A stretch of DNA of 64,000 nucleotides, from positions 2,685,501 through 2,749,500 of the forward strand of contig NZ_SSBQ01000002.1 of NCBI RefSeq assembly GCF_004795255.1, read 5' to 3'. A program made the position numbers and the translations under genes. Positions 1 through 64,000 of this stretch are shown here, in pieces (the stretch's first letter is position 1; every line of letters begins with the position of its first letter). Origin of the DNA: Streptomyces sp. RKND-216. GTDB taxonomy: Bacteria; Actinomycetota; Actinomycetes; Streptomycetales; Streptomycetaceae. The notes beneath the pieces are model-generated. The model worked only from the letters and a program-made list of their open reading frames with translations, did no database searches and was not told the DNA's origin.

Positions 1-633
1 CAGCGCGGCTTGTTCCTCGGGGCGGAGGGGGCCGTACGCGCCGAGGTAGACCATCAGCCGCCAGCGAGGGCCGATCGCGTCGGCCAGGGCGTCGACCTGG
101 TCCACGGTGGCGACCGGGCGCTCCGGAGCCATCTCCTTGCCCGCTCCCCGGATACGGCACGGGTTCCGGCGGATGAGCTCGTCATCGGCCGCGGTCTCCA
201 TGATGGCTTTCAGTAGCCGATAGCTCTTGGCGACCGTCGTTGCTCCGGTGGCTGTCAGCCGTTCTGCCCGCCAGGTCCGAACGCGGGGAGGGGTGATCTC
301 GTCCAGGTCGAGGCCGCCGAAGGTGGGCAGCAGGTGCAGCCGGAGCAGGCGCCGGTACAGCTCCTCGGTTGTCGCTGCGAGGGTGTGTTCGCCGACCCAC
401 CGGAGCGCGTACTCCTCGAAGTTGACCGCACCGGCGTCCGGGTCCTGCCAGTCGCCACGAGACAGATCCGCTTCGATCTGAGAGAGCCAGATCTCGGCAT
501 CCCGCTTGGTGGCGAACGTCTCGGGTGCCCGACGCTCGAGCCCGTCCGGGTCGCGGTAGCTCGCGGTCCAGCGGCCGGAACGGTACTGCCGGACTGCCCC
601 GAAGCGCCGCCGCCTGCCTTTGCTGTTTCCCAT
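1..633 (-). CDS. int: AICE site-specific tyrosine integrase, C-terminus beyond window edge
   Basis: Catalyses integration and excision of the element at a tRNA 3' end. The 211 visible residues begin MGNSKGRRRR and run off the left edge without a stop. They cover the N-terminal arm-binding domain, the SAM-like core-binding domain (about residues 65-150) and the start of the catalytic domain with its first catalytic Arg in GPLRPEEQAAL. The catalytic His/Arg box and Tyr nucleophile lie outside the window. The ATG overlaps the xis stop (TGATG), which suggests translational coupling. The usual pSAM2 order puts int next to attL, so the intact tRNA-Gly gene is expected left of position 1. Confidence 0.93.
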   Translation of the reverse strand, partial: MGNSKGRRRRFGAVRQYRSGRWTASYRDPDGLERRAPETFATKRDAEIWLSQIEADLSRGDWQDPDAGAVNFEEYALRWVGEHTLAATTEELYRRLLRLHLLPTFGGLDLDEITPPRVRTWRAERLTATGATTVAKSYRLLKAIMETAADDELIRRNPCRIRGAGKEMAPERPVATVDQVDALADAIGPRWRLMVYLGAYGPLRPEEQAAL

Positions 634-842
634 CAGGCAGCCCTCCTGTAGCGAGCCCGGCGGGTGACCGGCCGGACGGTGTGCGCGGCCACGTAGTCGC
701 CCACGGCGCTCTCGGGGATGCGGACGTGGCTTCCGACCTTGACGAAGGTGATGCGGCGTTCGGCGATGAGCCGTCGCGGGAAGCGCACGGTGGTGCCGAG
801 GAGTTCGGCGACCTGGGCGACGGTCAGCAGTCGGTCGCTCAT
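633..842 (-). CDS. xis: Excisionase, MerR/helix-turn-helix type
   Basis: A 69-residue protein beginning MSDRLLTVAQVAELLGTT, a typical excisionase helix-turn-helix (tip, second helix, then VKVGSHVRIPESAV wing). It would bend attachment-site DNA and steer the integrase to excision. An upstream in-frame ATG exists at 893, but the ATG at 842 overlaps the rep stop (ATGA) and gives the normal family length. The C-terminus is Arg-rich (RRARYRR). It sits between rep and int with overlaps at both ends, so rep-xis-int are probably one coupled transcript. Confidence 0.9.
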   Translation of the reverse strand: MSDRLLTVAQVAELLGTTVRFPRRLIAERRITFVKVGSHVRIPESAVGDYVAAHTVRPVTRRARYRRAA

Positions 843-2203
843 GCAGTGAACTTCCCTTCGGTGTCGTCGGGGGTGAAGGCGGCGGCGAGCCATTCCTCAC
901 CGCGTGAGAGGCCGGTTCCGGCGAAGGCCCAGTGCGCGAGGACGAGGGTGGTCTCCTCCTCGTCGTCCGGGGTGGCCGGCACTTCGGTGTCGCCGCGTGC
1001 GATGGCGGCTTGCAGGCGTCGCCACTCGGCACGGGCCTGCCGGAGTGCGCCGAGGGTGGTGGAGTAACGGCGGGTCTTGGTGGAGAAGTGGCCCCGGAAG
1101 CCGAGCATGTGCGCCCACTCCCGCAGGCGGAGGTCCGCCAGGTCGCGGCGGCCGCCGAGGTGCCAGGCGGTGCGGATGAGTTGCCGGGCGTGATCGCTGA
1201 TGTGGACGCGGGCGAGTTCGGCGAGGAACTTCAGCGGGCGGTCGAGGGTGCCGGTGGTGGTCTCGGCGCCCTTGGTGGCGTACTTGGCGATGTAGGCGGC
1301 GACCGCGCGGTCGGTCAGTTCGGTGCCGCCGTCCAGGTCGGCGGTGCGGATGGTGCGGATGTCGAGCTGGCGGCCGAAGGCGAAAGTGTGCAGCCGACGA
1401 CCGAGTACGGGCCCGGGTACCTCAGCGTTCGTGGCGGCGGCGCGGATGGCATCGGCGAGGAGTTCGGCCGTGGCCCAGGCCGGGGGCGGGGTGTCGCCGC
1501 CCTCGGGGCCGTCGAGGCGGATCACGGCGTGGAAGTGGACGGCGCCGCGCTCTTGGTACTCGGCGACCTTGGCGAAGGAGACGCGGGCGTGGTCGGCGAA
1601 GTCCCGTTGCGTGAGCCCGGCCCGCTTGGCGACTTCCCGGCGCAGGTAGATCGAGAAGCGGGCCCAGATTTTCGAGGCGTGGGCGTTCCACAGCACGGCC
1701 GCTTCGTAGTCGTAGGTGTCCGGGTTCAGTGGGGTGCCGAGAGTGTCGTCGGCCTCGCTGTGGCGGGTGCCGCAGCGGCAGCGGCGGGAGGCGGGCCGGT
1801 TGTGTACGGGGCCGAAGCTGGGGGCGGTGAAGGTGGCGAAGACGCGCGGGTGGGTGCCGACTTCTTCGGGGACGCCTTTGCCGCCTTTGAGTCCGGCGGT
1901 GATCAGTTGGTAGGTGTCGCGGCGGTAGACCTCGGCGCAGGAGGCGCAGCGGGTCGCCCGGCGGTTGTTGCAGCGCACCAGGAGGTGACCGGCGGGCAGT
2001 TCGGCGGAGTCGAGGTGGTGCAGCACGGCGCCGATCTCACCGGTGCGGGTGTTCAGCCCTTGCTCGGTGCGGTGGCCTTCCAGACGGATCGGTGTGGTGC
2101 AGCCGCCGAGGGTGTGCAGCTGGCGGACGAGGGCGGGCATGTTGCCGAGGCGGGCGATGTCGGCCAAGTCCCGGGCCGGGGGTGTGGTCGTTGTTGCAGG
2201 CAA
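839..2203 (-). CDS. repSA: RepSA-type rolling-circle replication initiator
   Basis: Replication initiator of the excised circular AICE, which nicks the double-strand origin. Visible motifs are a Cys-rich segment (CNNRRATRCASC, about residue 80), the HUH metal-binding motif HFHAV (about residue 223) and the catalytic tyrosine motif YIAKYATKGAE (Tyr about 308). I chose the TTG at 2203 (454 aa) because an AGGAGG lies eight bases upstream. An ATG at 2227 and a GTG at 2242 are in frame but have no ribosome-binding site. The stop overlaps xis. The family is the one found in pSAM2. Confidence 0.93.
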   Translation of the reverse strand: MPATTTTPPARDLADIARLGNMPALVRQLHTLGGCTTPIRLEGHRTEQGLNTRTGEIGAVLHHLDSAELPAGHLLVRCNNRRATRCASCAEVYRRDTYQLITAGLKGGKGVPEEVGTHPRVFATFTAPSFGPVHNRPASRRCRCGTRHSEADDTLGTPLNPDTYDYEAAVLWNAHASKIWARFSIYLRREVAKRAGLTQRDFADHARVSFAKVAEYQERGAVHFHAVIRLDGPEGGDTPPPAWATAELLADAIRAAATNAEVPGPVLGRRLHTFAFGRQLDIRTIRTADLDGGTELTDRAVAAYIAKYATKGAETTTGTLDRPLKFLAELARVHISDHARQLIRTAWHLGGRRDLADLRLREWAHMLGFRGHFSTKTRRYSTTLGALRQARAEWRRLQAAIARGDTEVPATPDDEEETTLVLAHWAFAGTGLSRGEEWLAAAFTPDDTEGKFTA

Positions 2204-2274
2204 AGCGGGTTCCTCCTCTCGGGGCATGGCGGGCCGGGGCACCGGGCGCGGGGTGCCCCGGCCGGGGCGGTGGG

Positions 2275-2475
2275 TCAGCGGCGGGAGAAGGCGGCCGTGG
2301 CAGCGGCGTCGAGGGCCGGGCGGAGGGGAACGGTGCCGGTGCCCTGGCAGCCACGGCAGACCACGCGGAGGGTGCGGCGGGTGCCGTCGGAGTGGAGGGT
2401 GCCGGTGTCGATGGCGACGGCGGGGAAGCCGTCACAGTGGCGGCAGTAGCGGGCCCGGGAAGCGGTGTGCTGCAT
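2275..2475 (-). CDS. Small zinc-ribbon-like AICE protein
   Basis: A 66-residue protein starting MQHTASRARYCRHCDGFPAV, with two CxxC pairs (CRHC near residue 11 and CRGC near 40, the second followed by QGTG as in DnaJ-type zinc fingers). This suggests a small zinc-binding fold. The ATG has a good GGAGAA site. It lies directly upstream of rep in the same direction, as small uncharacterised genes do in other pSAM2-type elements. The role is unknown; a replication or transfer accessory is inferred from position only. Confidence 0.75.
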   Translation of the reverse strand: MQHTASRARYCRHCDGFPAVAIDTGTLHSDGTRRTLRVVCRGCQGTGTVPLRPALDAAATAAFSRR

Positions 2476-2567
2476 GATGGGTTCTCCTTCTGATCTGTGG
2501 ATGGGAAGGGGCCGGACCGTCCGGGCAGCGGCGATGCTTGGCGGCTTGTGCGCTGCCCGGCGGCCGG

Positions 2568-2906
2568 TCAGTGCTGGTGCCGTCCGCTGAGCAGGGAGCG
2601 GACGACGAGCGCGGTGACCGCGAGGGATGCGGCGGTGATGGCGACGGCCAGGAGCATGGAGACCAGGACCGTGCCGACGACGAGGACGGCCGCGGTTCCG
2701 CCGGCCACCAGCGCGGCAGCGGTACCGGGAGTCAGGCGAGCCGAAGCCGCGGGGACCGGAGTGGCCGGCGCATGCACCGGGGCCGGGTGCTGGCAGTCGC
2801 AGCCGGTCGGTTCGACAGCGGCGCCGGGACGGATTGCGGCCGGAGTGACCACGTGCGGCGTGGTGCCGGTCGGGGCCGGGACGGTGGGGTATTTCGGTCG
2901 GAACAT
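2568..2906 (-). CDS. spdD: SpdD-like plasmid spread/transfer protein
   Basis: A 112-residue protein starting MFRPKYPTVPAPTG. The N-terminal half is Pro/Thr/Ala-rich and includes one CDC motif. The C-terminal half (about residues 58-105) is a long hydrophobic stretch that would form one or two membrane helices, ending in SLLSGRHQH. This is the layout of SpdD proteins, which help spread of Streptomyces conjugative elements along the mycelium after primary transfer. It lies in the transfer operon between rep and tra. Confidence 0.75.
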   Translation of the reverse strand: MFRPKYPTVPAPTGTTPHVVTPAAIRPGAAVEPTGCDCQHPAPVHAPATPVPAASARLTPGTAAALVAGGTAAVLVVGTVLVSMLLAVAITAASLAVTALVVRSLLSGRHQH

Positions 2907-2921
2907 GGCGGGTCCCTTCGT

Positions 2922-3116
2922 TCAGTCGTTGGTGCCGTTGACGATCTGCGTGCCGGTCTCGGCGCCGCCCTCGATGACCGGGGCGATGAAGGTGTCGGCC
3001 AGCAGGAAGCCGCCGAGGAGGAGGGTCACGACGAGCCAGGTCGGCGGGCGGAAGAGCTTGATGCCGAAGTAGCCGAAGACGGCCAGGAGCGCGACGAGCG
3101 GGATCTCTACGGACAT
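2922..3116 (-). CDS. Small two-helix membrane transfer protein
   Basis: A 64-residue protein, MSVEIPLVALLAVFGYFGIK..., with two predicted membrane helices (about residues 5-20 and 27-45) and a short polar tail. The ATG at 3116 follows AAAGGAGG at good spacing, so the longer upstream reading is not needed. It sits 15 bases upstream of spdD and is probably a spread-type membrane partner of it. No domain is recognised. Confidence 0.72.
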   Translation of the reverse strand: MSVEIPLVALLAVFGYFGIKLFRPPTWLVVTLLLGGFLLADTFIAPVIEGGAETGTQIVNGTND

Positions 3117-3130
3117 GGGTCGACCTCCTT

Positions 3131-3325
3131 TCAGCGGATGCGGCAGCGGTGGGTGCGGGCGGCGAGCTGGGCGGCGGAGCGGGTGCCGTAGTCGGCGGAC
3201 CAGCCGCAGCGCTCGGAGGTGCACACGGCTGCGTGGCGGGTCTGACCGGTGCGGCGGTCGCGGTGGGTGCCGATCTGCACCGGGCCGATGCGCTCGACGG
3301 AGTGGAAGAAGTCACGGGCAGGCAC
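3131..3325 (-). CDS. Mobile element transfer protein, short Cys-containing
   Basis: A 64-residue protein starting with GTG (VPARDFFHSVERIGPVQIGT) and a GGAG ribosome-binding site. It has Cys pairs in AAVCTSERCGWSADY and a final THRCRIR, a pattern seen in small 'mobile element transfer' proteins of Streptomyces integrative elements. It ends 14 bases before the small membrane gene and starts just after the DUF2637 gene, so it is within the transfer operon. The molecular function is unknown. Confidence 0.72.
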   Translation of the reverse strand: MPARDFFHSVERIGPVQIGTHRDRRTGQTRHAAVCTSERCGWSADYGTRSAAQLAARTHRCRIR

Positions 3326-3344
3326 GATCAGGTCTCCTCTCGGG

Positions 3345-4070
3345 TCAGGTGAGTTGAGCGGCGATGGCGTCGGCCATCGGCGCGGGGACGCCCAGGCGGG
3401 CGCGGAGGGTGTCGGTGTCCATCGGCGCCCCGGTGCGAGCGCGGTGGGCGTCGGCGAGCTTCCGGGCGTGGTCGACCAGCGCGGAGGGGACCGACGCCGC
3501 CGCCGGAGCCTGTCGGGGCTTCTCGACGGACTGCACGGAAACGGGTTCGGGCTCGAGTCGGGTGGCCGGGGGTGCCGGCGCTCCGGTCGGCTCCAGGGCG
3601 GCCGGGGCCGGGTCGGTTGCGGGTGCGGGCGCGGTTGATTCGGCTCGGTCGACGTTGAGCGCCTGGCACTCGTCCTCGTCTGCCGTCTGCTTGGCCGTGT
3701 CGTTCGGGGAGTGGACGAGGAGGGTGCCGCCGAGGAAGGCCAGTGCGGGCCATCCGGCGACGAGGATGCGCAGCCAGTCGGGCACGTCGCCCAGGTCGAG
3801 GAGGCCGGCGGTGGCCACGTTGGCGCCCAGGGAAGCAGCCAGGGCGATGAGGAACCAGGTCCACGCGGCCCCGGCCGGGGAGCCAACGGCTTGCAGGGCC
3901 CGCAGTCGGCGCCAAGCGGCGACGAGCAGCAGGTCCACGGAGATGGGGTAGGCCCAGGCCTTCCAGCCGTCTTGTCCGGCGGCTTCGGCGATGTCGTGGA
4001 GGTGAGCGAAGGACAGGGCACCGGCGATCACGGCTTGCACGAGCACGGCATCCACGCGAAGCGAGCGCAT
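3345..4070 (-). CDS. spdB: DUF2637 / SpdB-like membrane spread protein
   Basis: A 241-residue protein. The N-terminal half has about four hydrophobic helices (near residues 8-25, 42-55, 68-90 and 97-116), matching DUF2637 membrane proteins. A Pro/Ala-rich linker (about 135-190) leads to a C-terminal helical domain (ALVDHARKLADAHRARTG...) that resembles a small DNA-binding or oligomerisation helix bundle. SpdB-type proteins form membrane structures for intramycelial spread of Streptomyces elements together with TraB/TraSA. It lies directly downstream of traSA. Confidence 0.82.
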   Translation of the reverse strand: MRSLRVDAVLVQAVIAGALSFAHLHDIAEAAGQDGWKAWAYPISVDLLLVAAWRRLRALQAVGSPAGAAWTWFLIALAASLGANVATAGLLDLGDVPDWLRILVAGWPALAFLGGTLLVHSPNDTAKQTADEDECQALNVDRAESTAPAPATDPAPAALEPTGAPAPPATRLEPEPVSVQSVEKPRQAPAAASVPSALVDHARKLADAHRARTGAPMDTDTLRARLGVPAPMADAIAAQLT

Positions 4071-4154
4071 CGGGGTCCTCCTTCCAGGTCTTCGGGCATG
4101 GGTGGGGTAGGGACGTGGCGCGAGGCGGTCACGCCAACCGGTGTGCGGGGAAGG

Positions 4155-5507
4155 TCAAGCAGCCTTGGTCAGGTCCACGCGAGGCCGGGCGTCGGCCTCA
4201 TCAAGGGCGGGGCGCCAGGCGGCCAGTTCGGGGACCTCGGGGGTGAGGTCGGCGTGGCGGTTGCAGGCGTTGACGGCCTGCCGCAGCGTCGTGAACGGCG
4301 TACGGGTCAGCACCCAGCCGCCGGAGGAGTCACCGACCACGGCAGTTCCGGGCCGCTCGTTCGGGATCTGCACGGCCGCGAGCACGGCGTCGGGGGCGAT
4401 GTCGGCGAACGCCATCTTCGCCGAAGCTTCGTCGTTGACCCGGTGCGCGGTCCGGCCGGTCAGCTGGGAGCGCAGGAGGGTGATGCCGCCTCCGAGGTCG
4501 GAGCCGAACCGCTGACCGCAGATCTCGACGTAGATGCCAGCGGCGCGGCCGAGCTGGGCCAGCCGGACCAGGGCGGTAATGATGGCGTCGCGGCGCTTCT
4601 CCTCCGCCTTGCTGGCGAACAGGGCGAGTTCGGCGACCTCGTCCACCAGCACCACCACCGGGGTCGGCCGTAGCTTCTCCGGCAGGCCCCAGATGTCGGC
4701 GGTGATCTCCTCGTCCGGGGTGTCGGCGCTGATGCGCTGTTCCCGCCGGATCACCTCGTAGGTGGCCTCCATCCGGTCGAGGAGGGCTTCCAGCAGGCCG
4801 CGTGCGTCGTCGGGGTTGTCGGCCAGGGCGGAGAACCGGCGGGCGAGCGGGCCGAGTTCCACGCCGTTCTTGCAGTCGACGCCGACCAGGGCGACCGGCT
4901 GCGGGGCGAGGGCGGCGACCAGGCGGCGCTGGTAGACGGACTTGCCCGACTGCGTGGCGCCGATGTTCAGCGCGTGCGGGGTGGTGCGGTAGTCGCGGTA
5001 GTGCACGCTGCCGTCTTCCCGCAGCGCGACCGGAACCCGCAACGTACCCGCGTCGGTCTTCGCGGGCATCTGCACCCGCTTGAGCACGTCGTAGCCGGTC
5101 ATACGCAGCTCGACCACCCCGGCCTTGACCTCACGCGAGGTGACGCCCTGCATGCCGAAGGAGTGCCGCAACCGGTCCGAGGCAGCGGCGAAGTCGAAGG
5201 CGTCCTGACCCGGCCGCATCTTCAACCGCAGCACCAACCCCGTGCGGGTGACCTTCAGCGCTCGGATGCGCGGGACCCGAGAGGCCGGCACCTCGCTACG
5301 TGTCGCCCGAGCGAGCAGCAGCCGCAACCGCGACGGCGGGACCGTCAGCCCGCAGGCTTCCATGACCGAGGCGTACCGGAAGCGGAGCCGGATCACGGCG
5401 GCCAGGGCGCCGAAGGTGAGCCAGTACCAGGCCGGGCGGCGCCACCGCAGCAGCGCCGCCGTGCCCAGGATGACCACCAGCACGGTGATCGTCAGCGTCT
5501 CCCCCAC
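4155..5507 (-). CDS. traSA: FtsK/SpoIIIE-type conjugative DNA translocase TraSA
   Basis: A 450-residue hexameric ATPase that moves double-stranded element DNA between hyphae. Two membrane helices lie at about residues 5-22 and 27-42. Walker A is GATQSGKS (183-190) and Walker B is VVVLVDE (284-290), with FtsK-like sequence GQRFGSDLGGG downstream. The start is GTG, three bases after the previous gene's stop, with GAGGG upstream. It is shorter than some TraB proteins and has no clearly separate C-terminal winged-helix domain. Expression is probably controlled from the operator at 5871-5933. Confidence 0.95.
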   Translation of the reverse strand: MGETLTITVLVVILGTAALLRWRRPAWYWLTFGALAAVIRLRFRYASVMEACGLTVPPSRLRLLLARATRSEVPASRVPRIRALKVTRTGLVLRLKMRPGQDAFDFAAASDRLRHSFGMQGVTSREVKAGVVELRMTGYDVLKRVQMPAKTDAGTLRVPVALREDGSVHYRDYRTTPHALNIGATQSGKSVYQRRLVAALAPQPVALVGVDCKNGVELGPLARRFSALADNPDDARGLLEALLDRMEATYEVIRREQRISADTPDEEITADIWGLPEKLRPTPVVVLVDEVAELALFASKAEEKRRDAIITALVRLAQLGRAAGIYVEICGQRFGSDLGGGITLLRSQLTGRTAHRVNDEASAKMAFADIAPDAVLAAVQIPNERPGTAVVGDSSGGWVLTRTPFTTLRQAVNACNRHADLTPEVPELAAWRPALDEADARPRVDLTKAA

Positions 5508-5510
5508 CGA

Positions 5511-5849
5511 TCAGCCCTCCGACCCGGGAGCGACGAGGGCCACCGCTCGGAAGGCGATGCCGTGCCGCTTCTCACCGTTGAAGGTGTTCTCCCAGTCGCG
5601 TGCCTTGAGGCCGACGACCTTGACCGGCATGCCCAGGGTCAGTCCTTCGGGGACGCCCGTCTCCGGGATGCTCACGGTGTGGAGGTTGGCCTCTCCCTCG
5701 TCGGCGACGGTCAGACCGACGGTCATCATCTGGGCGCCGGTCTCCCGGTCGACCTGGACTTCGCCGGTCTCTCGGTTGATGACCTTCTTCTTGGGCTCGA
5801 CCGCCACGAAGACGACGGCGGTGGAGGTGTCGACCTTGAACGTGGGCAT
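5511..5849 (-). CDS. Conserved AICE protein upstream of tra
   Basis: A 112-residue soluble protein beginning MPTFKVDTSTAVVFVAVEPKKK. It is rich in beta-strand-type sequence (VSIPETGVPEGLTLGMPVKVVGLKARDW), suggesting an OB- or SH3-like fold, but no catalytic motif is seen. The ATG at 5849 has AAGGAG seven bases upstream and is preferred over an ATG at 5870. It is the first gene of the leftward transfer operon, directly downstream of the operator. Homologues are common in Streptomyces integrative elements with no known function. Confidence 0.8.
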   Translation of the reverse strand: MPTFKVDTSTAVVFVAVEPKKKVINRETGEVQVDRETGAQMMTVGLTVADEGEANLHTVSIPETGVPEGLTLGMPVKVVGLKARDWENTFNGEKRHGIAFRAVALVAPGSEG

Positions 5850-5870
5850 CCCGACTCCTTGGGGTTGCAC

Positions 5871-5933
5871 TTGACGTACTTAGTACGTCCTGACGTGGAT
5901 CCGAGAGTGCACCTGACGCACTAAGTATGTCAA
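5871..5933. promoter_or_regulatory. Divergent operator/promoter of the transfer operon and GntR gene
   Basis: Contains two related palindromes. GACGTACT-T-AGTACGTC (5873-5889) is perfect; GACGCACT-A-AGTATGTC (5915-5931) has two mismatches. A consensus -35 TTGACA for the leftward operon overlaps the second palindrome (5928-5933), and a TTGACG for the rightward direction overlaps the first (5871-5876). This is the expected binding site of the adjacent GntR repressor. Confidence 0.75.
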
Positions 5934-5996
5934 GTAGTCCTCGACGGCTGTCGCTCCGATGTGCTGGACTTGGTACGACAACCAAGAAGAGGTGCC

Positions 5997-6365
5997 ATGG
6001 CCGAGTTCAGGGGACAACCGGCGTATCTGCAGATCGCCGACCGGATCAAAGGGGAGATCCGGGACCAGAAGCTCAACCCGGGAGACAAGCTCCCTTCAGA
6101 GACGGAGCTGATGCAGGCTCACGACGTGTCCCGCACCGTGGCCCGGCAGGCAATCGCCCGTCTGCGGGAGGACGGGTACGCGATCTCTCACCAGGGGAAG
6201 GGCAGTTTCGTCGCTGCACCTGGTGAGGGGGGAGTGTCCCGCCGCAGCCCGGAGTACGAGGAGATCACCCAGCACCTGAACGAGGTTCACCGCGACGTGC
6301 GCCAGCTCGCCGACCGCATGGACCAGCTCGAAGAGCTCGTACGTCAGCAGTTGCCAAGGCCGTAG
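5997..6365 (+). CDS. Short GntR-family repressor, KorSA-like
   Basis: A 122-residue regulator starting MAEFRGQPAYLQIADRIKGE. Residues 1-75 form a complete GntR winged helix (LPSETELMQAHDVSRTVARQ, then the HQGKGSFVA wing). The rest is only a short heptad-like helix (EYEEITQHLNEVHRDVRQLADRMDQLEELV), probably a dimerising coiled coil. There is no ligand-binding domain. In pSAM2 the GntR protein KorSA represses transfer and its own gene; position and the facing palindromes suggest the same role. The ATG at 5997 has AAGAGG upstream. Confidence 0.88.
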   Translation: MAEFRGQPAYLQIADRIKGEIRDQKLNPGDKLPSETELMQAHDVSRTVARQAIARLREDGYAISHQGKGSFVAAPGEGGVSRRSPEYEEITQHLNEVHRDVRQLADRMDQLEELVRQQLPRP

Positions 6366-6578
6366 CCGCTGCCTCCGCACGCTGTGCCACCTCACGCACC
6401 TCCTCACTGATCTGCTCGATACGCCGCATCAGTTCCAACCGTTCGCTACTGGACAGCGCCACTGAGGGCCCCCGATGTCGCAAGGTCTCTCGGACGCCAC
6501 GAACGTACGACCGCACCGGAGTTGAACCCCGGAAAAACCTTCCGGGGTCCGTCGAAGAGGCAGGGGGACGCTCTTCCC

Positions 6579-7802
6579 ATGCGAGGAATGACGACGAACC
6601 TGACGATCGGTGAACGAGTCGCGTGGTACCGCCGGAGGCGCGGGCTGTCGCAAGAGGTCCTGGCCGGACTGGTCGGCCGCACGGTCGACTGGCTCAGCAA
6701 GGCCGAGAACGGACGTATCGAGCTGGACCGCCTGTCGGTCATCAAGTCCCTGGCCGACGCCCTGGACGTGGCGCTCGGCGACCTCATCGCGGAACCGACC
6801 CTCATGGACTGGACACGAGAGAGCGGTACGTCCACGGTGCCGGCACTTCGGTCCGCCCTGATGAACTACCGCCAGTTGACGCCCCTGCTCGGCGTCCCGA
6901 CCGAAGGCGAAGCCCCCGCACTCAACGAGCTCCGTACCAACGTCGCCGAGGTCTGGGACGCCTACCAGAACTCGAAGTACGGTTTGGCCACCCGCCGCCT
7001 GCCCCTACTGCTGGCCGACGCCCTGATCGCTGCCCAGACGTACCAGGGGAGCGACCGCGAGACCGCGCACGAGCTGACGGCCATGACCTACCAGGGCGCC
7101 GCCATGGTGCTGACCAAGCTTGGCGAGAACGACCTCGCCTGGATCGCGGCCGACCGAGGACTTTCGGCCGCCCAGCAGTCCGGCAACCCGGTCGTGACCG
7201 GCTCACTGTTCCGCTCCGTCGCCCACTGCCTGCTCTCCAGCGGACGATTCGACGCGGCAACGCAGTTGGTCGGCGACGCATCGGACTACCTTCGCCCCGG
7301 CCTAGAAGGTGCGAGCCCGGAGTATCTGTCGATCTACGGGACGCTCTTCCTCGCGGGTTCGATGGCAGCCGCACGAGCAGAGGACCGCTCGACAACCCGG
7401 GCCTTCCTTGATGCGGCTGACCATGCCGCACAGCGTCTCGGGCAGGACGCGAATCACATGTGGACCGCCTTCGGCCCCACGAACGTGGCCATTCACCGAG
7501 TGGCCACGGCGGGCGAGCTGGGCGACCTCCAGGTCGCACTGGACATGGGCCCGCAGATCGACACCAGCAGCCTGCCGACCGAGCGCCGCACCCGGCACAA
7601 CCTCGAAGTCGCCCGCGCACTCAGCTCGCGGAACCGAGTGGACGAGGCCCTGGCCCTGGTCCTCGAAGCGGAATCCTGGGCGCCCGAGCAGGTCCGCAGC
7701 CACTACCTCGCCCGCGAACTCGTCCTGTCCTGGGTCCGCAGCCAGCGGGGCCGGCCAAGCCGGCCGATGGCGGACCTGGCGATGCGACTGCATGTGGTCT
7801 GA
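6579..7802 (+). CDS. XRE-family regulator with TPR-like C-terminus
   Basis: A 407-residue protein. An XRE helix-turn-helix lies near the N-terminus (GERVAWYRRRRGLSQEVLAGLVGRT...LSKAENGR). The remaining 300 residues are helical repeats resembling TPRs, as in many Streptomyces pleiotropic regulators. The ATG at 6579 has GGGGGA nine bases upstream; the ATG at 6588 would place AGGA too close. It occupies the position of the activator gene in pSAM2-type elements, between the GntR repressor and the Nudix gene, so it may activate replication or transfer genes or sense a host signal. That role is inferred. Confidence 0.82.
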   Translation: MRGMTTNLTIGERVAWYRRRRGLSQEVLAGLVGRTVDWLSKAENGRIELDRLSVIKSLADALDVALGDLIAEPTLMDWTRESGTSTVPALRSALMNYRQLTPLLGVPTEGEAPALNELRTNVAEVWDAYQNSKYGLATRRLPLLLADALIAAQTYQGSDRETAHELTAMTYQGAAMVLTKLGENDLAWIAADRGLSAAQQSGNPVVTGSLFRSVAHCLLSSGRFDAATQLVGDASDYLRPGLEGASPEYLSIYGTLFLAGSMAAARAEDRSTTRAFLDAADHAAQRLGQDANHMWTAFGPTNVAIHRVATAGELGDLQVALDMGPQIDTSSLPTERRTRHNLEVARALSSRNRVDEALALVLEAESWAPEQVRSHYLARELVLSWVRSQRGRPSRPMADLAMRLHVV

Positions 7803-7821
7803 GGTAGGTACGCTCGACCGC

Positions 7822-8298
7822 ATGGCCGCGAACGAGCACGAAGCGAAGATGGCGCACCCTCGCATGGCGGCGGGTGCGCTCTTCTTTGACGCCGCCGGAC
7901 GAGTCCTCATGGTCGAGCCGTCGTACAAGGACTACTGGGAGATCCCCGGAGGCTACGTCGAGACCGGCGAGTCCCCCCGGCAGGCGTGCGTGCGCGAGGT
8001 CCGCGAAGAGCTGGGCATCGCCCCGCCCGTCGGACGGTTGCTGGCCATCGACTGGGCGCCCAACGACAAGGAGGGCGACAAGGTGCTCTACCTCTTCGAC
8101 GGCGGGCAGCTCAGCACCGAAGCCGAAGCGCAGATCCGCTTGCAGCCGGACGAGCTCTCGTCCTACGCCTACGTCACCAGCGCCGAGGTAGCCCAGCGGA
8201 CCATTCCACGGCTAGCACGACGCATCCAGGCAGCCATGGCAGCACGCGACGAAGCCGCACCGATCTACCTGGAGCACGGCCAAGCCCCAGCGGCATAG
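7822..8298 (+). CDS. Nudix hydrolase, Pif-like
   Basis: A 158-residue Nudix protein. The complete Nudix box is visible as GYVETGE...REVREELGI (about residues 42-64), with the metal-binding Glu residues present, so it is probably active on a nucleoside diphosphate-linked substrate. In pSAM2 the Nudix protein Pif blocks transfer into cells already carrying the element; the same position here makes a Pif role likely but unproven. The ATG at 7822 fits the family start. The GAGG upstream is rather distant, and an in-frame ATG at 7792 inside the XRE gene is an alternative. Confidence 0.88.
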   Translation: MAANEHEAKMAHPRMAAGALFFDAAGRVLMVEPSYKDYWEIPGGYVETGESPRQACVREVREELGIAPPVGRLLAIDWAPNDKEGDKVLYLFDGGQLSTEAEAQIRLQPDELSSYAYVTSAEVAQRTIPRLARRIQAAMAARDEAAPIYLEHGQAPAA

Positions 8299-8351
8299 CC
8301 GGTGAGTAGAAACCTTCTTTACGGGTTCAAGGGCTCGCTCCGCTCGCCGCG

Positions 8352-8374
8352 CGGCCCGGCTCGCCGCCGGGCCG
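8352..8374. terminator. GC-rich hairpin after the Nudix gene
   Basis: A perfect 9-bp stem, CGGCCCGGC with a five-base loop and GCCGGGCCG, followed by further GC-rich self-complementary sequence to about 8430. It may end the repressor-Nudix transcript. It may also be part of a single-strand origin or transfer locus. Confidence 0.5.
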
Positions 8375-8473
8375 ACGCTCCTGTCTCCGCCCCGCTCCGG
8401 CCCGGCCGCCGGCCCGCGCGCGGCCAGAGCCACAGAAGAGAGGGAGCATCGTGGCTGGGGCGGTCGGCTCCAC

Positions 8474-8615
8474 GGCTTTAGGCAGCCACCATGGGGCGAT
8501 CCTCGAAGATCGGGGGCCCACTTCGGGCTTTTGCGGGCAGGCTAGGTGCTGCCCGAGTCGCGGCAAGCTTACGGGCCCCCGATCTCTCACCCCATGGCAG
8601 CTCCAGCCCAAAGCC
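8474..8615. repeat. Long imperfect inverted repeat in AICE non-coding region
   Basis: The left arm (8474-8519) includes CCATGGGG and AGATCGGGGGCCC. The right arm (8573-8615) includes GGGCCCCCGATCT and CCCCATGG, with only a short insertion between matching blocks; outer CGGCTTT/AAAGCCG also pair. A second small hairpin (GGGCAG/CTGCCC) sits in the loop. No gene is seen here. A replication origin, transfer locus or structured RNA are all possible. Confidence 0.6.
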
Positions 8616-8842
8616 GCTCCACCGACCACGAGTTGTGGCGTGGGCGAGGGCGCGGCGGACAGCTCTACTACCGGCCAGTGAGCCCGGGTCGCGTGCTACG
8701 ATGCCGCACACCATCACACACACCGATGGCCCGCACGTCAACGGTCCGGCATGACCACGTACGGGCTATCGGCCTACAGGATCGGACACGAATGGCATCG
8801 CGTAAGTACCCTGCAATCACTTGTACACAGGAGAGTAGGTGG

Positions 8843-8861
8843 TTGACACGCGGCGTGTCAA
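8843..8861. promoter_or_regulatory. Palindrome TTGACACG-CGG-CGTGTCAA
   Basis: A perfect 8-bp inverted repeat with a 3-bp spacer inside otherwise non-coding AICE DNA (8299-9118). It has the form of a repressor operator or an origin-type nick/binding site. A weak open frame (TTG at 8843 or GTG at 8855 to the stop at 8990) with a hydrophobic start passes through it, and AGGAG lies just upstream, but I do not call a gene. Confidence 0.5.
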
Positions 8862-9031
8862 TTGTGGTCGGGTTGGTGGCGCCGCTCACGCTCACAGCAA
8901 CCCTGGCCCCAGCACGGCTAGGCGCACCGACGACCCCTACCCAGGGCACCACCGTGACGGTCGTCTGCACCATGGCCGGACCCGTCGTGTAGCGCCCCCG
9001 ACACCCCAGCCGTAGGCGATCAACACAGACG

Positions 9032-9069
9032 CATGGGGATGCGTCGCCCACGACCGAGGCATCCCCATG
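9032..9069. terminator. Hairpin between non-coding region and cargo gene
   Basis: An 11-bp perfect stem, CATGGGGATGC with GCATCCCCATG, around a 16-base loop. It lies just past the 3' end of the leftward gene at 9119-9706 and would serve as its terminator. Confidence 0.55.
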
Positions 9070-9118
9070 TGAGCGCAGCGCAGACGCCCAACGCGCCTGA
9101 TCTGCACGCAGCCCGAGC

Positions 9119-9706
9119 TCATCGCCGTCCAGGGCGCAGCGCCTCGTGATGGTGCCAGATCAGGTACCTGTCCTCCTTGCGAAGCTCAGCGGAGCCCCAT
9201 TCAACACGCAGCACGCCTTCCTCCATCGAGCACGCGTAGGCAACCAGCACAAGGCCCACGTCCTCCGGCAACATTTCGAGTCCCAACCTCGGCTCGTCCT
9301 CCTTGACCTCGTCCAGACCAAGGTCGAGTTCTTGTTGCATGGGCTCCGGGCCATGGCGCCGTATCAGCTCTGCTCGAAAGCCCGTAGCTCGACGCAAGCG
9401 AGCAGCCGTCACCGGTACGTCCTTCTTGGCGTACCGGAACGGGAAGATCACATTGCCGCAGACGATCACCACAGTTCGCCCCTGGAGGCGCACCGGGTTT
9501 CCGTACTGCTCCAGGCCTGCTGCCAACTCCTCATACTGCACGGCGTGAAGTCCGTGGCCGTACGCCTCAAGGGTCTGTGTGTGCACCCCTTCTTGGCCAG
9601 TACGAGCCCGCTCGTGAGCCCGTGCGAGGCAAGCCAGCACAGCGTCTGCCACCTCCCCCGCGACCTCGCCGAAGGTCCCTCGCGCCCATCGAGTTGCCGA
9701 CCCCAT
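9119..9706 (-). CDS. Unknown AICE cargo protein, divergent from restriction-like gene
   Basis: A 195-residue soluble protein starting MGSATRWARGTFGEVAGEVA with GGAAGGGGAG upstream. I recognise no family. The N-terminal half is helical; the middle has a strand-like stretch (RTVVIVCGNVIFPFRYAKKD); the C-terminal part is acidic (QELDLGLDEVKEDEPRLGLE) and ends in DRYLIWHHHEALRPGRR. It diverges from the nuclease gene at 9932 across a 225-base gap, in the variable cargo slot next to the attachment site. A protective or regulatory partner of the nuclease is possible, from position only. Confidence 0.72.
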   Translation of the reverse strand: MGSATRWARGTFGEVAGEVADAVLACLARAHERARTGQEGVHTQTLEAYGHGLHAVQYEELAAGLEQYGNPVRLQGRTVVIVCGNVIFPFRYAKKDVPVTAARLRRATGFRAELIRRHGPEPMQQELDLGLDEVKEDEPRLGLEMLPEDVGLVLVAYACSMEEGVLRVEWGSAELRKEDRYLIWHHHEALRPGRR

Positions 9707-9931
9707 GCACTCCCCTTCCGACAGTGCCGCCGGCGCGCCCGGCCCCCTCAGGAAGACGCCTTGCATGTGTGGCACACAAGTGAGCACGCAGCGCACGACA
9801 GGGCGCACATGTTCATCTTGGGCCTGAATCGGATATCCAATTCCAGCATCCGATTCTGATGTGCGATGATCCTCTCTCAGTTGCCACAGGTCACCACGGC
9901 TCAGGAGCCGCCGGACCAACAGGAGGAGCCC

Positions 9932-10870
9932 ATGACCGAGACGACCGACCCGGCACCCGAGTGGACGCTCAAGCCAGGCGACACGATCGAACGCAAGCAG
10001 CTGCACGCCAAGTTCGGGGGGAGGACGCAGGGCGGCATCGGCCCCTCAGCCAGGACCCCGAACGTCTTCGTGTTCACCGACCCGGTGGCCGGCGAGAAGC
10101 ACGGGTACTACGACGACTGGATGCCGGACGGCCGCTTCCACTACAGCGGCGAAGGCCAGTACGGGGATCAGCGGATGCTCTCCGGCAACGTCAGCATCCT
10201 CAACCACGAAGTTGAGGGCCGCGCACTGCGCGTATTCCAAGGCGCCCGCGGCACCGTCACCTACCGCGGCGAGTTCGTCGTGGACCAGGAGGACCCCTGG
10301 TACGAAGCCGACGCCCCTGAGACGAACGACGGCCCCCTGCGCAAGGTGATCGTGTTCCGGTTGCGGCCCGTCGACGCCGATCCCAGGCGGCCTGCAACGA
10401 AGCTCGGTCGTCTCCTTGACAGTGCCCCGGAGTCCGTGGACGAACTGCCCATTGAGCGCAACGAGACGGAGAAGTCGTTCGTAAACCCCAACCGTGAACC
10501 CTACGAGGCGGAGCGAAAAGAGGCCAAGCTGGTCAAGGCGTTCGCCGACTACCTCGCGAGCAAGGGTTACTCCTCGTGCCGGCACCGCATGCTGCCGCCC
10601 GGTGAGAGTCGGCCCCTGTTCACCGACCTGTACTGCCGAGAGCTCGGTCTACTCGTTGAGGGCAAGGGGAGCGTCACGCGCGAGAACATCCGTATGGCGC
10701 TTGGTCAGTTGGCTGATTACAGCCGGTTTGTGGAGCACACGACGCGGGCGATCCTGGTGCCCTCCAAGCCTCGTGCCGACCTTCTCGCCCTGGCGGAGTC
10801 GCAGGGGTGCGCGGTGCTTTGGCCTGAAGGGAGGGACTTCGCAAGCACGGTTCCTACGGCTCTCCCGTAG
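9932..10870 (+). CDS. Probable modification-dependent restriction endonuclease (SRA-like + PD-(D/E)XK)
   Basis: A 312-residue protein with a perfect AGGAGG site before the ATG at 9932. Residues about 25-150 resemble an SRA-type modified-base reader: GYYDDWMPDGRFHYSGEGQ, GDQRM, GN, then GRALRVFQG and YRGEFVV. Residues about 190-312 carry a PD-(D/E)XK nuclease core: helix with Glu (EAERKEAKLVKAFADYL), Asp 232 in FTDL, and Glu 243/Lys 245 in LLVEGKGS, followed by RENIRMALGQLADYSRF. By analogy with SRA-nuclease enzymes such as MspJI it should cut DNA bearing modified bases. No methyltransferase is nearby, which fits type IV restriction. Confidence 0.72.
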   Translation: MTETTDPAPEWTLKPGDTIERKQLHAKFGGRTQGGIGPSARTPNVFVFTDPVAGEKHGYYDDWMPDGRFHYSGEGQYGDQRMLSGNVSILNHEVEGRALRVFQGARGTVTYRGEFVVDQEDPWYEADAPETNDGPLRKVIVFRLRPVDADPRRPATKLGRLLDSAPESVDELPIERNETEKSFVNPNREPYEAERKEAKLVKAFADYLASKGYSSCRHRMLPPGESRPLFTDLYCRELGLLVEGKGSVTRENIRMALGQLADYSRFVEHTTRAILVPSKPRADLLALAESQGCAVLWPEGRDFASTVPTALP

Positions 10871-11071
10871 AGACTGACCGCACGGGAGATGCGCGGCCGA
10901 CATCCACAATCGACATCAACAGGCGTGCACACCGACGCATCGAGGCACCCCCCAGAGACACCGAGTTCACCGGCAGAACAGCCCCGGAGCGATACCCCGA
11001 TCGAGCTCCTAAAGCGGTGGTCGATGCGAGTACGGTGTCGCCTCGCTGTGTCCGGGTGGCATGATCGCGAC

Positions 11072-11356
11072 ATGGCAAGTGAGCGACTGCCCGTAGGTTG
11101 GACTCTTGCAGCGATCCGTGATGTCTCGGGAGACCAGGAGGCGGTCCTCCTCAGCGTCGATCGTGTAGCGGTGTGGCGTGGAGGGCCGGCGGACGGCGAG
11201 CTGATACGGCCCGAGATGGTGATCAGGTTTCACGGCCTGTGCCTGGTGAAGCCGATTGACGACGACGATTGGTACATGGGCAGTCTCAACGACGACGGCA
11301 GCGTTGACTGCTGTAGTGCTTACCCAGACTTCCGCGAGGCCTTGCGAGGTCTGTAG
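11072..11356 (+). CDS. Small unknown AICE cargo protein
   Basis: A 94-residue protein, MASERLPVGWTLAAIRDVSG..., rich in acidic residues (KPIDDDDWYMGSLNDDGSVDC) with no recognised domain. A CATGAT about eight bases upstream could be a -10 box, which would make the mRNA nearly leaderless. It is the last gene before the integrase arm sites and attachment site. Confidence 0.6.
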   Translation: MASERLPVGWTLAAIRDVSGDQEAVLLSVDRVAVWRGGPADGELIRPEMVIRFHGLCLVKPIDDDDWYMGSLNDDGSVDCCSAYPDFREALRGL

Positions 11357-11366
11357 CCCCAGAGCC

Positions 11367-11385
11367 GCACCAGATGCGCACCAGA
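11367..11385. other. Candidate integrase arm-type site near attachment site 1
   Basis: GCACCAGA occurs twice, exactly 11 bp apart (11367-11374 and 11378-11385). The pair is 106 bp from the attachment core. The same arrangement (TGCCAGA twice, 11 bp apart) lies a near-identical distance from attachment site 2. Confidence 0.55.
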
Positions 11386-11490
11386 AGGGGCGGTAAACGG
11401 CGGTTAAGGCGGGGCACGTGGGCGCGAGCGATGACAGCGGCATCCCGGCGTCCTCGCAGCTCAGCAGCCCAACACGTCCGATCTGCACGG

Positions 11491-11542
11491 TGATTCCCAA
11501 GCTTATAGCGCGGGTTCGATTCCCGTCGCCCGCTCCAACGAC
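11491..11542 (+). other. Attachment site 1: 3' half of tRNA-Gly(CCC)
   Basis: 52 bp from TGATTCCCAAGCTT to CCAACGAC. It contains the CCC anticodon with flanking loop bases (TTCCCAA), a T-arm (GCGGGTTCGATTCCCGT) and acceptor strand CGCCCGC plus TCCA, as in tRNA-Gly(CCC). The 5' half of a tRNA is absent, so this is a displaced 3' fragment, i.e. the right end of the AICE. A terminator-like hairpin (AGGCCCAGG / CCTGGGCC) follows at 11545-11580. Confidence 0.88.
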
Positions 11543-12141
11543 TCAGGCCCAGGTCAGGGACATGATCCCCAGCCTGGGCCCTTGCGTTGTCCAGACCCGT
11601 CGCGGGGAGGAATCCGCAGGAGGCGCTGACCCCTGACCATGACCCGCTGAAGGTCCGGGCCGTCATGTACGAGCCGGCCCTCCCGCTGCACCGGGGGCGG
11701 CGCCGAGACTACGCGGGAGCAGTACGCCGCGCCGGCTGATCCGGCCGGCATGGAGAACGTGATGCCGCAGGTCCGGTTCAGCCGTCGGGGTCGCCGAAGT
11801 GGGGTCGCGCTGGTGCGGACCAGGCGGGTGCGGTGAGCAGGTGCAGGGCGCGCTGACGGATCAGGGATATCTGCACCCGTTATCTTCTTCGCGGTCCTGC
11901 AACGGGACCGTTGGCCTCCGGGCCCGGCATGACTGTTGCCCCCTGTCGCTCGTATGACCTGGGGGGTGGGTGTCACCGGGCCCGAGGGGTGCCGTCGGAG
12001 ACGCTGATAAGAGGACCGGCCGTCGCCTGAGCTGGTGCAGCACCAGGTCGTCTGCGGGCGACAGGTCTGCATAACGTGGATGCGCGCGTGCGGCCCCCGA
12101 AGCCCGAGGCCGGCATGCCATCGACGACATGTGGGGGCACG
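11543..12141. other. Non-coding left end of IS110-like element (possible bridge RNA region)
   Basis: About 600 bp with no convincing gene. The part nearest the transposase has self-complementary GC-rich blocks, such as GGGCCCGG near 11927 and CACCGGGCCCGAGG near 11975. IS110-family elements encode a structured guide (bridge) RNA upstream of the recombinase, so such an RNA is expected in about 11850-12130. The element's exact left boundary cannot be read. Confidence 0.4.
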
Positions 12142-12750
12142 GTGACCAGCATCGACGAAGTGGGCGTCTTCCTCGGCCTGGACGTGGGCAAGACCGCCCA
12201 CCACGGTCACGGCCTGACCCCGTCCGGGAAGAAGGTCTTCGACAAGCCCCTGCCGAACAGCGAACCGAAACTGCGGGCCGTCCTGGACAAACTGACGGCC
12301 AAGTTCGGCAGCGTCCTGGTGATCGTGGACCAGCCCGCCTCCATCGGCGCCCTGCCCCTGACCGTGGCCCGGGACGCGGGCTGCCAGGTCGCCTACCTGC
12401 CCGGCCTGGCCATGCGCCGGATCGCCGACCCCTACCCCGGCGAGGCCAAGACCGACGCCAAGGACGCCGCCGTCATCGCCGACGCCGCCCGCACCATGCC
12501 CCACACCCTGCGCACGCTGGACGCGGGGGATGAGACCACGGCCGAACTGACCCTCCTGGTCGGCTTCGATCAGGACCTGGCCGCCGAGGCCACCCGCACC
12601 TCCAACCGCATCCGCGGCCTGCTCACCCAGTTCCACCCGTCGCTGGAACGTGTCCTGGGCCCCCGCCTGGACCACCCCGCCGTCACCTGGCTCCTGGAGC
12701 GCTACGGCTCCCCACAGGCTCTGCGCAAAGCCGGCCGGAGCAAGCTCAGC
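12142..12750 (+). pseudogene. IS110-family transposase, C-terminally truncated
   Basis: Starts with GTG (VTSIDEVGVFLGLDVGKTAH) and matches the N-terminal RuvC-like DEDD domain of IS110 transposases: LGLDVGK, IVDQPAS and the DAKDAAVIADAARTMPHTLR block. The long helical linker is present up to LRKAGRSKL (about residue 205). Homology then stops, and the reading frame runs a few codons into the end of the convergent membrane gene. The C-terminal serine-containing domain is lost, so the protein should be inactive. Confidence 0.85.
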
Positions 12751-12754
12751 GGGT

Positions 12755-13333
12755 TCACTGTCGGCGGTACGACATCGCGATCAGACCGGCAGTGAAACAG
12801 ACCGCCGCTACGACTGCCGCCACAACGCTGGTGGACTCCATCAGGAGAACCGCCCACGGGTACGGCCTCTGGTCTCCCGCCAGGCCGGTGACAATGCTGA
12901 ACATCACAAACATGGTCGCCGCCGCGCCACCGGCGAACGGGCCGTACCAGCTGTTTACGAGGAGAGCGAGGCCCAGCACCATGACGGTGTTTCGTCCGCC
13001 CGCCACCGCTGTCGGCATGTCCAGGAACACCCCGAGTGCGAACCCCAGTCCCGCCGCGCTCACCCCCAGAAGCAGGAGAGCCAGCCGGTCAACGACGGTG
13101 ACCATGCGCGCCGCTGTGGTTTCGGTGGCGATGAGGCGCCGACTCATGCAGTACATCGTCGGGATGCACAGGATGAGCGGGACGAAGTTCATCAGCTTGA
13201 CCGAGAAGGTGCCCCGCGCAGCGATCTGGGGAACCTTCGCCACGTCGTCACGAACGAGCACAAGGAGGAGCGTCCAGGCGCATAGGGCCACAGGCAGCAG
13301 CCAGATTCTTCGTGCGCGCGCCCAGAGGGTCAC
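12755..13333 (-). CDS. Membrane protein, third gene of ABC operon
   Basis: A 192-residue protein with about five hydrophobic helices (near residues 12-28, 45-62, 82-105, 112-150 and 165-185) and no recognised domain. It starts with an ATG overlapping the stop of the upstream gene (13330-13333), so the two are coupled. It is probably an extra membrane subunit of the ABC transporter encoded just upstream. Its 3' end abuts the truncated IS110, which may have removed flanking DNA. Confidence 0.75.
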   Translation of the reverse strand: MTLWARARRIWLLPVALCAWTLLLVLVRDDVAKVPQIAARGTFSVKLMNFVPLILCIPTMYCMSRRLIATETTAARMVTVVDRLALLLLGVSAAGLGFALGVFLDMPTAVAGGRNTVMVLGLALLVNSWYGPFAGGAAATMFVMFSIVTGLAGDQRPYPWAVLLMESTSVVAAVVAAVCFTAGLIAMSYRRQ

Positions 13334-14676
13334 CGGTCCACGCCCGGTGCCATGTCCGCCGGATCCTCCAACCGCGGCCCCAGCGCTCGGCCCCGCTCGT
13401 TCTCGGCCTTGGCCCCCGCCCTGGCCTTCTCGTGGACCTGCACGTCGCAGGACTCGAGGTAACTCAACTGCTGCTTGAACCAGGCGTACTGCTTCGCCGT
13501 GGAGAGGCTGCGCACCCAGCGTGCCCGGTACACACCGCTGGGTCCGTAGCTGCGGGCGGCCTCGGCCTCCGACATCCCAACCGTCAGGCCGATCCAGGCG
13601 GAAGCGGCTCCGCGCCCCGGATAAACGTAGTCATCAGGAAGTTCCGGGCAGTGGTGGACCCCTGTCGGGACCAAGGCGCTGCCGTAGACCGTCCGGCTGC
13701 GGTGGCGGGTCACCGGCTTCTGGAGGAAGATTCGCCAGGTGTCGCGTGCCAGCGGTAGATCCTCCGAGACGAAGGCCAGCTTCCGGGGTGGGGTGAACCC
13801 GACCTCTCGCATGCGGGGCAGCGCGTGTTGAGCGGAGCGGTGCAACGCGGGAATGTCGTCGGCGAACTCGCCGGGCACACAGATCACCGGGGCAGTTCGC
13901 TCACACGTCGTTGCCCAAGTGCGGGGAACTGTGGGGTCGGCGTAGCGCGGGGCGTCACTCACCAGCGGATACGACGCCCCGAAGCCCGCGAGGACGCAGC
14001 AGGCCATGGCGGCGGCGCGCAGCGCCGGACGTGAGAGCAGGCTGAGCGTGACAAGACCGAGCAGCAGCCCGAGAGCCAGGATCGCCGGTGCCATGAGATA
14101 GGCGCGGTCCACGACATCCGTGTAGGTCGGAGTGCTCATGTCGAATCCGGATATCGCCCGCAGCCATGGGATACCCAGCGTGTAGGCGACGAAGACCCAC
14201 AGCGCCGTGATCACCACCGCGAGGGGGCGGGCGATAACGGGCGGAAAAGAGAGTCCGAGGAAGAAGCCGACTGCTACTGCACTGAAGGGGATCGCAAGAC
14301 TTCGGACCATTGGAACGGTGTCGTGGAGCCCTGGTGCGGGGCCTCCCAGATAGCTGATCACCAACAGGAAGGACGTCACCCAGCTGATGATCACCAGGGC
14401 CAGGGTGGGGGCCATCGCATCGACAAGTATTCGCAGCAGGTGGCGGCTGGACGGGGCGGCTGTGATCCGAGCCTGGCGAAGCCTCCCTGCGTCCCATGCG
14501 GCCACCAAGGCGATTCCCAGCGCGGCGACCCTCAGGGCCACCGAGACCACGACGAGGGAACCCTCACCGGTGAACGGCGTGGGCTGGTAGGCGGTGAAGT
14601 ATATGGCCAGAGCCACCGTCGGGGCTCCGAAACCGATGACGGCCGAGTGTCGAGCGAAGGGGAATCGGTTCACCAC
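13330..14676 (-). CDS. ABC transporter permease-like protein with extracytoplasmic domain
   Basis: A 448-residue protein. The N-terminal 240 residues hold about six membrane helices. The C-terminal 200 residues are soluble and contain paired Cys (CERTAPVICVPG) and aromatic-rich sequence (STAKQYAWFKQQLSYLESCD). The start overlaps the ATPase gene by seven bases, which makes it the likely permease of that ABC system. I cannot assign a substrate. A similar architecture occurs in actinobacterial ABC permeases with large C-terminal domains. Confidence 0.75.
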   Translation of the reverse strand: MVNRFPFARHSAVIGFGAPTVALAIYFTAYQPTPFTGEGSLVVVSVALRVAALGIALVAAWDAGRLRQARITAAPSSRHLLRILVDAMAPTLALVIISWVTSFLLVISYLGGPAPGLHDTVPMVRSLAIPFSAVAVGFFLGLSFPPVIARPLAVVITALWVFVAYTLGIPWLRAISGFDMSTPTYTDVVDRAYLMAPAILALGLLLGLVTLSLLSRPALRAAAMACCVLAGFGASYPLVSDAPRYADPTVPRTWATTCERTAPVICVPGEFADDIPALHRSAQHALPRMREVGFTPPRKLAFVSEDLPLARDTWRIFLQKPVTRHRSRTVYGSALVPTGVHHCPELPDDYVYPGRGAASAWIGLTVGMSEAEAARSYGPSGVYRARWVRSLSTAKQYAWFKQQLSYLESCDVQVHEKARAGAKAENERGRALGPRLEDPADMAPGVDR

Positions 14677-15428
14677 GAGATCGCCCCATCGATTTCGGTG
14701 AAGGCCTGATAAGCGGAGGTGGCCCGCTGCTCGTCGGATGCCGCCGTCGCACTCGCGTGGGAAAGGAAGTCCACCACCGTTCCCGAGAAGCGCACCTGAC
14801 CGCCCAACAGAACCACAACCGAGTCGTACGAGTTGGCGATGTCCGAGGTGTCATGGGTGGAGAGAACGATGTGCACCTCCTTCGACAGATCGGCGAGAAT
14901 CTGGTGGAAGACCTGCCGCTGCCGGGGATCCATGCCCGCTGTCGGCTCATCGAGGAGAAGGACCTCTGCGTCATGCACGAGGGCCTGCGCCACTGCGACG
15001 CGCCGCTGCTGCCCCCCGGAGAGTTCCTGGACCCTGTCATCCGCCCGATCGGCCAACTCCACGCGTTCCAGGGCCTGGAGAGCCTCACGCCACGCCTCGC
15101 GCCGGGACATCCCCTTGAGCCAACCGGAATACGCGACCTGATCCCGGGCCGTGAGCCCCGGCACCTGCTCCACCTGCTGAGGCATCCATGCCACACGTCT
15201 ACGGAACGCGGGCAGCGCGCGACGCCGGCCGGTGCTCAGGTCGCCGTAGGTGACGGAACCGGAATCGGGGCGCAGCGCAGATGCGCACAAGCCCAACAGG
15301 GTACTCTTTCCCGCTCCATTCGGCCCCAGGAGCACGGTCCGCCCGGGCGGAAGCGTATAGCTGAGATCACGCAGCACCGGGCGTCTACGCCGATAGGAGA
15401 AGGAACACTCGGACATCGAAATGGCCAT
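14670..15428 (-). CDS. ABC transporter ATP-binding protein
   Basis: A 252-residue ATPase starting MAISMSECSFSYRRRRPVLR. Walker A GPNGAGKST (about 36-44), Q-loop MPQQ, signature LSGGQQRR (about 136-143) and Walker B VLLLDEPT followed by the H-loop STHD are all present, so it should be active. The form resembles ATPases of ABC-2 type exporters. It is the first gene of a coupled three-gene operon (ATPase, permease, membrane protein), downstream of the small secreted protein gene but separated from it by a hairpin. Confidence 0.92.
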   Translation of the reverse strand: MAISMSECSFSYRRRRPVLRDLSYTLPPGRTVLLGPNGAGKSTLLGLCASALRPDSGSVTYGDLSTGRRRALPAFRRRVAWMPQQVEQVPGLTARDQVAYSGWLKGMSRREAWREALQALERVELADRADDRVQELSGGQQRRVAVAQALVHDAEVLLLDEPTAGMDPRQRQVFHQILADLSKEVHIVLSTHDTSDIANSYDSVVVLLGGQVRFSGTVVDFLSHASATAASDEQRATSAYQAFTEIDGAISW

Positions 15429-15483
15429 GCAAAACCTTCGTATTGGAGCGTGGGGGTGCCTCTCTCTGTTTCACCAAGAGGCA

Positions 15484-15512
15484 GGTGGAGACCTGCGTTT
15501 CAGGTCTCCACC
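15484..15512. terminator. Terminator hairpin after secreted protein gene
   Basis: A perfect 12-bp stem, GGTGGAGACCTG with CAGGTCTCCACC and a five-base loop, 25 bases past the stop of the small secreted protein gene. It has no clear T-run, as is usual in Streptomyces. Confidence 0.7.
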
Positions 15513-15536
15513 CAGGAATTCAGGATCCAGGGCCAT

Positions 15537-15968
15537 CTAGAACGACATACGGGTCTCTTCGACGTTGATCGTCGGGCCGACTTGCGAACTGCCATCGATC
15601 TTGGTGAGCCTGAAGTAGTAGTCGTGGCCATCGACTCCGGCACCCCACTCGCCGGACGACGTTCCACCGTTGAAGCATGCCGTGTACTTCTTTTCGTCGT
15701 ATCCGGTGTCGGGTCCGATGACAGCACGACGCAGCTGAACAGTCACACTTGTCCCCGACCACGTATGGCATCCGGTGAAGTCCACCTTGTTCGGTCCGGT
15801 ACGTCCGTCATCCGTCAGTGGATGCGAGGTGAAACCGGCGACTCCACCCTCTATGTACGAGTACTTCACGACAGCCCAGGCGGGGCTCGCGAGGGCCAAT
15901 GGGAGGGTCGAGAGGGAAGCAACCAAACCGATCCGCTTCCAGGTGTTACGGGTTCCGAACTTGCGCAC
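15537..15968 (-). CDS. Small secreted protein, copy A (full length)
   Basis: A 143-residue protein starting with GTG (VRKFGTRNTWKRIGLVASLS) and GAGAGG upstream. Residues 1-32 are a classic Sec signal peptide ending SPAWA. The mature part, about 111 residues, is polar with exactly two Cys (FTGCHTW and TACFNGG), which could form one disulfide, and many Gly/Thr/Asp residues. No family is recognised. It lies next to an ABC exporter operon but the signal peptide indicates Sec secretion. A nearly identical but C-terminally truncated copy is at 60871. Confidence 0.82.
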   Translation of the reverse strand: MRKFGTRNTWKRIGLVASLSTLPLALASPAWAVVKYSYIEGGVAGFTSHPLTDDGRTGPNKVDFTGCHTWSGTSVTVQLRRAVIGPDTGYDEKKYTACFNGGTSSGEWGAGVDGHDYYFRLTKIDGSSQVGPTINVEETRMSF

Positions 15969-16296
15969 GGTTGTACCTCTCGTTCGGAATCTCGGGCATG
16001 CGTGTGCATCACGGAGTGAATTGAGTGAAGGCCGCATTGACGGGCATCCCCTGCGCGGGACTTGACTGTACATCAACTGGGGCTACAGGGTGTTTGCCAA
16101 CGTCAGTTTGCGCAGGTCAGGTCCCCAGGGTGAGGACGGCCTGGACGAGGCTGGTGATGCGGGTGGTGGAGCGTCGCAGCTTGCGCAGGAGGCGCCAGGT
16201 CTTGAGGGTGGCCATGGCCTGCTCGACGAGGGCGCGGATCTTCGCGTGTGAGCGGTCCACGGCTTACTGACCTGCGGAGAGCGTCTCCCAGCGGCC
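15607..16296 (-). repeat. Dispersed inverted duplication, copy A
   Basis: About 690 bp shared with 60545-61236 in opposite orientation. It covers the end of an IS5-like transposase, a short spacer and most of the small secreted protein gene. Over the shared protein the copies differ at only a handful of residues (for example KYSYIEGG versus KFSYIDDG), so the duplication is fairly recent. Confidence 0.85.
16086..16296 (-). pseudogene. IS5-family transposase 3' remnant, copy A
   Basis: Encodes the last part of an IS5-like DDE transposase (AVDRSHAKIRALVEQAMATL...WRLLRKLRCSTTRITSLV) on the minus strand. It is broken: the codon before AVDRS is TAA where the copy at 60.6 kb has CAA, and the region upstream of it no longer matches. 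It ends with the IS right-end sequence GTTTGCCAACGTCAGTTTGC read on the plus strand. Confidence 0.75.
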
Positions 16297-16504
16297 CTAT
16301 CAGGGAAGGGGTAGATCCTGTGACGAGCTCTACGCGACCGAACAACCGGTGATGCCACCACCGCGTACGGGCCTGAAGCCGAACCGGTCAGGGCCCCGCC
16401 TCAGTTTCCGGCACTGCAAAAGGTTCCTGAGCGGTCCATGCAATTGGCAAGTGCAACGGAAGTATGGACCAGTCGCCCGCAATACGAGCCCGACCGGCCC
16501 TCAC

Positions 16505-16523
16505 ATGCCAGATGCGTGCCAGA
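16505..16523. other. Candidate integrase arm-type site near attachment site 2
   Basis: TGCCAGA occurs twice, 11 bp apart (16506-16512 and 16517-16523), about 107 bp before attachment site 2. A further similar pair (GTGCCAT and GTGCCAC, 11 bp apart) lies to the right of the site at 16738-16755. Confidence 0.5.
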
Positions 16524-16629
16524 CGGGGCGGTCAGAGGAGGTCAATGGCGGACAGCGCGACGGGCCGGCGCCTCGGCTGCACGGGCGGTTGTTGCAGGTC
16601 AGCGACCCGGGCGCCCGCCTGCCACCCGT

Positions 16630-16681
16630 GATTCCCAAGCTTATAGCGCGGGTTCGATTCCCGTCGCCCGCTCCAACGACG
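16630..16681 (+). other. Attachment site 2: 3' half of tRNA-Gly(CCC)
   Basis: A 52-bp copy identical to 11491-11542, again with no tRNA 5' half. Together the two mark a 5.1-kb unit lying in tandem with the AICE. The intact tRNA should be left of the window. Confidence 0.88.
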
Positions 16682-16683
16682 AA

Positions 16684-16708
16684 GGCCCAGGTCACATACC
16701 TGGGCCTG
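16684..16708 (+). terminator. tRNA-type terminator hairpin
   Basis: A perfect 10-bp stem AGGCCCAGGT/ACCTGGGCCT with a five-base loop, two bases past the attachment core. It is likely the original terminator of the tRNA-Gly gene, now separated from its 5' half. Confidence 0.7.
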
Positions 16709-16857
16709 TTCGACGTCTAGACCAAATCTGCGGCACGTGCCATTCGCGTGCCACAAGGGCCCTGATTCACATGGGGGTTCACGCAACGCAGAACCTTCAT
16801 CGCCCTGATGCCCGTTCGTCTTGCATGCCGAGATGTCTTACGAGGCGGTGCTCACCG

Positions 16858-17220
16858 TCACGGAGCCGAGGGCGAAGTGAGGAGCTGCCCCATCGCTGCG
16901 AGGACGGATGGTTCGACCCGGTAGTAGATCCAGGTCCCTCGCCGCTCCGAGGTGAGCAGGCCGGCCTCTTTGAGCTTCTTGAGGTGGTGGGAGACGGTGG
17001 GCTGGGAGACGCCGACGTCGGAGATATCGCAGACGCAGGCTTCACCGGCCTGATGGGAGGCGATCGCGGAGAAGAGGCGCAGCCGTACGGGATCACCCAG
17101 GGCCTTGAACATGGGGGCGGACCGCTCTGCCTCCTCCGCGGTGAACGGGCGCTCCGTCAGCGGTGGGCAGCACGGCGTGACCTGCGACTCCACGACCGAC
17201 AGTTCGACTCTCTTTGCCAT
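16858..17220 (-). CDS. arsR: ArsR/SmtB-family arsenic repressor 1
   Basis: A 120-residue repressor. The winged helix is FKALGDPVRLRLFSAI...VSQPTVSHHLKKLKEAGLL. Metal-site Cys are visible as the N-terminal pair TPCCPPL (17, 18) and EACVCDI (62, 64), which resembles the Cys15/Cys16/Cys55 As(III) site of Corynebacterium ArsR. The ATG at 17220 directly abuts GGAGGT, an unusually short spacing; leaderless initiation or a start further in is possible. An ArsR box lies at 17230-17244, so autoregulation is likely. Confidence 0.92.
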   Translation of the reverse strand: MAKRVELSVVESQVTPCCPPLTERPFTAEEAERSAPMFKALGDPVRLRLFSAIASHQAGEACVCDISDVGVSQPTVSHHLKKLKEAGLLTSERRGTWIYYRVEPSVLAAMGQLLTSPSAP

Positions 17221-17229
17221 ACCTCCATT

Positions 17230-17244
17230 TTGACATATATCGAA
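17230..17244. promoter_or_regulatory. ArsR box upstream of arsR1
   Basis: TTGACATATATCGAA, an AT-rich island immediately upstream of arsR1. It shares the pattern TTGA-N5-ATCGAA with TTGATTTCCATCGAA at 18420-18434 in the divergent oxidoreductase promoter. Confidence 0.65.
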
Positions 17245-17265
17245 CTCCTTGCGGTAGCGGAGAAG

Positions 17266-17306
17266 GCCCTGGGCCGGGGCACCGCCTCGGTGCCCCGGCC
17301 CAGGGC
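17266..17306 (-). terminator. Strong terminator after oxidoreductase gene
   Basis: A perfect 18-bp stem, GCCCTGGGCCGGGGCACC with GGTGCCCCGGCCCAGGGC and a five-base loop, abutting the stop codon of the gene at 17307. It insulates arsR1 from upstream transcription. Confidence 0.85.
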
Positions 17307-18389
17307 TCACAGCCCGGCTGCACCCGGTGCCCGGTGGACGTGTGCTGCCAGGGGCGGGATGACGTGGTCGGCGTCGCGGCTGACGCCGCGGAGGGTGTTG
17401 GAGGCGAAGGAACGCTGGAACTCCAGTCCGAGGTAGACCAGGCCGGGGTGCGTGAGCGACAGGCCGCCGCTGTGCACTGGGCCTCCGCCGTCGCCCAGGG
17501 CGCCGTCGAGGGTTCGGAGGTAGGGCAGGTCGGGGCGGTATCCGGTCGCCAGCAGCACCACGTCGACGCTTTCCCGGGTTCCGTCGTCCCAGATGACCGA
17601 CTCGCCCTCGAGACGCGTGAGCATCGGCCTGCGGTGCCACCGTCCGGAGTGAAGCGCGTTCTGGTAGTCGCCCGGATCGAGGACGAGGGTGCCGGGGAGG
17701 ACGTGTGCGAGCCAGGCTGGCGGGAGGTGGTCGAATCCGGTGGTCGTCAGCCAGTGGTGGAGGTCCTTTCCGCCGCGGACCTGTGGGAGGAAGTGCAGCG
17801 GGGCGTGGGTGGCGAGGGTGACGGTGGCGACCCGGGCGAGTTCGTGGCCGACCTGGACGGCGGAGTTGCCGCCACCGACCACGACGATGCGCTTGCCGGC
17901 GTAGGGCTGGGGGTCGTGGTAGTCGGCGACGTGCAGGACCTCGCCGGCGAAGCCCTCCTGGCCGAGTAGTTCGGGTCGCGCCGGGTTGCCGAAGGCGCCG
18001 GTGGCGGCCACGATTCCGGCGGCGGTCATGCGGTGGCCGTCCGCGGTGCGGATGGCGAAGCCGGCTTCGTCGGCCTCGACCACCTCCACGCGGGCGCGTG
18101 TGCGGATGTCCACCTGGAGGCGCTCGGCGTAGCGCACGAGGTAGTCGGCGATCTCGTCGCGGTGCGGGTAGCGGTTGCCGTCTCCGCCGAGCGGGAGGTC
18201 GGGGAGGGCGCTGAAGCGAGCGGGGGAGAAGAGGGTGAGGCTGTCGTAGTAGCGCGGCCAGGACCCGGTCGTCCGGCCGGAGCCCTCGAGTACTACCGGT
18301 TCCGTTCCGAGTGCCTTGGCGGCGCGTGCCGCGGCCAGTCCGGACTGCCCTCCTCCGATGATTGCGACGTCGACGTGTTCTGTCGCCAC
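17307..18389 (-). CDS. FAD/NAD(P)-dependent monooxygenase-like oxidoreductase, ArsO type (1)
   Basis: A 360-residue flavoprotein. The FAD dinucleotide-binding motif is IIGGGQSGLAAA (about residues 9-20); the NAD(P)H motif is VVVGGGNSAVQVG (about 174-186); a late ATGYRPD completes the fold. It resembles flavin-containing monooxygenase-like proteins called ArsO in Streptomyces arsenic clusters, whose exact reaction is not settled. It starts with GTG at 18389 with AAGGAG upstream and is divergent from the gene at 18493 across a region with ArsR-like sites. Confidence 0.85.
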   Translation of the reverse strand: MATEHVDVAIIGGGQSGLAAARAAKALGTEPVVLEGSGRTTGSWPRYYDSLTLFSPARFSALPDLPLGGDGNRYPHRDEIADYLVRYAERLQVDIRTRARVEVVEADEAGFAIRTADGHRMTAAGIVAATGAFGNPARPELLGQEGFAGEVLHVADYHDPQPYAGKRIVVVGGGNSAVQVGHELARVATVTLATHAPLHFLPQVRGGKDLHHWLTTTGFDHLPPAWLAHVLPGTLVLDPGDYQNALHSGRWHRRPMLTRLEGESVIWDDGTRESVDVVLLATGYRPDLPYLRTLDGALGDGGGPVHSGGLSLTHPGLVYLGLEFQRSFASNTLRGVSRDADHVIPPLAAHVHRAPGAAGL

Positions 18390-18402
18390 AGCAACTCCTT
18401 GG

Positions 18403-18475
18403 TTCGACGATTGTCTATGTTGATTTCCATCGAAGCAGGTGTCATGCTGAACGCACAACATCGACAACAGTCGAA
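18403..18475. promoter_or_regulatory. Divergent promoter with paired 20-bp inverted operators
   Basis: TTCGACGATTGTCTATGTTG (18403-18422) and CAACATCGACAACAGTCGAA (18456-18475) are inverted copies of one 20-bp element with three mismatches. An ArsR-box-like TTGATTTCCATCGAA (18420-18434) overlaps the first. This arrangement would let one regulator control both divergent flavoprotein genes. Confidence 0.65.
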
Positions 18476-18492
18476 TCACTGAGGGAGTCGTC

Positions 18493-19863
18493 GTGACCAC
18501 GTCCGCCACCACACATGACCCGAACCTGCCCGTCGTGGTGATCGGGGCAGGCCCCGTCGGGCTGGCCGCCGCAGCGCACCTGCTGGAACGCGGGATCGAG
18601 CCTCTTGTCCTGGAGGCCGGCGCCCGGCCCGGCGCGACCGTGCGCGAGTGGGCGCATGTACGGCTGTTCTCGCCCTGGTCGGAGGTGACGGACCCGGCGG
18701 CGGAGAAGCTGCTCGCGCCCACCGGCTGGGTGCGGCCCGACGGCGCCTCCTACCCCACCGGCGGCGACTGGGCCGAGCGGTACCTGCAGCCGCTGGCCGA
18801 GGCGCTCGGCGACCACCTCCGCCTCGGCGTGCGGGTCACCGGCGTCTCCCGTGCCGGACGGGACCGCGTCGTGGACGCCGACCGTGAGCAGCAGCCGTTC
18901 ACCGTTCACGTGACCGACGCCGACGGGGGAGAGGAGCGCCTGTTGGCCCGCGCGGTGATCGACGCCTCCGGCACCTGGGCCACCCCCAGTCCACTCGGCG
19001 CCGACGGCCTCCACGTCCCCGGGGAACGCGCCGCAGCGGCGCGGATCAGCTACCGCGTGCCTGACCTGCGCACTGCGGAGGCGCGCGAGCGATACGCGGG
19101 GAAGCGGATCGCCGTCCTCGGCTCCGGCGCGTCCGCCTTCACCGCCCTGGCCCAGTTCGCCCAGCTGTCGGCAGAGGACCCCGGCACGCATGTGCTCTGG
19201 GTGCTGCGGCGCGGTCTCGGCAGCGACACGTTCGGCGGCGGCGAGGCCGACCAGCTCCCCGAGCGCGGCGCGCTGGGGCTGCGCGCCAAGGCCGCCGTCG
19301 AGGCCGGCCACGCCACCGCCGTCACCGGCTTCCGCACGTCCGCCGTCCAACAGGACGGGGACGGCCGTCTGGCGCTGACAGGAGAGGACGGCCGACGGCT
19401 GGAAGGCGTCGACGAGGTCGTCGCGCTCACCGGATTCCGCCCGGACCTGTCGTTCCTGACCGAGCTGCGCCTCGGCCTCGACGAACGCCTCCAGGCCCCC
19501 GTGGAGTTGGCGCCGCTGATCGACCCGAACGTGCACTCCTGCGGCACCGTCTACCCCCACGGTGTGAAGGAGCTGACCCACCCCGAACAGGACGTGTACC
19601 TGGCCGGCATGAAGAGCTACGGCCGCGCGCCGACGTTCCTGGCGCTGACCGGCTACGAGCAGGTCCGCTCCATCGCCGCCGCCCTGGCCGGCGACCACGA
19701 GGCCGCCTCACGTGTCGAGTTGACCCTCCCGGAGACCGGAGTGTGCGGCGGCGCCGGCCTGTTCGACGAGGAGGAGACAGAGGAACCCGAGGGCGGTGGC
19801 TGCTGCGCAGCCCCCGCCACGCTCCAGATCGACGGCACGACCACCTCCCCGGGGAAGTGCTGA
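18493..19863 (+). CDS. FAD-dependent oxidoreductase with Cys-rich C-terminus, arsenic-linked
   Basis: A 456-residue flavoprotein starting with GTG. FAD motif VVIGAGPVGLAAAAHL (about 15-30), NAD(P) motif IAVLGSGASAFTAL (about 200-215), and ALTGFRPD near residue 315. The last 45 residues are unusual: a Cys-containing ETGVCGGAGLF, an acidic stretch, GGGCCAAP and a terminal GKC. Such Cys pairs could bind As(III). It is followed seven bases later by an MFS gene, so the two likely form an operon whose product is exported. The substrate is not known. Confidence 0.82.
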   Translation: MTTSATTHDPNLPVVVIGAGPVGLAAAAHLLERGIEPLVLEAGARPGATVREWAHVRLFSPWSEVTDPAAEKLLAPTGWVRPDGASYPTGGDWAERYLQPLAEALGDHLRLGVRVTGVSRAGRDRVVDADREQQPFTVHVTDADGGEERLLARAVIDASGTWATPSPLGADGLHVPGERAAAARISYRVPDLRTAEARERYAGKRIAVLGSGASAFTALAQFAQLSAEDPGTHVLWVLRRGLGSDTFGGGEADQLPERGALGLRAKAAVEAGHATAVTGFRTSAVQQDGDGRLALTGEDGRRLEGVDEVVALTGFRPDLSFLTELRLGLDERLQAPVELAPLIDPNVHSCGTVYPHGVKELTHPEQDVYLAGMKSYGRAPTFLALTGYEQVRSIAAALAGDHEAASRVELTLPETGVCGGAGLFDEEETEEPEGGGCCAAPATLQIDGTTTSPGKC

Positions 19864-19869
19864 ACCACG

Positions 19870-21084
19870 GTGCCTTCACTGGACGCGCGGGCGGGTGTGA
19901 CCGGAACGGGGGTCCGATCACACCCGCCCGCCGTTCTGCCCGCGCTCTGTCTGACCCAGATCACCAGCTGGGGCATCCTCTACTACGCCTTCCCTGTCCT
20001 GCTGCCCGACATCACCGCCGCCACCGGCTGGTCCGCCACCGCGGCCACCGCTGCCTTCTCCGCGGCCCTGCTCGTCTCCGCACTCGTCGGATTGCCACTG
20101 GGCCGCGTGCTGGACCGGCGGGGACCACGGGCGGTGATGACCACGGGCTCCGTTCTCGGTGCCGTCTCGCTCCTCGCCGTAGCCGCGGCGCCGAATCTCG
20201 TGGTCTTCGGCGCCGCGTGGCTCCTGGCCGGGCCGGCGATGGCCGCGACCTTCTACCACCCTGCCTTCGCCGCCCTCACCCGCTGGTGGGGTGCGCACCG
20301 AGTCCGCGCGCTCACCGTGGTGACCCTCGCCGGCGGACTGGCCAGCACCGTCTTCGCCCCGCTGACGGCAGTCCTGGCGCAGGAGTTGTCCTGGCGGGTC
20401 ACCTACCTCGTCCTGGCGGTGGTGCTGGCCGCCGTCACCGTCCCGGCCCACGCCCTGGCCCTGCGCGCGCCTTGGCCACCCGCGCCGACCGCAGGATCCT
20501 CGGCAGGCACGCCCGTGCAGGTCGCGCGCAGCCGGCCGTTCCTCCTGCTCGCCACTGCCCTGACGCTGTCCGGATTCGCGGTGTACGCGGTGGTGATCGG
20601 ACTCGTCCCCCTGATGCTGGAGCGTGGCGCCAGTACCACCACCGCCGCCTGGGCGCTCGGTCTCTCGGGTGCAGGCCAGACGTTCGGCCGCACGCTGTAC
20701 GCGGCGCTCGCCCGACGCACCGGCACCACCACCCGCACCGTCTCCCTGCTCGCAGCAGGAGGCGCCACCACAGCAGCCCTCGGCCTCGTGCCGGGTCCCG
20801 TCCCGCTGCTGGTCGCCCTCGCGGTCCTGGCCGGCATGGTCCGCGGCAACCTCACCCTCCTCCAGGCAACCGCGGTATCCGACCGCTGGGGGACCGCTCA
20901 CTACGGAAGCCTGTCCGCGATCCTCGCTGCGCCCGTCACCATCGCCGCCGCTCTCGCCCCCTGGGCCGCCGCCGCACTCATGGGCCCCTTCGGTGGCTAT
21001 CCGCATGTGTTCGCCGCGCTTGCCGTCGTTTCGGCCGTCGCCGCCGTACTGGCGCTGGGCACCCGTGTCTCCTCCGGCGCCTAA
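19870..21084 (+). CDS. MFS transporter, arsenic-island
   Basis: A 404-residue major facilitator with about twelve membrane helices. The cytoplasmic loop signature between helices 2 and 3 is visible as GLPLGRVLDRRGPRAVMT (about residues 76-93). It starts with GTG six bases after the flavoprotein stop, suggesting coupled expression and a shared substrate, possibly an oxidised or conjugated arsenical. It ends 11 bases from the convergent gene at 21096. Confidence 0.85.
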   Translation: MPSLDARAGVTGTGVRSHPPAVLPALCLTQITSWGILYYAFPVLLPDITAATGWSATAATAAFSAALLVSALVGLPLGRVLDRRGPRAVMTTGSVLGAVSLLAVAAAPNLVVFGAAWLLAGPAMAATFYHPAFAALTRWWGAHRVRALTVVTLAGGLASTVFAPLTAVLAQELSWRVTYLVLAVVLAAVTVPAHALALRAPWPPAPTAGSSAGTPVQVARSRPFLLLATALTLSGFAVYAVVIGLVPLMLERGASTTTAAWALGLSGAGQTFGRTLYAALARRTGTTTRTVSLLAAGGATTAALGLVPGPVPLLVALAVLAGMVRGNLTLLQATAVSDRWGTAHYGSLSAILAAPVTIAAALAPWAAAALMGPFGGYPHVFAALAVVSAVAAVLALGTRVSSGA

Positions 21085-21095
21085 CAGGCCCGGCG

Positions 21096-22160
21096 TCAGC
21101 GGTGCAGCTCGTCGGCGATCTGGTGCGCCGCGTCGCGGGCGGGGCGGCCGACGCCGATGAGAGTGGCGGAGGCGGGACCGGTCCAGTCGCCGTAGCCCAG
21201 CAGGTGCAGGCGTGGTTCGGCCATCGAGCGGGTGCCCTCGGTGGTGATGTGGCCTCGCGGTCCGCGCACGCCGAGCGGGGCGAGGTGGGCGAGCGCAGGG
21301 CGGAAGCCGGTGCACCAGATGATCGTGTCGGCAGGGGCGCGGGAGCCGTCGGACCACTGGGGTCCCTGCTCGGTGAGGCGGCTGAACATCCTTCGTGCGG
21401 GGAGCAGTCCGCGGTCGCGGGCCCGCCGTACGGGCGGTACGGCGACGATGTCGCCGAGCGAGGCGACTCCGCCGGTGTCCGTATCACCCTGGTCCAGGGC
21501 GCGGCGGCGGGCGGTGGCGACGTCGAAGAGGACGCGGCCGTCGATGTCGTCGGCGAGGTAGCGGGGTGGCCGGCGTGTGGCCCAGGTGAGTTCGATGTCG
21601 TCGTGGGCGGCGAGGTCGGCGGCGATCTGTGCGCCGGAGTTGCCACCGCCGACCACGAGAACGTGCTGGCCTGCGAAGTCGTTGGGGCTGCGGTAGCGGG
21701 TGGTGTGCAACTGGCGCCCGCGGAAGGCGGCGGCGCCCGGGACGGCCGGGAGGAAGGGACGCGACCAGGTGCCTGTCGTGCTGATGACCGCGCGGGCGCG
21801 CCAGTCGCCGGCGTCGCTCTCGATCCGCAGCCGCGGACCGTCCCGGCGTACGGCGTGTACGCGGGCGCCGTGCTGGATGGGGAGTTCGTAGCGCTTTTCG
21901 TAGTCGGCGAGGTACTCCACCACGTGCCCGGCGTCGGGGTAGGGCTCGCCGGGCTGGGCGGGCATCAGGCGACCGGGCAGCGAGGAGTAGGCAGCTGGGC
22001 TGAACAGGCGCAGGGAGTCCCAGGCGTGCTGCCAGGCACCGCCCGGGGCCGGTTGCGCATCGAGGACGACGAAGTCCAGCCTCTGGCGGCGCAGGTGGTA
22101 GCCGGCGGCGAGTCCTGCCTGGCCGCCGCCGACCACCACCACATCCGCGTACTGCGTCAC
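21096..22160 (-). CDS. FAD/NAD(P)-dependent oxidoreductase, ArsO type (2)
   Basis: A 354-residue flavoprotein starting with GTG (MTQYADVVVVGGGQAG). FAD motif VVVGGGQAGLAAG (about 8-20), NAD(P) motif VLVVGGGNSGAQIA (about 167-180), and IIWCTGFRPA near residue 290. It is the same family as the gene at 17307 but clearly diverged. It begins four bases after the ACR3 gene stop and so belongs to the arsR2-ACR3 operon. Confidence 0.87.
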   Translation of the reverse strand: MTQYADVVVVGGGQAGLAAGYHLRRQRLDFVVLDAQPAPGGAWQHAWDSLRLFSPAAYSSLPGRLMPAQPGEPYPDAGHVVEYLADYEKRYELPIQHGARVHAVRRDGPRLRIESDAGDWRARAVISTTGTWSRPFLPAVPGAAAFRGRQLHTTRYRSPNDFAGQHVLVVGGGNSGAQIAADLAAHDDIELTWATRRPPRYLADDIDGRVLFDVATARRRALDQGDTDTGGVASLGDIVAVPPVRRARDRGLLPARRMFSRLTEQGPQWSDGSRAPADTIIWCTGFRPALAHLAPLGVRGPRGHITTEGTRSMAEPRLHLLGYGDWTGPASATLIGVGRPARDAAHQIADELHR

Positions 22161-22164
22161 GCCG

Positions 22165-23292
22165 TCACCGGTTGGCGGTAGCCGGCGTCGCCTCGGAGAA
22201 TGTGCGTCGCCAGGCGAGGGAGACGTAGACGAGAGCGACGAGCACCGGGACCTCGATCAGGGGGCCGACGACGCCGGAGAGCGCCTGGCCGGAGGTGACG
22301 CCGAACGTGGCGATGGCGACGGCGATGGCCAGTTCGAAGTTGTTGCCCGCCGCCGTGAACGCGAGGGTCGCGGTGCGGTCGTAGGCCATGCCGAGGGACT
22401 TGCCGAGGGCGAAGGCACCGAACCACATCAACGCGAAGTACACCAGCAGCGGCAGCGCGATGCGGGCGACGTCAAGCGGCCGCGAGGTGATGGTGCCGCC
22501 CTGCAGCGCGAAGAGGATCACGATCGTGAACAGCAGCCCGTACAGCGCGAACGGGCCGATACGCGGCAGGAATCGGGTTTCGTACGCCTCCCGGCCCATC
22601 TTGTTCTCGCCGAGGCGGCGGGTGAGGTAGCCGGCCAGGAGCGGGATGCCGAGGAAGATGGCGACGTTGAGCGCGATCTGCCACATCGAGATGTCGAGGT
22701 CCTGGCCGTCGCCGAGGCCCAGCCAGCCGGGGAGGAGTTCGAGGTAGAACCAGCCGAGCAGGCCGAAGGCGAGGACCTGGAAGACGGAGTTGAGCGCAAC
22801 GAGGACGGCGGCTGCCTCACGGTGACCGCAGGCGAGGTCGTTCCAGATGATCACCATGGCGATGCAGCGGGCGAGGCCGACGATGATCAGGCCGGTGCGG
22901 TACTCGGGCAGGTCCGGCAGGAAGATCCAGGCCAGGGCGAACATCACGGCTGGGCCCAGGACCCAGTTGACGACCAGTGAGGAGGCCATCAGCCTGCGAT
23001 CACCGGTGACGGCGTCGAGCTTGTCGTAGCGGACCTTGGCGAGCACCGGGTACATCATGATCAGTAGGCCGAGGGCGATGGGCAACGAGATGCCGCCGAC
23101 CTCCACCTTCGACAGCACGTCGTTCAGCCCGGGGATCAGCCGCCCGAGACCGAGGCCCACGGCCATCGCGGCGAGGATCCACACCGCCAGGAACCGGTCG
23201 AGCGTGGAGAGCTTGCCGACCACGCCTTCGCCGCCGGAGTCCGGCGGCGAAGGCGTGGTGGTGGGTGCGGAGTCGGTGCTAGTCACGGGCAC
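22165..23292 (-). CDS. acr3: ACR3-family arsenite efflux permease
   Basis: A 375-residue protein with about ten membrane helices that pumps As(III) out of the cell. Family features include the conserved Cys in GLARCIAMVIIWNDLACG (about residue 142), the FLGIPLLAGYLTRR stretch and the TAAGNNFELAIAVAIATFG motif. A hydrophilic N-terminal extension of about 25 residues precedes the first helix. It starts with GTG inside the end of arsR2 (10-base overlap), so translation is coupled to the repressor. Confidence 0.96.
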   Translation of the reverse strand: MPVTSTDSAPTTTPSPPDSGGEGVVGKLSTLDRFLAVWILAAMAVGLGLGRLIPGLNDVLSKVEVGGISLPIALGLLIMMYPVLAKVRYDKLDAVTGDRRLMASSLVVNWVLGPAVMFALAWIFLPDLPEYRTGLIIVGLARCIAMVIIWNDLACGHREAAAVLVALNSVFQVLAFGLLGWFYLELLPGWLGLGDGQDLDISMWQIALNVAIFLGIPLLAGYLTRRLGENKMGREAYETRFLPRIGPFALYGLLFTIVILFALQGGTITSRPLDVARIALPLLVYFALMWFGAFALGKSLGMAYDRTATLAFTAAGNNFELAIAVAIATFGVTSGQALSGVVGPLIEVPVLVALVYVSLAWRRTFSEATPATANR

Positions 23293-23618
23293 GACCTCTT
23301 CGTATCGGTGGCAAGGGTGGCACGGGCGGTCTCGGCCAGCTCACCGAGCGAGGCGGCCAGCGCGTCGATCACGTCGGGCCTGAGCTTGTAGTAGGTGAAG
23401 CGACCGCACGGCTCGGTCTCCACCACCCCGGCCTCACGCAGCACCCGCAGGTGGTTGGAGAGGTTCGTCTGCCGCGCACCGGTCTCCTCGACCAGATGCG
23501 TGGTGCACAGCGTCTCGTGGGCGAGCAGCTGCACGACACGGAGCCGGAGAGGGTCCGCGAGCACCCGGATCAGGTCGGCCCCAGGCGGGCTCAGCTCAGC
23601 TTTGGCTGACGTCATCAT
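23283..23618 (-). CDS. arsR: ArsR/SmtB-family arsenic repressor 2
   Basis: A 111-residue winged-helix repressor (VLADPLRLRVVQLLAHETLCTTHLVEETGARQTNLSNHLRVLREAGVV) with Cys 38 at the start of the recognition region, PCGRF in the wing and a Cys near the C-terminus. It heads the leftward operon arsR2-ACR3-oxidoreductase and diverges from arsC; the 90-base gap between them should hold its operator. Confidence 0.93.
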   Translation of the reverse strand: MMTSAKAELSPPGADLIRVLADPLRLRVVQLLAHETLCTTHLVEETGARQTNLSNHLRVLREAGVVETEPCGRFTYYKLRPDVIDALAASLGELAETARATLATDTKRSCP

Positions 23619-23708
23619 GGACTGATATTCTCACACCAGCCATCACTGACGCCAGTCGCTGCTGATCTCAGCGTGCGGCTTGCAGCCCGTCGAGAGAGAC
23701 TCCCCCTC

Positions 23709-24122
23709 ATGCCCGAAAAGCCCTCCGTCCTGTTCGTCTGCGTCCACAACGCGGGCCGTTCCCAGATGGCCGCCGCCTGGCTCACTCACTTGGCCGGCGA
23801 CCGGGTCGAGGTCCGCTCCGCCGGCTCCGCCCCGGCCGACCAGGTCAACCCCGCGGCCGTCGAGGCGATGCGCGAAGTCGGGATCGACATCACCGCCCGG
23901 ACCCCGAAGCTGCTCACCGTCGACGCCGTCCAGGCGTCGGACGTGTGCATCACGATGGGCTGCGGCGACGCGTGCCCCGTCTTCCCCGGCAAGCGCTACC
24001 TCGACTGGAAGCTCGACGACCCCGCGGGCCAGGGCGTCGAGGCCGTGCGCCCGATTCGCGACGAGATCAAGGCCCGCGTCGAAGAGCTCATCGTCGAGAT
24101 CGCCCCGGAGGCCGTGAAATGA
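23709..24122 (+). CDS. arsC: Arsenate reductase, low-molecular-weight phosphatase type
   Basis: A 137-residue enzyme reducing As(V) to As(III). The P-loop is VCVHNAGRSQM with nucleophile Cys 11 and Arg 17; the resolving Cys lie in CITMGCGDACPVF and the Asp in YLDWKLDDPAGQG. The ATG at 23709 gives the normal family start. Its stop overlaps the start of a decayed thioredoxin reductase gene (ATGA), which was probably its original electron donor; another host thioredoxin or mycoredoxin must now serve. Confidence 0.95.
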   Translation: MPEKPSVLFVCVHNAGRSQMAAAWLTHLAGDRVEVRSAGSAPADQVNPAAVEAMREVGIDITARTPKLLTVDAVQASDVCITMGCGDACPVFPGKRYLDWKLDDPAGQGVEAVRPIRDEIKARVEELIVEIAPEAVK

Positions 24123-24577
24123 CCGGCGCCGTCGTCATGTGATCATCATCGGCTCGGGCCTGCGGGCTACGCCGCAGCGCTCTGCACCGCCCGCGCGTCG
24201 CTGGACCCGCTGGTCTTCGAGGGCTCCGTCACCGCCGGCGGCGCCCTCATGAACACGACCGAGGTGGAGAACTACCCGGGTTTCCGCGAGGGGATCATGT
24301 GGGCCCGGACCTGATGGACCAGATGCGCGCCCAGTCCGAGCGCTTCGGCGCCGAGCTGACCCCGGACGACGTCACGGCCGTGGACCTCTCCGGTGAGGTC
24401 AAGCCCGTCACCGACTCCGTCGGCACCGTCCACCGCGCCCGCACCGTGATCGTGGCCACCGGGTCCCCGCACCCGCAAGCTGGGCCTCCCCGGGGAGGAC
24501 GAGCTGTCCGGCCGGGGCGTCTCCTACTGCGCCACCTGCGACGGATTCTTCTTCCGCGACCAGGACACCGCCGTCGT
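24119..24577 (+). pseudogene. Decayed thioredoxin reductase (arsT-like)
   Basis: Fragments in different frames spell a thioredoxin reductase: [71 protein letters not shown], and the redox centre [18 protein letters not shown]. At least three or four small indels (near 24138, 24160, 24295 and 24470) break the frame, and sequence after the CATC region is lost. It overlapped arsC and once formed the arsenate reductase/thioredoxin reductase pair. Confidence 0.88.
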
Positions 24578-24660
24578 CCTACCCGTATTCGCAACTGGGT
24601 CGCACCTGGTCACAGGGGGTACGACGGCTGTAGCCGCAAGCGAGTCCCTGTGCCACCGTG

Positions 24661-25085
24661 GACCGTCATAGAGGTCGAAGAGCACCACCAAGGCCATGAC
24701 CACCACCACGACGGCCAGCGGAACGGTCGGGGCCACGGCCCGGGGCATGAGCACGGCTTGGAAGGTTCGCGTGTCGGGCGGTTGAGGCACCGGCTCGCGC
24801 ATCTCGTGACCCCTCACCGTCACGAGGCGGGCGACAAGGCCGACGCGGCGATGGAAACCTCGATCGAGGGAGGGGATGCGCATGCTGTGGATCTTGCTCG
24901 CCGTTCTCGGCGCGACCACCGTGGTCCAGGCCGTCATCGTCGCCCTGTCCGGTTCCGTGGCCCCGCTCGGGGACACGATCCACAACGCCGCCGACGCACT
25001 GACAGCCGTGCCGTTGGGCATCGCGTTCGTCCTCGGGCGGCGGGCGGCCAACCGCCGCTACGCCTACGGCTACGGCCGCGCGAAC
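24661..25085 (+). pseudogene. Decayed cation diffusion facilitator transporter
   Basis: The first part encodes a His-rich metal-binding N-terminus (GHDHHHDGQ...GHGPGHEHG) and KADAAMETSIEG. After a one-base shift near 24870 it continues as MRMLWILLAVLGATTVVQAV...GDTIHNAADALTAVPLGIAFVLGRRAANRRYAYGYGRA, the first two CDF helices with the conserved HN-AD metal-site motif. It is cut at about 25085, where unrelated sequence is joined. Confidence 0.8.
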
Positions 25086-25086
25086 A

Positions 25087-25194
25087 CTGGCTCCGGAAGC
25101 CAGCCGTCTGCTCACCGCCACGCGAAACGGCGAACTCGTCGGCTGGCTGAACATCCGCCGCGACGAAGTCCTCATGGTGCTCACCCCACTATGA
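25087..25194 (+). pseudogene. C-terminal fragment of an unidentified protein
   Basis: An open end LAPEASRLLTATRNGELVG...RRDEVLMVLTPL fused directly after the broken CDF gene. It reads as a genuine protein tail (regular codon bias and amphipathic strands), but I cannot name the family with certainty. Confidence 0.4.
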
Positions 25195-25361
25195 GTTGCC
25201 CCAGCGCCAGCCGGAAGGCGTCCGTGCGCAGCGCAGTCCCAGCACCACCTCAGACATGTGGGGCCCGGGTGGGGCCCCGGCCGGTGCCGTGAGCGGTTTT
25301 CGGCCTTTCTGCTTCACGTGCCGGCCAGGCGGCTTTCCGGTGAGCCGTCCGACAGTAAACT

Positions 25362-25377
25362 TCTACACACATGTAGA
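25362..25377. promoter_or_regulatory. BlaI/MecI-like operator
   Basis: TCTACA-CACA-TGTAGA, a perfect 6-bp inverted repeat with the TACA/TGTA form used by BlaI/MecI repressors. It lies about 90 bp before the small gene at 25468. A BlaI-family repressor is encoded at 28343-28744. Confidence 0.55.
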
Positions 25378-25467
25378 TACATCCGGGGTCTCTGGAGCCC
25401 CGGGCCGGAACAGGAAGCCGCGCCCGTGGAGCGAGCTCTACGGGCGTCAGTGCGAAAGGGTGCGTTG

Positions 25468-25689
25468 GTGACTGCGATCGATCTCGGCAAGGTGCTGGAC
25501 AAGGCGTGGGCGGACAAGGACCTGACAGAGGTCCTCGGTGCACCGGTCTCTGCCCTGAAAGGGGTGTCCGACCGTGACGGGGAACTGCTCAAGGAAGCCT
25601 TCGGTGTCATCACGGTTTCCGATCTCGCACGCCTGAAGTATGTCCGGTGGGCGCAGGCCCTGACCGAGCTCGGCACCGCCGGCAAGTAA
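25468..25689 (+). CDS. Small protein with helix-hairpin-helix-like motif
   Basis: A 73-residue protein starting with GTG (VTAIDLGKVLDKAWADKDLT) and AAAGGG upstream. The stretch ALKGVSDRDGELLKEAFGVITVSDLARLKYVRW resembles a helix-hairpin-helix ending in an 'AFGIxTVxDLA' pattern, found in proteins that recognise DNA or protein ends. It is 89 bp upstream of spo0M and may be co-transcribed with it from the BlaI-type promoter. Confidence 0.7.
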   Translation: MTAIDLGKVLDKAWADKDLTEVLGAPVSALKGVSDRDGELLKEAFGVITVSDLARLKYVRWAQALTELGTAGK

Positions 25690-25778
25690 ACCGCACAGCG
25701 ACATGACCGCGCGGTGCCGCGCCCTTCGCGGGGCCCTGCGGCACCGCGCTCGTTTCGACGAATGGAGTGGACGCCACC

Positions 25779-26756
25779 ATGGTGTTCAAGAAGCTGCTCG
25801 GCTCGCTCGGCATCGGCGGGCCCACGGTGGACACGGTCATCGACCCGGATCCCGCGCTGCCCGGCGGGACTCTGAGCGGCCAGGTACACCTCAGGGGCGG
25901 CGACACGGAGTTCGACATCGACCACGTCACCCTCGAACTCGTCGCACGAGTCGAGGCTGAACACGAGGACGGCGAGACCGAAGGCGTACTGGCCTTCGAG
26001 CGCTTCACCGTCGCCGGCGGCTTCCGCCTGTCCAAGGGCGAGCTGCGCAGCATCCCGTTCAGTGTGACGCTGCCGTGGGAGGCGCCGGTCACCGAGCTGC
26101 ACGGGCAATCGCTGGGGATCGCGCTCGGCGTGCGCACGGAGCTTGCCGTGGACGGCGCACGGGACTCGAGCGACCTGGATCCCCTCACCGTGCGGCCGCT
26201 ACCGGCGCAGGAAGCGGTCCTCGAAGCCCTCGGACAGCTCGGATTCGGATTCAAGTCCGCCGACCTGGAATGCGGACACATCAACGGTACTGGCCAGCAA
26301 CTGCCGTTCTACCAGGAGATCGAGCTCACCTCCGCTCCTCAGTACGCCCACGCCTTGCATGAGCTGGAGGTGACGTTCCTGAGCGGCCCCGGGGGCGTGG
26401 AAGTGGTTCTGGAGGCCGACAAGCCGGCGGGGTTCTTCTCCAGCGGCCACGACGTGGTCAACCGGTACGTCGTGGATCACGACACCGTTCCTCAGCGCGA
26501 CTGGAACACCGAGGTCGACTCCTGGATCCGCCAGATGCTCGACCACCACGGAACCGGCGCCCACGGCAACCCTCTTTCCGGTGGCGCGAGCCACCATGGC
26601 GACCACCATCACCACGGCGGTCATCACGGGCCGGGCATGGGCACCGCCGTCGCCGCCGGCGCGGTCGGGGTGGCCGGCGGCCTGGTCGCGGCAGAAGTCG
26701 TCGACGAGGTCGGCGACTTCTTCGAAGGGGATGAGGAGGAGGGCGACGAAGACTGA
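25779..26756 (+). CDS. spo0M: Sporulation-control protein Spo0M
   Basis: A 325-residue arrestin-like protein, MVFKKLLGSLGIGGPTVDTV..., with the typical Spo0M start and about 240 residues of beta-sandwich sequence (PGGTLSGQVHLRGGD, SIPFSVTLPWEAPVT). The C-terminus is peculiar: a His/Gly-rich stretch (HHGDHHHHGGHHGPG), a hydrophobic Gly/Ala/Val segment and an acidic tail (DFFEGDEEEGDED). The His run may bind metal. The ATG at 25779 is preferred to the GTG at 25767. Confidence 0.88.
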   Translation: MVFKKLLGSLGIGGPTVDTVIDPDPALPGGTLSGQVHLRGGDTEFDIDHVTLELVARVEAEHEDGETEGVLAFERFTVAGGFRLSKGELRSIPFSVTLPWEAPVTELHGQSLGIALGVRTELAVDGARDSSDLDPLTVRPLPAQEAVLEALGQLGFGFKSADLECGHINGTGQQLPFYQEIELTSAPQYAHALHELEVTFLSGPGGVEVVLEADKPAGFFSSGHDVVNRYVVDHDTVPQRDWNTEVDSWIRQMLDHHGTGAHGNPLSGGASHHGDHHHHGGHHGPGMGTAVAAGAVGVAGGLVAAEVVDEVGDFFEGDEEEGDED

Positions 26757-27401
26757 GCCCTCCGTGCGGGCCCCGGCCCTCCGTGCCGCCCCCGCACGCC
26801 AGGACTCCTCAGCCTCAGATCGTGGTCACGCCGGCAAGCGCCGCTCCCCCAACCCCTCGGACGGTAGCCGTCGCAGGCCCCGACGGCACTTCTTCGCTCC
26901 GAAGAGAAGCAGGATGACGACGACGCGTACGGCCGGACCCGGGCTCCGACCGGGGACTGTGGTTCTCACCAACGGTGCAGATGCACCAAGCCGGTTGCCG
27001 ACCGGTGCCCATTGGGACCGCGCGGCAGAACACGGCGTGTACGGCGGGTGCAAGGTCCACCGCCGTACGGGTCACGGTGAGGGCGACCCCCGGTCGAGGG
27101 AGGGCCGGGCACCAGGCGCTGAGCGAAGGCGTGAAGGGTGCCCGGCGTGCGGGGGGCCGGGTTCTCGGGCGGGGTCAGACGTTGACACCGAAGTCGGAGG
27201 CGATCCCCGCCAGACCGCTGACGTACCCCTGACCGACCGCCCGGAACTTCCACATCAGCCGCACTCAAGAAGATCCACAGTACTGTAGAAATCGGCGACA
27301 TCACCGCAGCCCGAAGTCCACTCGACGTCACCGCAGCAGGCACTCGGCTCGGCACTCGACTCTGACGGCTCGCGGCGAGGCCGTGGACGCGCAGGTGCGG
27401 A
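26757..27401. other. Gene-poor stretch with an orphan BlaI-like palindrome
   Basis: No convincing gene in 645 bp. It contains ACAGTACTGT (27277-27286) with flanking CC/AG, giving CACAGTACTGTAG, a BlaI/MecI-type palindrome. No gene starts within reach of it on either strand, so a controlled gene may have been lost. Confidence 0.5.
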
Positions 27402-28337
27402 CTACAGCACCGTAGCGGCGTGCAGGATCATCGCGAGTGCCGTCGCCGCGAAGACCGCCGACACAACGGAGGCGACACTCCCGGCCGCCGCCATCCACGC
27501 CGCGACCCCTGCGGCGGTCCCCGCCGGAGGCCAGCTACGCACAGGCGGTGACGGGGCCAGCAGCGCGGCAACGCGACGCGGCACCGGCCCCGGTGCCGCA
27601 AGCTGCGCCAGGCCGGGCACGGAGGCACGGCCTGCGAGGAGCGCCGCACGCGCCACGGCACGCGCCACGACCCGGCGGCTGCCCACCTCTCCTGCCGCTT
27701 CCTCGTCCGCCCACCGCTCGGTGTGATAGGCGATCTCGTCCCGCAGCGGGAGCAACAGCGGATTCGCCCGCGCCGCCAACTGCCCGAGCAACGAGAGCCG
27801 GTGATGCGCCTGCCGGAGGTGCGCCCGCTCATGCGCCAGCACCACGTGTCGTTCGTCGGAATCCAACTGCTCAAGGAGCGCCGTCGACACCACGATCCGC
27901 CCCGTACCGCAGCGGCCCGGCAGGGCATAGGCGTAAGCGGCATCGTCCGGCAGCACCGCCAACTCCCCAACCGGCAGACCCGCCAGCGCACGGTGCGCCC
28001 GCACACGTGCCGAGCAATGCCGGCAAAGCGTCACCGCCCAGCCTGCGAGCACCACGACGAGAGCCACGATGGACACCTCACCGAAGTACTCCTCATGGGG
28101 CACCGCCTCCCGGACGTCCGGGTCCGACCACCCGTCCGGCAGCGGGTTGCCCGGCAATTGAGCCGTTCCCACGACCATCAGCAGCCCGAGACACAGCGTG
28201 CTGCACAGCCCCAGCAAAGCTCCCACAGCAGTCAGCAGACGAGCAGCAGCACGTGGATGCAGATGCTGCCCGGCCAGCCGCGCGATCGGCACAGCAGTCA
28301 GGGGCAGTACCAGAGGCAGAAAGACGAAGACGCCCAC
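27402..28337 (-). CDS. M56/BlaR1-like membrane zinc metalloprotease
   Basis: A 311-residue protein. Two or three N-terminal membrane helices and one near residue 95 flank a cytoplasmic zinc protease domain with the HExxH motif in VLAHERAHLRQAHH (about residue 165) and the later Glu in ERWADEEAA. A final hydrophobic helix ends the protein. It lacks the extracellular penicillin-sensing domain of BlaR1. It lies five bases after the BlaI gene, the usual sensor-protease/repressor pair, so it probably degrades or inactivates that repressor. Confidence 0.88.
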   Translation of the reverse strand: MGVFVFLPLVLPLTAVPIARLAGQHLHPRAAARLLTAVGALLGLCSTLCLGLLMVVGTAQLPGNPLPDGWSDPDVREAVPHEEYFGEVSIVALVVVLAGWAVTLCRHCSARVRAHRALAGLPVGELAVLPDDAAYAYALPGRCGTGRIVVSTALLEQLDSDERHVVLAHERAHLRQAHHRLSLLGQLAARANPLLLPLRDEIAYHTERWADEEAAGEVGSRRVVARAVARAALLAGRASVPGLAQLAAPGPVPRRVAALLAPSPPVRSWPPAGTAAGVAAWMAAAGSVASVVSAVFAATALAMILHAATVL

Positions 28338-28342
28338 GCCGC

Positions 28343-28744
28343 CTACTCTCCCCGCCCCTCGCTGCCATACAGCAACTCCCGCAAGACCGACTCGTCGCCT
28401 TCGGACAGCCCGGTCACGAAACGGGCAAGCACCGCGCCACGGTCCGTCTCGCCATCCAGGACGCGCCGCATTCTCAGTGCGGCCAACCCCGCTTCGTCCG
28501 AAAGCGCGCGCCAGGCGAACGCCCGGCCCTCTCGCTCCCGGGAGACCGCGCCTTTGGCATGGAGGCGGGTAAGGATCGTCATGATCGTTGTGTAGGCCAG
28601 ATCGAGGGCGAGCCGCTCCCGCAGCCAGCCTGCCGTCACCGGACCCGGAGCCTGCGCCAACGCCGACAGCACAAGTCCCTCCAGCTCACCCTGACCGCGG
28701 CGCCGTGCATGTGCAGCCGCCCCATCGGGCTCCTGGGATTCCAC
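28343..28744 (-). CDS. BlaI/MecI/CopY-family repressor
   Basis: A 133-residue winged-helix repressor. The family core is GELEGLVLSALAQAPGPVTAGWLRERLALDLAYTTIMTILTRLHAKGAVSREREGRAFAWRAL, including the TTIMTILTRLxxKG recognition helix; the C-terminal half is the dimerisation/protease-target helix region. The GTG at 28744 has GGAGG upstream. BlaI-like palindromes at 25362 and 27277 may be its targets. Confidence 0.92.
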   Translation of the reverse strand: MESQEPDGAAAHARRRGQGELEGLVLSALAQAPGPVTAGWLRERLALDLAYTTIMTILTRLHAKGAVSREREGRAFAWRALSDEAGLAALRMRRVLDGETDRGAVLARFVTGLSEGDESVLRELLYGSEGRGE

Positions 28745-29064
28745 ACACCCACCTCCTGCCGACCTCACCTTGTGCAATCCCATGGTAGGGAGCAGCTACG
28801 AGACCGCTCTCCCGGGACTCGGGCAGGTCGAGATGACAGGGGTCGAGCCTCGCTTCGCCCGAGGGAGACCGAGCTCCACGGCCCGTCACAAAGTCATCCG
28901 ACTGAAGCGGCCCCGCACGGGATGCGCTCCCGATGGAACGGTGAACGGCGAATGGGGCGGGCAACGTGCGTACGTCGTCACGCTGCTCTGTCGGTGCTCG
29001 CGGCTAGCCTTCGCAGAGTGGGAGTGGTTCCCTCAGACTCTTCTCTACGTGCACCGGAGATGTG

Positions 29065-29511
29065 ATGGCTGGACAGTTCGATGTGGTCGCGGAGATCGAC
29101 CGGCCGGTCGAGGAGGTGTTCGCGTTTCTCGCGGACGGGGAGAACGACCCGAAGTTCAGTCCCCGGGTGCTGGAGATGAAAAAGACCACCGACGGCCCCA
29201 CGGGCGTCGGGACGGTGTTCCGGAGCACAGTGAAGGACGCCGGGGTGAAGACCCGCCGGGAGTTCCGGATCACCGGGTTCGACGCGCCTCGCAGCATGCG
29301 CTGGACGGAGACGTCGAAGAACCTCGTCACCGGCGAGGGCGGTTACGACCTGGAGCCGCTGGGCGAGGGCCGGACGCGGGTGCGGCTGTTCAACACCCTG
29401 ACGGGCCACGGAGTGGGCAGGCTGATCGTCGGCCCCGCGCTCAAGGCGGCGCGGAAGGAGGCCGAGGACTTCGGGCGGCGCATCAAGACAGCGGTTGAGG
29501 AGGCCCGTTGA
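29065..29511 (+). CDS. SRPBCC / polyketide cyclase-like protein
   Basis: A 148-residue START-like protein, MAGQFDVVAEIDRPVEEVFA, with the typical order: strand, PVEEVFAFLADGENDPKFSP helix, TTDGPTGVGTVF, RREFRITGFDAPRSMRW, and a long C-terminal helix. These proteins bind hydrophobic ligands in a cavity; no substrate can be inferred. The ATG has GGAGA five bases upstream. The 320 bases before it (28745-29064) show no gene. Confidence 0.85.
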   Translation: MAGQFDVVAEIDRPVEEVFAFLADGENDPKFSPRVLEMKKTTDGPTGVGTVFRSTVKDAGVKTRREFRITGFDAPRSMRWTETSKNLVTGEGGYDLEPLGEGRTRVRLFNTLTGHGVGRLIVGPALKAARKEAEDFGRRIKTAVEEAR

Positions 29512-29553
29512 CTGCGCGAAGAGCCCCCTGCACGTCGGTGGGCGGGGGGGGTG

Positions 29554-29940
29554 TCAGCGGCCCAGCAGGTGACGGCCGCGGCCGTGGAGGCGCAGGTCGT
29601 GGTCCACCGGATACGGCGCGGTGAGGACGGAGTCCCGCCACACGAACGGTTCCAGTGTGCCCAGTACCGCCGGGAGACCGCCGTCCAGCGCGTCCAGATG
29701 CCCTTCCCGGTCGGCGGCGACGGTGGCCTCGACCTCGCTCCAGTCCGGCAGGATCAGCCGGGTGTGGAAGTGCCGTGCCGCGTCGGCGACCCCGCCGAGC
29801 AGCGCCCGGTCGCCGGAGGCCAGGCGGCGTGTCCACCCGGGCAGCGGACGGTGCCGGGCGGCCGAGACGACTCCGGTCAGCCCGGCGGCGGTCAGCGTGG
29901 AGACCGAGGTGATCAGCGCGACGGCGACGGTGCCGTTCAC
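29554..29940 (-). CDS. Unknown small protein with N-terminal membrane helix
   Basis: A 128-residue protein starting with GTG (VNGTVAVALITSVSTLTAAGL), a hydrophobic first 25 residues, then a soluble Arg-rich part (PLPGWTRRLASGDRALLGGVADAARHFHTRLILPDW). GGGAGAAAGCGGGA precedes the start. No family is recognised. Confidence 0.6.
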   Translation of the reverse strand: MNGTVAVALITSVSTLTAAGLTGVVSAARHRPLPGWTRRLASGDRALLGGVADAARHFHTRLILPDWSEVEATVAADREGHLDALDGGLPAVLGTLEPFVWRDSVLTAPYPVDHDLRLHGRGRHLLGR

Positions 29941-30170
29941 GTCCCGCTTTCTCCCGCCGCCGCTCGGGTGGCCGTGCGGCACCCCCGTCACGCCGATGCC
30001 GTAGCAGCACCCGACGGGGATCCGGGCCCGTGCCCCGGGCCATCGGTGTGACGGGCGTGCGCCGTTCGGATGGGGGCGGCCCTCCCGCCGCGAACCGCGC
30101 GTGCGGGGCGGCAATGACTCGGCCCGACGTACGACCGCCAGAAGGGCGGGCGCGCCGAAGGGTGAGGGCG

Positions 30171-31427
30171 ATGCCGATGGCTGCAACGGGATTCGGGACC
30201 GGTTCGCCGTCCCGCGCACGGGACGGGCGCAGGGGCGGGAGGCGCCGCGCCGCGTTCGCGGCCGGCGTGCTGACCGCGGCGACCCTGCTGACGTTCGGGG
30301 GTGCCGGTACCGGCACCGCGCAGGCAGCGCCGGAGCTGTGCTTCGGCCGTGCGGCCACGGTGACCGGCACGAACGGTACGCCCGGCGACGACGTCATCAT
30401 CGGCACCCCGGGGCACGACACGATCGACGGCCTCGGCGGCGACGACGTCATCTGCGGCCTGGGCGGCATCGACGTGCTCGTCGGCGGGCCGGGGAACGAC
30501 ACCGTGCACGGCGGCGCCGGGCCCGACACCGTCGTCGGCGACTCGCTCAGCCTCGGCGCCGCCGCGAGCGGCGGCGGCGCGGACACCCTCTACGGCGGGC
30601 CCGGGCCGGACGACGTCATCGGCGACGGGTACGCCCCGCACGGCCGGGCCACCGGCGCGGGCGCCGACCGGCTCTCCGGCGGGCGGGGCCCGGATGTCCT
30701 GGTCGGCGACGCCAAGGGCATGCAGGCGAGCGGCGGCGGCGCGGACACCCTGGAGGGCGACGCCGGGGACGACGTCCTGGTCGGTGACTCCGTCGCGGAG
30801 GACGGCGACGCGTACGGCGCGGGCAGCGACGTGCTGCGCGAGGGCGCGGGCTCCGCGGGGGCGGCGTTCGGCGACAGCGTGGCCTTCGTCGGCTCCGCGA
30901 CGGGCTACGGCGGCCACGATGTGGTGGACCTCGGCGAGGACGGCGGCATGTTCGCCATCGGCGACCACCTCACACCCGACGGTACCGCCGTCGGCTCCGG
31001 CGACGACATGCTGATCGGTGGCAGCGCGGCGGAGATGATGCTGGTCGGCGACAGCGCGGTGGGCGACGGCACGGTGGCGACCGCGGGCAGCGACACGGTG
31101 TTCGGCCGGGGCGGCGACGACGCGCTGTTCGGTGACAACGCCGACAACACGGCCGTACGCGCGGTCGGGACGGCAGGCGGCGCGGACCGCCTGTACGGCG
31201 GCGCCGGCGCCGACCGGCTCGACGCCGGACCGGGCGCCAACCTGCTGGACGGCGGCGCGGACACCGACGCCTGCGGCCGTACGGCGTCCACGGCGACGGA
31301 CTTCGCCACCCACTGCGAGGACGCGCTGCGCCCGCTGCGTGAAGCGGCCACCCTCAGCGACGAGGTCGGCGCCGCACAGGCCGCCCATCGCGCCCGCCTG
31401 CACGGCGCCAGCCCCTCCGCAGGGTAG
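30171..31427 (+). CDS. Secreted calcium-binding RTX-repeat protein
   Basis: A 418-residue protein. A long signal peptide with an Arg-rich n-region (GRRGGRRRAAFAAGVLTAATLL) ends near GTAQA-APELC. The mature part is filled with RTX nonapeptides of the GGxGxDxUx type (GLGGDDVICGLGGIDVLVGG, GRGGDDALFG, GGAGADRLDAG), which fold into a calcium-bound parallel beta-roll. The final 60 residues include a paired Cys (DACGRT...THCED) and a helical tail. No lipase or protease domain is present, so the role is probably structural or adhesive. Confidence 0.86.
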   Translation: MPMAATGFGTGSPSRARDGRRGGRRRAAFAAGVLTAATLLTFGGAGTGTAQAAPELCFGRAATVTGTNGTPGDDVIIGTPGHDTIDGLGGDDVICGLGGIDVLVGGPGNDTVHGGAGPDTVVGDSLSLGAAASGGGADTLYGGPGPDDVIGDGYAPHGRATGAGADRLSGGRGPDVLVGDAKGMQASGGGADTLEGDAGDDVLVGDSVAEDGDAYGAGSDVLREGAGSAGAAFGDSVAFVGSATGYGGHDVVDLGEDGGMFAIGDHLTPDGTAVGSGDDMLIGGSAAEMMLVGDSAVGDGTVATAGSDTVFGRGGDDALFGDNADNTAVRAVGTAGGADRLYGGAGADRLDAGPGANLLDGGADTDACGRTASTATDFATHCEDALRPLREAATLSDEVGAAQAAHRARLHGASPSAG

Positions 31428-31654
31428 GCGCACCCGGCACCACGCTCCGGTCCGCCCGTCAGGCTCCCGCCCGGCGGGCGGACCGCTGTGCCCAGCCGGG
31501 CAGCGGAAGGCCCGCGAACGCCGTCCACAGGGTGGGGACGAGGCCGGGCGAGGCCTGGACCGGCCGGTGTTGCCGAACGGCGTCTCGGTGCCCAGCAGCA
31601 GTCGCGTCCGAAAGGAGCGGCGCCGTCCGCCCTCCGGTCGGCCCGGTGGGCGTG

Positions 31655-32278
31655 TCAGCCGAGGGCGGCGGTCTCGGCGGCGATGGTGGTGTCGGGGCCG
31701 TGGCCGGTGTGAACGGTGGTGTCGGGCGGGAGGGTGAGGAGGCGGGCGCGGATGGAGGCGACGATGACGTCGTGGTCGCTGTAGGAGCGGCCGGTGGCGC
31801 CGGGGCCGCCCTGGAAGAGGGTGTCGCCGGTGAAGACGGCGCCCAGGGCGGGGGCGTGGAAGCAGACGGCGCCGGGGGCGTGGCCCGGGGTGTGCAGGAC
31901 AAGGAGTTCGGTGCCGGCGACGTCGAGGCGCTGCCCGTCGGCGAGGTCGGCGTCCCAGTGGTCGTCGGGGTGGGTGAGTTCCCACAGCGGACGGTCATCG
32001 GGGTGCAGGAGGACCGGCGCCCCGGTGGCGGCGCGCAGCCGGGGTGCGACGCGGACGTGGTCGTCGTGGGCGTGGGTGCACAGGATCGCCTTGACGTGCC
32101 GCCCGGCGACGGCCTGCAGGATGCGGTCGGTGTCGTGGGGGGCGTCGATGACGACGCACTCGCGGTCGTCGCCGACGATCCACACGTTGTTGTCGACGTC
32201 GTGGGTCTCGCCGTCGAGGCTGAACGTGCCGGAGGTGACGGCGTGGTCGACGCGCAGCGAGGCGGAGGGGGTGGTCAC
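31655..32278 (-). CDS. MBL-fold metallohydrolase, linked to mycothiol formaldehyde dehydrogenase
   Basis: A 207-residue metallo-beta-lactamase fold protein. The metal motif THAHDDH (about residue 78), the later GHAPGAVCF and [11 protein letters not shown]sp, and the final TGHGPDT His are all present. The GTG start overlaps the dehydrogenase stop (GTGA), so the two are coupled. This pairing is common in actinobacteria, and the enzyme probably hydrolyses the S-formylmycothiol product or a related thioester. Confidence 0.85.
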
Positions 32279-33360
32279 AGGATCACCACCGAGCGGAGGA
32301 CGTCGCCGCGGTGCATGCGGTCGAAGGCGGCCTCGACGTCGTCCAGGGCGATGCGTTCGGAGACGAACGCGTCGAGGTCGAGGCGGCCCTGCCGGTAGAG
32401 GTCGACCAGCAGCGGGAAGTCGCGCGACGGCAGGCAGTCGCCGTACCAGCTGGACTTGAGCGAGCCGCCGCGTCCGAAGACGTCCAGCAGCGGGATGTCG
32501 GGGAAGGACATGTCGGGGGTGGGCACACCGACGAGGACGACGGTGCCGGCGAGGTCGCGGGCGTAAAAGGCCTGCCGGTAGGTCTCGGGGCGGCCGACGG
32601 CCTCGATGACGACGTCGGCGCCGAAGCCGCCGGTGAGTTCGCGGATCGCCTCGACGGGGTCGGTCTGCGCACCGTTGACGGTGTGCGTGGCGCCGAGGCC
32701 CTTCGCCCACTCCAGTTTGCGGTCGTCGACGTCGACGGCGATGACGCGGGAGGCGCCTGCCAGGCGGGAGCCGGCGACGGCGGCGCTACCGACTCCGCCG
32801 CAGCCGATGACGGCGACGTTCATGCCGCGGCCGACCCGGCCGGTGTTGAGGGCGGCGCCGATGCCCGCCATGACGCCGCAGCCGAGGAGGCCGACGGCGG
32901 CCGGGGAGGCGTCGGGGTCGACCTTGGTGCACTGGCCGGCGTGCACGAGGGTCTTCTCCGCGAAGGCGCCGATGCCGAGCGCGGGGCTCAGGGGTGTGCC
33001 GTCGGCGAGGGTCATCGGCTGCGCGGCGTTGTGGGTGGCGAAGCAGTACCAGGGCTGTCCGCGCAGGCAGGCGCGGCACTGCCCGCACACCGCCCGCCAG
33101 TTGAGGACGACGAAGTCGCCGGGTGCGAGGCCCTCGACGCCGTCGCCGACGGCTTCGACCACGCCGGCCGCCTCGTGGCCGAGGAGGAAGGGGAAGTCGT
33201 CGTTGATGCCGCCCTGCCGGTAGTGCAGGTCGGTGTGGCAGACGCCGCAGGCCTGCACCCGTACCAGGGCCTCGCCGGGGCCGGGGTCGGGGACGGTGAT
33301 CGTCTCCACGGTGAGGGGTGCGTCCTTCTCCCTCGCCACGACGGCACGTACCTGTTGCAT
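32275..33360 (-). CDS. S-(hydroxymethyl)mycothiol dehydrogenase
   Basis: A 361-residue zinc-dependent medium-chain dehydrogenase oxidising the mycothiol-formaldehyde adduct. Catalytic zinc ligands are in CGVCHTD (about 38) and GHEAAG; the structural zinc Cys4 lobe is [15 protein letters not shown]; the NAD motif is [14 protein letters not shown] (about 185). [14 protein letters not shown] is characteristic of the mycothiol class (MscR/AdhE2). The ATG at 33360 has AGGAG eight bases upstream. Confidence 0.93.
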
Positions 33361-33533
33361 CCGGCTGCTCCTGTCGTTCGCCGCTGGTGTCGTCCCACGG
33401 GTGCGCGTGCCCATCCTCCCCGCACTCACCCCTCCCGACGCGGGAGACACACGGCCTACTCAGCGGCCGGCGGCGAGAGCGGCGAAGGTGGCCAGGTGCG
33501 GGCGGCCGGACGGGGGGCGGCCCCGTGCGGTGC

Positions 33534-34196
33534 TCAATGCGTCGCCCCTTCGACGGTGCGGAGGTCGGTGGTGGTGCCGATCGCGGCGGTGAGGATCGCC
33601 GCGAGGCCGGTGGCCATGTCGCGGGGCGCCATCGACGGCGCACCGGCGGCGGCCACCTGGTGCGGGGCGTACGGGACGTGGACGAAGCCGCCGCGCAGGG
33701 CGGGGCGCTCGGTGGCGATGAGGTGGGACAGCCCGTAGAAGACGTGGTTGCACACGAAGGTGCCGGCGGTCTGGGAGACGGACGCCGGGACGCCCGCCGC
33801 GCGGGAGGCGGCGACGCACGCCTTGACGGGCAGCGAGGCGAAGTGGGCGGCGGGCCCGCCGGCCACCACGGGTTCGTCGAGAGGCTGCCGGCCGGCGTTG
33901 TCGGGGATGCGGGCGTCGTCGAGGTTCACGGCGACACGCTCGACGGTCAGGTCGGGGCGGCCGCCGGCCTGACCGACGCACAGCACCAGGTCGGGGTCGC
34001 TGCGGACGATCGCCTCGCGGAGTTCGGACAGGGCCGTGCCGAACACGCAGCTCAGTCGTGCGGTGAAGAGCCGCGTGCCGGGAGGCGGTGCGGCGTCGAG
34101 GAGACACACCGCCTCCCAGGAGGGGTTGGCGGGCTCACCGCCGAACGGTTCGAAGCCGGTGACGAGGACGCGTGCCGGTCCGTCGGGGGTACTCAT
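33534..34196 (-). CDS. pcp: Pyroglutamyl-peptidase I
   Basis: A 220-residue C15 cysteine peptidase that removes N-terminal pyroglutamate from peptides. The catalytic triad is visible: Glu in TVERVAVN (about 86), Cys in GTFVCNHVFYG (about 149) and His in GFVHVPYAP (about 173); VTGFEPFGG is the family start. It is the supplier gene of the pyroglutamate module, downstream of the DUF969/DUF979 genes on the same strand. Confidence 0.95.
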   Translation of the reverse strand: MSTPDGPARVLVTGFEPFGGEPANPSWEAVCLLDAAPPPGTRLFTARLSCVFGTALSELREAIVRSDPDLVLCVGQAGGRPDLTVERVAVNLDDARIPDNAGRQPLDEPVVAGGPAAHFASLPVKACVAASRAAGVPASVSQTAGTFVCNHVFYGLSHLIATERPALRGGFVHVPYAPHQVAAAGAPSMAPRDMATGLAAILTAAIGTTTDLRTVEGATH

Positions 34197-34278
34197 GCGC
34201 GAACCCTTCCTGTGGCGGGCGGTGGCGGGCGGGTTGTGGGGGTCGTGACGGATCGTGGTGGGCGGGACGGGCGGCTGG

Positions 34279-35247
34279 TCAGAAGGCGAAGAGATAGATG
34301 ATCGCGATGTTGCAGCAGAGCATCACGGCGGCCGTCGGCGCCTGTGCCTTGATCGGCCCGTACTGGTCCTCGAGTTCGAGCAGCGCGGCCGGGACGAGGT
34401 TGAAGTTGGCGGCCATCGGGGTGACGAGCGTGCCGCAGAAGCCGGCCAGCATGCCGACGGCGAGCACGGCGGCCGGGTTGCCGTTCATCTGCTCGATGAG
34501 CACCGGCCAGCCGACGGCCGCGGTCATGACCGGGAACGCGGCGAAGGCGTTGCCCATGATGACGGTGAACGCGGCCATGCCGACGCAGTACAGCGCGACG
34601 GCTGCGAGCAACTGCCCGTCCGGCAGCACCGCTTCGGTGACGCGGCGAACCTGGTCGCCGACGCCCGCCGTGGAGAAGATCGAGCCGAGGACGGCCAGCA
34701 GCTGCGGCAGCAGCAACGCCCAGCCCATGGCCTCCAGCAGACCGCGCCCGGCGTGCACGGGGACGGAGGGGCGGCGTTCACGCAGGATCCACATGCCCAC
34801 CCCGAGGGCGACGATCGCGCCGATGCCGAGGCCGAGGATGGTCTCGCTGTTCTCCTCCAGGACCGGGGTTCCGCCGATGCTCCACTCCGAGACGAGCACC
34901 GCGCAGAGGACCGCGACGAGCGGGATGGTGAGCGCGGGAACGAACAGCTTGTTGCGGAAGCGGGCGGCGAGGGCGACGCGCTGCTTCTCGTCGGTGGTGT
35001 CGGGCACCCCGCGCCCGGTGAAGCCCAGGCCGCCCAGAACGATCATGACGAGGACCGCGACGCCCAGCGGCGCGGCGGGCGCGGAGCCGTCCTCGACCCA
35101 GGTGCTGTAGACGAAGGCGATCCCGATGAGACCCCAGAAGGCCGCTGTGCCCAGGCGTTTGGGGTTGGTGCGGTCGAACGCCATCTGCACGGCCATGCCC
35201 AGGAACGCGGCGCCCACCAGCCAGTAGAACCACTCGGACTTGATCAC
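34279..35247 (-). CDS. DUF979 membrane protein, putative pyroglutamate permease subunit
   Basis: A 322-residue protein with about nine membrane helices, starting with GTG (VIKSEWFYWLVGAAFLGMA). The GTG overlaps the DUF969 stop (GTGA). DUF969 and DUF979 proteins occur as pairs beside pyroglutamyl peptidase and 5-oxoprolinase genes, so a permease for pyroglutamate or its peptides is the best inference. MIVLGGLGFTGRGVPDTTDEK and GFCGTLVTPMAANFNLVPAAL are conserved-looking loops. Confidence 0.86.
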   Translation of the reverse strand: MIKSEWFYWLVGAAFLGMAVQMAFDRTNPKRLGTAAFWGLIGIAFVYSTWVEDGSAPAAPLGVAVLVMIVLGGLGFTGRGVPDTTDEKQRVALAARFRNKLFVPALTIPLVAVLCAVLVSEWSIGGTPVLEENSETILGLGIGAIVALGVGMWILRERRPSVPVHAGRGLLEAMGWALLLPQLLAVLGSIFSTAGVGDQVRRVTEAVLPDGQLLAAVALYCVGMAAFTVIMGNAFAAFPVMTAAVGWPVLIEQMNGNPAAVLAVGMLAGFCGTLVTPMAANFNLVPAALLELEDQYGPIKAQAPTAAVMLCCNIAIIYLFAF

Positions 35248-35981
35248 TCGGCGTTCTCCTCGTGTCCGGAGATCTCCGCCCGGGGGCCGGGAACGGTGGT
35301 GCCGGCGGCAGCCAGTTCGGCGTCGAGCCGGCCGTCGAGGCGCAGCAGCCGGAAGCCGTGCACGAAGAAGGCGCAGACGGCGGTGGGAATGGCCCACAGC
35401 GCCAGTGACAGCGGCTCCAGGTGGGTGCCGTAGGCACTGTTCACGAAGCCGGTGATGAGCAGGATCGAGCCGATGGCGAGGAAGCAGTCCTCGCCGAAGA
35501 AGAGTCCGACGGTGTCGGACGCGGCGGCGTGCGACCGGACCTTCTCCCGGACGCGTGCGGGCAGCGGGCGGCCGCCGTTGCGCCGCTCGGCCGCCGCCTC
35601 GGCCATCGGGGCGATCATCGGCCGCACGCTCTGCGCGGGGCCGCCGATGGTCTGGAGGCCGACGGCCGCGGTGAGCTGCCGGACGAACAGGTAGAGGGTC
35701 AGGAAGCGGCCGGTGGTGAGCCGGGCGAGTCTTCCGATGAGGGTGCGGGCCTGCTGCTGGAGGCCGTAGCGCTCCAGCAGGCCGATGACGGGCAGGGTGA
35801 CGGCGAAGATCGTCACCGCGCGGCTGGAGGCGAACCCCTGGCCGAAGGCGTCGAGGATGCCGAGAGGGGAAAGCCCGCCCAGCAGCCCGGTGACGATCCC
35901 CGCCACCCCGACCACCAGCAGGGGATTGCGTCGCGTGGCGAACCCGAGGATCACCACGAGGACGCCGAGCAGAACGATCAT
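35244..35981 (-). CDS. DUF969 membrane protein, putative pyroglutamate permease subunit
   Basis: A 245-residue protein with about six membrane helices, beginning MIVLLGVLVVILGFATRRNP. The ATG at 35981 with AAGGG upstream is preferred over a longer reading from 36011. Family-like segments are TIGGPAQSVRPMIAPMAEAAAE and FFGEDCFLAIGSILLITGF. It is the first gene of the leftward DUF969-DUF979-pcp operon, under the operator-containing promoter at 36044-36073. Confidence 0.87.
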   Translation of the reverse strand: MIVLLGVLVVILGFATRRNPLLVVGVAGIVTGLLGGLSPLGILDAFGQGFASSRAVTIFAVTLPVIGLLERYGLQQQARTLIGRLARLTTGRFLTLYLFVRQLTAAVGLQTIGGPAQSVRPMIAPMAEAAAERRNGGRPLPARVREKVRSHAAASDTVGLFFGEDCFLAIGSILLITGFVNSAYGTHLEPLSLALWAIPTAVCAFFVHGFRLLRLDGRLDAELAAAGTTVPGPRAEISGHEENAE

Positions 35982-36043
35982 GCGCCGTCGGCCCTTCCTG
36001 ACTCGGGACACGCCTCAGCGGTCGCGTGAAGCGAATTCCGGGA

Positions 36044-36073
36044 AGGCTAGAGGATCGTTCAACGATCCGACAA
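36044..36073 (-). promoter_or_regulatory. Promoter with GntR operator, DUF969-DUF979-pcp operon
   Basis: Leftward -35 TTGTCG and -10 TAGCCT with an 18-bp spacer. The spacer contains the perfect palindrome GGATCGTT-C-AACGATCC (36052-36068). Binding there would block RNA polymerase. Confidence 0.8.
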
Positions 36074-36166
36074 GAGGAGGGACGGCACCTCTGGAGTGAA
36101 GGGTCGGCAAAAAAGAGGGCTGTGGAGACGGAGCTGGGGACGAGCGAGTTCGCGAAGGCGGAGGGC

Positions 36167-36892
36167 TCAGACTCCGGGGACGGACGACTCGGCGTACGCC
36201 TCGATCAACTGCCGCCGGGAGTCCTCCAGATAGAAGCCGAGCATGCGCTCCGCACCCGCAGCGTCCCCCTTCTCCAGCACCCCGAGGAGTTCGCGGTTGC
36301 GCGTCAGATACGGCTCGTGGAAGCGCCGCGGGTCGCCCATCACGTGGAACGCCAGGCGGAGTTCGGCCAGCACACCGCGCATCAGGTCGTCGGTGCGCAC
36401 ACTCTGTGCGAGCCCCGCGACGGCCTGGTGGAAGTGGATGTTGGCGGTGGCGCAGCCCGCCCAGTCCCTCCGCTCGGCAGACTCCTCGCCCTCGCGCAGC
36501 GCCGCTCGCAGCCCTTCCAGCGGGAACGGGGGCTCTTCCAGTCCGCGCACCGCGGCGCACTCCACGAGTCGGCGTACCCGGTAGATGTCGACGATGTCCG
36601 CCGCCTCGAGCACGCGCACGAAGGTGCCGCGGTTCAGCCGGTGCACGAGCAGCCGCTCGTGCGTGAGCAGACGAAAAGCCTCACGCAGCGTGTTCCGGGA
36701 GACGCCGAGCGCACCGCCGATCCGCTCCTCGGAGAGCCGGACGCCCGGCCGGAACAGCCCTTGGGCGATACGCTCGCGCAGGATGGCCGCAACCCGCTCC
36801 GCGGTGCTGGTGCGCCCCAGCAGGGCGCGATCGGCGGCGAGTTCCGACAGATCCAGGTCGACACCGGACGCCACGGGGGATTCGGCGGTCAT
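36167..36892 (-). CDS. GntR/FadR-family regulator of the pyroglutamate module
   Basis: A 241-residue regulator. Residues about 20-90 form a GntR winged helix (STAERVAAILRERIAQGLFRPGVRLSEERIGGALGVSRNTLREAFRLLTHERLL); the rest is an all-helical FCD ligand-binding domain, with metal-site-like Asp/His residues in TANIHFHQAVAG and FHVMGDPRRFHEPYL. It sits between the two operons it probably represses; both promoters carry GGATCGTT-type palindromes. Pyroglutamate is the obvious candidate inducer. Confidence 0.9.
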   Translation of the reverse strand: MTAESPVASGVDLDLSELAADRALLGRTSTAERVAAILRERIAQGLFRPGVRLSEERIGGALGVSRNTLREAFRLLTHERLLVHRLNRGTFVRVLEAADIVDIYRVRRLVECAAVRGLEEPPFPLEGLRAALREGEESAERRDWAGCATANIHFHQAVAGLAQSVRTDDLMRGVLAELRLAFHVMGDPRRFHEPYLTRNRELLGVLEKGDAAGAERMLGFYLEDSRRQLIEAYAESSVPGV

Positions 36893-36935
36893 GGACCCAG
36901 TCAAACCCAGAACGTGGAACGTGACAACACACCCC

Positions 36936-36971
36936 TTGCCGGATCGTTGAACAATCGCTAGCTTGGCGGCG
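36936..36971 (+). promoter_or_regulatory. Promoter with GntR operator, pxpABC operon
   Basis: -35 TTGCCG (36936-36941), 17-bp spacer and -10 TAGCTT (36959-36964). The spacer holds GGATCGTT-G-AACAATCG (36941-36957), a partner of the palindrome at 36052. The predicted start falls at 36971-36972, the A of the pxpA ATG, so the mRNA should be leaderless. Confidence 0.8.
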
Positions 36972-37778
36972 ATGGACGGGACGAACAGGACGATGACCAT
37001 CGACCTCAACGCGGACCTCGGCGAGGGCTTCGGCCGCTGGGAGCTCACCGACGACGACGCGCTGCTCACCTGTGTGACCAGCGCGAACGTCGCCTGCGGC
37101 TTCCACGCCGGGGACCCGCTCACCATGCGCCGGGTGTGCGAGTCGGCGGCCGCGCGCGGGGTGACCGTCGGCGCCCAGGTCTCCTACCGCGACCTCGCCG
37201 GATTCGGCCGCCGCGCCATGGACGTGCCCGTCCCGGAGCTCGCCGCGGAGGTGGCGTACCAGATCGGCGCCCTCGACCTGTTCGCCCGCGCCGCCGGCAC
37301 CCGCGTCGCCTACGTCAAACCGCACGGTGCCCTCTACAACCGGTGCGTCCGCGACAGCGAGCAGGCCGCCGCCGTGGTCGAGGGCGTCCGGCTGGCCGGA
37401 GCGGCCTCGGCCACGGCCGGGCCCCCGGCACGCGGCCTGCCCGTCCTCGGCCTGCCCGGCTCCGCCCTGCACGCCGCCGCGTCGGAGGCCGGGCTGCCCG
37501 TCGTCGCCGAGGCCTTCGCCGACCGCGGCTACCGCCCCGACGGCACCCTGGTGCCGCGCACCGAGCCGGGCGCCCTGGTGCCCGACCCCGAACAGGTCGT
37601 GCGCCGCGCCGTCGCGCTCGCCCGGGACGGCGAACTGACCGCCGCGGACGGCACCCTGCTGCGGCTGCGCGCCGACTCGCTGTGCGTGCACGGCGACACC
37701 CCGGGCGCCGCCCGGCTCGCCCGGCGCGTCCGGGAGGCGCTCGCCGACGCCGGCGTCACCGTCCGGGCCTTCGCATGA
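36972..37778 (+). CDS. pxpA: 5-oxoprolinase subunit A (LamB/YcsF family)
   Basis: A 268-residue subunit of the ATP-dependent PxpABC enzyme that opens 5-oxoproline to glutamate. Family features are TIDLNADLGEGFG at the start, ANVACGFHAGDP, GAQVSYRDLAGFGRR, YVKPHGALYN, FADRGYRPDGTLVPR and the final LCVHGDTPGA. The ATG at 36972 coincides with the predicted transcript start; an ATG at 36993 is the alternative. It overlaps pxpB by four bases. Confidence 0.95.
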   Translation: MDGTNRTMTIDLNADLGEGFGRWELTDDDALLTCVTSANVACGFHAGDPLTMRRVCESAAARGVTVGAQVSYRDLAGFGRRAMDVPVPELAAEVAYQIGALDLFARAAGTRVAYVKPHGALYNRCVRDSEQAAAVVEGVRLAGAASATAGPPARGLPVLGLPGSALHAAASEAGLPVVAEAFADRGYRPDGTLVPRTEPGALVPDPEQVVRRAVALARDGELTAADGTLLRLRADSLCVHGDTPGAARLARRVREALADAGVTVRAFA

Positions 37779-38515
37779 CCGGCGCCGCGCCCCCGTCGTC
37801 CCCACCCGCCGGGCCACCCGTCGTGCGGACCGTGGGCCGGCACGGACTGCTGGTCGAACTACCCACCGGCGAGGCCGCCGAGGCGCTGCACGCCGAACTC
37901 CTGCGGCGCCGCGCCGACGACCGCCTGCCGCCGGTGCGGGAGATCGTGCCCGGCGCCCGCACCGTCCTCCTCGACGGGCTCGCCGACCCCGCGCGGCTCG
38001 CCGCCGACCTGCCGCACTGGGAGGTCCCGCCCCTGCACCGCGAGGACCGGCCGGCGGTCCGCATCCCGGTGCGCTACGACGGCCCCGACCTCGCGGACGT
38101 CGCCGCCCTGTGGGGCGTGAGTGTGGAGGAGGCCGTCCGCGTCCACGCCGCGGCCGAGTACCGGGTCGCCTTCTGCGGGTTCGCCCCCGGCTTCGGCTAC
38201 CTCACCGGCCTCGACGAGCTGCACCACGTGCCGCGCCGCTCCGAGCCGCGCACCCGGGTGCCCGCCGGGGCGGTCGGGCTCGCCGGGCCGTACACCGGGA
38301 TCTACCCACGCTCCTCGCCCGGCGGCTGGCAGCTCGTCGGCACGGCCGTGGACACCGTGCTGTGGGACACCGCCCGCACCCCGGCCGCCCTCCTCGAACC
38401 CGGCACCCGCGTCCGCTTCGAGCCCGTGGAGGACGCCGTGGGCAGGCATGTGGACGGGGCTGTGGACGGGACGGGCCATGGGCCCGTTGACGACACGGCT
38501 GAGGACCCCTCGTGA
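37775..38515 (+). CDS. pxpB: 5-oxoprolinase subunit B
   Basis: A 246-residue protein of the KipI/PxpB family. Conserved blocks are VRIPVRYDGPDLADVA, YRVAFCGFAPGFGYLTGL, PRRSEPRTRVPAGAVGLAG and TGIYPRSSPGGWQLVGTA. It starts with ATG overlapping the pxpA stop (ATGA) and ends with GTGA into pxpC. A short low-complexity tail (GRHVDGAVDGTGHGPVDD) follows the domain. Confidence 0.94.
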   Translation: MTGAAPPSSPPAGPPVVRTVGRHGLLVELPTGEAAEALHAELLRRRADDRLPPVREIVPGARTVLLDGLADPARLAADLPHWEVPPLHREDRPAVRIPVRYDGPDLADVAALWGVSVEEAVRVHAAAEYRVAFCGFAPGFGYLTGLDELHHVPRRSEPRTRVPAGAVGLAGPYTGIYPRSSPGGWQLVGTAVDTVLWDTARTPAALLEPGTRVRFEPVEDAVGRHVDGAVDGTGHGPVDDTAEDPS

Positions 38516-39413
38516 CCGGCTCGGCGCCCGGCGCGGCACGGGAGGTGGAGGTCGTGCGGGCGGGCGCGCTCACCACCGTGCAGGACCTCGGCCGCCCCGG
38601 CCACGCCCACCTGGGCGTGCCCCGTTCCGGCGCGCTGGACGAGCCCGCGCACCGGCTCGCCAACCGCCTGCTCGGCAACCCCGCCGACGCCGCCACCCTG
38701 GAGACCACGCTCAGCGGCTGCGCGCTGCGTGCGCACACCCCCGCCCGCGTCGTGGTGACCGGCGCCCCCTGCCCCGTCACCGTCGACGGCCGCCCCGCGC
38801 CCTGGGGCACGCCGCTGCGGCTGCCGGCCGGCGCGCTGCTGGACGTCGGGCCCGCCGCCCGCGGAGTGCGCTCCTACGTGGCGTTCGCCGGTGGGGTGGC
38901 CGCCGAACCCGTGCTGGGCAGCCGGGCCACCGACCTGCTCTCCGGCCTCGGACCGGACCCGCTCGCCGACGGCGACCGCCTCCCCCTCACCCCCCTGGGC
39001 CCCAGCACACCCGGCGAGTCACCGCCCGCCGTGCCGGACGCCGCACCCTGGCAGGCCCCCCGGGGGAACTCGTGCTGCCGCTGATCCCCGGACCGCGCGA
39101 CGACTGGTTCACCTCCGAGGCACTGGGCACCCTGACCGGTTCGGTCTACCGCGTCACCGCAGACGGCAACCGCATCGGCCTGCGTCTGGACGGACCGCGT
39201 CTGGAACGCGCCCGAGACGGCGAACTTCCCAGCGAGGGCATGGTGCTGGGCGCGGTGCAGGTGCCGCCCGAGGGGCGTCCGGTGGTGTTCCTCGCCGACC
39301 ATCCGGTGACCGGCGGCTACCCGGTCGTCGGCGTCGTCCCCGAGGAAGCCCTCGCAGCGGCTGCCCAGGCCACCCCCGGGACGCCCGTGCGCTTCACCGC
39401 GGCGGGCGGCTGA
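38512..39413 (+). pseudogene. pxpC: 5-oxoprolinase subunit C, frameshifted
   Basis: KipA/PxpC family. The first 180 residues read normally (VEVVRAGALTTVQDLGRPGH..., VPRSGALD, RSYVAFAGGVAAEPVLGSRATD). At a C6G5 run (39056-39066) the frame stops at 39084, while the remaining domain (ELVLPLIPGPRDDWFTSEAL... to TPVRFTAAGG) continues in the -1 frame up to 39413. A one-base indel in the homopolymer, real or a sequencing error, explains this; a programmed -1 shift is less likely. The GTG start overlaps pxpB. Confidence 0.88.
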
Positions 39414-39415
39414 CG

Positions 39416-39751
39416 TCATCCGCCGCGCGGGGCGTACATGATGACGGCCACTCCCGCGAGGCAGATCAGCGCGCCGAGCACGTCGTAGCGGTCCGGCCGG
39501 TAGCCGTCCAGCACCATGCCCCAGACCAGTGAACCGGCAACGAACACGCCGCCGTACGCCGCGAGGATGCGGCCGAAGTGGGCGTCCGGCTGGAGCGTGG
39601 CGACGAAACCGTAGAGCCCGAGCGCAACGACGCCCGCGCCGATCCAGGCCAGCCCCCGGTGCTCCCGCACGCCCTGCCAGACCAGCCAGGCGCCGCCGAT
39701 CTCCAGCAGCGCGGCGAGGAGGAACAGAGCGACGGAACGTGTCACGGTCAT
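39416..39751 (-). CDS. YnfA-family membrane protein (UPF0060)
   Basis: A 111-residue protein with four membrane helices ([74 protein letters not shown]). It matches the small drug/metal-transporter-like YnfA family. It ends two bases from pxpC, convergent with it. Confidence 0.92.
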
Positions 39752-39980
39752 GGCCCGATCCTCCCGTACCGCTGTACCGGGTGGTGCCGGGTGGCGCCCC
39801 TGCGGAAGCGGGCGTAGCGGATGTTTCGTCAGAAGTCGTGAAGTTCCCGTGTACGACCCCACGGCGTGCGGTGCGGGACGATTGGGCGACGCGTCAGCGG
39901 GCATCAGTCGTGTGCATGCGAAGGCCCGAGGTCGGCGACGTCGCCGGACCGCCACCGCACGGGACCCTCACGGAGGGGAA

Positions 39981-40430
39981 GTGAAGAACATGCGCGCGAG
40001 CACGCGCCCCACGAGGCGCAGCGCACGCGTCGAGTACACCCTGCCTCGGGAGGACGCCTCCGCCCGCTGGGCCCGACGCCTCACCGCCGGATTCCTCAGC
40101 GGATCGCGTACGCCCCCGGAGGCCGTCCTGCACATGGACGAGGCCACCCTGGTGGTGTCCGAACTCGTCACCAACGCCACCCGGCACGGCCACAGCCGGT
40201 GCCGGCTCCGCCTGAGCACGGCCCCGCGCTCGCTCACCATCGAGGTGCACGACGACAGCACCGGTCACCCCGTGCTGCGGGCCACCGGCCCGGACGGCGA
40301 GAGCGGCCGCGGCATCGCGCTGGTCAGCCGCCTGACGCGACGGCTGGACGTCACCGACCACCCCCGGGGCGGCAAGACCGTCCGCGCAGTCCTCAGCACC
40401 GGCACCGGGTCCGGCACCGGCACCTCGTAG
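39981..40430 (+). CDS. ATP-binding anti-sigma-type regulatory kinase
   Basis: A 149-residue HATPase_c protein of the RsbW/SpoIIAB-like group so common in Streptomyces. N-box VVSELVTNATRHG (about 58-70), then DDSTGHPVL and GESGRGIALVSRL (G-boxes, about 98-115). It starts with GTG, GGAGGGG just upstream; an ATG nine bases on is also possible. It probably binds a sigma factor or anti-sigma antagonist. Confidence 0.88.
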   Translation: MKNMRASTRPTRRSARVEYTLPREDASARWARRLTAGFLSGSRTPPEAVLHMDEATLVVSELVTNATRHGHSRCRLRLSTAPRSLTIEVHDDSTGHPVLRATGPDGESGRGIALVSRLTRRLDVTDHPRGGKTVRAVLSTGTGSGTGTS

Positions 40431-40548
40431 CCCGGTCACCGTCCGGTGCGGAGGACGGGGCGAGCACGTGCCGCCATGGTGGTCGGGGGCGGTTGGTGAG
40501 TCCGCGTGGTCACGGGCCCCGGGCCCCGCCGGGCGCGGGCACGCCGGA

Positions 40549-41091
40549 TCACGCCACGCGCGACTCGGCCGGTGCCTCCTCGTCCTCCTCGTCGGGCAGG
40601 TGGACGTCGCCGATCGCGATGTTGACCTCGACGACCTCGAGTCCGGTCATCCGCTCGACGGCGGTGATGACGTTCTCCCGCACGTCGCGGGCGACGTCGC
40701 GGATGGGCACGCCGTACTCGACGACCAGGTCCAGGTCCAGCGCGGTCTGCCGCTCCCCGACCTCGACCTTCACGCCGCGGCCGACGTTGGGCCGGCCGCC
40801 CGGAACGCGGTCGCGTACGGCGCCGAGGGTGCGGGACAGGCCGCCGCCCGTGTCGTACACGCCCGGAACCTCGCGCGCGGCCATCCCGGCGATCTTGACG
40901 ACCACGACGTCCGCGACGGAGGTGCGGCCGCGGCTCCCCGCAGGCTCGTCCGGGCCGACGGCGCCCGCGCCGACGGTGGTCGTGGAACCGCCCGGGGAGC
41001 CGTTACCGGCCGGGACGCGGTCGCGGTCGCCGCCGCCCGCCCGGGTCTCGTCGCCGACCGCGGTGGCCCCGGGATGCGTCTTCGTCGTCAT
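40549..41091 (-). CDS. Asp23/Gls24-family envelope stress protein
   Basis: A 180-residue protein. The first 55 residues are a low-complexity Gly/Asp/Pro linker; the Asp23 domain follows (VVVVKIAGMAAREVPGVYDTGGG, VKVEVGERQTALDLDLVVEYG, RENVITAVERMTGLEVVEVNIAIGDVHLP). It diverges from the ECF sigma operon at 41329, which encodes two more Asp23-like proteins. Confidence 0.9.
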   Translation of the reverse strand: MTTKTHPGATAVGDETRAGGGDRDRVPAGNGSPGGSTTTVGAGAVGPDEPAGSRGRTSVADVVVVKIAGMAAREVPGVYDTGGGLSRTLGAVRDRVPGGRPNVGRGVKVEVGERQTALDLDLVVEYGVPIRDVARDVRENVITAVERMTGLEVVEVNIAIGDVHLPDEEDEEAPAESRVA

Positions 41092-41328
41092 GGGAACTCT
41101 CCTTCGCCGTTACGGGTTCAGCTGTCACCCGATCGCCCGGCCCCAGGGGCGGTGCCCTCGATCCAGGCTCGCTGACAATGACTTGGACACCGCCGGGGAC
41201 GGAAACGTCACGCGGGCTCCGCAGATGCGCCGGGAGGTGGGCCGGTCGGGAGAAAACGCCTCCGGGGACGTGACGACGAGGCCGTCGGCGGGTCCGACGA
41301 AGGGGACGGCTGTGGAAGGAGAGGGTGC

Positions 41329-41988
41329 GTGGCCGAAGGAGCCGAACCGCAGGGGACGGCGCGTGCGGAGCGCGCGGCGGCTCGTACGGCCGGCAGCGGC
41401 GGGACGGGCCGTGCGGCGGACGCCCGCGGGGCGGGCGTCGCGGCGGCACCGTCCGAGGACGCGCTCCTCGCGGCCCGTGCGGGCGAGGGCGACGAGCAGG
41501 CCTTCGAGACGCTGGTGCGGCGGCACACCCCGGTCCTGCTCTCCCTGGCGCACCGGCTGCTCGGCAGCCGCAGCGACGCGGAGGACGCCGTGCAGGACGC
41601 GTTCGTCAGTGCCTGGCGCCGGCTGCCGGAGTTCCGCCGCGACGCGGCGTTCCTCACCTGGATGTACCGCATCGTCACCAACCGCTGCCTGAACCAGCTG
41701 CGGTCCCGCAGGCCGACCGCCGACCTGGACTCCGTGCCGGAGCCGGTCGCGCCCGACCACCAGTCCTCGCCGTCCCGGGCCGCCGAGACGCAGGCGGCGC
41801 TGCACTCGCTGTCCCGGGTGCTGGCGGACCTGACGCCCGAGCAACGCGCGTGCTGGGTGTTGCGGGAGCTGCACGGCCTGAGCTACGAGGAGATCGCGAA
41901 GGCTGTGGGCATCAGCCACCAGGCCGTACGGGGACGGATCTTCCGCGTGCGGCGCTACCTGACGGAGGCGATGAGCGCATGGCGTTGA
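41329..41988 (+). CDS. ECF-type RNA polymerase sigma factor
   Basis: A 219-residue sigma factor starting with GTG after GGAGAGG. After a 40-residue Ala/Gly-rich extension comes region 2 (FETLVRRHTPVLLSLAHRLLGSRSDAEDAVQDAFVSAWR...FLTWMYRIVTNRCLNQLR) and region 4 (LADLTPEQRACWVLRELHGLSYEEIAKAVGISHQAVRGRIFRVRRYL). The next gene starts within its last codons, so an Asp23/anti-sigma partner is co-translated. Confidence 0.94.
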   Translation: MAEGAEPQGTARAERAAARTAGSGGTGRAADARGAGVAAAPSEDALLAARAGEGDEQAFETLVRRHTPVLLSLAHRLLGSRSDAEDAVQDAFVSAWRRLPEFRRDAAFLTWMYRIVTNRCLNQLRSRRPTADLDSVPEPVAPDHQSSPSRAAETQAALHSLSRVLADLTPEQRACWVLRELHGLSYEEIAKAVGISHQAVRGRIFRVRRYLTEAMSAWR

Positions 41989-42665
41989 GCGCCGACTCCG
42001 GGGCGAACCCGGACCCGGACGCCGGACCGGCGGAGGGCACCGAGCTGCTCCCCTGCGGCCGCACGCTCCAGGAGGTGTGGGACGCCTGGGACGAGGACCG
42101 GGCGACGGGCGACCCGCACTACGCGGCCTGCCCGCACTGCACGGCGGCGCTGCACGGGCTGCGGATGCTGGACGACTTCGTGCGCACCGCCCGCACCGCC
42201 GACGAGGAGGAGCGGCGGGCGGACGGCCGTGCCGACGGCGCACGGACCGCCGATGCGGTCACGGGGCGCGTGATGGACATCGTGCGGCGGGAGCTTCGCC
42301 CGGGCCGCAGCCTGCCGTTGGGGGAGCCCGACGAGGAGGCGTGGATCGTCGAGGCGGCGGCCGCGCGCGCGTTCCGCTCGGCCGTGGACGGCCTGCGGGG
42401 CGTACGGGCGGGCAGCTGCCGGATCGTCCCGCAGCCGGCGGAGGCGGTGGTACGGGTGCGGGTGGAGGTCGCGGCCGACCTGAGCCGCGGTTTCCCGGAG
42501 CTGGCGGACGCGGTGCGTGACCGGATCGTGACGGCGGCCCGGGACGTCGTCGGGTTGGAGGTGGCGGCGGTCGACGTCGCCGTGGTGGACGTCCTGGTGG
42601 ACGGCGGCTGGGAACGCGCCGCCGCCGACCTGCGCGGACTGGCCGACGCGGAGGACGAGCGGTGA
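41979..42665 (+). CDS. Cys-motif plus Asp23-like protein, coupled to sigma factor
   Basis: A 228-residue protein. The N-terminal 70 residues contain a Cys in LLPCGRT and a CxxC in YAACPHCTAALHGL, a layout reminiscent of zinc-binding anti-sigma domains. The C-terminal 100 residues look like a diverged Asp23 domain (AAARAFRSAVDGLRGVRAGSCRIVP...RDRIVTAARDVVGLEVAAVDVAVVDVLV). The ATG overlaps the sigma stop by ten bases. An anti-sigma role is inferred from position and motif. Confidence 0.72.
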   Translation: MALSADSGANPDPDAGPAEGTELLPCGRTLQEVWDAWDEDRATGDPHYAACPHCTAALHGLRMLDDFVRTARTADEEERRADGRADGARTADAVTGRVMDIVRRELRPGRSLPLGEPDEEAWIVEAAAARAFRSAVDGLRGVRAGSCRIVPQPAEAVVRVRVEVAADLSRGFPELADAVRDRIVTAARDVVGLEVAAVDVAVVDVLVDGGWERAAADLRGLADAEDER

Positions 42666-43027
42666 GCGACCAGGACGTGACGGACCGGGTGACGCGCGCC
42701 GCGGCCCGGGCGGCCGAGGAGGCGCCCGGGGTGGCGTTCCTCCGCCCCGGGCTGGCCGAGCTGGTGCACGGCACGGCGCTGCCCCGTCTGAAGCGGACGA
42801 CCACCCCGGCGGCGGACGCCCCGCGCACCGGAGGCGTCCGGGCACGGCGGCAGGGCACGCAGAAATCAGGGTGGCGGCTGGAGCTCCACCTCGCCGTCCT
42901 GGACGGGCACCGGGCGCTGGACGTGACTCGCGCGGTGCGCACGGCGGTCACCGACGCCGTACGCGGCGAGCTGGCGGCGGCGGACGCGGACGTCACCGTG
43001 GCAGTGACCGTCACCGACATTGCCTGA
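42662..43027 (+). CDS. Small Asp23-like protein
   Basis: A 121-residue protein with GTG start overlapping the previous stop (GTGA). It has an N-terminal helix (VTDRVTRAAARAAEEAPGVAFLRPG), a basic linker (TGGVRARRQGTQKSG) and a C-terminal strand-helix-strand (WRLELHLAVLDGHRALDVTRAVRTAVTDAVRGEL...VTVAVTVTDIA) like a minimal Asp23 fold. It is the third gene of the sigma operon, ended by the palindrome at 43025. Confidence 0.75.
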   Translation: MSDQDVTDRVTRAAARAAEEAPGVAFLRPGLAELVHGTALPRLKRTTTPAADAPRTGGVRARRQGTQKSGWRLELHLAVLDGHRALDVTRAVRTAVTDAVRGELAAADADVTVAVTVTDIA

Positions 43028-43050
43028 CCCGGGCGGGCCCGCCCGGGTCA
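43025..43050. terminator. 26-bp perfect palindrome terminator
   Basis: TGACCCGGGCGGG joined directly to CCCGCCCGGGTCA, with no loop. It includes the stop codon TGA of the preceding gene and should act in both directions. Confidence 0.75.
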
Positions 43051-43102
43051 CACCTGCCCGTTCCCGCGCCCGGGTGGGAGTGCGTTCCGCTTCCGCACGG
43101 AG

Positions 43103-43141
43103 GAGGGGCCGGCGGCGGAGCGTTCCGCCTGCCGGCCCCTC
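43103..43141 (-). terminator. Terminator of EF-hand gene
   Basis: An 11-bp stem, GAGGGGCCGGC with GCCGGCCCCTC, around a 17-base loop, 25 bases past the stop of the EF-hand gene at 43166. Confidence 0.65.
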
Positions 43142-43165
43142 GTCCGGGTGAGGTCGTCGGCCGCG

Positions 43166-43384
43166 TCAGCGGGCGCCGGTGTGGAGCTCCAGGAACTCGT
43201 CGAAGGACAGCTTGCCGTCGGCGTTGCCGTCCTTCTGGTTGATCACGGCCTGCGCCATGGACTCGGTGTAGTGCACGTCCCCCAGGTCTGCCATGGCCCG
43301 GTGGAACTCCTTGGCGGTGATGAACCCGTCGCCGTCGTGATCGAACTTGTCGAACGCCTTGCGCACCTCGGCTGCGTCGGCCAT
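43166..43384 (-). CDS. EF-hand calcium-binding protein
   Basis: A 72-residue protein, MADAAEVRKAFDKFDHDGDG, with two EF-hands. The first loop DHDGDGFITAKE is canonical; the second, DGNADGKLSFDE, keeps the needed acidic positions. It is a small calmodulin-like protein such as Streptomyces CabB/CabC, probably a calcium buffer or sensor. The ATG at 43384 is preferred to one at 43423. Confidence 0.93.
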   Translation of the reverse strand: MADAAEVRKAFDKFDHDGDGFITAKEFHRAMADLGDVHYTESMAQAVINQKDGNADGKLSFDEFLELHTGAR

Positions 43385-43513
43385 TCCTTCACCCTCCCCG
43401 CTCGGTATCGATGACGCGCTCACCCTACAGAAATCCCGTTGCCGCCCCTCCCGCGTCCTGCTCTACTCCACCGCACACGGCACGTGCCACTTGTCGAGCA
43501 GAAGGAGACCACC

Positions 43514-43624
43514 GTGCGGCGAGCGTCCTTGTCCCTCCAGCAGGCCCACTCCGCCCTCTTCAAGGACATGACGCCACGTGCCCACGCTCAACCTCGGAAT
43601 CCTCGCCCATGTCGACGCAGGTAA
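43514..43624 (+). CDS. Candidate leader peptide overlapping ribosomal protection gene
   Basis: A 36-codon frame starting with GTG (VRRASLSLQQAHSALFKDMT) and preceded by a very good AGAAGGAG. It ends with TAA 47 bases inside the following gene, in another frame. The following gene's own site is weaker. Such an arrangement fits translational coupling or attenuation, as with the leader peptide of tet(M), but it may be chance. Confidence 0.4.
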   Translation: MRRASLSLQQAHSALFKDMTPRAHAQPRNPRPCRRR

Positions 43625-45647
43625 GACCAGCCTGACCGAGCGGCTGCTGCACGCCGCCGGGGTCGTCGAGACGGTCGGCCGCGTCGACGACGGCAGCACC
43701 CGCACCGACTTCCTCGCGCTGGAGCGGCAGCGCGGCATCACCATCCGCTCCGCCGTGGTCTCCTTCCGGCTCGGCGACGACCTGACCGTCAACCTGATCG
43801 ACACCCCCGGCCACCCCGACTTCATCGCCGAGGTGGAGCGGGTGCTGCACGTGCTCGACGGCGCCGTACTGGTGGTCTCCGCCGTCGAGGGCGTGCAGGC
43901 GCAGACCCGGGTGCTGATGCGGACCCTGCGACGGCTGCGCCTGCCCACGCTGTTGTTCGTCAACAAGACCGACCGGCGCGGCGCCTCCCCGGACGGCACC
44001 CTCGACGGCATCGCCCGGCGGCTGGTGCGCACCGCCGTGCCGATGGGCGCGGTGCCCTCGGCCGGCAGCCCGGACGCCGGGTTCCTTCCGTACGGCCCGT
44101 CGGACGCGGCGTTCGGCGAGCGGCTGACCGACGTGCTCACCCGCCACGACGAGACGCTGCTGGCGGAGTACGTGGCCGCCGACGGCCGGCTGCCGCACGA
44201 CCGGCTCCGCGGTGCGCTGGCCGACCAGACCGGGCGGGCGCTGGTGCACCCGGTGTTCTTCGGCTCGGCCGTGACCGGCGCCGGAGTCGGTGCCCTGACC
44301 GAGGGCGTCCGGACCCTGCTGCCCGCCGCGCGGGGTGAGGCGGAGGGGCCGGTCTCCGGCTCGGTGTTCAAGGTCGAGCGCGGCCCGGGTGGCGAACGCC
44401 TCGCGTACGTGCGGATGGCCGCCGGCACGCTGCGGGTGCGCGACCGGGTGCCGTTCGGTGCCGCCGCGAACGGCACCGAGGAGCTGCCGGAGGGCAAGAT
44501 CACCGGGGTCGAGGTCTTCGAGGAGGGCGAGGCGGTCCCCCGGGACGCGGTCGCCGCCGGGCACATCGGCCGTGTGCGCGGCCTGGAGGGCGTACGGATC
44601 GGCGACGCGCTGGGCGTTCCGCCGCCCGGCACCGCCGACCGCCACTTCGCCCCTCCCACCCTGGAGACGGTCGTCGCGCCCGTCTGCCCGGGGGAGCGGC
44701 GGGCGCTGCACGTCGCGCTGACGCAGCTCGCCGAGCAGGATCCGCTGATCGACCTGCGGCACGACCCGAGAACCGGGGAGACGCACGTCTCGCTGTACGG
44801 CGAGGTGCAGAAGGAGGTCCTGGAGGCGACCCTCTCCGACGAGCACGGCATCGCGGTGACCTTCCGCCGCACCACCGCGCTGTGCGTGGAGCGGGTGACC
44901 GGATGCGGCGCGGCGCACGAGATCATCGACACCGGCCCCAACCCGTTCCTCGCCACCATCGGGCTGCGCCTCGAACCGGCGCCGGTGGGCGCCGGGGTGC
45001 GCTTCCGGCTGGGCGTCGAACTCGGGTCCATGCCGTACGCGTTCTTCGCCGCGGTCGAGGAGACCGTGCAGGAGGTCCTCGGCCAGGGCCTGTACGGCTG
45101 GCCCGTACCGGACTGCACGGTCACCATGACGCACTCCGGCTACTGGCCGCGGCAGAGCCACGCGCACGCGGTCTTCGACAAGTCCATGTCGAGCACCGCG
45201 GGCGACTTCCGCAACCTCACGCCGCTAGTGCTGATGGACGCGCTGCGGCGGGCCGGGACGCGGGTGTGCGAGCCCGTGCACGCCTTCCGGCTGGAGGCGC
45301 CCGCGGACACGGCGGGCGCGGTGCTGTCGCTGCTGGCCCACCTCGGTGGGGTGCCGCGCTCGACCCGTACCGAGGACGGGACGGCCGTGCTGGAGGGAGA
45401 CGTGCCGGCCGCGCGGGTGCACACGCTGCAGCGGCGGTTGCCGAACCTCAGCCGCGGCGAGGGCGTGCTGGAGTCGTCCTTCGACCGGTACGAGCCGGTG
45501 CGCGGCACACCCCCGGCCAGGCCGCGCACGGACCACGACCCCCTGGACCGCAAGCAGTACCTGCTGCGGGTCGTGCGCCGGACCGGCACGGGGACGGCGG
45601 GCGCTCACGGACCGGCCCCCGGGTCCACCGCCGGTCACGGAGGGTAA
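43578..45647 (+). CDS. Ribosomal protection GTPase, TetM/OtrA-like
   Basis: A 689-residue EF-G-like GTPase. G1 AHVDAGKTS (about 10-18), effector ERQRGITIR, G3 DTPGHPDF and G4 NKTD (about 130) are intact, followed by EF-G domains II-V (YGEVQKEVLEATLSDEHGIAVTF; MTHSGYWPRQSHAHAVFDKS). Its size and domain IV sequence match tetracycline ribosomal protection proteins such as OtrA rather than housekeeping EF-G. A tail of about 30 Gly/Thr/Ala residues is unusual. The start is GTG. Confidence 0.9.
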   Translation: MPTLNLGILAHVDAGKTSLTERLLHAAGVVETVGRVDDGSTRTDFLALERQRGITIRSAVVSFRLGDDLTVNLIDTPGHPDFIAEVERVLHVLDGAVLVVSAVEGVQAQTRVLMRTLRRLRLPTLLFVNKTDRRGASPDGTLDGIARRLVRTAVPMGAVPSAGSPDAGFLPYGPSDAAFGERLTDVLTRHDETLLAEYVAADGRLPHDRLRGALADQTGRALVHPVFFGSAVTGAGVGALTEGVRTLLPAARGEAEGPVSGSVFKVERGPGGERLAYVRMAAGTLRVRDRVPFGAAANGTEELPEGKITGVEVFEEGEAVPRDAVAAGHIGRVRGLEGVRIGDALGVPPPGTADRHFAPPTLETVVAPVCPGERRALHVALTQLAEQDPLIDLRHDPRTGETHVSLYGEVQKEVLEATLSDEHGIAVTFRRTTALCVERVTGCGAAHEIIDTGPNPFLATIGLRLEPAPVGAGVRFRLGVELGSMPYAFFAAVEETVQEVLGQGLYGWPVPDCTVTMTHSGYWPRQSHAHAVFDKSMSSTAGDFRNLTPLVLMDALRRAGTRVCEPVHAFRLEAPADTAGAVLSLLAHLGGVPRSTRTEDGTAVLEGDVPAARVHTLQRRLPNLSRGEGVLESSFDRYEPVRGTPPARPRTDHDPLDRKQYLLRVVRRTGTGTAGAHGPAPGSTAGHGG

Positions 45648-45689
45648 ACGGTGCGAGAGGGACGGCGGTGGGCCGTTAGGATTTCGCGC

Positions 45690-47291
45690 ATGGCGGCCAC
45701 TGGAACTGAGCAACAGGGGAAGGCGTACTACGTCACCACCCCCATCTACTACGTGAACGACGCTCCGCACCTGGGCCACGCCTACACGACCGTCGCAGGC
45801 GACGTGCTCACCCGCTGGCACCGCCAGCGGGGCGAGAAGGTGTGGTACCTCACCGGCACGGACGAGCACGGTCAGAAGATCATGCGCACCGCGGAGGCGA
45901 ACGGCGTCAGTCCGCAGGACTGGTGCGACAAGCTCGTCGAGGAGGCGTGGAAGCCCCTCTGGGAGCACCTGGAGATCGCGCACGACGATTTCATCCGCAC
46001 CACCGAGAAGCGGCACACCGACCGCGTGCGGGAGTTCGTCCAAGACCTGTACGACAAGGGCGAGATCTACCAGGGCGGCTACGAGGGCCCATACTGCGTC
46101 GGCTGCGAGGAGTACAAGTCCTACGGTGAACTGCTGGACGGGGAGGGAGAGTTCGAAGGCCAGAAGCTCTGCCCCATCCACAAGAAGCCGGTGGAGATGC
46201 TGAAGGAGGAGAACTACTTCTTCAAGCTCTCCGAGTACGGCCCGAAGCTGCTGAAGCACTACGAGCAGAACCCGGGCTTCATCCAGCCCGAGTCCGCGCG
46301 CAACGAGGTCGTGAACTTCGTGCGGCAGGGGCTGGAGGACCTGTCCATCTCCCGGTCGACCTTCGACTGGGGCGTCAAGGTGCCGTGGGACGACAAGCAC
46401 GTCATCTACGTGTGGATCGACGCCCTCCTCAACTACGCGACGGCGGTGGGCTACGGCTTTGACCAGGAGAAGTTCGAGGGCACCTTCCCGGCGAACGTGC
46501 ACCTGGTCGGCAAGGACATCCTCCGCTTCCACGCGGTGATCTGGCCCGCCATGCTGATGGCGAACGGCCTGCCGCTGCCGCACAGGATCGCCGCCAACGG
46601 CTGGCTCATGGTCGGCGGCGAGAAGATGTCCAAGTCCAACCTGACCGGCATCTCCCCGCAGCAGCTCACCGAACACTTCGGCGTCGACGCCTACCGCTGG
46701 TACTTCCTGCGCGCGATCTCCTTCGGCCACGACGGGTCGTTCTCCTGGGAGGACTTCTCCGCCCGCTACACCAGCGAACTCGCCAACGACTACGGCAACC
46801 TCGCCTCCCGGGTCGCGGCGATGGTCGGCAAGTACTTCGGCGGCGCGCTGCCGGAGGCGACCTCGGCGGGTGCGGACGAGCAGGCGATCCGCGAGGGCCT
46901 GGAGACAGCCGTCGCGGAGGCCGACCGGCGGATCGGCGACGAGCTGGACTTCGCGGGCGGCATCGCGGCCGTCTTCGACTTCGTCAAGCAGGTCAACGGC
47001 TACCTGACCGAGCAGGCGCCGTGGAAGGTCGCCAAGGACGACTCCGCCGAGGCCCAGGCCCGGCTGGCGACGATCCTCTACACCGCCGCCGAGTCGCTGC
47101 GCGCGTGCGCGGTGCTGCTGAACCCGGTGATGCCGGAGACCTCGCAGAAGCTGTGGGACTCGCTCGGCGCCGAGGCGTCGCTGGGCGCCCTCGCCGACCA
47201 GCGCGTGCAGGACGCCGGCCGCTGGGGCCTGCTCCCCGCGGGCTCCACGGTCACCAAGGGCGCGGTGCTCTTCCCCCGTCTGGAGGACTGA
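45690..47291 (+). CDS. metG: Methionyl-tRNA synthetase
   Basis: A 533-residue class I synthetase. HIGH-type motif APHLGHAYTT (about 25), zinc-site Cys in YCVGCEEYKS and LCPIHKKPVE, KMSKS motif GGEKMSKSNLTG (about 310), and the C-terminal anticodon-binding helical domain (LASRVAAMVGKYFGG...). The ATG at 45690 lies seven bases after TAGGAT, a good -10 box, so the mRNA is probably leaderless. Confidence 0.97.
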   Translation: MAATGTEQQGKAYYVTTPIYYVNDAPHLGHAYTTVAGDVLTRWHRQRGEKVWYLTGTDEHGQKIMRTAEANGVSPQDWCDKLVEEAWKPLWEHLEIAHDDFIRTTEKRHTDRVREFVQDLYDKGEIYQGGYEGPYCVGCEEYKSYGELLDGEGEFEGQKLCPIHKKPVEMLKEENYFFKLSEYGPKLLKHYEQNPGFIQPESARNEVVNFVRQGLEDLSISRSTFDWGVKVPWDDKHVIYVWIDALLNYATAVGYGFDQEKFEGTFPANVHLVGKDILRFHAVIWPAMLMANGLPLPHRIAANGWLMVGGEKMSKSNLTGISPQQLTEHFGVDAYRWYFLRAISFGHDGSFSWEDFSARYTSELANDYGNLASRVAAMVGKYFGGALPEATSAGADEQAIREGLETAVAEADRRIGDELDFAGGIAAVFDFVKQVNGYLTEQAPWKVAKDDSAEAQARLATILYTAAESLRACAVLLNPVMPETSQKLWDSLGAEASLGALADQRVQDAGRWGLLPAGSTVTKGAVLFPRLED

Positions 47292-47354
47292 GGCGCCGGC
47301 TGAGGGTGCACGACGGCGGACGCGCCGCCCGTACGACGGCTGGACCCGTACGAC

Positions 47355-47394
47355 GGCTGGGCCCGTACCACCCCCGCGGTGGTGCGGCCCAGCC
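47355..47394. terminator. Bidirectional terminator between metG and beta-lactamase-like gene
   Basis: GGCTGGGC pairs with GCCCAGCC, with an inner CCACC/GGTGG stem. It lies between the two convergent genes. A short tandem repeat (CCCGTACGACGGCTGG twice) directly precedes it. Confidence 0.65.
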
Positions 47395-47465
47395 GCTTCT
47401 CGTGGCCGGGCCACTCGCTGGCGACCGCAGGTCGACACCCGCGACGTGACGCACCAGCCGTGCGG

Positions 47466-48635
47466 CTACGCGCAGTCGGGGACGCCCGGCAGCTTCTCCT
47501 CCGGCACGTCGACGAAGACGTTCGTCAGATGGCCGTCGTACTGCGGCAGGTAGGCCCACCAGTCGCTGGAGTGCGGCGGCACGTCGATCCGTTCGCCGCG
47601 GCGCTGGCAGCCGACCAGCACCTCCACGCCCGCGGGCAGCGTGGTGACCACCGCCGAGTCCGTGGTCGCCGCCGCGCGGACCCGTACGCCCGAGCCCCAG
47701 GTGGGGAACCACGTACCGGCCGGGCGCACGGCCCCCGGGACGTCGAGCGAGCCGACCAGCCGGGTCAGCCATGCGTACGCGGTGCCGTACGGCGTGCCGT
47801 CCTCGTGCAGCGTGAGCACGGCGACGACCGTGCGGTCGTCGGCGCCGACGGTGCCCGTGCTGTGCAGCGCCTCGCTGACCAGGTCGATGCCGCTCGCCCG
47901 CGACGCCTCCCGCTCGCGGGCGCGTTCGGCCTCCCGCTGATCCGCCGTGCAGCCGCCGGAGTCGAAGCCTGACCAGCCCTGCTTCAGCGACCAGGATCTC
48001 TCGAAGGCGGACGCGATGCCGAAGTACTGGTCGTAGCCGTCGGCCGCGCAGCGGGTGGCCGCGCGCAGGTGCCCCAGGACGAGGTCCCGCACCGGCGCGG
48101 GGGCCTCGTCCAGGAGGTAGCGGTACACCCGCACGGTGTCGGCGGCCGTGATCGCCGTGTAGCCCCAATAGCCGGGGTGCGAGGCGGGCGGCGGGGCGGT
48201 ACCGGTCAGGCCCAGTCGCCGCACCATGCGGTCGATGAGCGCGCTGCCCCCGCGCGTCGACCAGTAATGGCTCGCGGCGCCGTCGTGGCTGCTGCGCAGC
48301 ATGCCCTCCAGGCGGGACCGCTCCGCTTCGGGGACGTCGTAGTCGGGCCCCCGGTCCCAGAGGTAGTCCAGCACCAGCATGATCTTCACGACGGAGGCGG
48401 ACCGAAAGCGCAGGTCGGCGTTGTGACGTTCGGTGAACGTGCCGGTCTCACGGTCGAAGACGGCGATGCCGGCCGTCACCCCCGGTGGGACGCGGGCAGC
48501 GGCTGCCGCGGTCGCGTCGACGGGTGCGCGGCGGGGCGTGCCGGAGGCTCCGGGGGCGAGGGAGAGGGCGGCGGCGCAGGCGAGGGCCAGGGAGATCAGG
48601 ACGCGCCCCTTCCGGTGTGGACGACGGGTGGGCAT
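47466..48635 (-). CDS. Secreted serine beta-lactamase-like protein with SH3-type tail
   Basis: A 389-residue exported protein. Signal peptide MPTRRPHRKGRVLISLALAC...APGASG. Beta-lactamase-like features are SVVK (SxxK, nucleophile Ser, in FRSASVVKIMLVLDY), SHYW in the SxN position and KQGWSG in the KTG position. The last 80 residues look like an SH3-type domain (GSGVRVRAAATTDSAVVTTLPAGVEVLVGCQRRG). It may be a penicillin-interacting or peptidase-like enzyme. The ATG at 48635 has GAGGAG upstream. Confidence 0.82.
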   Translation of the reverse strand: MPTRRPHRKGRVLISLALACAAALSLAPGASGTPRRAPVDATAAAAARVPPGVTAGIAVFDRETGTFTERHNADLRFRSASVVKIMLVLDYLWDRGPDYDVPEAERSRLEGMLRSSHDGAASHYWSTRGGSALIDRMVRRLGLTGTAPPPASHPGYWGYTAITAADTVRVYRYLLDEAPAPVRDLVLGHLRAATRCAADGYDQYFGIASAFERSWSLKQGWSGFDSGGCTADQREAERAREREASRASGIDLVSEALHSTGTVGADDRTVVAVLTLHEDGTPYGTAYAWLTRLVGSLDVPGAVRPAGTWFPTWGSGVRVRAAATTDSAVVTTLPAGVEVLVGCQRRGERIDVPPHSSDWWAYLPQYDGHLTNVFVDVPEEKLPGVPDCA

Positions 48636-48788
48636 GCGGGACCAGCTCCTCGTGAGCAGGGCCCCGGTGGGCGGGCGGGCCTGGGGGACGCCGTCCCCAT
48701 GCATGCCCCGGCCCTCCGGCGCGCACACCGTACCGGCCAGCCGGCTCGGCGTACCCGCGCACCGCCGTACGGCAGCACGGGAACGCCT

Positions 48789-48824
48789 CAGGACCGTGCC
48801 CCGCACGAGCGGGGCACGGCCCTG
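48789..48824 (-). terminator. Terminator of aspS
   Basis: CAGGACCGTGCCCCGC pairs with GCGGGGCACGGCCCTG (one mismatch) around a four-base loop, about 37 bases past the aspS stop. Confidence 0.8.
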
Positions 48825-48860
48825 AGTGCGCGGCCGGGGAGAGACCCGGCGGGCGCGGAA

Positions 48861-50642
48861 CTACTCCGCGGGGCGGGCCTGCGGGGGCTTGCGCACCGAG
48901 AGGTGAAGCTCCTTCAAGCGGGCCTCCTCGACCTCGCTCGGCGCGCCCATCAGGAGGTCCTGCGCGTTGCCGTTGAGCGGGAAGGCGATGGTCTCGCGGA
49001 TGTTCGGCTCGTCGGCCAGCAGCATGACGATGCGGTCGATGCCGGGGGCGATGCCGCCGTGCGGCGGGGCGCCGAAGCGGAACGCCCGCAGCATGCCGCC
49101 GAACTCGCGCTCGACGTCGTCCTTGGAGTAGCCCGCGATGCCGAACGCCTCGAACATCACCTCGGGTTCGTGGTTCCGGATCGCGCCGGAGGACAGCTCG
49201 ACTCCGTTGCAGACGATGTCGTACTGCCAGGCCAGCACATCCAGCGGGTCCTGGGTGCGCAGCGCCTCCAGGCCGCCCTGTGGCATCGAGAACGGGTTGT
49301 GGGAGAACTCGATCTCGCCGGTGTCCTCGTTCTTCTCGAACATCGGGAAGTCCACGATCCAGCAGAACCGGAAGGCGTTCTCGGTGAAGTTGCCGGTGCG
49401 GCGGGCGGCCTCGACGCGGACCGCGCCCATGATCTTGGAGACGTCGTCGAACTCCCCGGCGCCGAAGAAGACCGCCGTGCCCGGCTTGCCGTCGACGGCC
49501 GAGAGCAGGGCGGCGGTGTCGTCCTCGGTGAGGAACTTGGCGATCGGGCCGGTGAGCGTCGAATCGTCGCCGACCCGCACCCAGGCGAGGCCCTTGGCGC
49601 CGTGCTCCTGCGCGAACTCGCCCATCTGGTCGAAGAACTTGCGCGGCTGGTCGGCAGTGTCCGGCACGGCCAGGGCGCGGACGTGCTTGTCTGCGAAGGC
49701 CTTGAAACCGCTGCCGGCGAAGACGTGGCTGACGTCGACCAGTTCGAGGGAGGTGCGCAGATCCGGCTTGTCGGAGCCGTACTTGAGCATCGCCTCCCGG
49801 AACGGGATGCGCGGGAACGGCGAGGTGACGTGCCGGCCGTCGCCGAACTCCTCGAAGACGTCGGTCATCACCTTCTCGATGACCCGGAAGACGTCCTCCT
49901 GCTCGACGTAGGACATCTCCACGTCGAGCTGGTAGAACTCGCCCGGCGAGCGGTCGGCCCGGGCGTCCTCGTCACGGAAGCACGGCGCGATCTGGAAGTA
50001 CTTGTCGAAGCCCGCGATCATCAGCAGCTGCTTGAACTGCTGCGGCGCCTGCGGCAGCGCGTAGAACCGGCCGGCGTGCAGCCGGGAGGGCACCAGGAAG
50101 TCGCGGGCGCCCTCGGGCGAGGTGGCGGACAGGATGGGCGTCGCCATCTCGTTGAAGCCCAGGTCGGTCATCCGGCGGCGGATCGAGGAGATCACGGCCG
50201 AGCGCAGCATGATGTTGCGGTGCATGCGCTCGCGGCGCAGGTCGAGGAAGCGGTACTCCAGGCGCCGCTCCTCGTTGACGCCGTCGTCGGCGTTGATGGT
50301 GAACGGGATCTGCTCGGCCGCGCCGAGCACCTCCACCTCGGTGACCTCGACCTCGATCTCACCGGTCGGCAGCTCGGGGTTGACGTTCTCCTCGCCGCGG
50401 GCGGCGACGCCGCCGTCCACGCGGATGACGCTCTCCTTGGACAGCGAGCTCAGCCGCTCGACGACGTCGGTCCGCTCGGGCCGGACGACGAGCTGCACGA
50501 TGCCGTGGTGGTCGCGCAGATCGATGAAGAGGATGCCGCCCAGGTTCCGCCGATTGTGCAGCCAGCCGCTCAGGCGGACGTCGGAGCCGACGTCCGTGGC
50601 ACGGAGCTCGCCGCAGGTGTGGGACCGGTACCGATGCATCAT
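48861..50642 (-). CDS. aspS: Aspartyl-tRNA synthetase, bacterial type
   Basis: A 593-residue class IIb synthetase. OB-fold anticodon domain ([23 protein letters not shown]), class II motif 2 ([23 protein letters not shown]) and motif 3 ([14 protein letters not shown]), plus the GAD insertion typical of bacterial AspRS. The start is ATGATG; the second ATG at 50639 ([14 protein letters not shown]) is the usual family start. It diverges from the SpoIIE gene. Confidence 0.97.
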
Positions 50643-50800
50643 TCATCCAAGTCGTCGGGGCGTGGTGGCGTACGCCGGTGCACGCACGCTCGTCGCAGGG
50701 GTTCCCGCCGGGATTTCTGGCTGAGGGAAACGCCTCTCAGGTTACCGCGCCCCGAGTGGCTCACTCGCACGCTTTTCACGGATCTGCATAAAGTAGGGCA

Positions 50801-53020
50801 ATGCGCACGGAGGACGTACTCACGGCCGTGGGCACCGGCGTCTGGCGGTGGGAGGGCGGCTCCCAGACCGTCACCCTGGACGCACGGGCCGCGCGGCTCC
50901 TCGGTCTCCCCTCCCCGCCCTCCAGCAGCGGCACCGTCACCCTCGGCGCGGCGGCCGTGCGGGGGCGGGTGCACGCCGTCGACTTCGTCCGCCTCCAGGG
51001 GATGGCGGCGCTCGCCCTCACCGAGGGGCGACTGGCAGAGGGCGTCCTGCGTGTCGTCTGCCCCGCCGGGACCGTGCTGCGGTCCGTACGCGTGCGACTG
51101 CGGCCCGTCGGCGTCCGGACGGCGGACCAGCCGGACGGGCGGCCCGGCGTCATCCCGCCGGGCGAGGCCAGGATTCCCGGGGCGCTCCAGGTGATCGGCA
51201 CCGTCAGCGAGGTCGCTCCGGTGCCGGAGGGCTCCGACGCGCCGTCCGAGCCGGACGGCGAGGCGGACGGCCGGGCGCTCGAGGTCGTCGGGGAGTGGAA
51301 CCGTTCCCGGGAGGCGTTCCTGCTGGACGCCGGACGCGCACTGGCCGAGGCCCGTTCGACCAGCGAGGTGTTGCGCGTCGCGGCCGCCCTGTCCATGCCC
51401 GGCTTCACGCCCGACGGACTGGGCGTCTTCGGCGTGGAGGGCGACCGGCTCGCGGTGATCGGCCACCACGGGCAGTCGCCCGGTGACGAGGGGCCCTTCC
51501 TGGACATGCCCCTGGACACCGACTACCCGGCGGCCGAGGTGGTGCGCACGGGCCGGGCCATCTACCTGCCCAGCCCGGACGCCTACCGCAGCCGCTTCCC
51601 CACCACCTGGCCGCTCGCCGAGCCGTTCGGTCGGGCGTCGTGGGCGTTCCTGCCGCTGATCGTCGGCGGGCGGACGATCGGAGCGTGGATGGCCGGCTTC
51701 GCCGAGCCGGTCGCCTTCACCCCCGACGAGCGGTCGGTGCTCAGCACCGTCGCCCGGATGCTCGCGCAGGCGCTGTCGCGGGCGTACGTGCAGGACAGCG
51801 AACGCGAGCTCGCCGACGACCTTCAGCGCATGATGCGTCCCGCCGACCGCCCGGCGGTGGAGGGTCTCCAGCTCGCGGCGCGCTACGTGCCCACCGGCGG
51901 CGGCCTCCAGGTCGGCGGCGACTGGTACGACGTGATCAGCCTGCCGTCCGGGCGGACGGCGGTGGTCGTCGGCGACGTGCAGGGCCACGACGTGCGGGCC
52001 GCGGGCATCATGGCGCAGTTGCGGATCGCGCTGCGGGCGTACGCCGCCGAGGGCCACCACCCGGACGGGGTGCTCTCCCGCGCCTCGCGCTTCCTGAGCG
52101 GGCTGAACCGCGCCTCCGCCGGGACGCCGGGAACGGCGGCGGACGAACGCTTCGCCACCTGTCTCTACCTGGAGATCGACCCCCGCACCGGCACCGTCGA
52201 CGTGGCCCGCGCCGGCCACCTCGACCCGGCGATCCGGCTCCCCGACTCCGCGATGCTCGTACGGCAGACCGCGGGCGGCATCCCGCTTGGCATCACGGCC
52301 GACCCGGACTACCCCACCACCCGCCTCGTGCTCCAGCCCGGCGAAACGATGCTGCTGTGCACGGACGGGCTCATCGAGACCGGCGGACACGACATCGAGA
52401 GCGGCTGGGAACGGCTGCGGCAGGTCGTCGCCGGGCACCCGCTGCCCGAAGAGGGCCTCGAAGGGCTGGCCGACGCCGTGGTGAACGCGGTGCACGGGCC
52501 GCCCTCGCACCACACCACCGGGCCGCTGGCCGACCGGCGCGACGACGACATCGCGCTCGTGCTGCTGTGCCGCGAGGGGGACCCGCTCGGGCCCGCCGGG
52601 ACGGTCGCCGCGCCGCCCGCCCGGCGCAGCGTCCTGACCGTCGCGCAGGCCGAGCCCGCGCGCATCGCCGACGCACGACACCAGCTCGGCGGGCTGCTGC
52701 ACGACTGGAAGGACGGAGACCAGGCGGACGGCGCCGTGCTGATGCTCTCCGAGATGCTCACGAACGTCCTGGTGCACACCGACGGCGACGCGCTGATGGT
52801 GGCCGAGATCAGCGGGGACCCCGGGACGCGGCTGCTGCGCGTCGACGTCACCGACTCCAGCGACGAGCTGCCACACCGCCGCAGCCCCGGCGAGCTGGCC
52901 TCCTCCGGGCGCGGCCTGCTGCTGCTGGACACGCTGGCGGACGCGTGGGGCGTGGAGCCGCGCGGCGACGGCAAGTGCACCTGGTTCGAGCTCCGCGAGG
53001 CGGGCACCGTCCACGGCTGA
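50801..53020 (+). CDS. SpoIIE-type PP2C phosphatase with GAF and kinase-like domains
   Basis: A 739-residue multidomain regulator. Residues about 1-150 form a PAS-like domain; 165-330 a GAF domain (REAFLLDAGRALAEARSTSEVLRV...LPLIVGGRTIGAWMAGF); 350-570 the SpoIIE phosphatase (GGDWYDVI, VVGDVQGHDVRAAG, MLLCTDGLIETGG, DDDIALVLL); 600-739 an HATPase domain (LMLSEMLTNVLVHTDGDAL, SGRGLLLLDTLADAWG). Combining phosphatase and anti-sigma-like kinase suggests self-contained partner switching. A TAAAGT -10 box seven bases before the ATG suggests a leaderless mRNA. Confidence 0.93.
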   Translation: MRTEDVLTAVGTGVWRWEGGSQTVTLDARAARLLGLPSPPSSSGTVTLGAAAVRGRVHAVDFVRLQGMAALALTEGRLAEGVLRVVCPAGTVLRSVRVRLRPVGVRTADQPDGRPGVIPPGEARIPGALQVIGTVSEVAPVPEGSDAPSEPDGEADGRALEVVGEWNRSREAFLLDAGRALAEARSTSEVLRVAAALSMPGFTPDGLGVFGVEGDRLAVIGHHGQSPGDEGPFLDMPLDTDYPAAEVVRTGRAIYLPSPDAYRSRFPTTWPLAEPFGRASWAFLPLIVGGRTIGAWMAGFAEPVAFTPDERSVLSTVARMLAQALSRAYVQDSERELADDLQRMMRPADRPAVEGLQLAARYVPTGGGLQVGGDWYDVISLPSGRTAVVVGDVQGHDVRAAGIMAQLRIALRAYAAEGHHPDGVLSRASRFLSGLNRASAGTPGTAADERFATCLYLEIDPRTGTVDVARAGHLDPAIRLPDSAMLVRQTAGGIPLGITADPDYPTTRLVLQPGETMLLCTDGLIETGGHDIESGWERLRQVVAGHPLPEEGLEGLADAVVNAVHGPPSHHTTGPLADRRDDDIALVLLCREGDPLGPAGTVAAPPARRSVLTVAQAEPARIADARHQLGGLLHDWKDGDQADGAVLMLSEMLTNVLVHTDGDALMVAEISGDPGTRLLRVDVTDSSDELPHRRSPGELASSGRGLLLLDTLADAWGVEPRGDGKCTWFELREAGTVHG

Positions 53021-53049
53021 CCCGCCGGGGCCGCACCGCGCGGGCGAGG

Positions 53050-54009
53050 TCAGTCGCGTGCGGCCGGGACGCGGCCGAGGCGGCCGGCCTGGAAGTCGTC
53101 GAAGGCCTGGGCCAGCTCCGCGTGGCTGTTCATGACGAACGGCCCGTAGTGCGCCATCGGCTCCCGCAGCGGCTGCCCGCCGAGGAGGATCACCTCCAGC
53201 GAGGGGGTGTGGGCGTCCTGGGAGGTGTCGGCGCGCAGCGTGAGCGCGTCGCCTGCGCCGAAGACGGCCGTCTGCCCCAGGTGGAGCGGGCGCCGGTCGG
53301 CGCCCACCGAGCCGCGGCCGGCCAGCACGTAGGCGAGGGCGTTGTAGTCGCTGCGCCACGGCAGCGTGACCTCGGCGCCGGGCGAGACGGTCGCGTGCAC
53401 GAGGGTGATCGGCGTGTGCGTGACGCCGGGGCCGGTGTGGCCGTCCAGCTCGCCCGCGATGAGCCGGAGCAGCGCGCCGCCGTCGGGGCTGGTCAGCAGC
53501 TTGACGTTGCCGCCGCCGATGTCCTGGTAACGCGGGGTGGTCATCTTGTCCCGGGCGGGCAGGTTGACCCAGAGCTGGATGCCGTGGAAGAGGCCGCCGG
53601 TCATGACCAGCTCCTCCGGCGGGGCCTCGATGTGCAGCAGGCCCGATCCGGCGGTCATCCACTGGGTGTCGCCGCCGTCTATAGTGCCGCCGCCGCCCTC
53701 GGAGTCCTGGTGCACAAACGTTCCGTCGATGAGGTACGTGACGGTCTCGAAGCCGCGGTGCGGATGCCAGGGGGTGCCCTTCGGCTCACCGGGCGCGTAG
53801 TCCACCTCGCCCATCTGGTCCATCATGATGAACGGGTCGAGGTGCCGGTAGTCGAGGCCCGCGAAGGCGCGGCGGACCGGGAAGCCCTCGCCCTCGAACC
53901 CGGTGGGGGCGGTGCTCACGGCCAGCACGGGGCGCCGTGCGGCGCTTTCGGCCGCCGGGGCGGTCACCCGGGGCAGCGTGAGCGGGTTCTCTACGGTGAT
54001 CGCGGGCAT
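53050..54009 (-). CDS. Pirin-family bicupin protein
   Basis: A 319-residue pirin. The metal-binding motif HPHRGFETVTYLIDGTFVHQDSEG (about 80-103) keeps the His/His/His/Glu set, and the C-terminal cupin (LPWRSDYNALAYVLAGRGSVG) follows. Many bacterial pirins have quercetinase activity. The ATG at 54009 has GGAGG eight bases upstream. Confidence 0.92.
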   Translation of the reverse strand: MPAITVENPLTLPRVTAPAAESAARRPVLAVSTAPTGFEGEGFPVRRAFAGLDYRHLDPFIMMDQMGEVDYAPGEPKGTPWHPHRGFETVTYLIDGTFVHQDSEGGGGTIDGGDTQWMTAGSGLLHIEAPPEELVMTGGLFHGIQLWVNLPARDKMTTPRYQDIGGGNVKLLTSPDGGALLRLIAGELDGHTGPGVTHTPITLVHATVSPGAEVTLPWRSDYNALAYVLAGRGSVGADRRPLHLGQTAVFGAGDALTLRADTSQDAHTPSLEVILLGGQPLREPMAHYGPFVMNSHAELAQAFDDFQAGRLGRVPAARD

Positions 54010-54137
54010 GACGGGTGCCTCCTCCGACTCACGGCCAATGTAGTTGAAGGTTGAAGCACTCGCCACGGCTTCCGTATTCCGGCAGACCCGGAAGGGCCGG
54101 TGCGCGGTGCGCGACGCGGGTCAGCCGCACATGCCGG

Positions 54138-54677
54138 TCAGCCGTACATGTGGCGCATCGCGTAGTCGACCATCTCCTCGACCGCCTTGGCGTCGAAGAC
54201 CACCCGGTGCTCGCCCTCCATGTCGAGGACGAAGCCGTAGCCGGAGGGGAGGAGGTCGAGCACCTCGGCACCCGTGATCACGAAGTACCGCGACTCCTTG
54301 CCCGCGTACCGGCGCAGCTCCTTGAGCGTGGTGAACATCGGGATGACCGGCTGCTGGGTGTTGTGCAGCGCCAGGAAGCCCGGGGTCTCGCCGCGCGGGC
54401 AGTAGACCTTCGAGGTGGAGAGGATCGACTGGAACTCCTCGGCGGACATCGACCCCGTGGTGAAGGCCCGTACGGCCTCGCCCAGCGAGGGTGGGGACGG
54501 CTCGGGGTAGAGCGGCTGCTGACCGTAGGGCGGCGGCGGCTCCGGTTCCGCGTAGCCCTGATGCGCCTGGTGGGCATGGGGGGAGTGATGGGTCTGCTGG
54601 TGACCCTGGTACCCGTACTGCTGCCCACCGTGCGGGTGTCCGTGGCCCGCGGACGCGGTCTGGTCGTAGCCGTACAT
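54138..54677 (-). CDS. SseB-family protein with His/Gln-rich N-terminus
   Basis: A 179-residue protein. Residues 1-65 are low complexity, rich in Gly/His/Gln/Pro ([20 protein letters not shown]). The rest is an SseB-like domain ([31 protein letters not shown]...[15 protein letters not shown]...[15 protein letters not shown]). Such proteins occur with type VII secretion or signalling genes in Streptomyces, but function is unknown. A TACCCT precedes the ATG by eight bases, suggesting a nearly leaderless mRNA. Confidence 0.85.
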
Positions 54678-54804
54678 GCCCGAAAGGGTAACGAGTCGGT
54701 CCACCCGGCGTGCGCGCGCGGGAGATTCCCGGCCACGGCGGGGCCCGGAACCGCCCGGCGAGGGAGGAACGGGTCACAGTGGGACTCGGGGGGTTGCCTT
54801 AAAT

Positions 54805-54816
54805 TACCCATGGGTA
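54805..54816. promoter_or_regulatory. Palindrome in acyl-CoA dehydrogenase promoter
   Basis: TACCCATGGGTA, a perfect 12-bp palindrome, between a TTGCCT (54794-54799) and TAGCAT (54815-54820). It has the form of a TetR-family operator for fatty-acid degradation genes. Confidence 0.55.
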
Positions 54817-54870
54817 GCATCATCGAGACTACTGATCGGTACGAACGAGACTTCTTACGGAGCCGTCGCC

Positions 54871-56697
54871 ATGGGGCACTACAAGTCGAATCTCCGCGAC
54901 ATCGAGTTCAACCTCTTCGAGGTCCTCGGCCGCGACTCGGTGTACGGCACCGGACCGTTCGCCGAAATGGACGTCGAGACCGCCAAGAGCGTGCTCGCCG
55001 AGATCGCGCGGCTGTCCGAGAACGAACTCGCCGCCTCCTACGAGGAGGGCGACCGCAACCCGCCCGTCTTCGACCCGGACACCAACACCGCGCCCGTCCC
55101 GGCGTCGTTCAGGAAGAGCTACCAGGCGTTCATGGACGCGGAGTGGTGGCGCCTGGGCATCCCCGAGGAGATCGGCGGCACCACCGCACCGCGCTCGCTG
55201 CTCTGGGGCTTCGCCGAGACCATCCTCGGCGCGAACCCGGCCGTCTGGATGTACGCCTCCGGTCCGGCGTTCGCGGGCGTGGTGCAGGAGGAGGGCACCG
55301 AGGAGCAGCGCAAGATCGCCCAGCTGATGGCCGACAAGCAGTGGGGCGCCACCATGGTGCTCACCGAGCCGGACGCCGGATCGGACGTCGGCGCCGGCCG
55401 CGCCAAGGCCGTGCAGCAGGACGACGGCACCTGGCACATCACCGGCGTGAAGCGCTTCATCACCTCCGGTGAGCACGACATGTCCGAGAACATCGTGCAC
55501 CTCGTCCTGGCCCGCCCCGAGGGCCACGGTCCCGGCACCAAGGGCCTGAGCCTGTTCGTCGTGCCGAAGTACGACTTCGACTGGGACACCGGCGAGCTCG
55601 GCGAGCGCAACGGCGTCTACGCCACCAACGTCGAGCACAAGATGGGTCTCAAGGTGTCCAACACCTGCGAGATGACCTTCGGCGCCAACCAGCCCGCCAA
55701 GGGCTGGCTGCTGGGCGAGAAGCACGACGGCATCCGCCAGATGTTCAAGATCATCGAGTTCGCGCGGATGATGGTCGGCACGAAGGCCATCGCCACCCTC
55801 TCCACCGGCTACCTGAACGCCCTGGAGTACGCCAAGGAGCGGGTGCAGGGCGCCGACCTCGCCCAGTTCACCGACAAGACCGCGCCGCGCGTCACCATCA
55901 CGCACCACCCCGACGTGCGTCGCTCGCTGATGACGCAGAAGGCGTACGCCGAGGGCATGCGCGCCCTCGTCCTCTACACCGCCTCCGTGCAGGACGAGAT
56001 CATCCTCAAGGAGCACGCGGGCGAGGACGCGGGCGCCGCGCACCGGCTCAACGACCTGCTGCTGCCCATCGTGAAGGGCTACGGCTCGGAGAAGTCCTAC
56101 GAGCAGCTCGCCCAGTCGCTGCAGACCCTGGGCGGCTCCGGGTACCTCCAGGAGTACCCGGTCGAGCAGTACATCCGGGACGCCAAGATCGACACCCTGT
56201 ACGAGGGCACCACGGCGATCCAGGGCCAGGACTTCTTCTTCCGCAAGATCGTCCGCGACCAGGGCCAGGCGCTCACCGCGCTGTCGGAGGAGATCAAGAA
56301 GTTCCTCGCCGAGGCCGCCGGGGGCGAGGAGCTGGCCGCCGCCCGCGACCAGCTCGCCCGGGCCGCCGTCGACCTGGAGGCCATCGTCGGCACCATGCTG
56401 ACCGACCTGGCCGCCACCGAGAAGGACGTCAAGGAGATCTACAAGGTCGGGCTGAACACCACCCGCTTCCTGCTGGCCTCCGGCGACGTCGTCATCGGCT
56501 ATCTGCTGCTGCGCGGTGCGGCCGTCGCGCAGGACAAGCTGACCGACGCCTCGGCCAAGGACCGGCCGTTCTACCAGGGCAAGATCGCCGCTGCGAAGTT
56601 CTTCGCCGCCAACGTGCTGCCCGGCCTGGCCGTGCAGCGCTCGCTCGCCGAGTCCGTCGACCTGTCGGTCATGGATCTCGACGAGTCGGCGTTCTGA
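54871..56697 (+). CDS. Acyl-CoA dehydrogenase, FadE5-like long type
   Basis: A 608-residue FAD enzyme of fatty-acid beta-oxidation. Family motifs are [16 protein letters not shown] (about 168-183), [31 protein letters not shown], and the late [32 protein letters not shown], which contains the catalytic-type Glu and FAD contacts. It is long, like mycobacterial FadE5, with an extra C-terminal helical part. The ATG at 54871 has GGAG 10 bases upstream. Confidence 0.95.
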
Positions 56698-56746
56698 GTC
56701 CCCGGCGAGGCGGCCTCCGGACCGTCCGCCGATGAGGAACCGCGTC

Positions 56747-56791
56747 GCCGAGGCGTCCCGCTCCCGGTCGGGGGGAGCCGGACGCCTCGGC
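56747..56791. terminator. Terminator after acyl-CoA dehydrogenase
   Basis: GCCGAGGCGTCC-C-GCTCCC pairs with GGGAGC-C-GGACGCCTCGGC around a short loop, a 12+6-bp stem. It sits just upstream of the -10 box of the aminopeptidase gene. Confidence 0.8.
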
Positions 56792-56809
56792 GTTCGTATG
56801 CTGAGCGGC

Positions 56810-58120
56810 ATGAGCAACGCGCCCCGCACCAGCCACACGAACCGCCGCTTCGACAGCGGCCACACCGACGACCTGACGGCCTTCCTCGCGCAGTCGCCCA
56901 CCCCGTACCACGCCGTGGCCTCCGCGGCGCGGATGCTGGAGAAGGCCGGCTTCCGCCAGGTCGAGGAGACGGCCGCCTGGGACGGCGAGGCGGGGGGCCG
57001 CTACGTGCTGCGCGGCGGTGCGATCATCGCCTGGTACGTGCCTCAGGACGCGACCCCGGCCACCCCGTACCGCATCGTGGGCGCGCACACCGACTCCCCC
57101 AACCTGCGGGTCAAGCCGCTGCCCGACACCGGCGCGAACGGCTGGCGCCAGGTCGCCGTCGAGATCTACGGCGGCACGCTGCTCAACACCTGGCTCGACC
57201 GCGACCTGGGCATCGCCGGCCGGCTGACGCTGCGCGACGGCTCCACCCGCCTGGTGAACGTCGACCGGCCCCTGCTGCGCGTCCCGCAGCTCGCCATCCA
57301 CCTCGACCGGCAGGTCAACGAGGGCCTCAAGCTCGACAAGCAGCGCCACATGACCCCGGTCTGGGGCCTGGGGACGCCCCGGGAGGGCGACCTGATGGCC
57401 TTCCTCGCGGACGAGGCCGGCCTGCCCGCCGCGGACGTCACCGGCTGGGACCTGATGGTGCACAGCGTCGAGGCCCCCGCCTACCTCGGGGCCGACCGCG
57501 AACTCCTCGCCGGCCCCCGGATGGACAACCTGCTGTCCGTGCACGCGGGCGCGGCGGCGCTCGCCGCGGTCGCGGCCGAGGGCGGCCTGCAGCACATCCC
57601 GGTGCTCGCGGCGTTCGACCACGAGGAGAACGGCAGCCAGTCCGACACCGGCGCCGACGGGCCGCTGCTCGGCAGCGTGCTGGAGCGTTCGGTGTTCGCG
57701 CGCGGCGGCACGTACGAGGACCGGGCGCGCGCCTACGCGGGCACGGTGTGCCTCTCCTCCGACACCGGCCACGCCGTGCACCCCAACTACGTGGAGCGGC
57801 ACGAGCCGGGGCACCACCCGATGCCCAACGGCGGGCCCATCCTGAAGGTCAACGTCAACCAGCGGTACGCCACGGACGGCACCGGCCGCGCGGTGTTCGC
57901 CGCCGCGTGCGAACGGGCCGGGGTGCCGTGGCAGACGTTCGTGTCCAACAACGCGATGCCGTGCGGGACGACGATCGGTCCGATCACGGCGGCGCGGCAC
58001 GGGATCGCGACGGTCGACATCGGCGTGGCGATCCTGTCCATGCACAGCGCGCGCGAGCTGTGCGGGTCCGAGGACCCGCACCTGCTCGCCTCGGCGCTCG
58101 CCGCGTTCCTCGCGGAGTAG
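56810..58120 (+). CDS. M18-family aminopeptidase (aspartyl aminopeptidase type)
   Basis: A 436-residue zinc aminopeptidase. Motifs are IVGAHTDSPNLRVKP with a metal His, GPRMDNLLSVHA (metal Asp), AAFDHEENGSQSDTGADGP (catalytic/metal Glu), LSSDTGHAVHPNY and the final GIATVDIGVAILSMHSARE His. The ATG at 56810 lies seven bases after TATGCT, a good -10 box, so the mRNA is probably leaderless. Confidence 0.95.
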   Translation: MSNAPRTSHTNRRFDSGHTDDLTAFLAQSPTPYHAVASAARMLEKAGFRQVEETAAWDGEAGGRYVLRGGAIIAWYVPQDATPATPYRIVGAHTDSPNLRVKPLPDTGANGWRQVAVEIYGGTLLNTWLDRDLGIAGRLTLRDGSTRLVNVDRPLLRVPQLAIHLDRQVNEGLKLDKQRHMTPVWGLGTPREGDLMAFLADEAGLPAADVTGWDLMVHSVEAPAYLGADRELLAGPRMDNLLSVHAGAAALAAVAAEGGLQHIPVLAAFDHEENGSQSDTGADGPLLGSVLERSVFARGGTYEDRARAYAGTVCLSSDTGHAVHPNYVERHEPGHHPMPNGGPILKVNVNQRYATDGTGRAVFAAACERAGVPWQTFVSNNAMPCGTTIGPITAARHGIATVDIGVAILSMHSARELCGSEDPHLLASALAAFLAE

Positions 58121-58257
58121 GCACCGGCGGGCGGGGCGGAGCCGGGGCCCGCACGGGGGCCCGAACCGCGCGGCGGGCGACTCGTGTTGATTGCATGTCA
58201 CCGAGGCGGGTACCCGAGGGGACACCTCGGCACCGACTGCAGAACGGAGGAGCACTC

Positions 58258-58485
58258 ATGGGCATTGTCGTGTGCATCGTCATGCTGGCAGTGGGCGCCA
58301 TCCTGACCCTGGCCGTCGACTGGGACCTTCAGGGCGTCAACGTGGACGTCGTCGGCATCGTCCTCATGGCCGTCGGCCTGCTCGGCCTCTCGGTCTACGT
58401 GAGCATCTTCAAGCGCCGCAAGACGCAGCCGCCCTCGCCGGCGGCACCCGTGTCGGTGGAGGACAACCGGCACCACTGGGAGTGA
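58258..58485 (+). CDS. Small DUF6458-like membrane protein
   Basis: A 75-residue protein with two helices (MGIVVCIVMLAVGAILTLAV and VDVVGIVLMAVGLLGLSVYV) and a basic, Pro-rich cytoplasmic tail ending DNRHHWE. CGGAGGAG precedes the ATG. It resembles the small DUF6458 membrane proteins common in actinobacteria. Confidence 0.85.
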   Translation: MGIVVCIVMLAVGAILTLAVDWDLQGVNVDVVGIVLMAVGLLGLSVYVSIFKRRKTQPPSPAAPVSVEDNRHHWE

Positions 58486-58488
58486 CCT

Positions 58489-60345
58489 TCACGCCCCGGC
58501 CCCGCCCTGCGGGTCCAGGCCGGCCAGCACCAGCGGGAGGCGGGACGTCCCCGCGTCCGTGACGCGGACCGGGACGCCCCAGTCCTGCTGGTGCACGTGG
58601 CAGGCCGGGTAGGGGTTCGCCGGGTCGTCGTCGCAGGACGCGGCCGTCGCAGAGACGTGCAGCACGCCTTCGGCGACGCCGTCCGCGAGCAGCACCTCGC
58701 GGGTCAGCTCGGTGTCCGTTCCCCCGCCCCCGGCGAGGAGTTCCGGCGGCGTCGCGCTGACCTGGAGGCGTGTCGAGGGGCCGTAGCGCTCGTCCAGCTT
58801 CTGCCCGGCGGGGGCCTGGAAGACCACGTCGAGCCGCAGCTTCCCCGGTGCCACCTCGGTCGCCGTGCGCTGCGTGCGGTGGGCCACGGCGTCGACCCGC
58901 ACGGCCTCCTCCGGCAGCCGGAGCCGCGTGAGCCGATGCCGCGCGGACTCCACGACGACGATGTCGTCGCCCGCCAGGACGGCGCCGGACGGCTCGCGCA
59001 AATCGGTGGCGAGGGTGGTGACCGCGCCCGTCGCCGGGTCATAGCGGCGCAACGCGTGGTTGTAGGTGTCGGCCACCGCCACCGAACCGTCCGCGAGCGC
59101 GGTGACGCCCAACGGGTGCTGAAGCAGGGCCTGTCCGGCGTCGCCGTCGCGGTGTCCGAAGTCGAACAGGCCGGTACCGACGGCCGTACGGACCACCAGG
59201 TCGCCGTCCTCGTCGCGGGTCACCCCGCGCACTGCGGAGGTCTCGGAGTCCGCGACCCAGAGCTGGCCGTCGGAGGCGGACAGACCGGACGGCTGCGCGA
59301 ACCACGCCTCCCGGGCCGGGCCGTCGACCAGGCCCTCGTTCGTGGTGCCGGCGGCCACTCCGACGGTGCCCTCCGACGGGTCGTACGTCCACAGCTGGTG
59401 GACGCCCGCCATCGCGATCCACACCCGGTCCTCGAACCAGGCCAGGTCCCACGGCGAGGAGAGCGCCACCTCGCGGGCGGCGCCGTCGGTCGGGGAGCCC
59501 TGCCACCACTGCGTCCCGGTGCCCGCGACGGTCGCGACCCCGCCCGTGGCGGGGTCGTAGGTGCGCAGCGCGTGGTTGACCGTGTCGGCGACCAGGAGCA
59601 GGCCGTCAGGCCCGTCCCCGTCCGCCGAGGGGAGGACGAGGAGGCCCTGCGGCTCGCTGAACCGTGCCGTCTCCGCCGGCCCGTCGGCCAGTCCCCGCTC
59701 GCCGCTGCCGATCCGGCGGACGACGGTCTCGCCGTCGGCGTCCAGCTCGACAAGCTGGTGGCGGGTCGTGTCGGAGACGAGGAAGTGCCCGCTGCCGGGC
59801 AGCCGTACCGCCTTGCCGGGGAAGCGCAGGTCGGTGGGCTCGGGCTCCGGCGGCACGTACGGGCCCTCGCCCCGGCGCAGGGTGCCCTTCGCGGCGTGTG
59901 CCGCCTCCAGCTCGCTCACCAGCGTCTCCAGCGCGTGCGCGTGCCCCTCGCCCGCGTGCTGGGCGACGACGTACCCCTCGGGGTCGATCACGACCAGCGT
60001 CGGCCAGGCGCGCACGGCGTACTGCTTCCAGGTGGCGAGCTCCGGGTCGTCCAGCACGGGGTGGTGCACCCCGTACCGCTCGACGGCGTCCACGACGGCC
60101 TGGTGCTCGGCCTCGTGCACGAACTTCGGCGAGTGGACGCCGACGATCACCAGGGTGTCGGCGTGCCGCTCCTCCAGCTCCCGCAGTTCGTCCAGCACGT
60201 GCAGGCAGTTGATGCAGCAGAACGTCCAGAAGTCCAGGACACAGCACTTACCACGCAAGTCCGCTAGAGACAGGGACTTGCCGCCAGTGTTGATCCATGC
60301 CCGTCCTTGCAGCTCAGGGGCGCGCACGCGTGGTCGTCGGCTCAT
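58489..60345 (-). CDS. Thioredoxin-like protein with NHL-repeat beta-propeller
   Basis: A 618-residue protein. Residues 10-150 are a thioredoxin/TlpA-like domain (LRGKCCVLDFWTFCCINCLHVLDEL, with CCINC in place of CxxC, and YAVRAWPTLVVIDPEG). Then come NHL-type propeller repeats (RFSEPQGLLVLPSADG, LSSPWDLAWFEDRVWIAM, LLQHPLGVTALADGSVAVADTYNHALRRYDP) and a C-terminal beta domain. The architecture matches animal NHLRC2. No signal peptide is visible, so it is probably cytoplasmic. Confidence 0.9.
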   Translation of the reverse strand: MSRRPRVRAPELQGRAWINTGGKSLSLADLRGKCCVLDFWTFCCINCLHVLDELRELEERHADTLVIVGVHSPKFVHEAEHQAVVDAVERYGVHHPVLDDPELATWKQYAVRAWPTLVVIDPEGYVVAQHAGEGHAHALETLVSELEAAHAAKGTLRRGEGPYVPPEPEPTDLRFPGKAVRLPGSGHFLVSDTTRHQLVELDADGETVVRRIGSGERGLADGPAETARFSEPQGLLVLPSADGDGPDGLLLVADTVNHALRTYDPATGGVATVAGTGTQWWQGSPTDGAAREVALSSPWDLAWFEDRVWIAMAGVHQLWTYDPSEGTVGVAAGTTNEGLVDGPAREAWFAQPSGLSASDGQLWVADSETSAVRGVTRDEDGDLVVRTAVGTGLFDFGHRDGDAGQALLQHPLGVTALADGSVAVADTYNHALRRYDPATGAVTTLATDLREPSGAVLAGDDIVVVESARHRLTRLRLPEEAVRVDAVAHRTQRTATEVAPGKLRLDVVFQAPAGQKLDERYGPSTRLQVSATPPELLAGGGGTDTELTREVLLADGVAEGVLHVSATAASCDDDPANPYPACHVHQQDWGVPVRVTDAGTSRLPLVLAGLDPQGGAGA

Positions 60346-60419
60346 GCGTCCAGCCTCTCAGACCGCGAACGACCCTTGGCCCAGCAACCGTGCGAAGACG
60401 CCCCTCACTGCGAAGCTGC

Positions 60420-60736
60420 ACGATGGCTTCTGTGCGCTGCTCAGCACCCACGTCATCATCGACGCACTGAACGGGGTCGACGTGCCGTGCTGGGCCGACA
60501 AGGGCTGCCGGGGCGCCGGGGGCGCCATGCGGGTGCCCTACTGGGGACGCTGGGCGACGCTGTCCGCAGGTCAGCAAGCCGTGGACCGCTCACACGCGAA
60601 GATCCGCGCACTCGTCGAGCAGGCCATGGCCACCCTCAAGAGCTGGCGCCTCCTGCGCAAGCTGCGATGCTCCACCACCCGCATCACCAGCCTCGTCCAG
60701 GCCGTCCTCACCCTGGACCTGACCTGCGCAAACTGA
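60420..60736 (+). pseudogene. IS5-family transposase C-terminal remnant, copy B
   Basis: Encodes the end of an IS5-like DDE transposase: THVIIDALNGVDVPCWADKG (DDE Asp region), GRWATLSAGQQAVDRSHAKI and RALVEQAMATLKSWRLLRKL, to DLTCAN and stop. The N-terminal two-thirds are missing. It is inserted 75 bases upstream of the intact thioredoxin/NHL gene. Confidence 0.82.
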
Positions 60737-61236
60737 GGTTGGCAAACGCCCTGTAGCCGCTGTTGATGTACAGTCACGTCCCGCGCAGGGGATGCCCGCC
60801 AATGCGGCCTTCACTCAATTCACCTCGTGCTGCACACGCATGCCCGAGATTCCGAACGAGAGATACAACCGTGCGCAAGTTCGGAACCCGTAATACCTGG
60901 AAGCGGATCGGATTGGCTGCTTCCCTCTCTACCCTCCCGTTGGCCCTCGCGAGCCCCGCTTGGGCTGTCGTGAAGTTCTCGTACATAGATGATGGAGTCG
61001 CCGGTTTCACCTCGCATCCACTGACGGATGACGGAGGTACCGGACCGAACAAGGTGGACTTCACCGGATGCCATACGTGGTCGGGGACAAGTGTGACTGT
61101 TCAGCTGCGTCGTGCTGTCATCGGACCCGACACCGGATACGACGAAAAGAAGTACACGGCATGCTTCAACGGTGGAACGTCGTCCGGCGAGTGGGGTGCC
61201 GGAATCGATGGCCACGACTACTACTTCAGACTCACG
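60545..61236 (+). repeat. Dispersed inverted duplication, copy B
   Basis: Inverted counterpart of 15607-16296, carrying the IS5-like 3' end and most of the secreted protein gene. Similarity ends abruptly at about 61236 inside the coding sequence. Confidence 0.85.
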
Positions 61237-61245
61237 GTGGTGTAA
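60871..61245 (+). CDS. Small secreted protein, copy B (C-terminally truncated)
   Basis: A 124-residue version of the protein at 15537-15968, starting with GTG (VRKFGTRNTWKRIGLAASLS). The signal peptide and both Cys are kept. After YYFRLT it ends in VV instead of the 23-residue KIDGSSQVGPTINVEE-type tail of copy A. The ribosome-binding site is weaker (GAGAGA instead of GAGAGG). It has no exporter genes beside it. It may still be secreted, or may be a pseudogene. Confidence 0.7.
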   Translation: MRKFGTRNTWKRIGLAASLSTLPLALASPAWAVVKFSYIDDGVAGFTSHPLTDDGGTGPNKVDFTGCHTWSGTSVTVQLRRAVIGPDTGYDEKKYTACFNGGTSSGEWGAGIDGHDYYFRLTVV

Positions 61246-61673
61246 GTAGCCGTTTCTCAACCGGATGTGGAACGTGCGGTCGAACAGGGTTCCTGGTCGG
61301 GTGATCTTCCGGCTGTGTGTGCATGAAGGCAGGGCCTCTCGGTAGCTCGGAGATGCGAATCCGACCGAGCGATGCCGGGAGGCCCTGTCGTCGTTGTTGT
61401 ACGCGCCCTCCGCCCACCGAGTTCAACTCCTTCGCCGTATCGTGCGACTGAGCTCTTTCCGACCTTGGTTTGGGCAGGTCGGGTGCAGGGTGAGGACGGC
61501 CGCTGCTGCCGGTGCCGGCCTGGGTCCAGGGGCAGGACGGGCAGCCGGGCACGTACGCGGGCCCGGCGGGAGCGGGCGCGGAGCCGTCGTGGTCCGTACG
61601 GACAGGGGTGCCATTCGGCCGTATCGCACCGGTCCGCCGGTCGCCCCTCGCACGTACGGGGTACACACCGGGC
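61246..61673. other. Gene-free junction with IS end fragments
   Basis: No gene. A near-palindromic block at about 61340-61392 (CAGGGCCTCTCGG ... CCGGGAGGCCCTG) looks like a pair of IS terminal repeats. At 61468-61510 the minus strand reads AVLTLHPTCPNQG, the tail of another IS5-like transposase. The region marks the right edge of the inserted module. Confidence 0.5.
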
Positions 61674-62174
61674 ATGAGGTATCTGGTCAGGGAACGCGTG
61701 TTCGGGATCGGCGAGGACTTCTGGGTGGAGGACGAGGACGGCGAGCGCGCCTTCCTCGTCGACGGCAAGGCGCTGCGCCTGCGGGAGACCTTCGAGCTGA
61801 AGGACCGTGCGGGGAACGTCCTCGCGGTGGTGCGGAAGAAGGCGGTCAGCCTGCGCGACACGATGCGCGTGGAGCGGGACGGCGAGGTCATGGTGACCGT
61901 GCGGGAGAAGCGCTTCACGCCGATGCGCAAGGTCTACCGCGCGGAGCTGGCCACGGGGGAGGAGCTGGAGATCCGCGGCGACCTCGTCGGCAAGGAGTAC
62001 GACATCGAGCACGACGGGCGACGGCTGGCCCGGGTGTCCCGCAAGTGGTTCCGGGTCCGCGACGCCTACGCCGTCGACGTGGAGCAGCCGGACGCGGACC
62101 CGGTGATGCTCATCGCCATCGCGGTGTGCGTGGACCGCCTGATGGAGTCCGAGGACGACGGCACGCTGGAATGA
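61674..62174 (+). CDS. LURP-one-related protein
   Basis: A 166-residue Tubby-like/LURP-one fold protein: MRYLVRERVFGIGEDFWVEDEDGERAFLVDGKAL..., repeated beta-hairpins (LRETFELKDRAGNVLAVVRKK, LRDTMRVERDGEVMVTVREKR) and a C-terminal hydrophobic helix (PVMLIAIAVCVDRLM). Function in bacteria is unknown. The ATG is close to a TACACA, suggesting a very short leader. Confidence 0.85.
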   Translation: MRYLVRERVFGIGEDFWVEDEDGERAFLVDGKALRLRETFELKDRAGNVLAVVRKKAVSLRDTMRVERDGEVMVTVREKRFTPMRKVYRAELATGEELEIRGDLVGKEYDIEHDGRRLARVSRKWFRVRDAYAVDVEQPDADPVMLIAIAVCVDRLMESEDDGTLE

Positions 62175-62189
62175 GGGGGCGGGCCGGGC

Positions 62190-62984
62190 TCAGAGGACGC
62201 GGTCCTTGAGGGCCGGGAAGGTGTCGCGGATGCGGGCGACCTCGGCGAGATCGAGGGTCGCGGTGAGCACCTGCTCCTCGGCGTCCTCGGCCTCGGCGAG
62301 CACCTCGCCCCAGGGGTCGATGATCGCGCTGCGGCCGGCCATGGGCACGCCGGCGTGGCTGCCGGAGGTGCCGCAGGCGAGGACGTACGCCTGGTTCTCC
62401 ACGGCGCGAGCGCGGGCCAGCAGGCTCCAGTGCCCGGCCCTGGCCCTGGGCCAGCCGGCGGGGACGACGAAGACGCGGGAACCGGCGTCGACCAGGCTGC
62501 GGAACTGTTCGGGGAACCGCAGGTCGTAGCAGGTGGCGAGGCCGATCACGGCGGCCGGGTGGTCGACGGTGACCGTTTCGGTGCCGGCGGCCATCAGGGT
62601 GGCCTCGCCGCGGTCGAAGCCGAAGCGGTGGATCTTCCGGTACGTCGCGGCGAGGGAGCCGTCGGGGGCGAAGACCAGCGAGGTGTTGAACAGTTCGCCG
62701 CCGGGGGCCCGTTCGACCACGGAGCCGGCGTGCAGCCAGACGTCCGCGTCGCGGGCGGCGGCGCTCATCGCAGCGGCGGTGGGCCCGTCGGCGGCGGGCT
62801 CGGCCTCGTCCTCGAAGCGGTCGAAGGAGAAGGCCCCGACGGGCCAGCCCTCCGGGAGGACGACCAGATCGGCGGCGGACTGCTCACGCACCATGCGGGC
62901 GGCGCGCTCCCGGCGGTCTGCGACCGGTTCGTCCGGGTCGACGCGGAGCTGGATCAGCGCGGCGCGGAGCGAGGAGCCGTGCAC
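62190..62984 (-). CDS. Carbon-nitrogen hydrolase (nitrilase superfamily)
   Basis: A 264-residue amidase-like enzyme. The catalytic triad is Glu in VVLPEGWPVG (about 43), Lys in YRKIHRFGFD (about 114) and Cys in LATCYDLRFPE (about 149). It starts with GTG (VHGSSLRAALIQLRVDPDEP), which gives the family's usual length; an ATG at 63032 would add 16 residues. It resembles the omega-amidase/deaminated glutathione amidase branch, but the substrate is uncertain. Confidence 0.9.
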   Translation of the reverse strand: MHGSSLRAALIQLRVDPDEPVADRRERAARMVREQSAADLVVLPEGWPVGAFSFDRFEDEAEPAADGPTAAAMSAAARDADVWLHAGSVVERAPGGELFNTSLVFAPDGSLAATYRKIHRFGFDRGEATLMAAGTETVTVDHPAAVIGLATCYDLRFPEQFRSLVDAGSRVFVVPAGWPRARAGHWSLLARARAVENQAYVLACGTSGSHAGVPMAGRSAIIDPWGEVLAEAEDAEEQVLTATLDLAEVARIRDTFPALKDRVL

Positions 62985-63117
62985 GGTACCACCGTCTCTT
63001 TCGGAAGGGGCGGAAGGGCATAGCATCGTCATCCAAAAGCACTGCCGGGGTGCCCGAGCGCAGCGTAACTTGAGAGCACCCGTACCGCGAACGCATCCGT
63101 ACCGCCCGAGGGGCCTC

Positions 63118-63945
63118 GTGACCGACCACCCAAGCCTGCAGCCCTACGTCGACGCCTGGACGCAGTCCATCGAAGCGATATCCGCACTGGTGCAGCCGCT
63201 TGCCGAGGGCGAGTGGAACCGCCGGACCGACTGCCCCGGGTGGTCGGTCCGTGACGTCGTCTCCCACATCATCGGCATCGAGTGCGAACTGCTCGGCGAC
63301 CCTCGCCCGATCCACTCCCTGCCCCGCGACCTGTACCACGTACGGGACGAGACGAGCCGTCACATGGAGGTGCAGGTCGACATCCGCCGGCACCACACGG
63401 CGCCGGAGATGACCAGCGAGCTGGAGTACACCGTCATCCGCCGCTCCCGGCAGCTGCGCAACGAGAAGCGGCAGCCGGACGACGAGGTGCGGCACGTGCT
63501 GCCGGGCAAGGACCCGATCACCCTCGAACGGCTTTTGCAGATACGGGCCTTCGACGTGTGGGTGCATGAACAGGACATCCGGCGGGCGCTGCGCACGCCG
63601 GGCGACCTGGATTCGGCGGCGGCGCACGTCTCCCGTGACGTGCTGGTCGCCGGGCTGCCGGGCGTGGTGAAGGCGGCGGGCGCGCCGACCGGTTCGGCGG
63701 TGGTGTTCGACGTGTCGGGGCCGGTGGAGTTCATGCGCACAGTGCGGGTCGACGAGGAGGGGCGGGCCACGGTCGACGGCAGCGTCTCACTGGGCCCGAC
63801 GGTGACGCTGTCGCTGGACTGGGAGACCTACGTACGGCTCGCCTGCGGGCGCACCCGGCCGGAGAAGGTCGCCGAGGACGTGAAGATCGAGGGCGACGCC
63901 GAGCTGGCGCAGCGCATCCTGCGTCACTTCGCCGTCACCCCGTAG
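63118..63945 (+). CDS. Maleylpyruvate isomerase/DinB-like metal-binding protein
   Basis: A 275-residue protein starting with GTG after GAGGGG. The N-terminal DinB-like domain has PLAEGEWNRRTDCPGWSVRDVVSHIIGIECELLG, with the first His of the metal site; the second part reads LLQIRAFDVWVHEQDIRRAL with another His pair. The C-terminal 100 residues form the MDMPI C-domain. It is typical of actinobacterial mycothiol-dependent DinB-type proteins. Confidence 0.9.
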   Translation: MTDHPSLQPYVDAWTQSIEAISALVQPLAEGEWNRRTDCPGWSVRDVVSHIIGIECELLGDPRPIHSLPRDLYHVRDETSRHMEVQVDIRRHHTAPEMTSELEYTVIRRSRQLRNEKRQPDDEVRHVLPGKDPITLERLLQIRAFDVWVHEQDIRRALRTPGDLDSAAAHVSRDVLVAGLPGVVKAAGAPTGSAVVFDVSGPVEFMRTVRVDEEGRATVDGSVSLGPTVTLSLDWETYVRLACGRTRPEKVAEDVKIEGDAELAQRILRHFAVTP

Positions 63946-63961
63946 GTCCGCGCGCCCCGCC

Positions 63962-63993
63962 GCCGTACGGGCTCCCCGCGGGCACCGTACGGC
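63962..63993 (+). terminator. Rho-independent terminator
   Basis: GCCGTACGG pairs perfectly with CCGTACGGC, followed by GCTTTT, 17 bases past the stop at 63945. Confidence 0.88.
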
Positions 63994-64000
63994 GCTTTTG

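What the first reader, a model, noticed from the sequence alone, without database searches (positions are those of the whole stretch)
11491..16681. Two identical tRNA-Gly(CCC) 3'-half attachment sites bound an integrase-less unit in tandem with an AICE
A 52-bp sequence is repeated exactly at 11491-11542 and 16630-16681. Each copy is a tRNA-Gly 3' half without a 5' half. The 5.1 kb between them has no integrase, rep or tra genes but does have cargo (ABC operon, secreted protein, IS remnants). This is the structure of a cis-mobilizable element parked beside a functional AICE, which could mobilise it or be excised together with it as a 16.6-kb composite.
Basis: partly seen in the sequence, partly recalled or inferred. 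Interest (0 to 1): 0.8.

Follow-up and report, generated by a model that had tools for sequence, protein, structure and literature searches.

The report
Decayed passenger element beside an AICE
Next to a complete self-transmissible element sitting in a glycine tRNA gene of a Streptomyces relative lies a 5-kb stretch that has lost its own movers but kept matching end sequences, so it could travel, if at all, only as a passenger of its neighbour; it is an instructive example of a known kind of arrangement.

Summary
The repeat is real: 53 bp, exact, at 11490-11542 (B) and 16628-16680 (C). The predicted intact tRNA-Gly(CCC) exists just left of the window, followed by a pSAM2-type AICE (int, xis, RepSA, FtsK). 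No int, rep or tra was found between B and C.

New evidence that C is a genuine element end: a paired repeat (YRCC-N7-YRCC) that marks the AICE's own ends occurs three times in the 5.6-Mb genome, once beside each core, and lies 126 bp upstream of both B and C. Such pairs sit at fixed places beside most of the cores read in 34 Streptomyces genomes.

The unit is 'one-armed'. Its right arm survives; its left arm, which in all 8 complete AICEs examined lies inside the 3' end of int, is gone. Stand-alone excision (5,138 bp) is therefore unlikely. The plausible route is a 17,275-bp composite with the AICE, and even there the arm types differ (CACC, TGCC). The ABC cargo is a separate module, found in four other genomes away from tRNA-Gly(CCC) cores.

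Verdict: a decayed CIME in tandem with an AICE, at a hotspot with two or more cores in 267 of 392 genomes. New member of a known kind; mobility untested.

The parts
1..633 (-). N-terminal part of the tyrosine integrase gene; the gene runs left to window -536, and its 3' end holds the left arm pair at -524..-507
   Evidence: PF00589 36.9 bits (cut-off 27.1); arm place; whole ORF is L005 12464-13633
633..893 (-). excisionase (xis)
   Evidence: TIGR01764 58.5 bits (cut-off 28.8); HTH_17
839..2242 (-). replication initiator RepSA
   Evidence: PF20199 491 bits; NF041486 547 bits, under its cut-off of 700
3345..4070 (-). DUF2637 protein of the AICE
   Evidence: PF10935 86 bits
4155..5507 (-). FtsK/SpoIIIE-type translocase (TraB-like transfer protein)
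   Evidence: PF01580 133 bits
5511..5870 (-). SCO3933-family regulatory protein
   Evidence: NF051478 143.8 bits (cut-off 80)
11368..11385 (+). right arm pair of the AICE, CACC type
   Evidence: 126 bp upstream of core B
11490..11542 (+). core B: right end of the AICE and left end of the unit
   Evidence: exact 53-bp repeat
11543..11597 (+). remnant of the unit's left end: resembles the AICE's left end (95% over the 104-bp stretch 11494-11597 that includes the core) and stops just before the place where int would begin; no arm pair in 11543-11850
12139..12795 (+). IS110 transposase fragment (N-terminal domain only), running into the ABC block at 12758
   Evidence: PF01548 168.8 bits; NF033542 98.4 bits, under its cut-off of 140
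12758..16077 (-). 3.3-kb module: secreted 143-aa protein (15537-15968), ABC ATPase (14670-15428), DUF7224 permease (13330-14676), second membrane protein (12755-13333, its end altered at the junction)
16081..16305 (-). transposase-end fragment, 94% identical to the end of a DDE_Tnp_4 insertion sequence at 60536-60758
   Evidence: the fragment itself has no Pfam match
16506..16523 (+). right arm pair of the unit, TGCC type
   Evidence: 126 bp upstream of core C
16628..16680 (+). core C: right end of the unit
   Evidence: exact 53-bp repeat
16738..16752 (+). left-arm-like pair right of core C at +65, TGCC type: trace of a further element or of the site's older flank
   Evidence: similar flanks in many genomes

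Best explanation
The stretch 11543-16680 is the relic of an older integrative element of the same site, now a cis-mobilizable-type element (CIME). Inferred history: an element integrated into tRNA-Gly(CCC); a deletion took its integrase together with the left arm that lies in the integrase gene's 3' end; insertion sequences and a 3.3-kb ABC/secreted-protein module filled the rest; later a complete AICE integrated at the tRNA end, leaving tRNA - AICE - B - unit - C. Predicted mechanics: Int and Xis of the AICE pair the tRNA-side site (left arm) with B (right arm) to free a 12,137-bp AICE, and may at lower rate pair it with C (right arm) to free a 17,275-bp composite carrying the unit. B x C (5,138 bp) has no left arm and should fail. 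Shown: anatomy, arms, homology of ends, gene content. Inferred: history, excision, transfer.
For: Intact tRNA and three cores. Complete AICE gene set. Arm pattern three times in 5.6 Mb, all at the cores. Right ends of AICE and unit alike, 71 of 150 ungapped positions, reached by 0 of 19,901 random pairs from the window (maximum 70). Left flank of the unit 95% identical to the AICE's left end. In 77 units read at this site, int-less units keep the right arm as often as units with int (41 of 58 against 14 of 19, p = 1) but the left arm much less (21 of 58 against 16 of 19, p = 0.0004). In 8 of 8 complete AICEs the left arm lies inside the int reading frame. In G177 a remnant of the same AICE family, with a piece of int and the right end including the arm, sits at the same tRNA: decay of this family seen in a close relative.
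Against: No read or PCR data on circles. The arm score was devised after looking at the arms of units with int, so their own high scores are partly built in. 21 of 58 int-less units do keep a left arm, so losing int does not always cost the arm. The arm types of AICE and unit differ, which speaks against efficient composite excision; left and right arms agreed in 8 of 8 complete AICEs. That arm sites are needed for excision is taken from lambda-type integrases, not tested for this family. The int profile may miss distant integrases.
Confidence: 0.77

Rival explanations
1. A dead fossil: the unit has the geometry of a CIME but is never moved, because its left arm is gone and its right arm is not recognised by the resident integrase.
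For: Left arm absent. Arm type TGCC at C, CACC at the AICE. Left and right arm types agree in 8 of 8 complete AICEs, as expected if each integrase reads its own variant. The contents are largely IS debris and an imported module.
Against: Core C is identical to the AICE's core over 53 bp, the right arm pair is unbroken and correctly placed, and the pair differs from the AICE's by only two bases per repeat.
Confidence: 0.4
2. The AICE and the unit arrived together as one composite, so the tandem was acquired in a single transfer and not built at this site.
For: All three cores are identical; transfers of ICE-CIME composites are reported (PMC5704250, passages). G177, the nearest relative seen, has other contents at this tRNA.
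Confidence: 0.2
3. The unit is a stand-alone passenger that a resident integrase moves in trans, like a cassette.
For: Discrete int-less units are shared between species at this site, some exactly from core to core; 14 of 58 int-less units keep both arms, down to 910 bp.
Against: This unit has only one arm. For 12 of 15 shared pairs compared, unit identity does not exceed flank identity by 3 points or more, which suits vertical descent.
Confidence: 0.07
4. Core C is a chance or gene-conversion copy of the core and not an element end.
For: A 53-bp copy alone could be made by conversion.
Against: The arm pair at the same 126-bp distance and the similarity of the 150 bp upstream are not explained by copying the core.
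Confidence: 0.03

Closest known systems
CIME beside an AICE: XSAM1 next to pSAM2 in Streptomyces ambofaciens ATCC 23877 (PMC4891641, whole text)
   Same: An element without its own conjugation genes lies immediately beside a RepSA/TraSA-type AICE.
   Different: XSAM1 is 42 kb; here 5.1 kb at another tRNA, with one arm missing and IS-ridden contents.
Tandem AICEs Fean5518/Fean5534 and the three-repeat element Fean6303 of Frankia (PMC3218068, passages)
   Same: Three direct repeats at one tRNA; single and composite circles were detected there.
   Different: Both Frankia tandem partners encode integrases; here one partner has none. Excision is untested here.
Accretion and decay of AICEs in a Streptomyces population (PMC9513070, passages)
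   Same: Stacked AICEs and remnants at one tRNA, with later cis mobilisation proposed.
   Different: The passages concern tRNA-Arg; no arm-level analysis was seen in the passages shown.
Toxicogenic regions TR1 (CIME) and TR2 (ICE) of Streptomyces scabiei (PMC8369830, passages)
   Same: A CIME that needs the adjacent ICE for transfer.
   Different: Different site (aviX1), different integrase, proven mobility. The primary papers cited there were not seen.
ssrA genomic islands of Dehalococcoides (PMC3146451, passages)
   Same: Many tandem islands at one RNA gene; 15 islands without an integration module, called possible CIMEs.
   Different: Serine recombinase and tmRNA gene; another phylum.

Membership tests
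CIME (cis-mobilizable element; definition from PMC5704250, passages) | has lost integration genes | tested here: met
   No integrase by Pfam, NCBIfam or iterative profile
CIME (cis-mobilizable element; definition from PMC5704250, passages) | has lost transfer genes | tested here: met
   No FtsK-type or Rep protein found
CIME (cis-mobilizable element; definition from PMC5704250, passages) | retains attL and attR | tested here: inconclusive
   Both cores are exact and the right arm is present; the left arm is missing
CIME (cis-mobilizable element; definition from PMC5704250, passages) | tandem with an ICE-type element sharing the att sequence | tested here: met
   Core identical in tRNA, B and C
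CIME (cis-mobilizable element; definition from PMC5704250, passages) | is mobilised in cis | not testable with these tools
   Needs circle junctions or mating
AICE (pSAM2 type), for the neighbour at -643..11542 | int, xis, rep and FtsK-type tra between direct repeats at a tRNA 3' end | tested here: met
AICE (pSAM2 type), for the neighbour at -643..11542 | excises and transfers | not testable with these tools
   No reads or cultures
IME | encodes its own integrase | tested here: not met

The most novel reading that the evidence does not exclude
Because one arm of attP lies inside the 3' end of int in this family, deleting int usually makes an element one-armed and so dependent on a neighbour in cis; the minority of int-less units that keep both arms (14 of 58, as short as 910 bp) would then be minimal passengers that any matching resident integrase could move in trans, making tRNA-Gly(CCC) of Streptomyces a genus-wide array site with integrase-less cassettes.
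Probability: 0.15. Interest if true: 0.7.

Novelty: new member of a known kind. Interest (0 to 1): 0.38.

Why it matters
It documents, with arm-level detail, how an AICE decays into a passenger: the integrase gene and one set of its presumed binding sites overlap, so both tend to go together. That gives a sequence test, beyond matching cores, for whether an integrase-less island can still be moved on its own, only with a neighbour, or not at all. The tRNA-Gly(CCC) arrays offer many cases to test it on.

Tried and rejected
Rejected: chance repeat (53 bp exact plus arms); prophage or integron cassette (the resident Int matches NCBIfam's Xer/integron-integrase model at only 31.8 bits, cut-off 220); a freely reshuffling cassette array as the general rule (12 of 15 shared unit pairs are no more than 3 points more alike than the chromosomal flank; the exceptions are G159/G019, 93-94 against 88, G005/G019, 97 against 87, and G025/G039, 90 against 87).

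Led nowhere: the joined empty-site query found no relative with both flanks together; no clear native right-hand neighbour of the tRNA was found, only shared DNA with G177 from window 30036 on and a Spo0M gene (25767-26756) that lies some kilobases to the right of the tRNA in a few relatives but between cores in G177. A structure model of the secreted protein from five close sequences was unusable (mean pLDDT 33), so no fold search was made and the cargo's function stays open. A first arm pattern was mistyped and gave no match; the corrected one is. A first core scan had an off-by-one and found nothing; one search replaces it.

Limits: the arrays were chosen partly because they had many cores, so 58 of 77 int-less is not a genus rate. 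Of 43 stretches read, 8 had a single core and gave no unit. The Pfam check of int-less units used 127 reading frames picked by codon composition from 49 of the 52 int-less units outside G000, G177 and G236; the integrase family was not among the 25 families shown of 123, so a rare match cannot be excluded. L135, counted as complete, has its int reading frame in two pieces. The total of cores per genome was copied by hand from the table.

Full report
Observation. B (11490-11542) and C (16628-16680) are identical over 53 bp. A third copy lies in an intact tRNA-Gly(CCC) left of the window, at window -673..-600, with the core starting at -643. A core pattern with up to two mismatches occurs three times in the own genome.

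The neighbour. From the tRNA to B lies a pSAM2-type AICE: tyrosine integrase (window -536..633, L005 12464-13633), excisionase, RepSA, a DUF2637 protein, an FtsK-type translocase and an SCO3933-family regulator. The genes are unbroken as read; activity is not shown. Several other frames of the AICE had no family match.

The unit. Between B and C there is an IS110 N-terminal fragment, a 3.3-kb module (secreted protein, ABC ATPase, DUF7224 permease, second membrane protein), a transposase-end fragment, and short end pieces. No integrase, Rep or Tra was found. The module is 97% identical over 3,282 bp in G177, 95% over 3,321 bp in G236, 91% in Streptomyces sp. A1277 and 89% in Streptomyces sp. 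AC1-42W. In G177 it lies on another contig than the tRNA-Gly(CCC), in G236 about 1.6 Mb from it; in the other two no core is seen within the 6 kb fetched on each side. G177's contig has the length of KI547042.1, Streptomycetaceae bacterium MP113-05, so these are probably one genome; near its module two other tRNA-like T-loops were seen. The module is thus not tied to this att site.

Ends. The AICE carries a paired repeat, two CACC-type motifs 11 bp apart, at both ends. A pattern covering these and the TGCC variant, with one mismatch allowed, hits the whole genome three times: -524 (inside int), 11368, and 16506. The last lies 126 bp upstream of core C, exactly as 11368 lies upstream of B. The pattern was written with all three in view, so its selectivity is a description; the equal spacing and the similarity of the 150 bp upstream of B and C (71 of 150; 0 of 19,901 random pairs as high) are the stronger points. 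The unit's left flank matches the AICE's left end at 95% over 104 bp including the core and stops just before int would begin; no arm pair scoring 9 or more of 11 exists in 11543-11850.

The site in the genus. Of 392 genomes, 391 have the core, 267 have two or more copies, 139 three or more and 75 four or more; the backward control pattern gave none in the rows shown. Copies need not all be in tandem. I read 43 stretches; 35 of them, from 34 genomes, gave 77 core-to-core units, 19 with an integrase and 58 without. The arm pair lies at about +65 after the core and about -126 before the next. Units with int have the left arm in 16 of 19 and the right in 14 of 19; int-less units in 21 of 58 and 41 of 58 (left p = 0.0004, right p = 1; a random 24-bp window reaches this score in 1.7%). 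In 8 of 8 complete AICEs the left arm is inside the int reading frame, and left and right arm types agree in 8 of 8. Integrases are commoner in the tRNA-proximal unit (11 of 28) than in others (8 of 49), p = 0.031, as stacking with decay would give.

Shared units. Several int-less units recur in other species, some from core to core. For 15 such pairs the unit is more alike than the flanking chromosomal gene region by 3 points or more in only 3. Vertical descent with younger insertions at the tRNA end explains most; independent movement remains possible for some.

A decayed sister. In G177 the same tRNA is followed by two further cores, and before the last one lies a piece of the AICE family's int (92% to window -603..-59), a 172-bp piece at 97%, and the right end with its arm. 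The left core of that remnant is cut. This is the kind of intermediate the decay model needs.

Right of C. A left-arm-like pair stands at 16738-16752, and C with its right flank resembles core flanks in many genomes. An arsenic gene group follows (ArsR, ArsO-like, Acr3). DNA shared with G177 in order begins at about 30036. Whether 16681-30035 is a third decayed layer or old flank is open.

Mechanism. In lambda-type systems integrase bridges core and arm sites (PMC4880445 and PMC4111918, passages). By analogy, A x B and A x C have one left and one right arm each; B x C lacks a left arm. So the unit should move only as a composite. The mismatch of arm types lowers this. That both the integrase gene and an arm go together when int is deleted was not met in two literature searches of which I saw listings only; that is no proof of novelty.

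Known precedents. CIMEs are defined as elements that lost integration and transfer genes but kept attL and attR, arising by decay and accretion (PMC5704250, passages). XSAM1 beside pSAM2 (PMC4891641, whole text), Frankia tandems (PMC3218068, passages), Streptomyces accretion (PMC9513070, passages), S. scabiei TR1/TR2 (PMC8369830, passages) and Dehalococcoides ssrA islands (PMC3146451, passages) show the same principle. The case is a new member of a known kind.

Noticed in passing
window 16858-23292: Arsenic gene group right of core C: ArsR-type regulator, ArsO-like monooxygenase (219 bits, cut-off 425), another flavoprotein, and an Acr3 arsenite efflux transporter (428 bits, cut-off 283).
   Followed up: partly
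window 12758-16077 and loci L099, L103, L097, L094, L079, L080, L089: A small secreted protein recurs next to DUF7224-type ABC permeases in several Streptomyces genomes; a secreted factor with its own transporter is possible, function unknown.
   Followed up: partly
window 60536-61245: Second, shortened copy of the secreted-protein gene beside the end of a DDE_Tnp_4 insertion sequence, the same pairing as at the right end of the unit.
   Followed up: partly
L121, L126, L129 and other arrays at tRNA-Gly(CCC): 13 of 58 int-less units are 1.5 kb or shorter; 14 of 58 keep both arms, the shortest 910 bp in L129.
   Followed up: partly
int-less units of the arrays (127 reading frames): Cargo includes PIN domains (7 of 127), RHS-repeat proteins (3) and Shedu SduA C-terminal domains (2): toxins and defence genes at the hotspot.
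   Followed up: no
cores in G000 and G177: All three own cores read TTATAG where all three G177 cores read TCAGAG, although core C and G177's second core have similar right flanks: the cores within a genome seem to change together.
   Followed up: no
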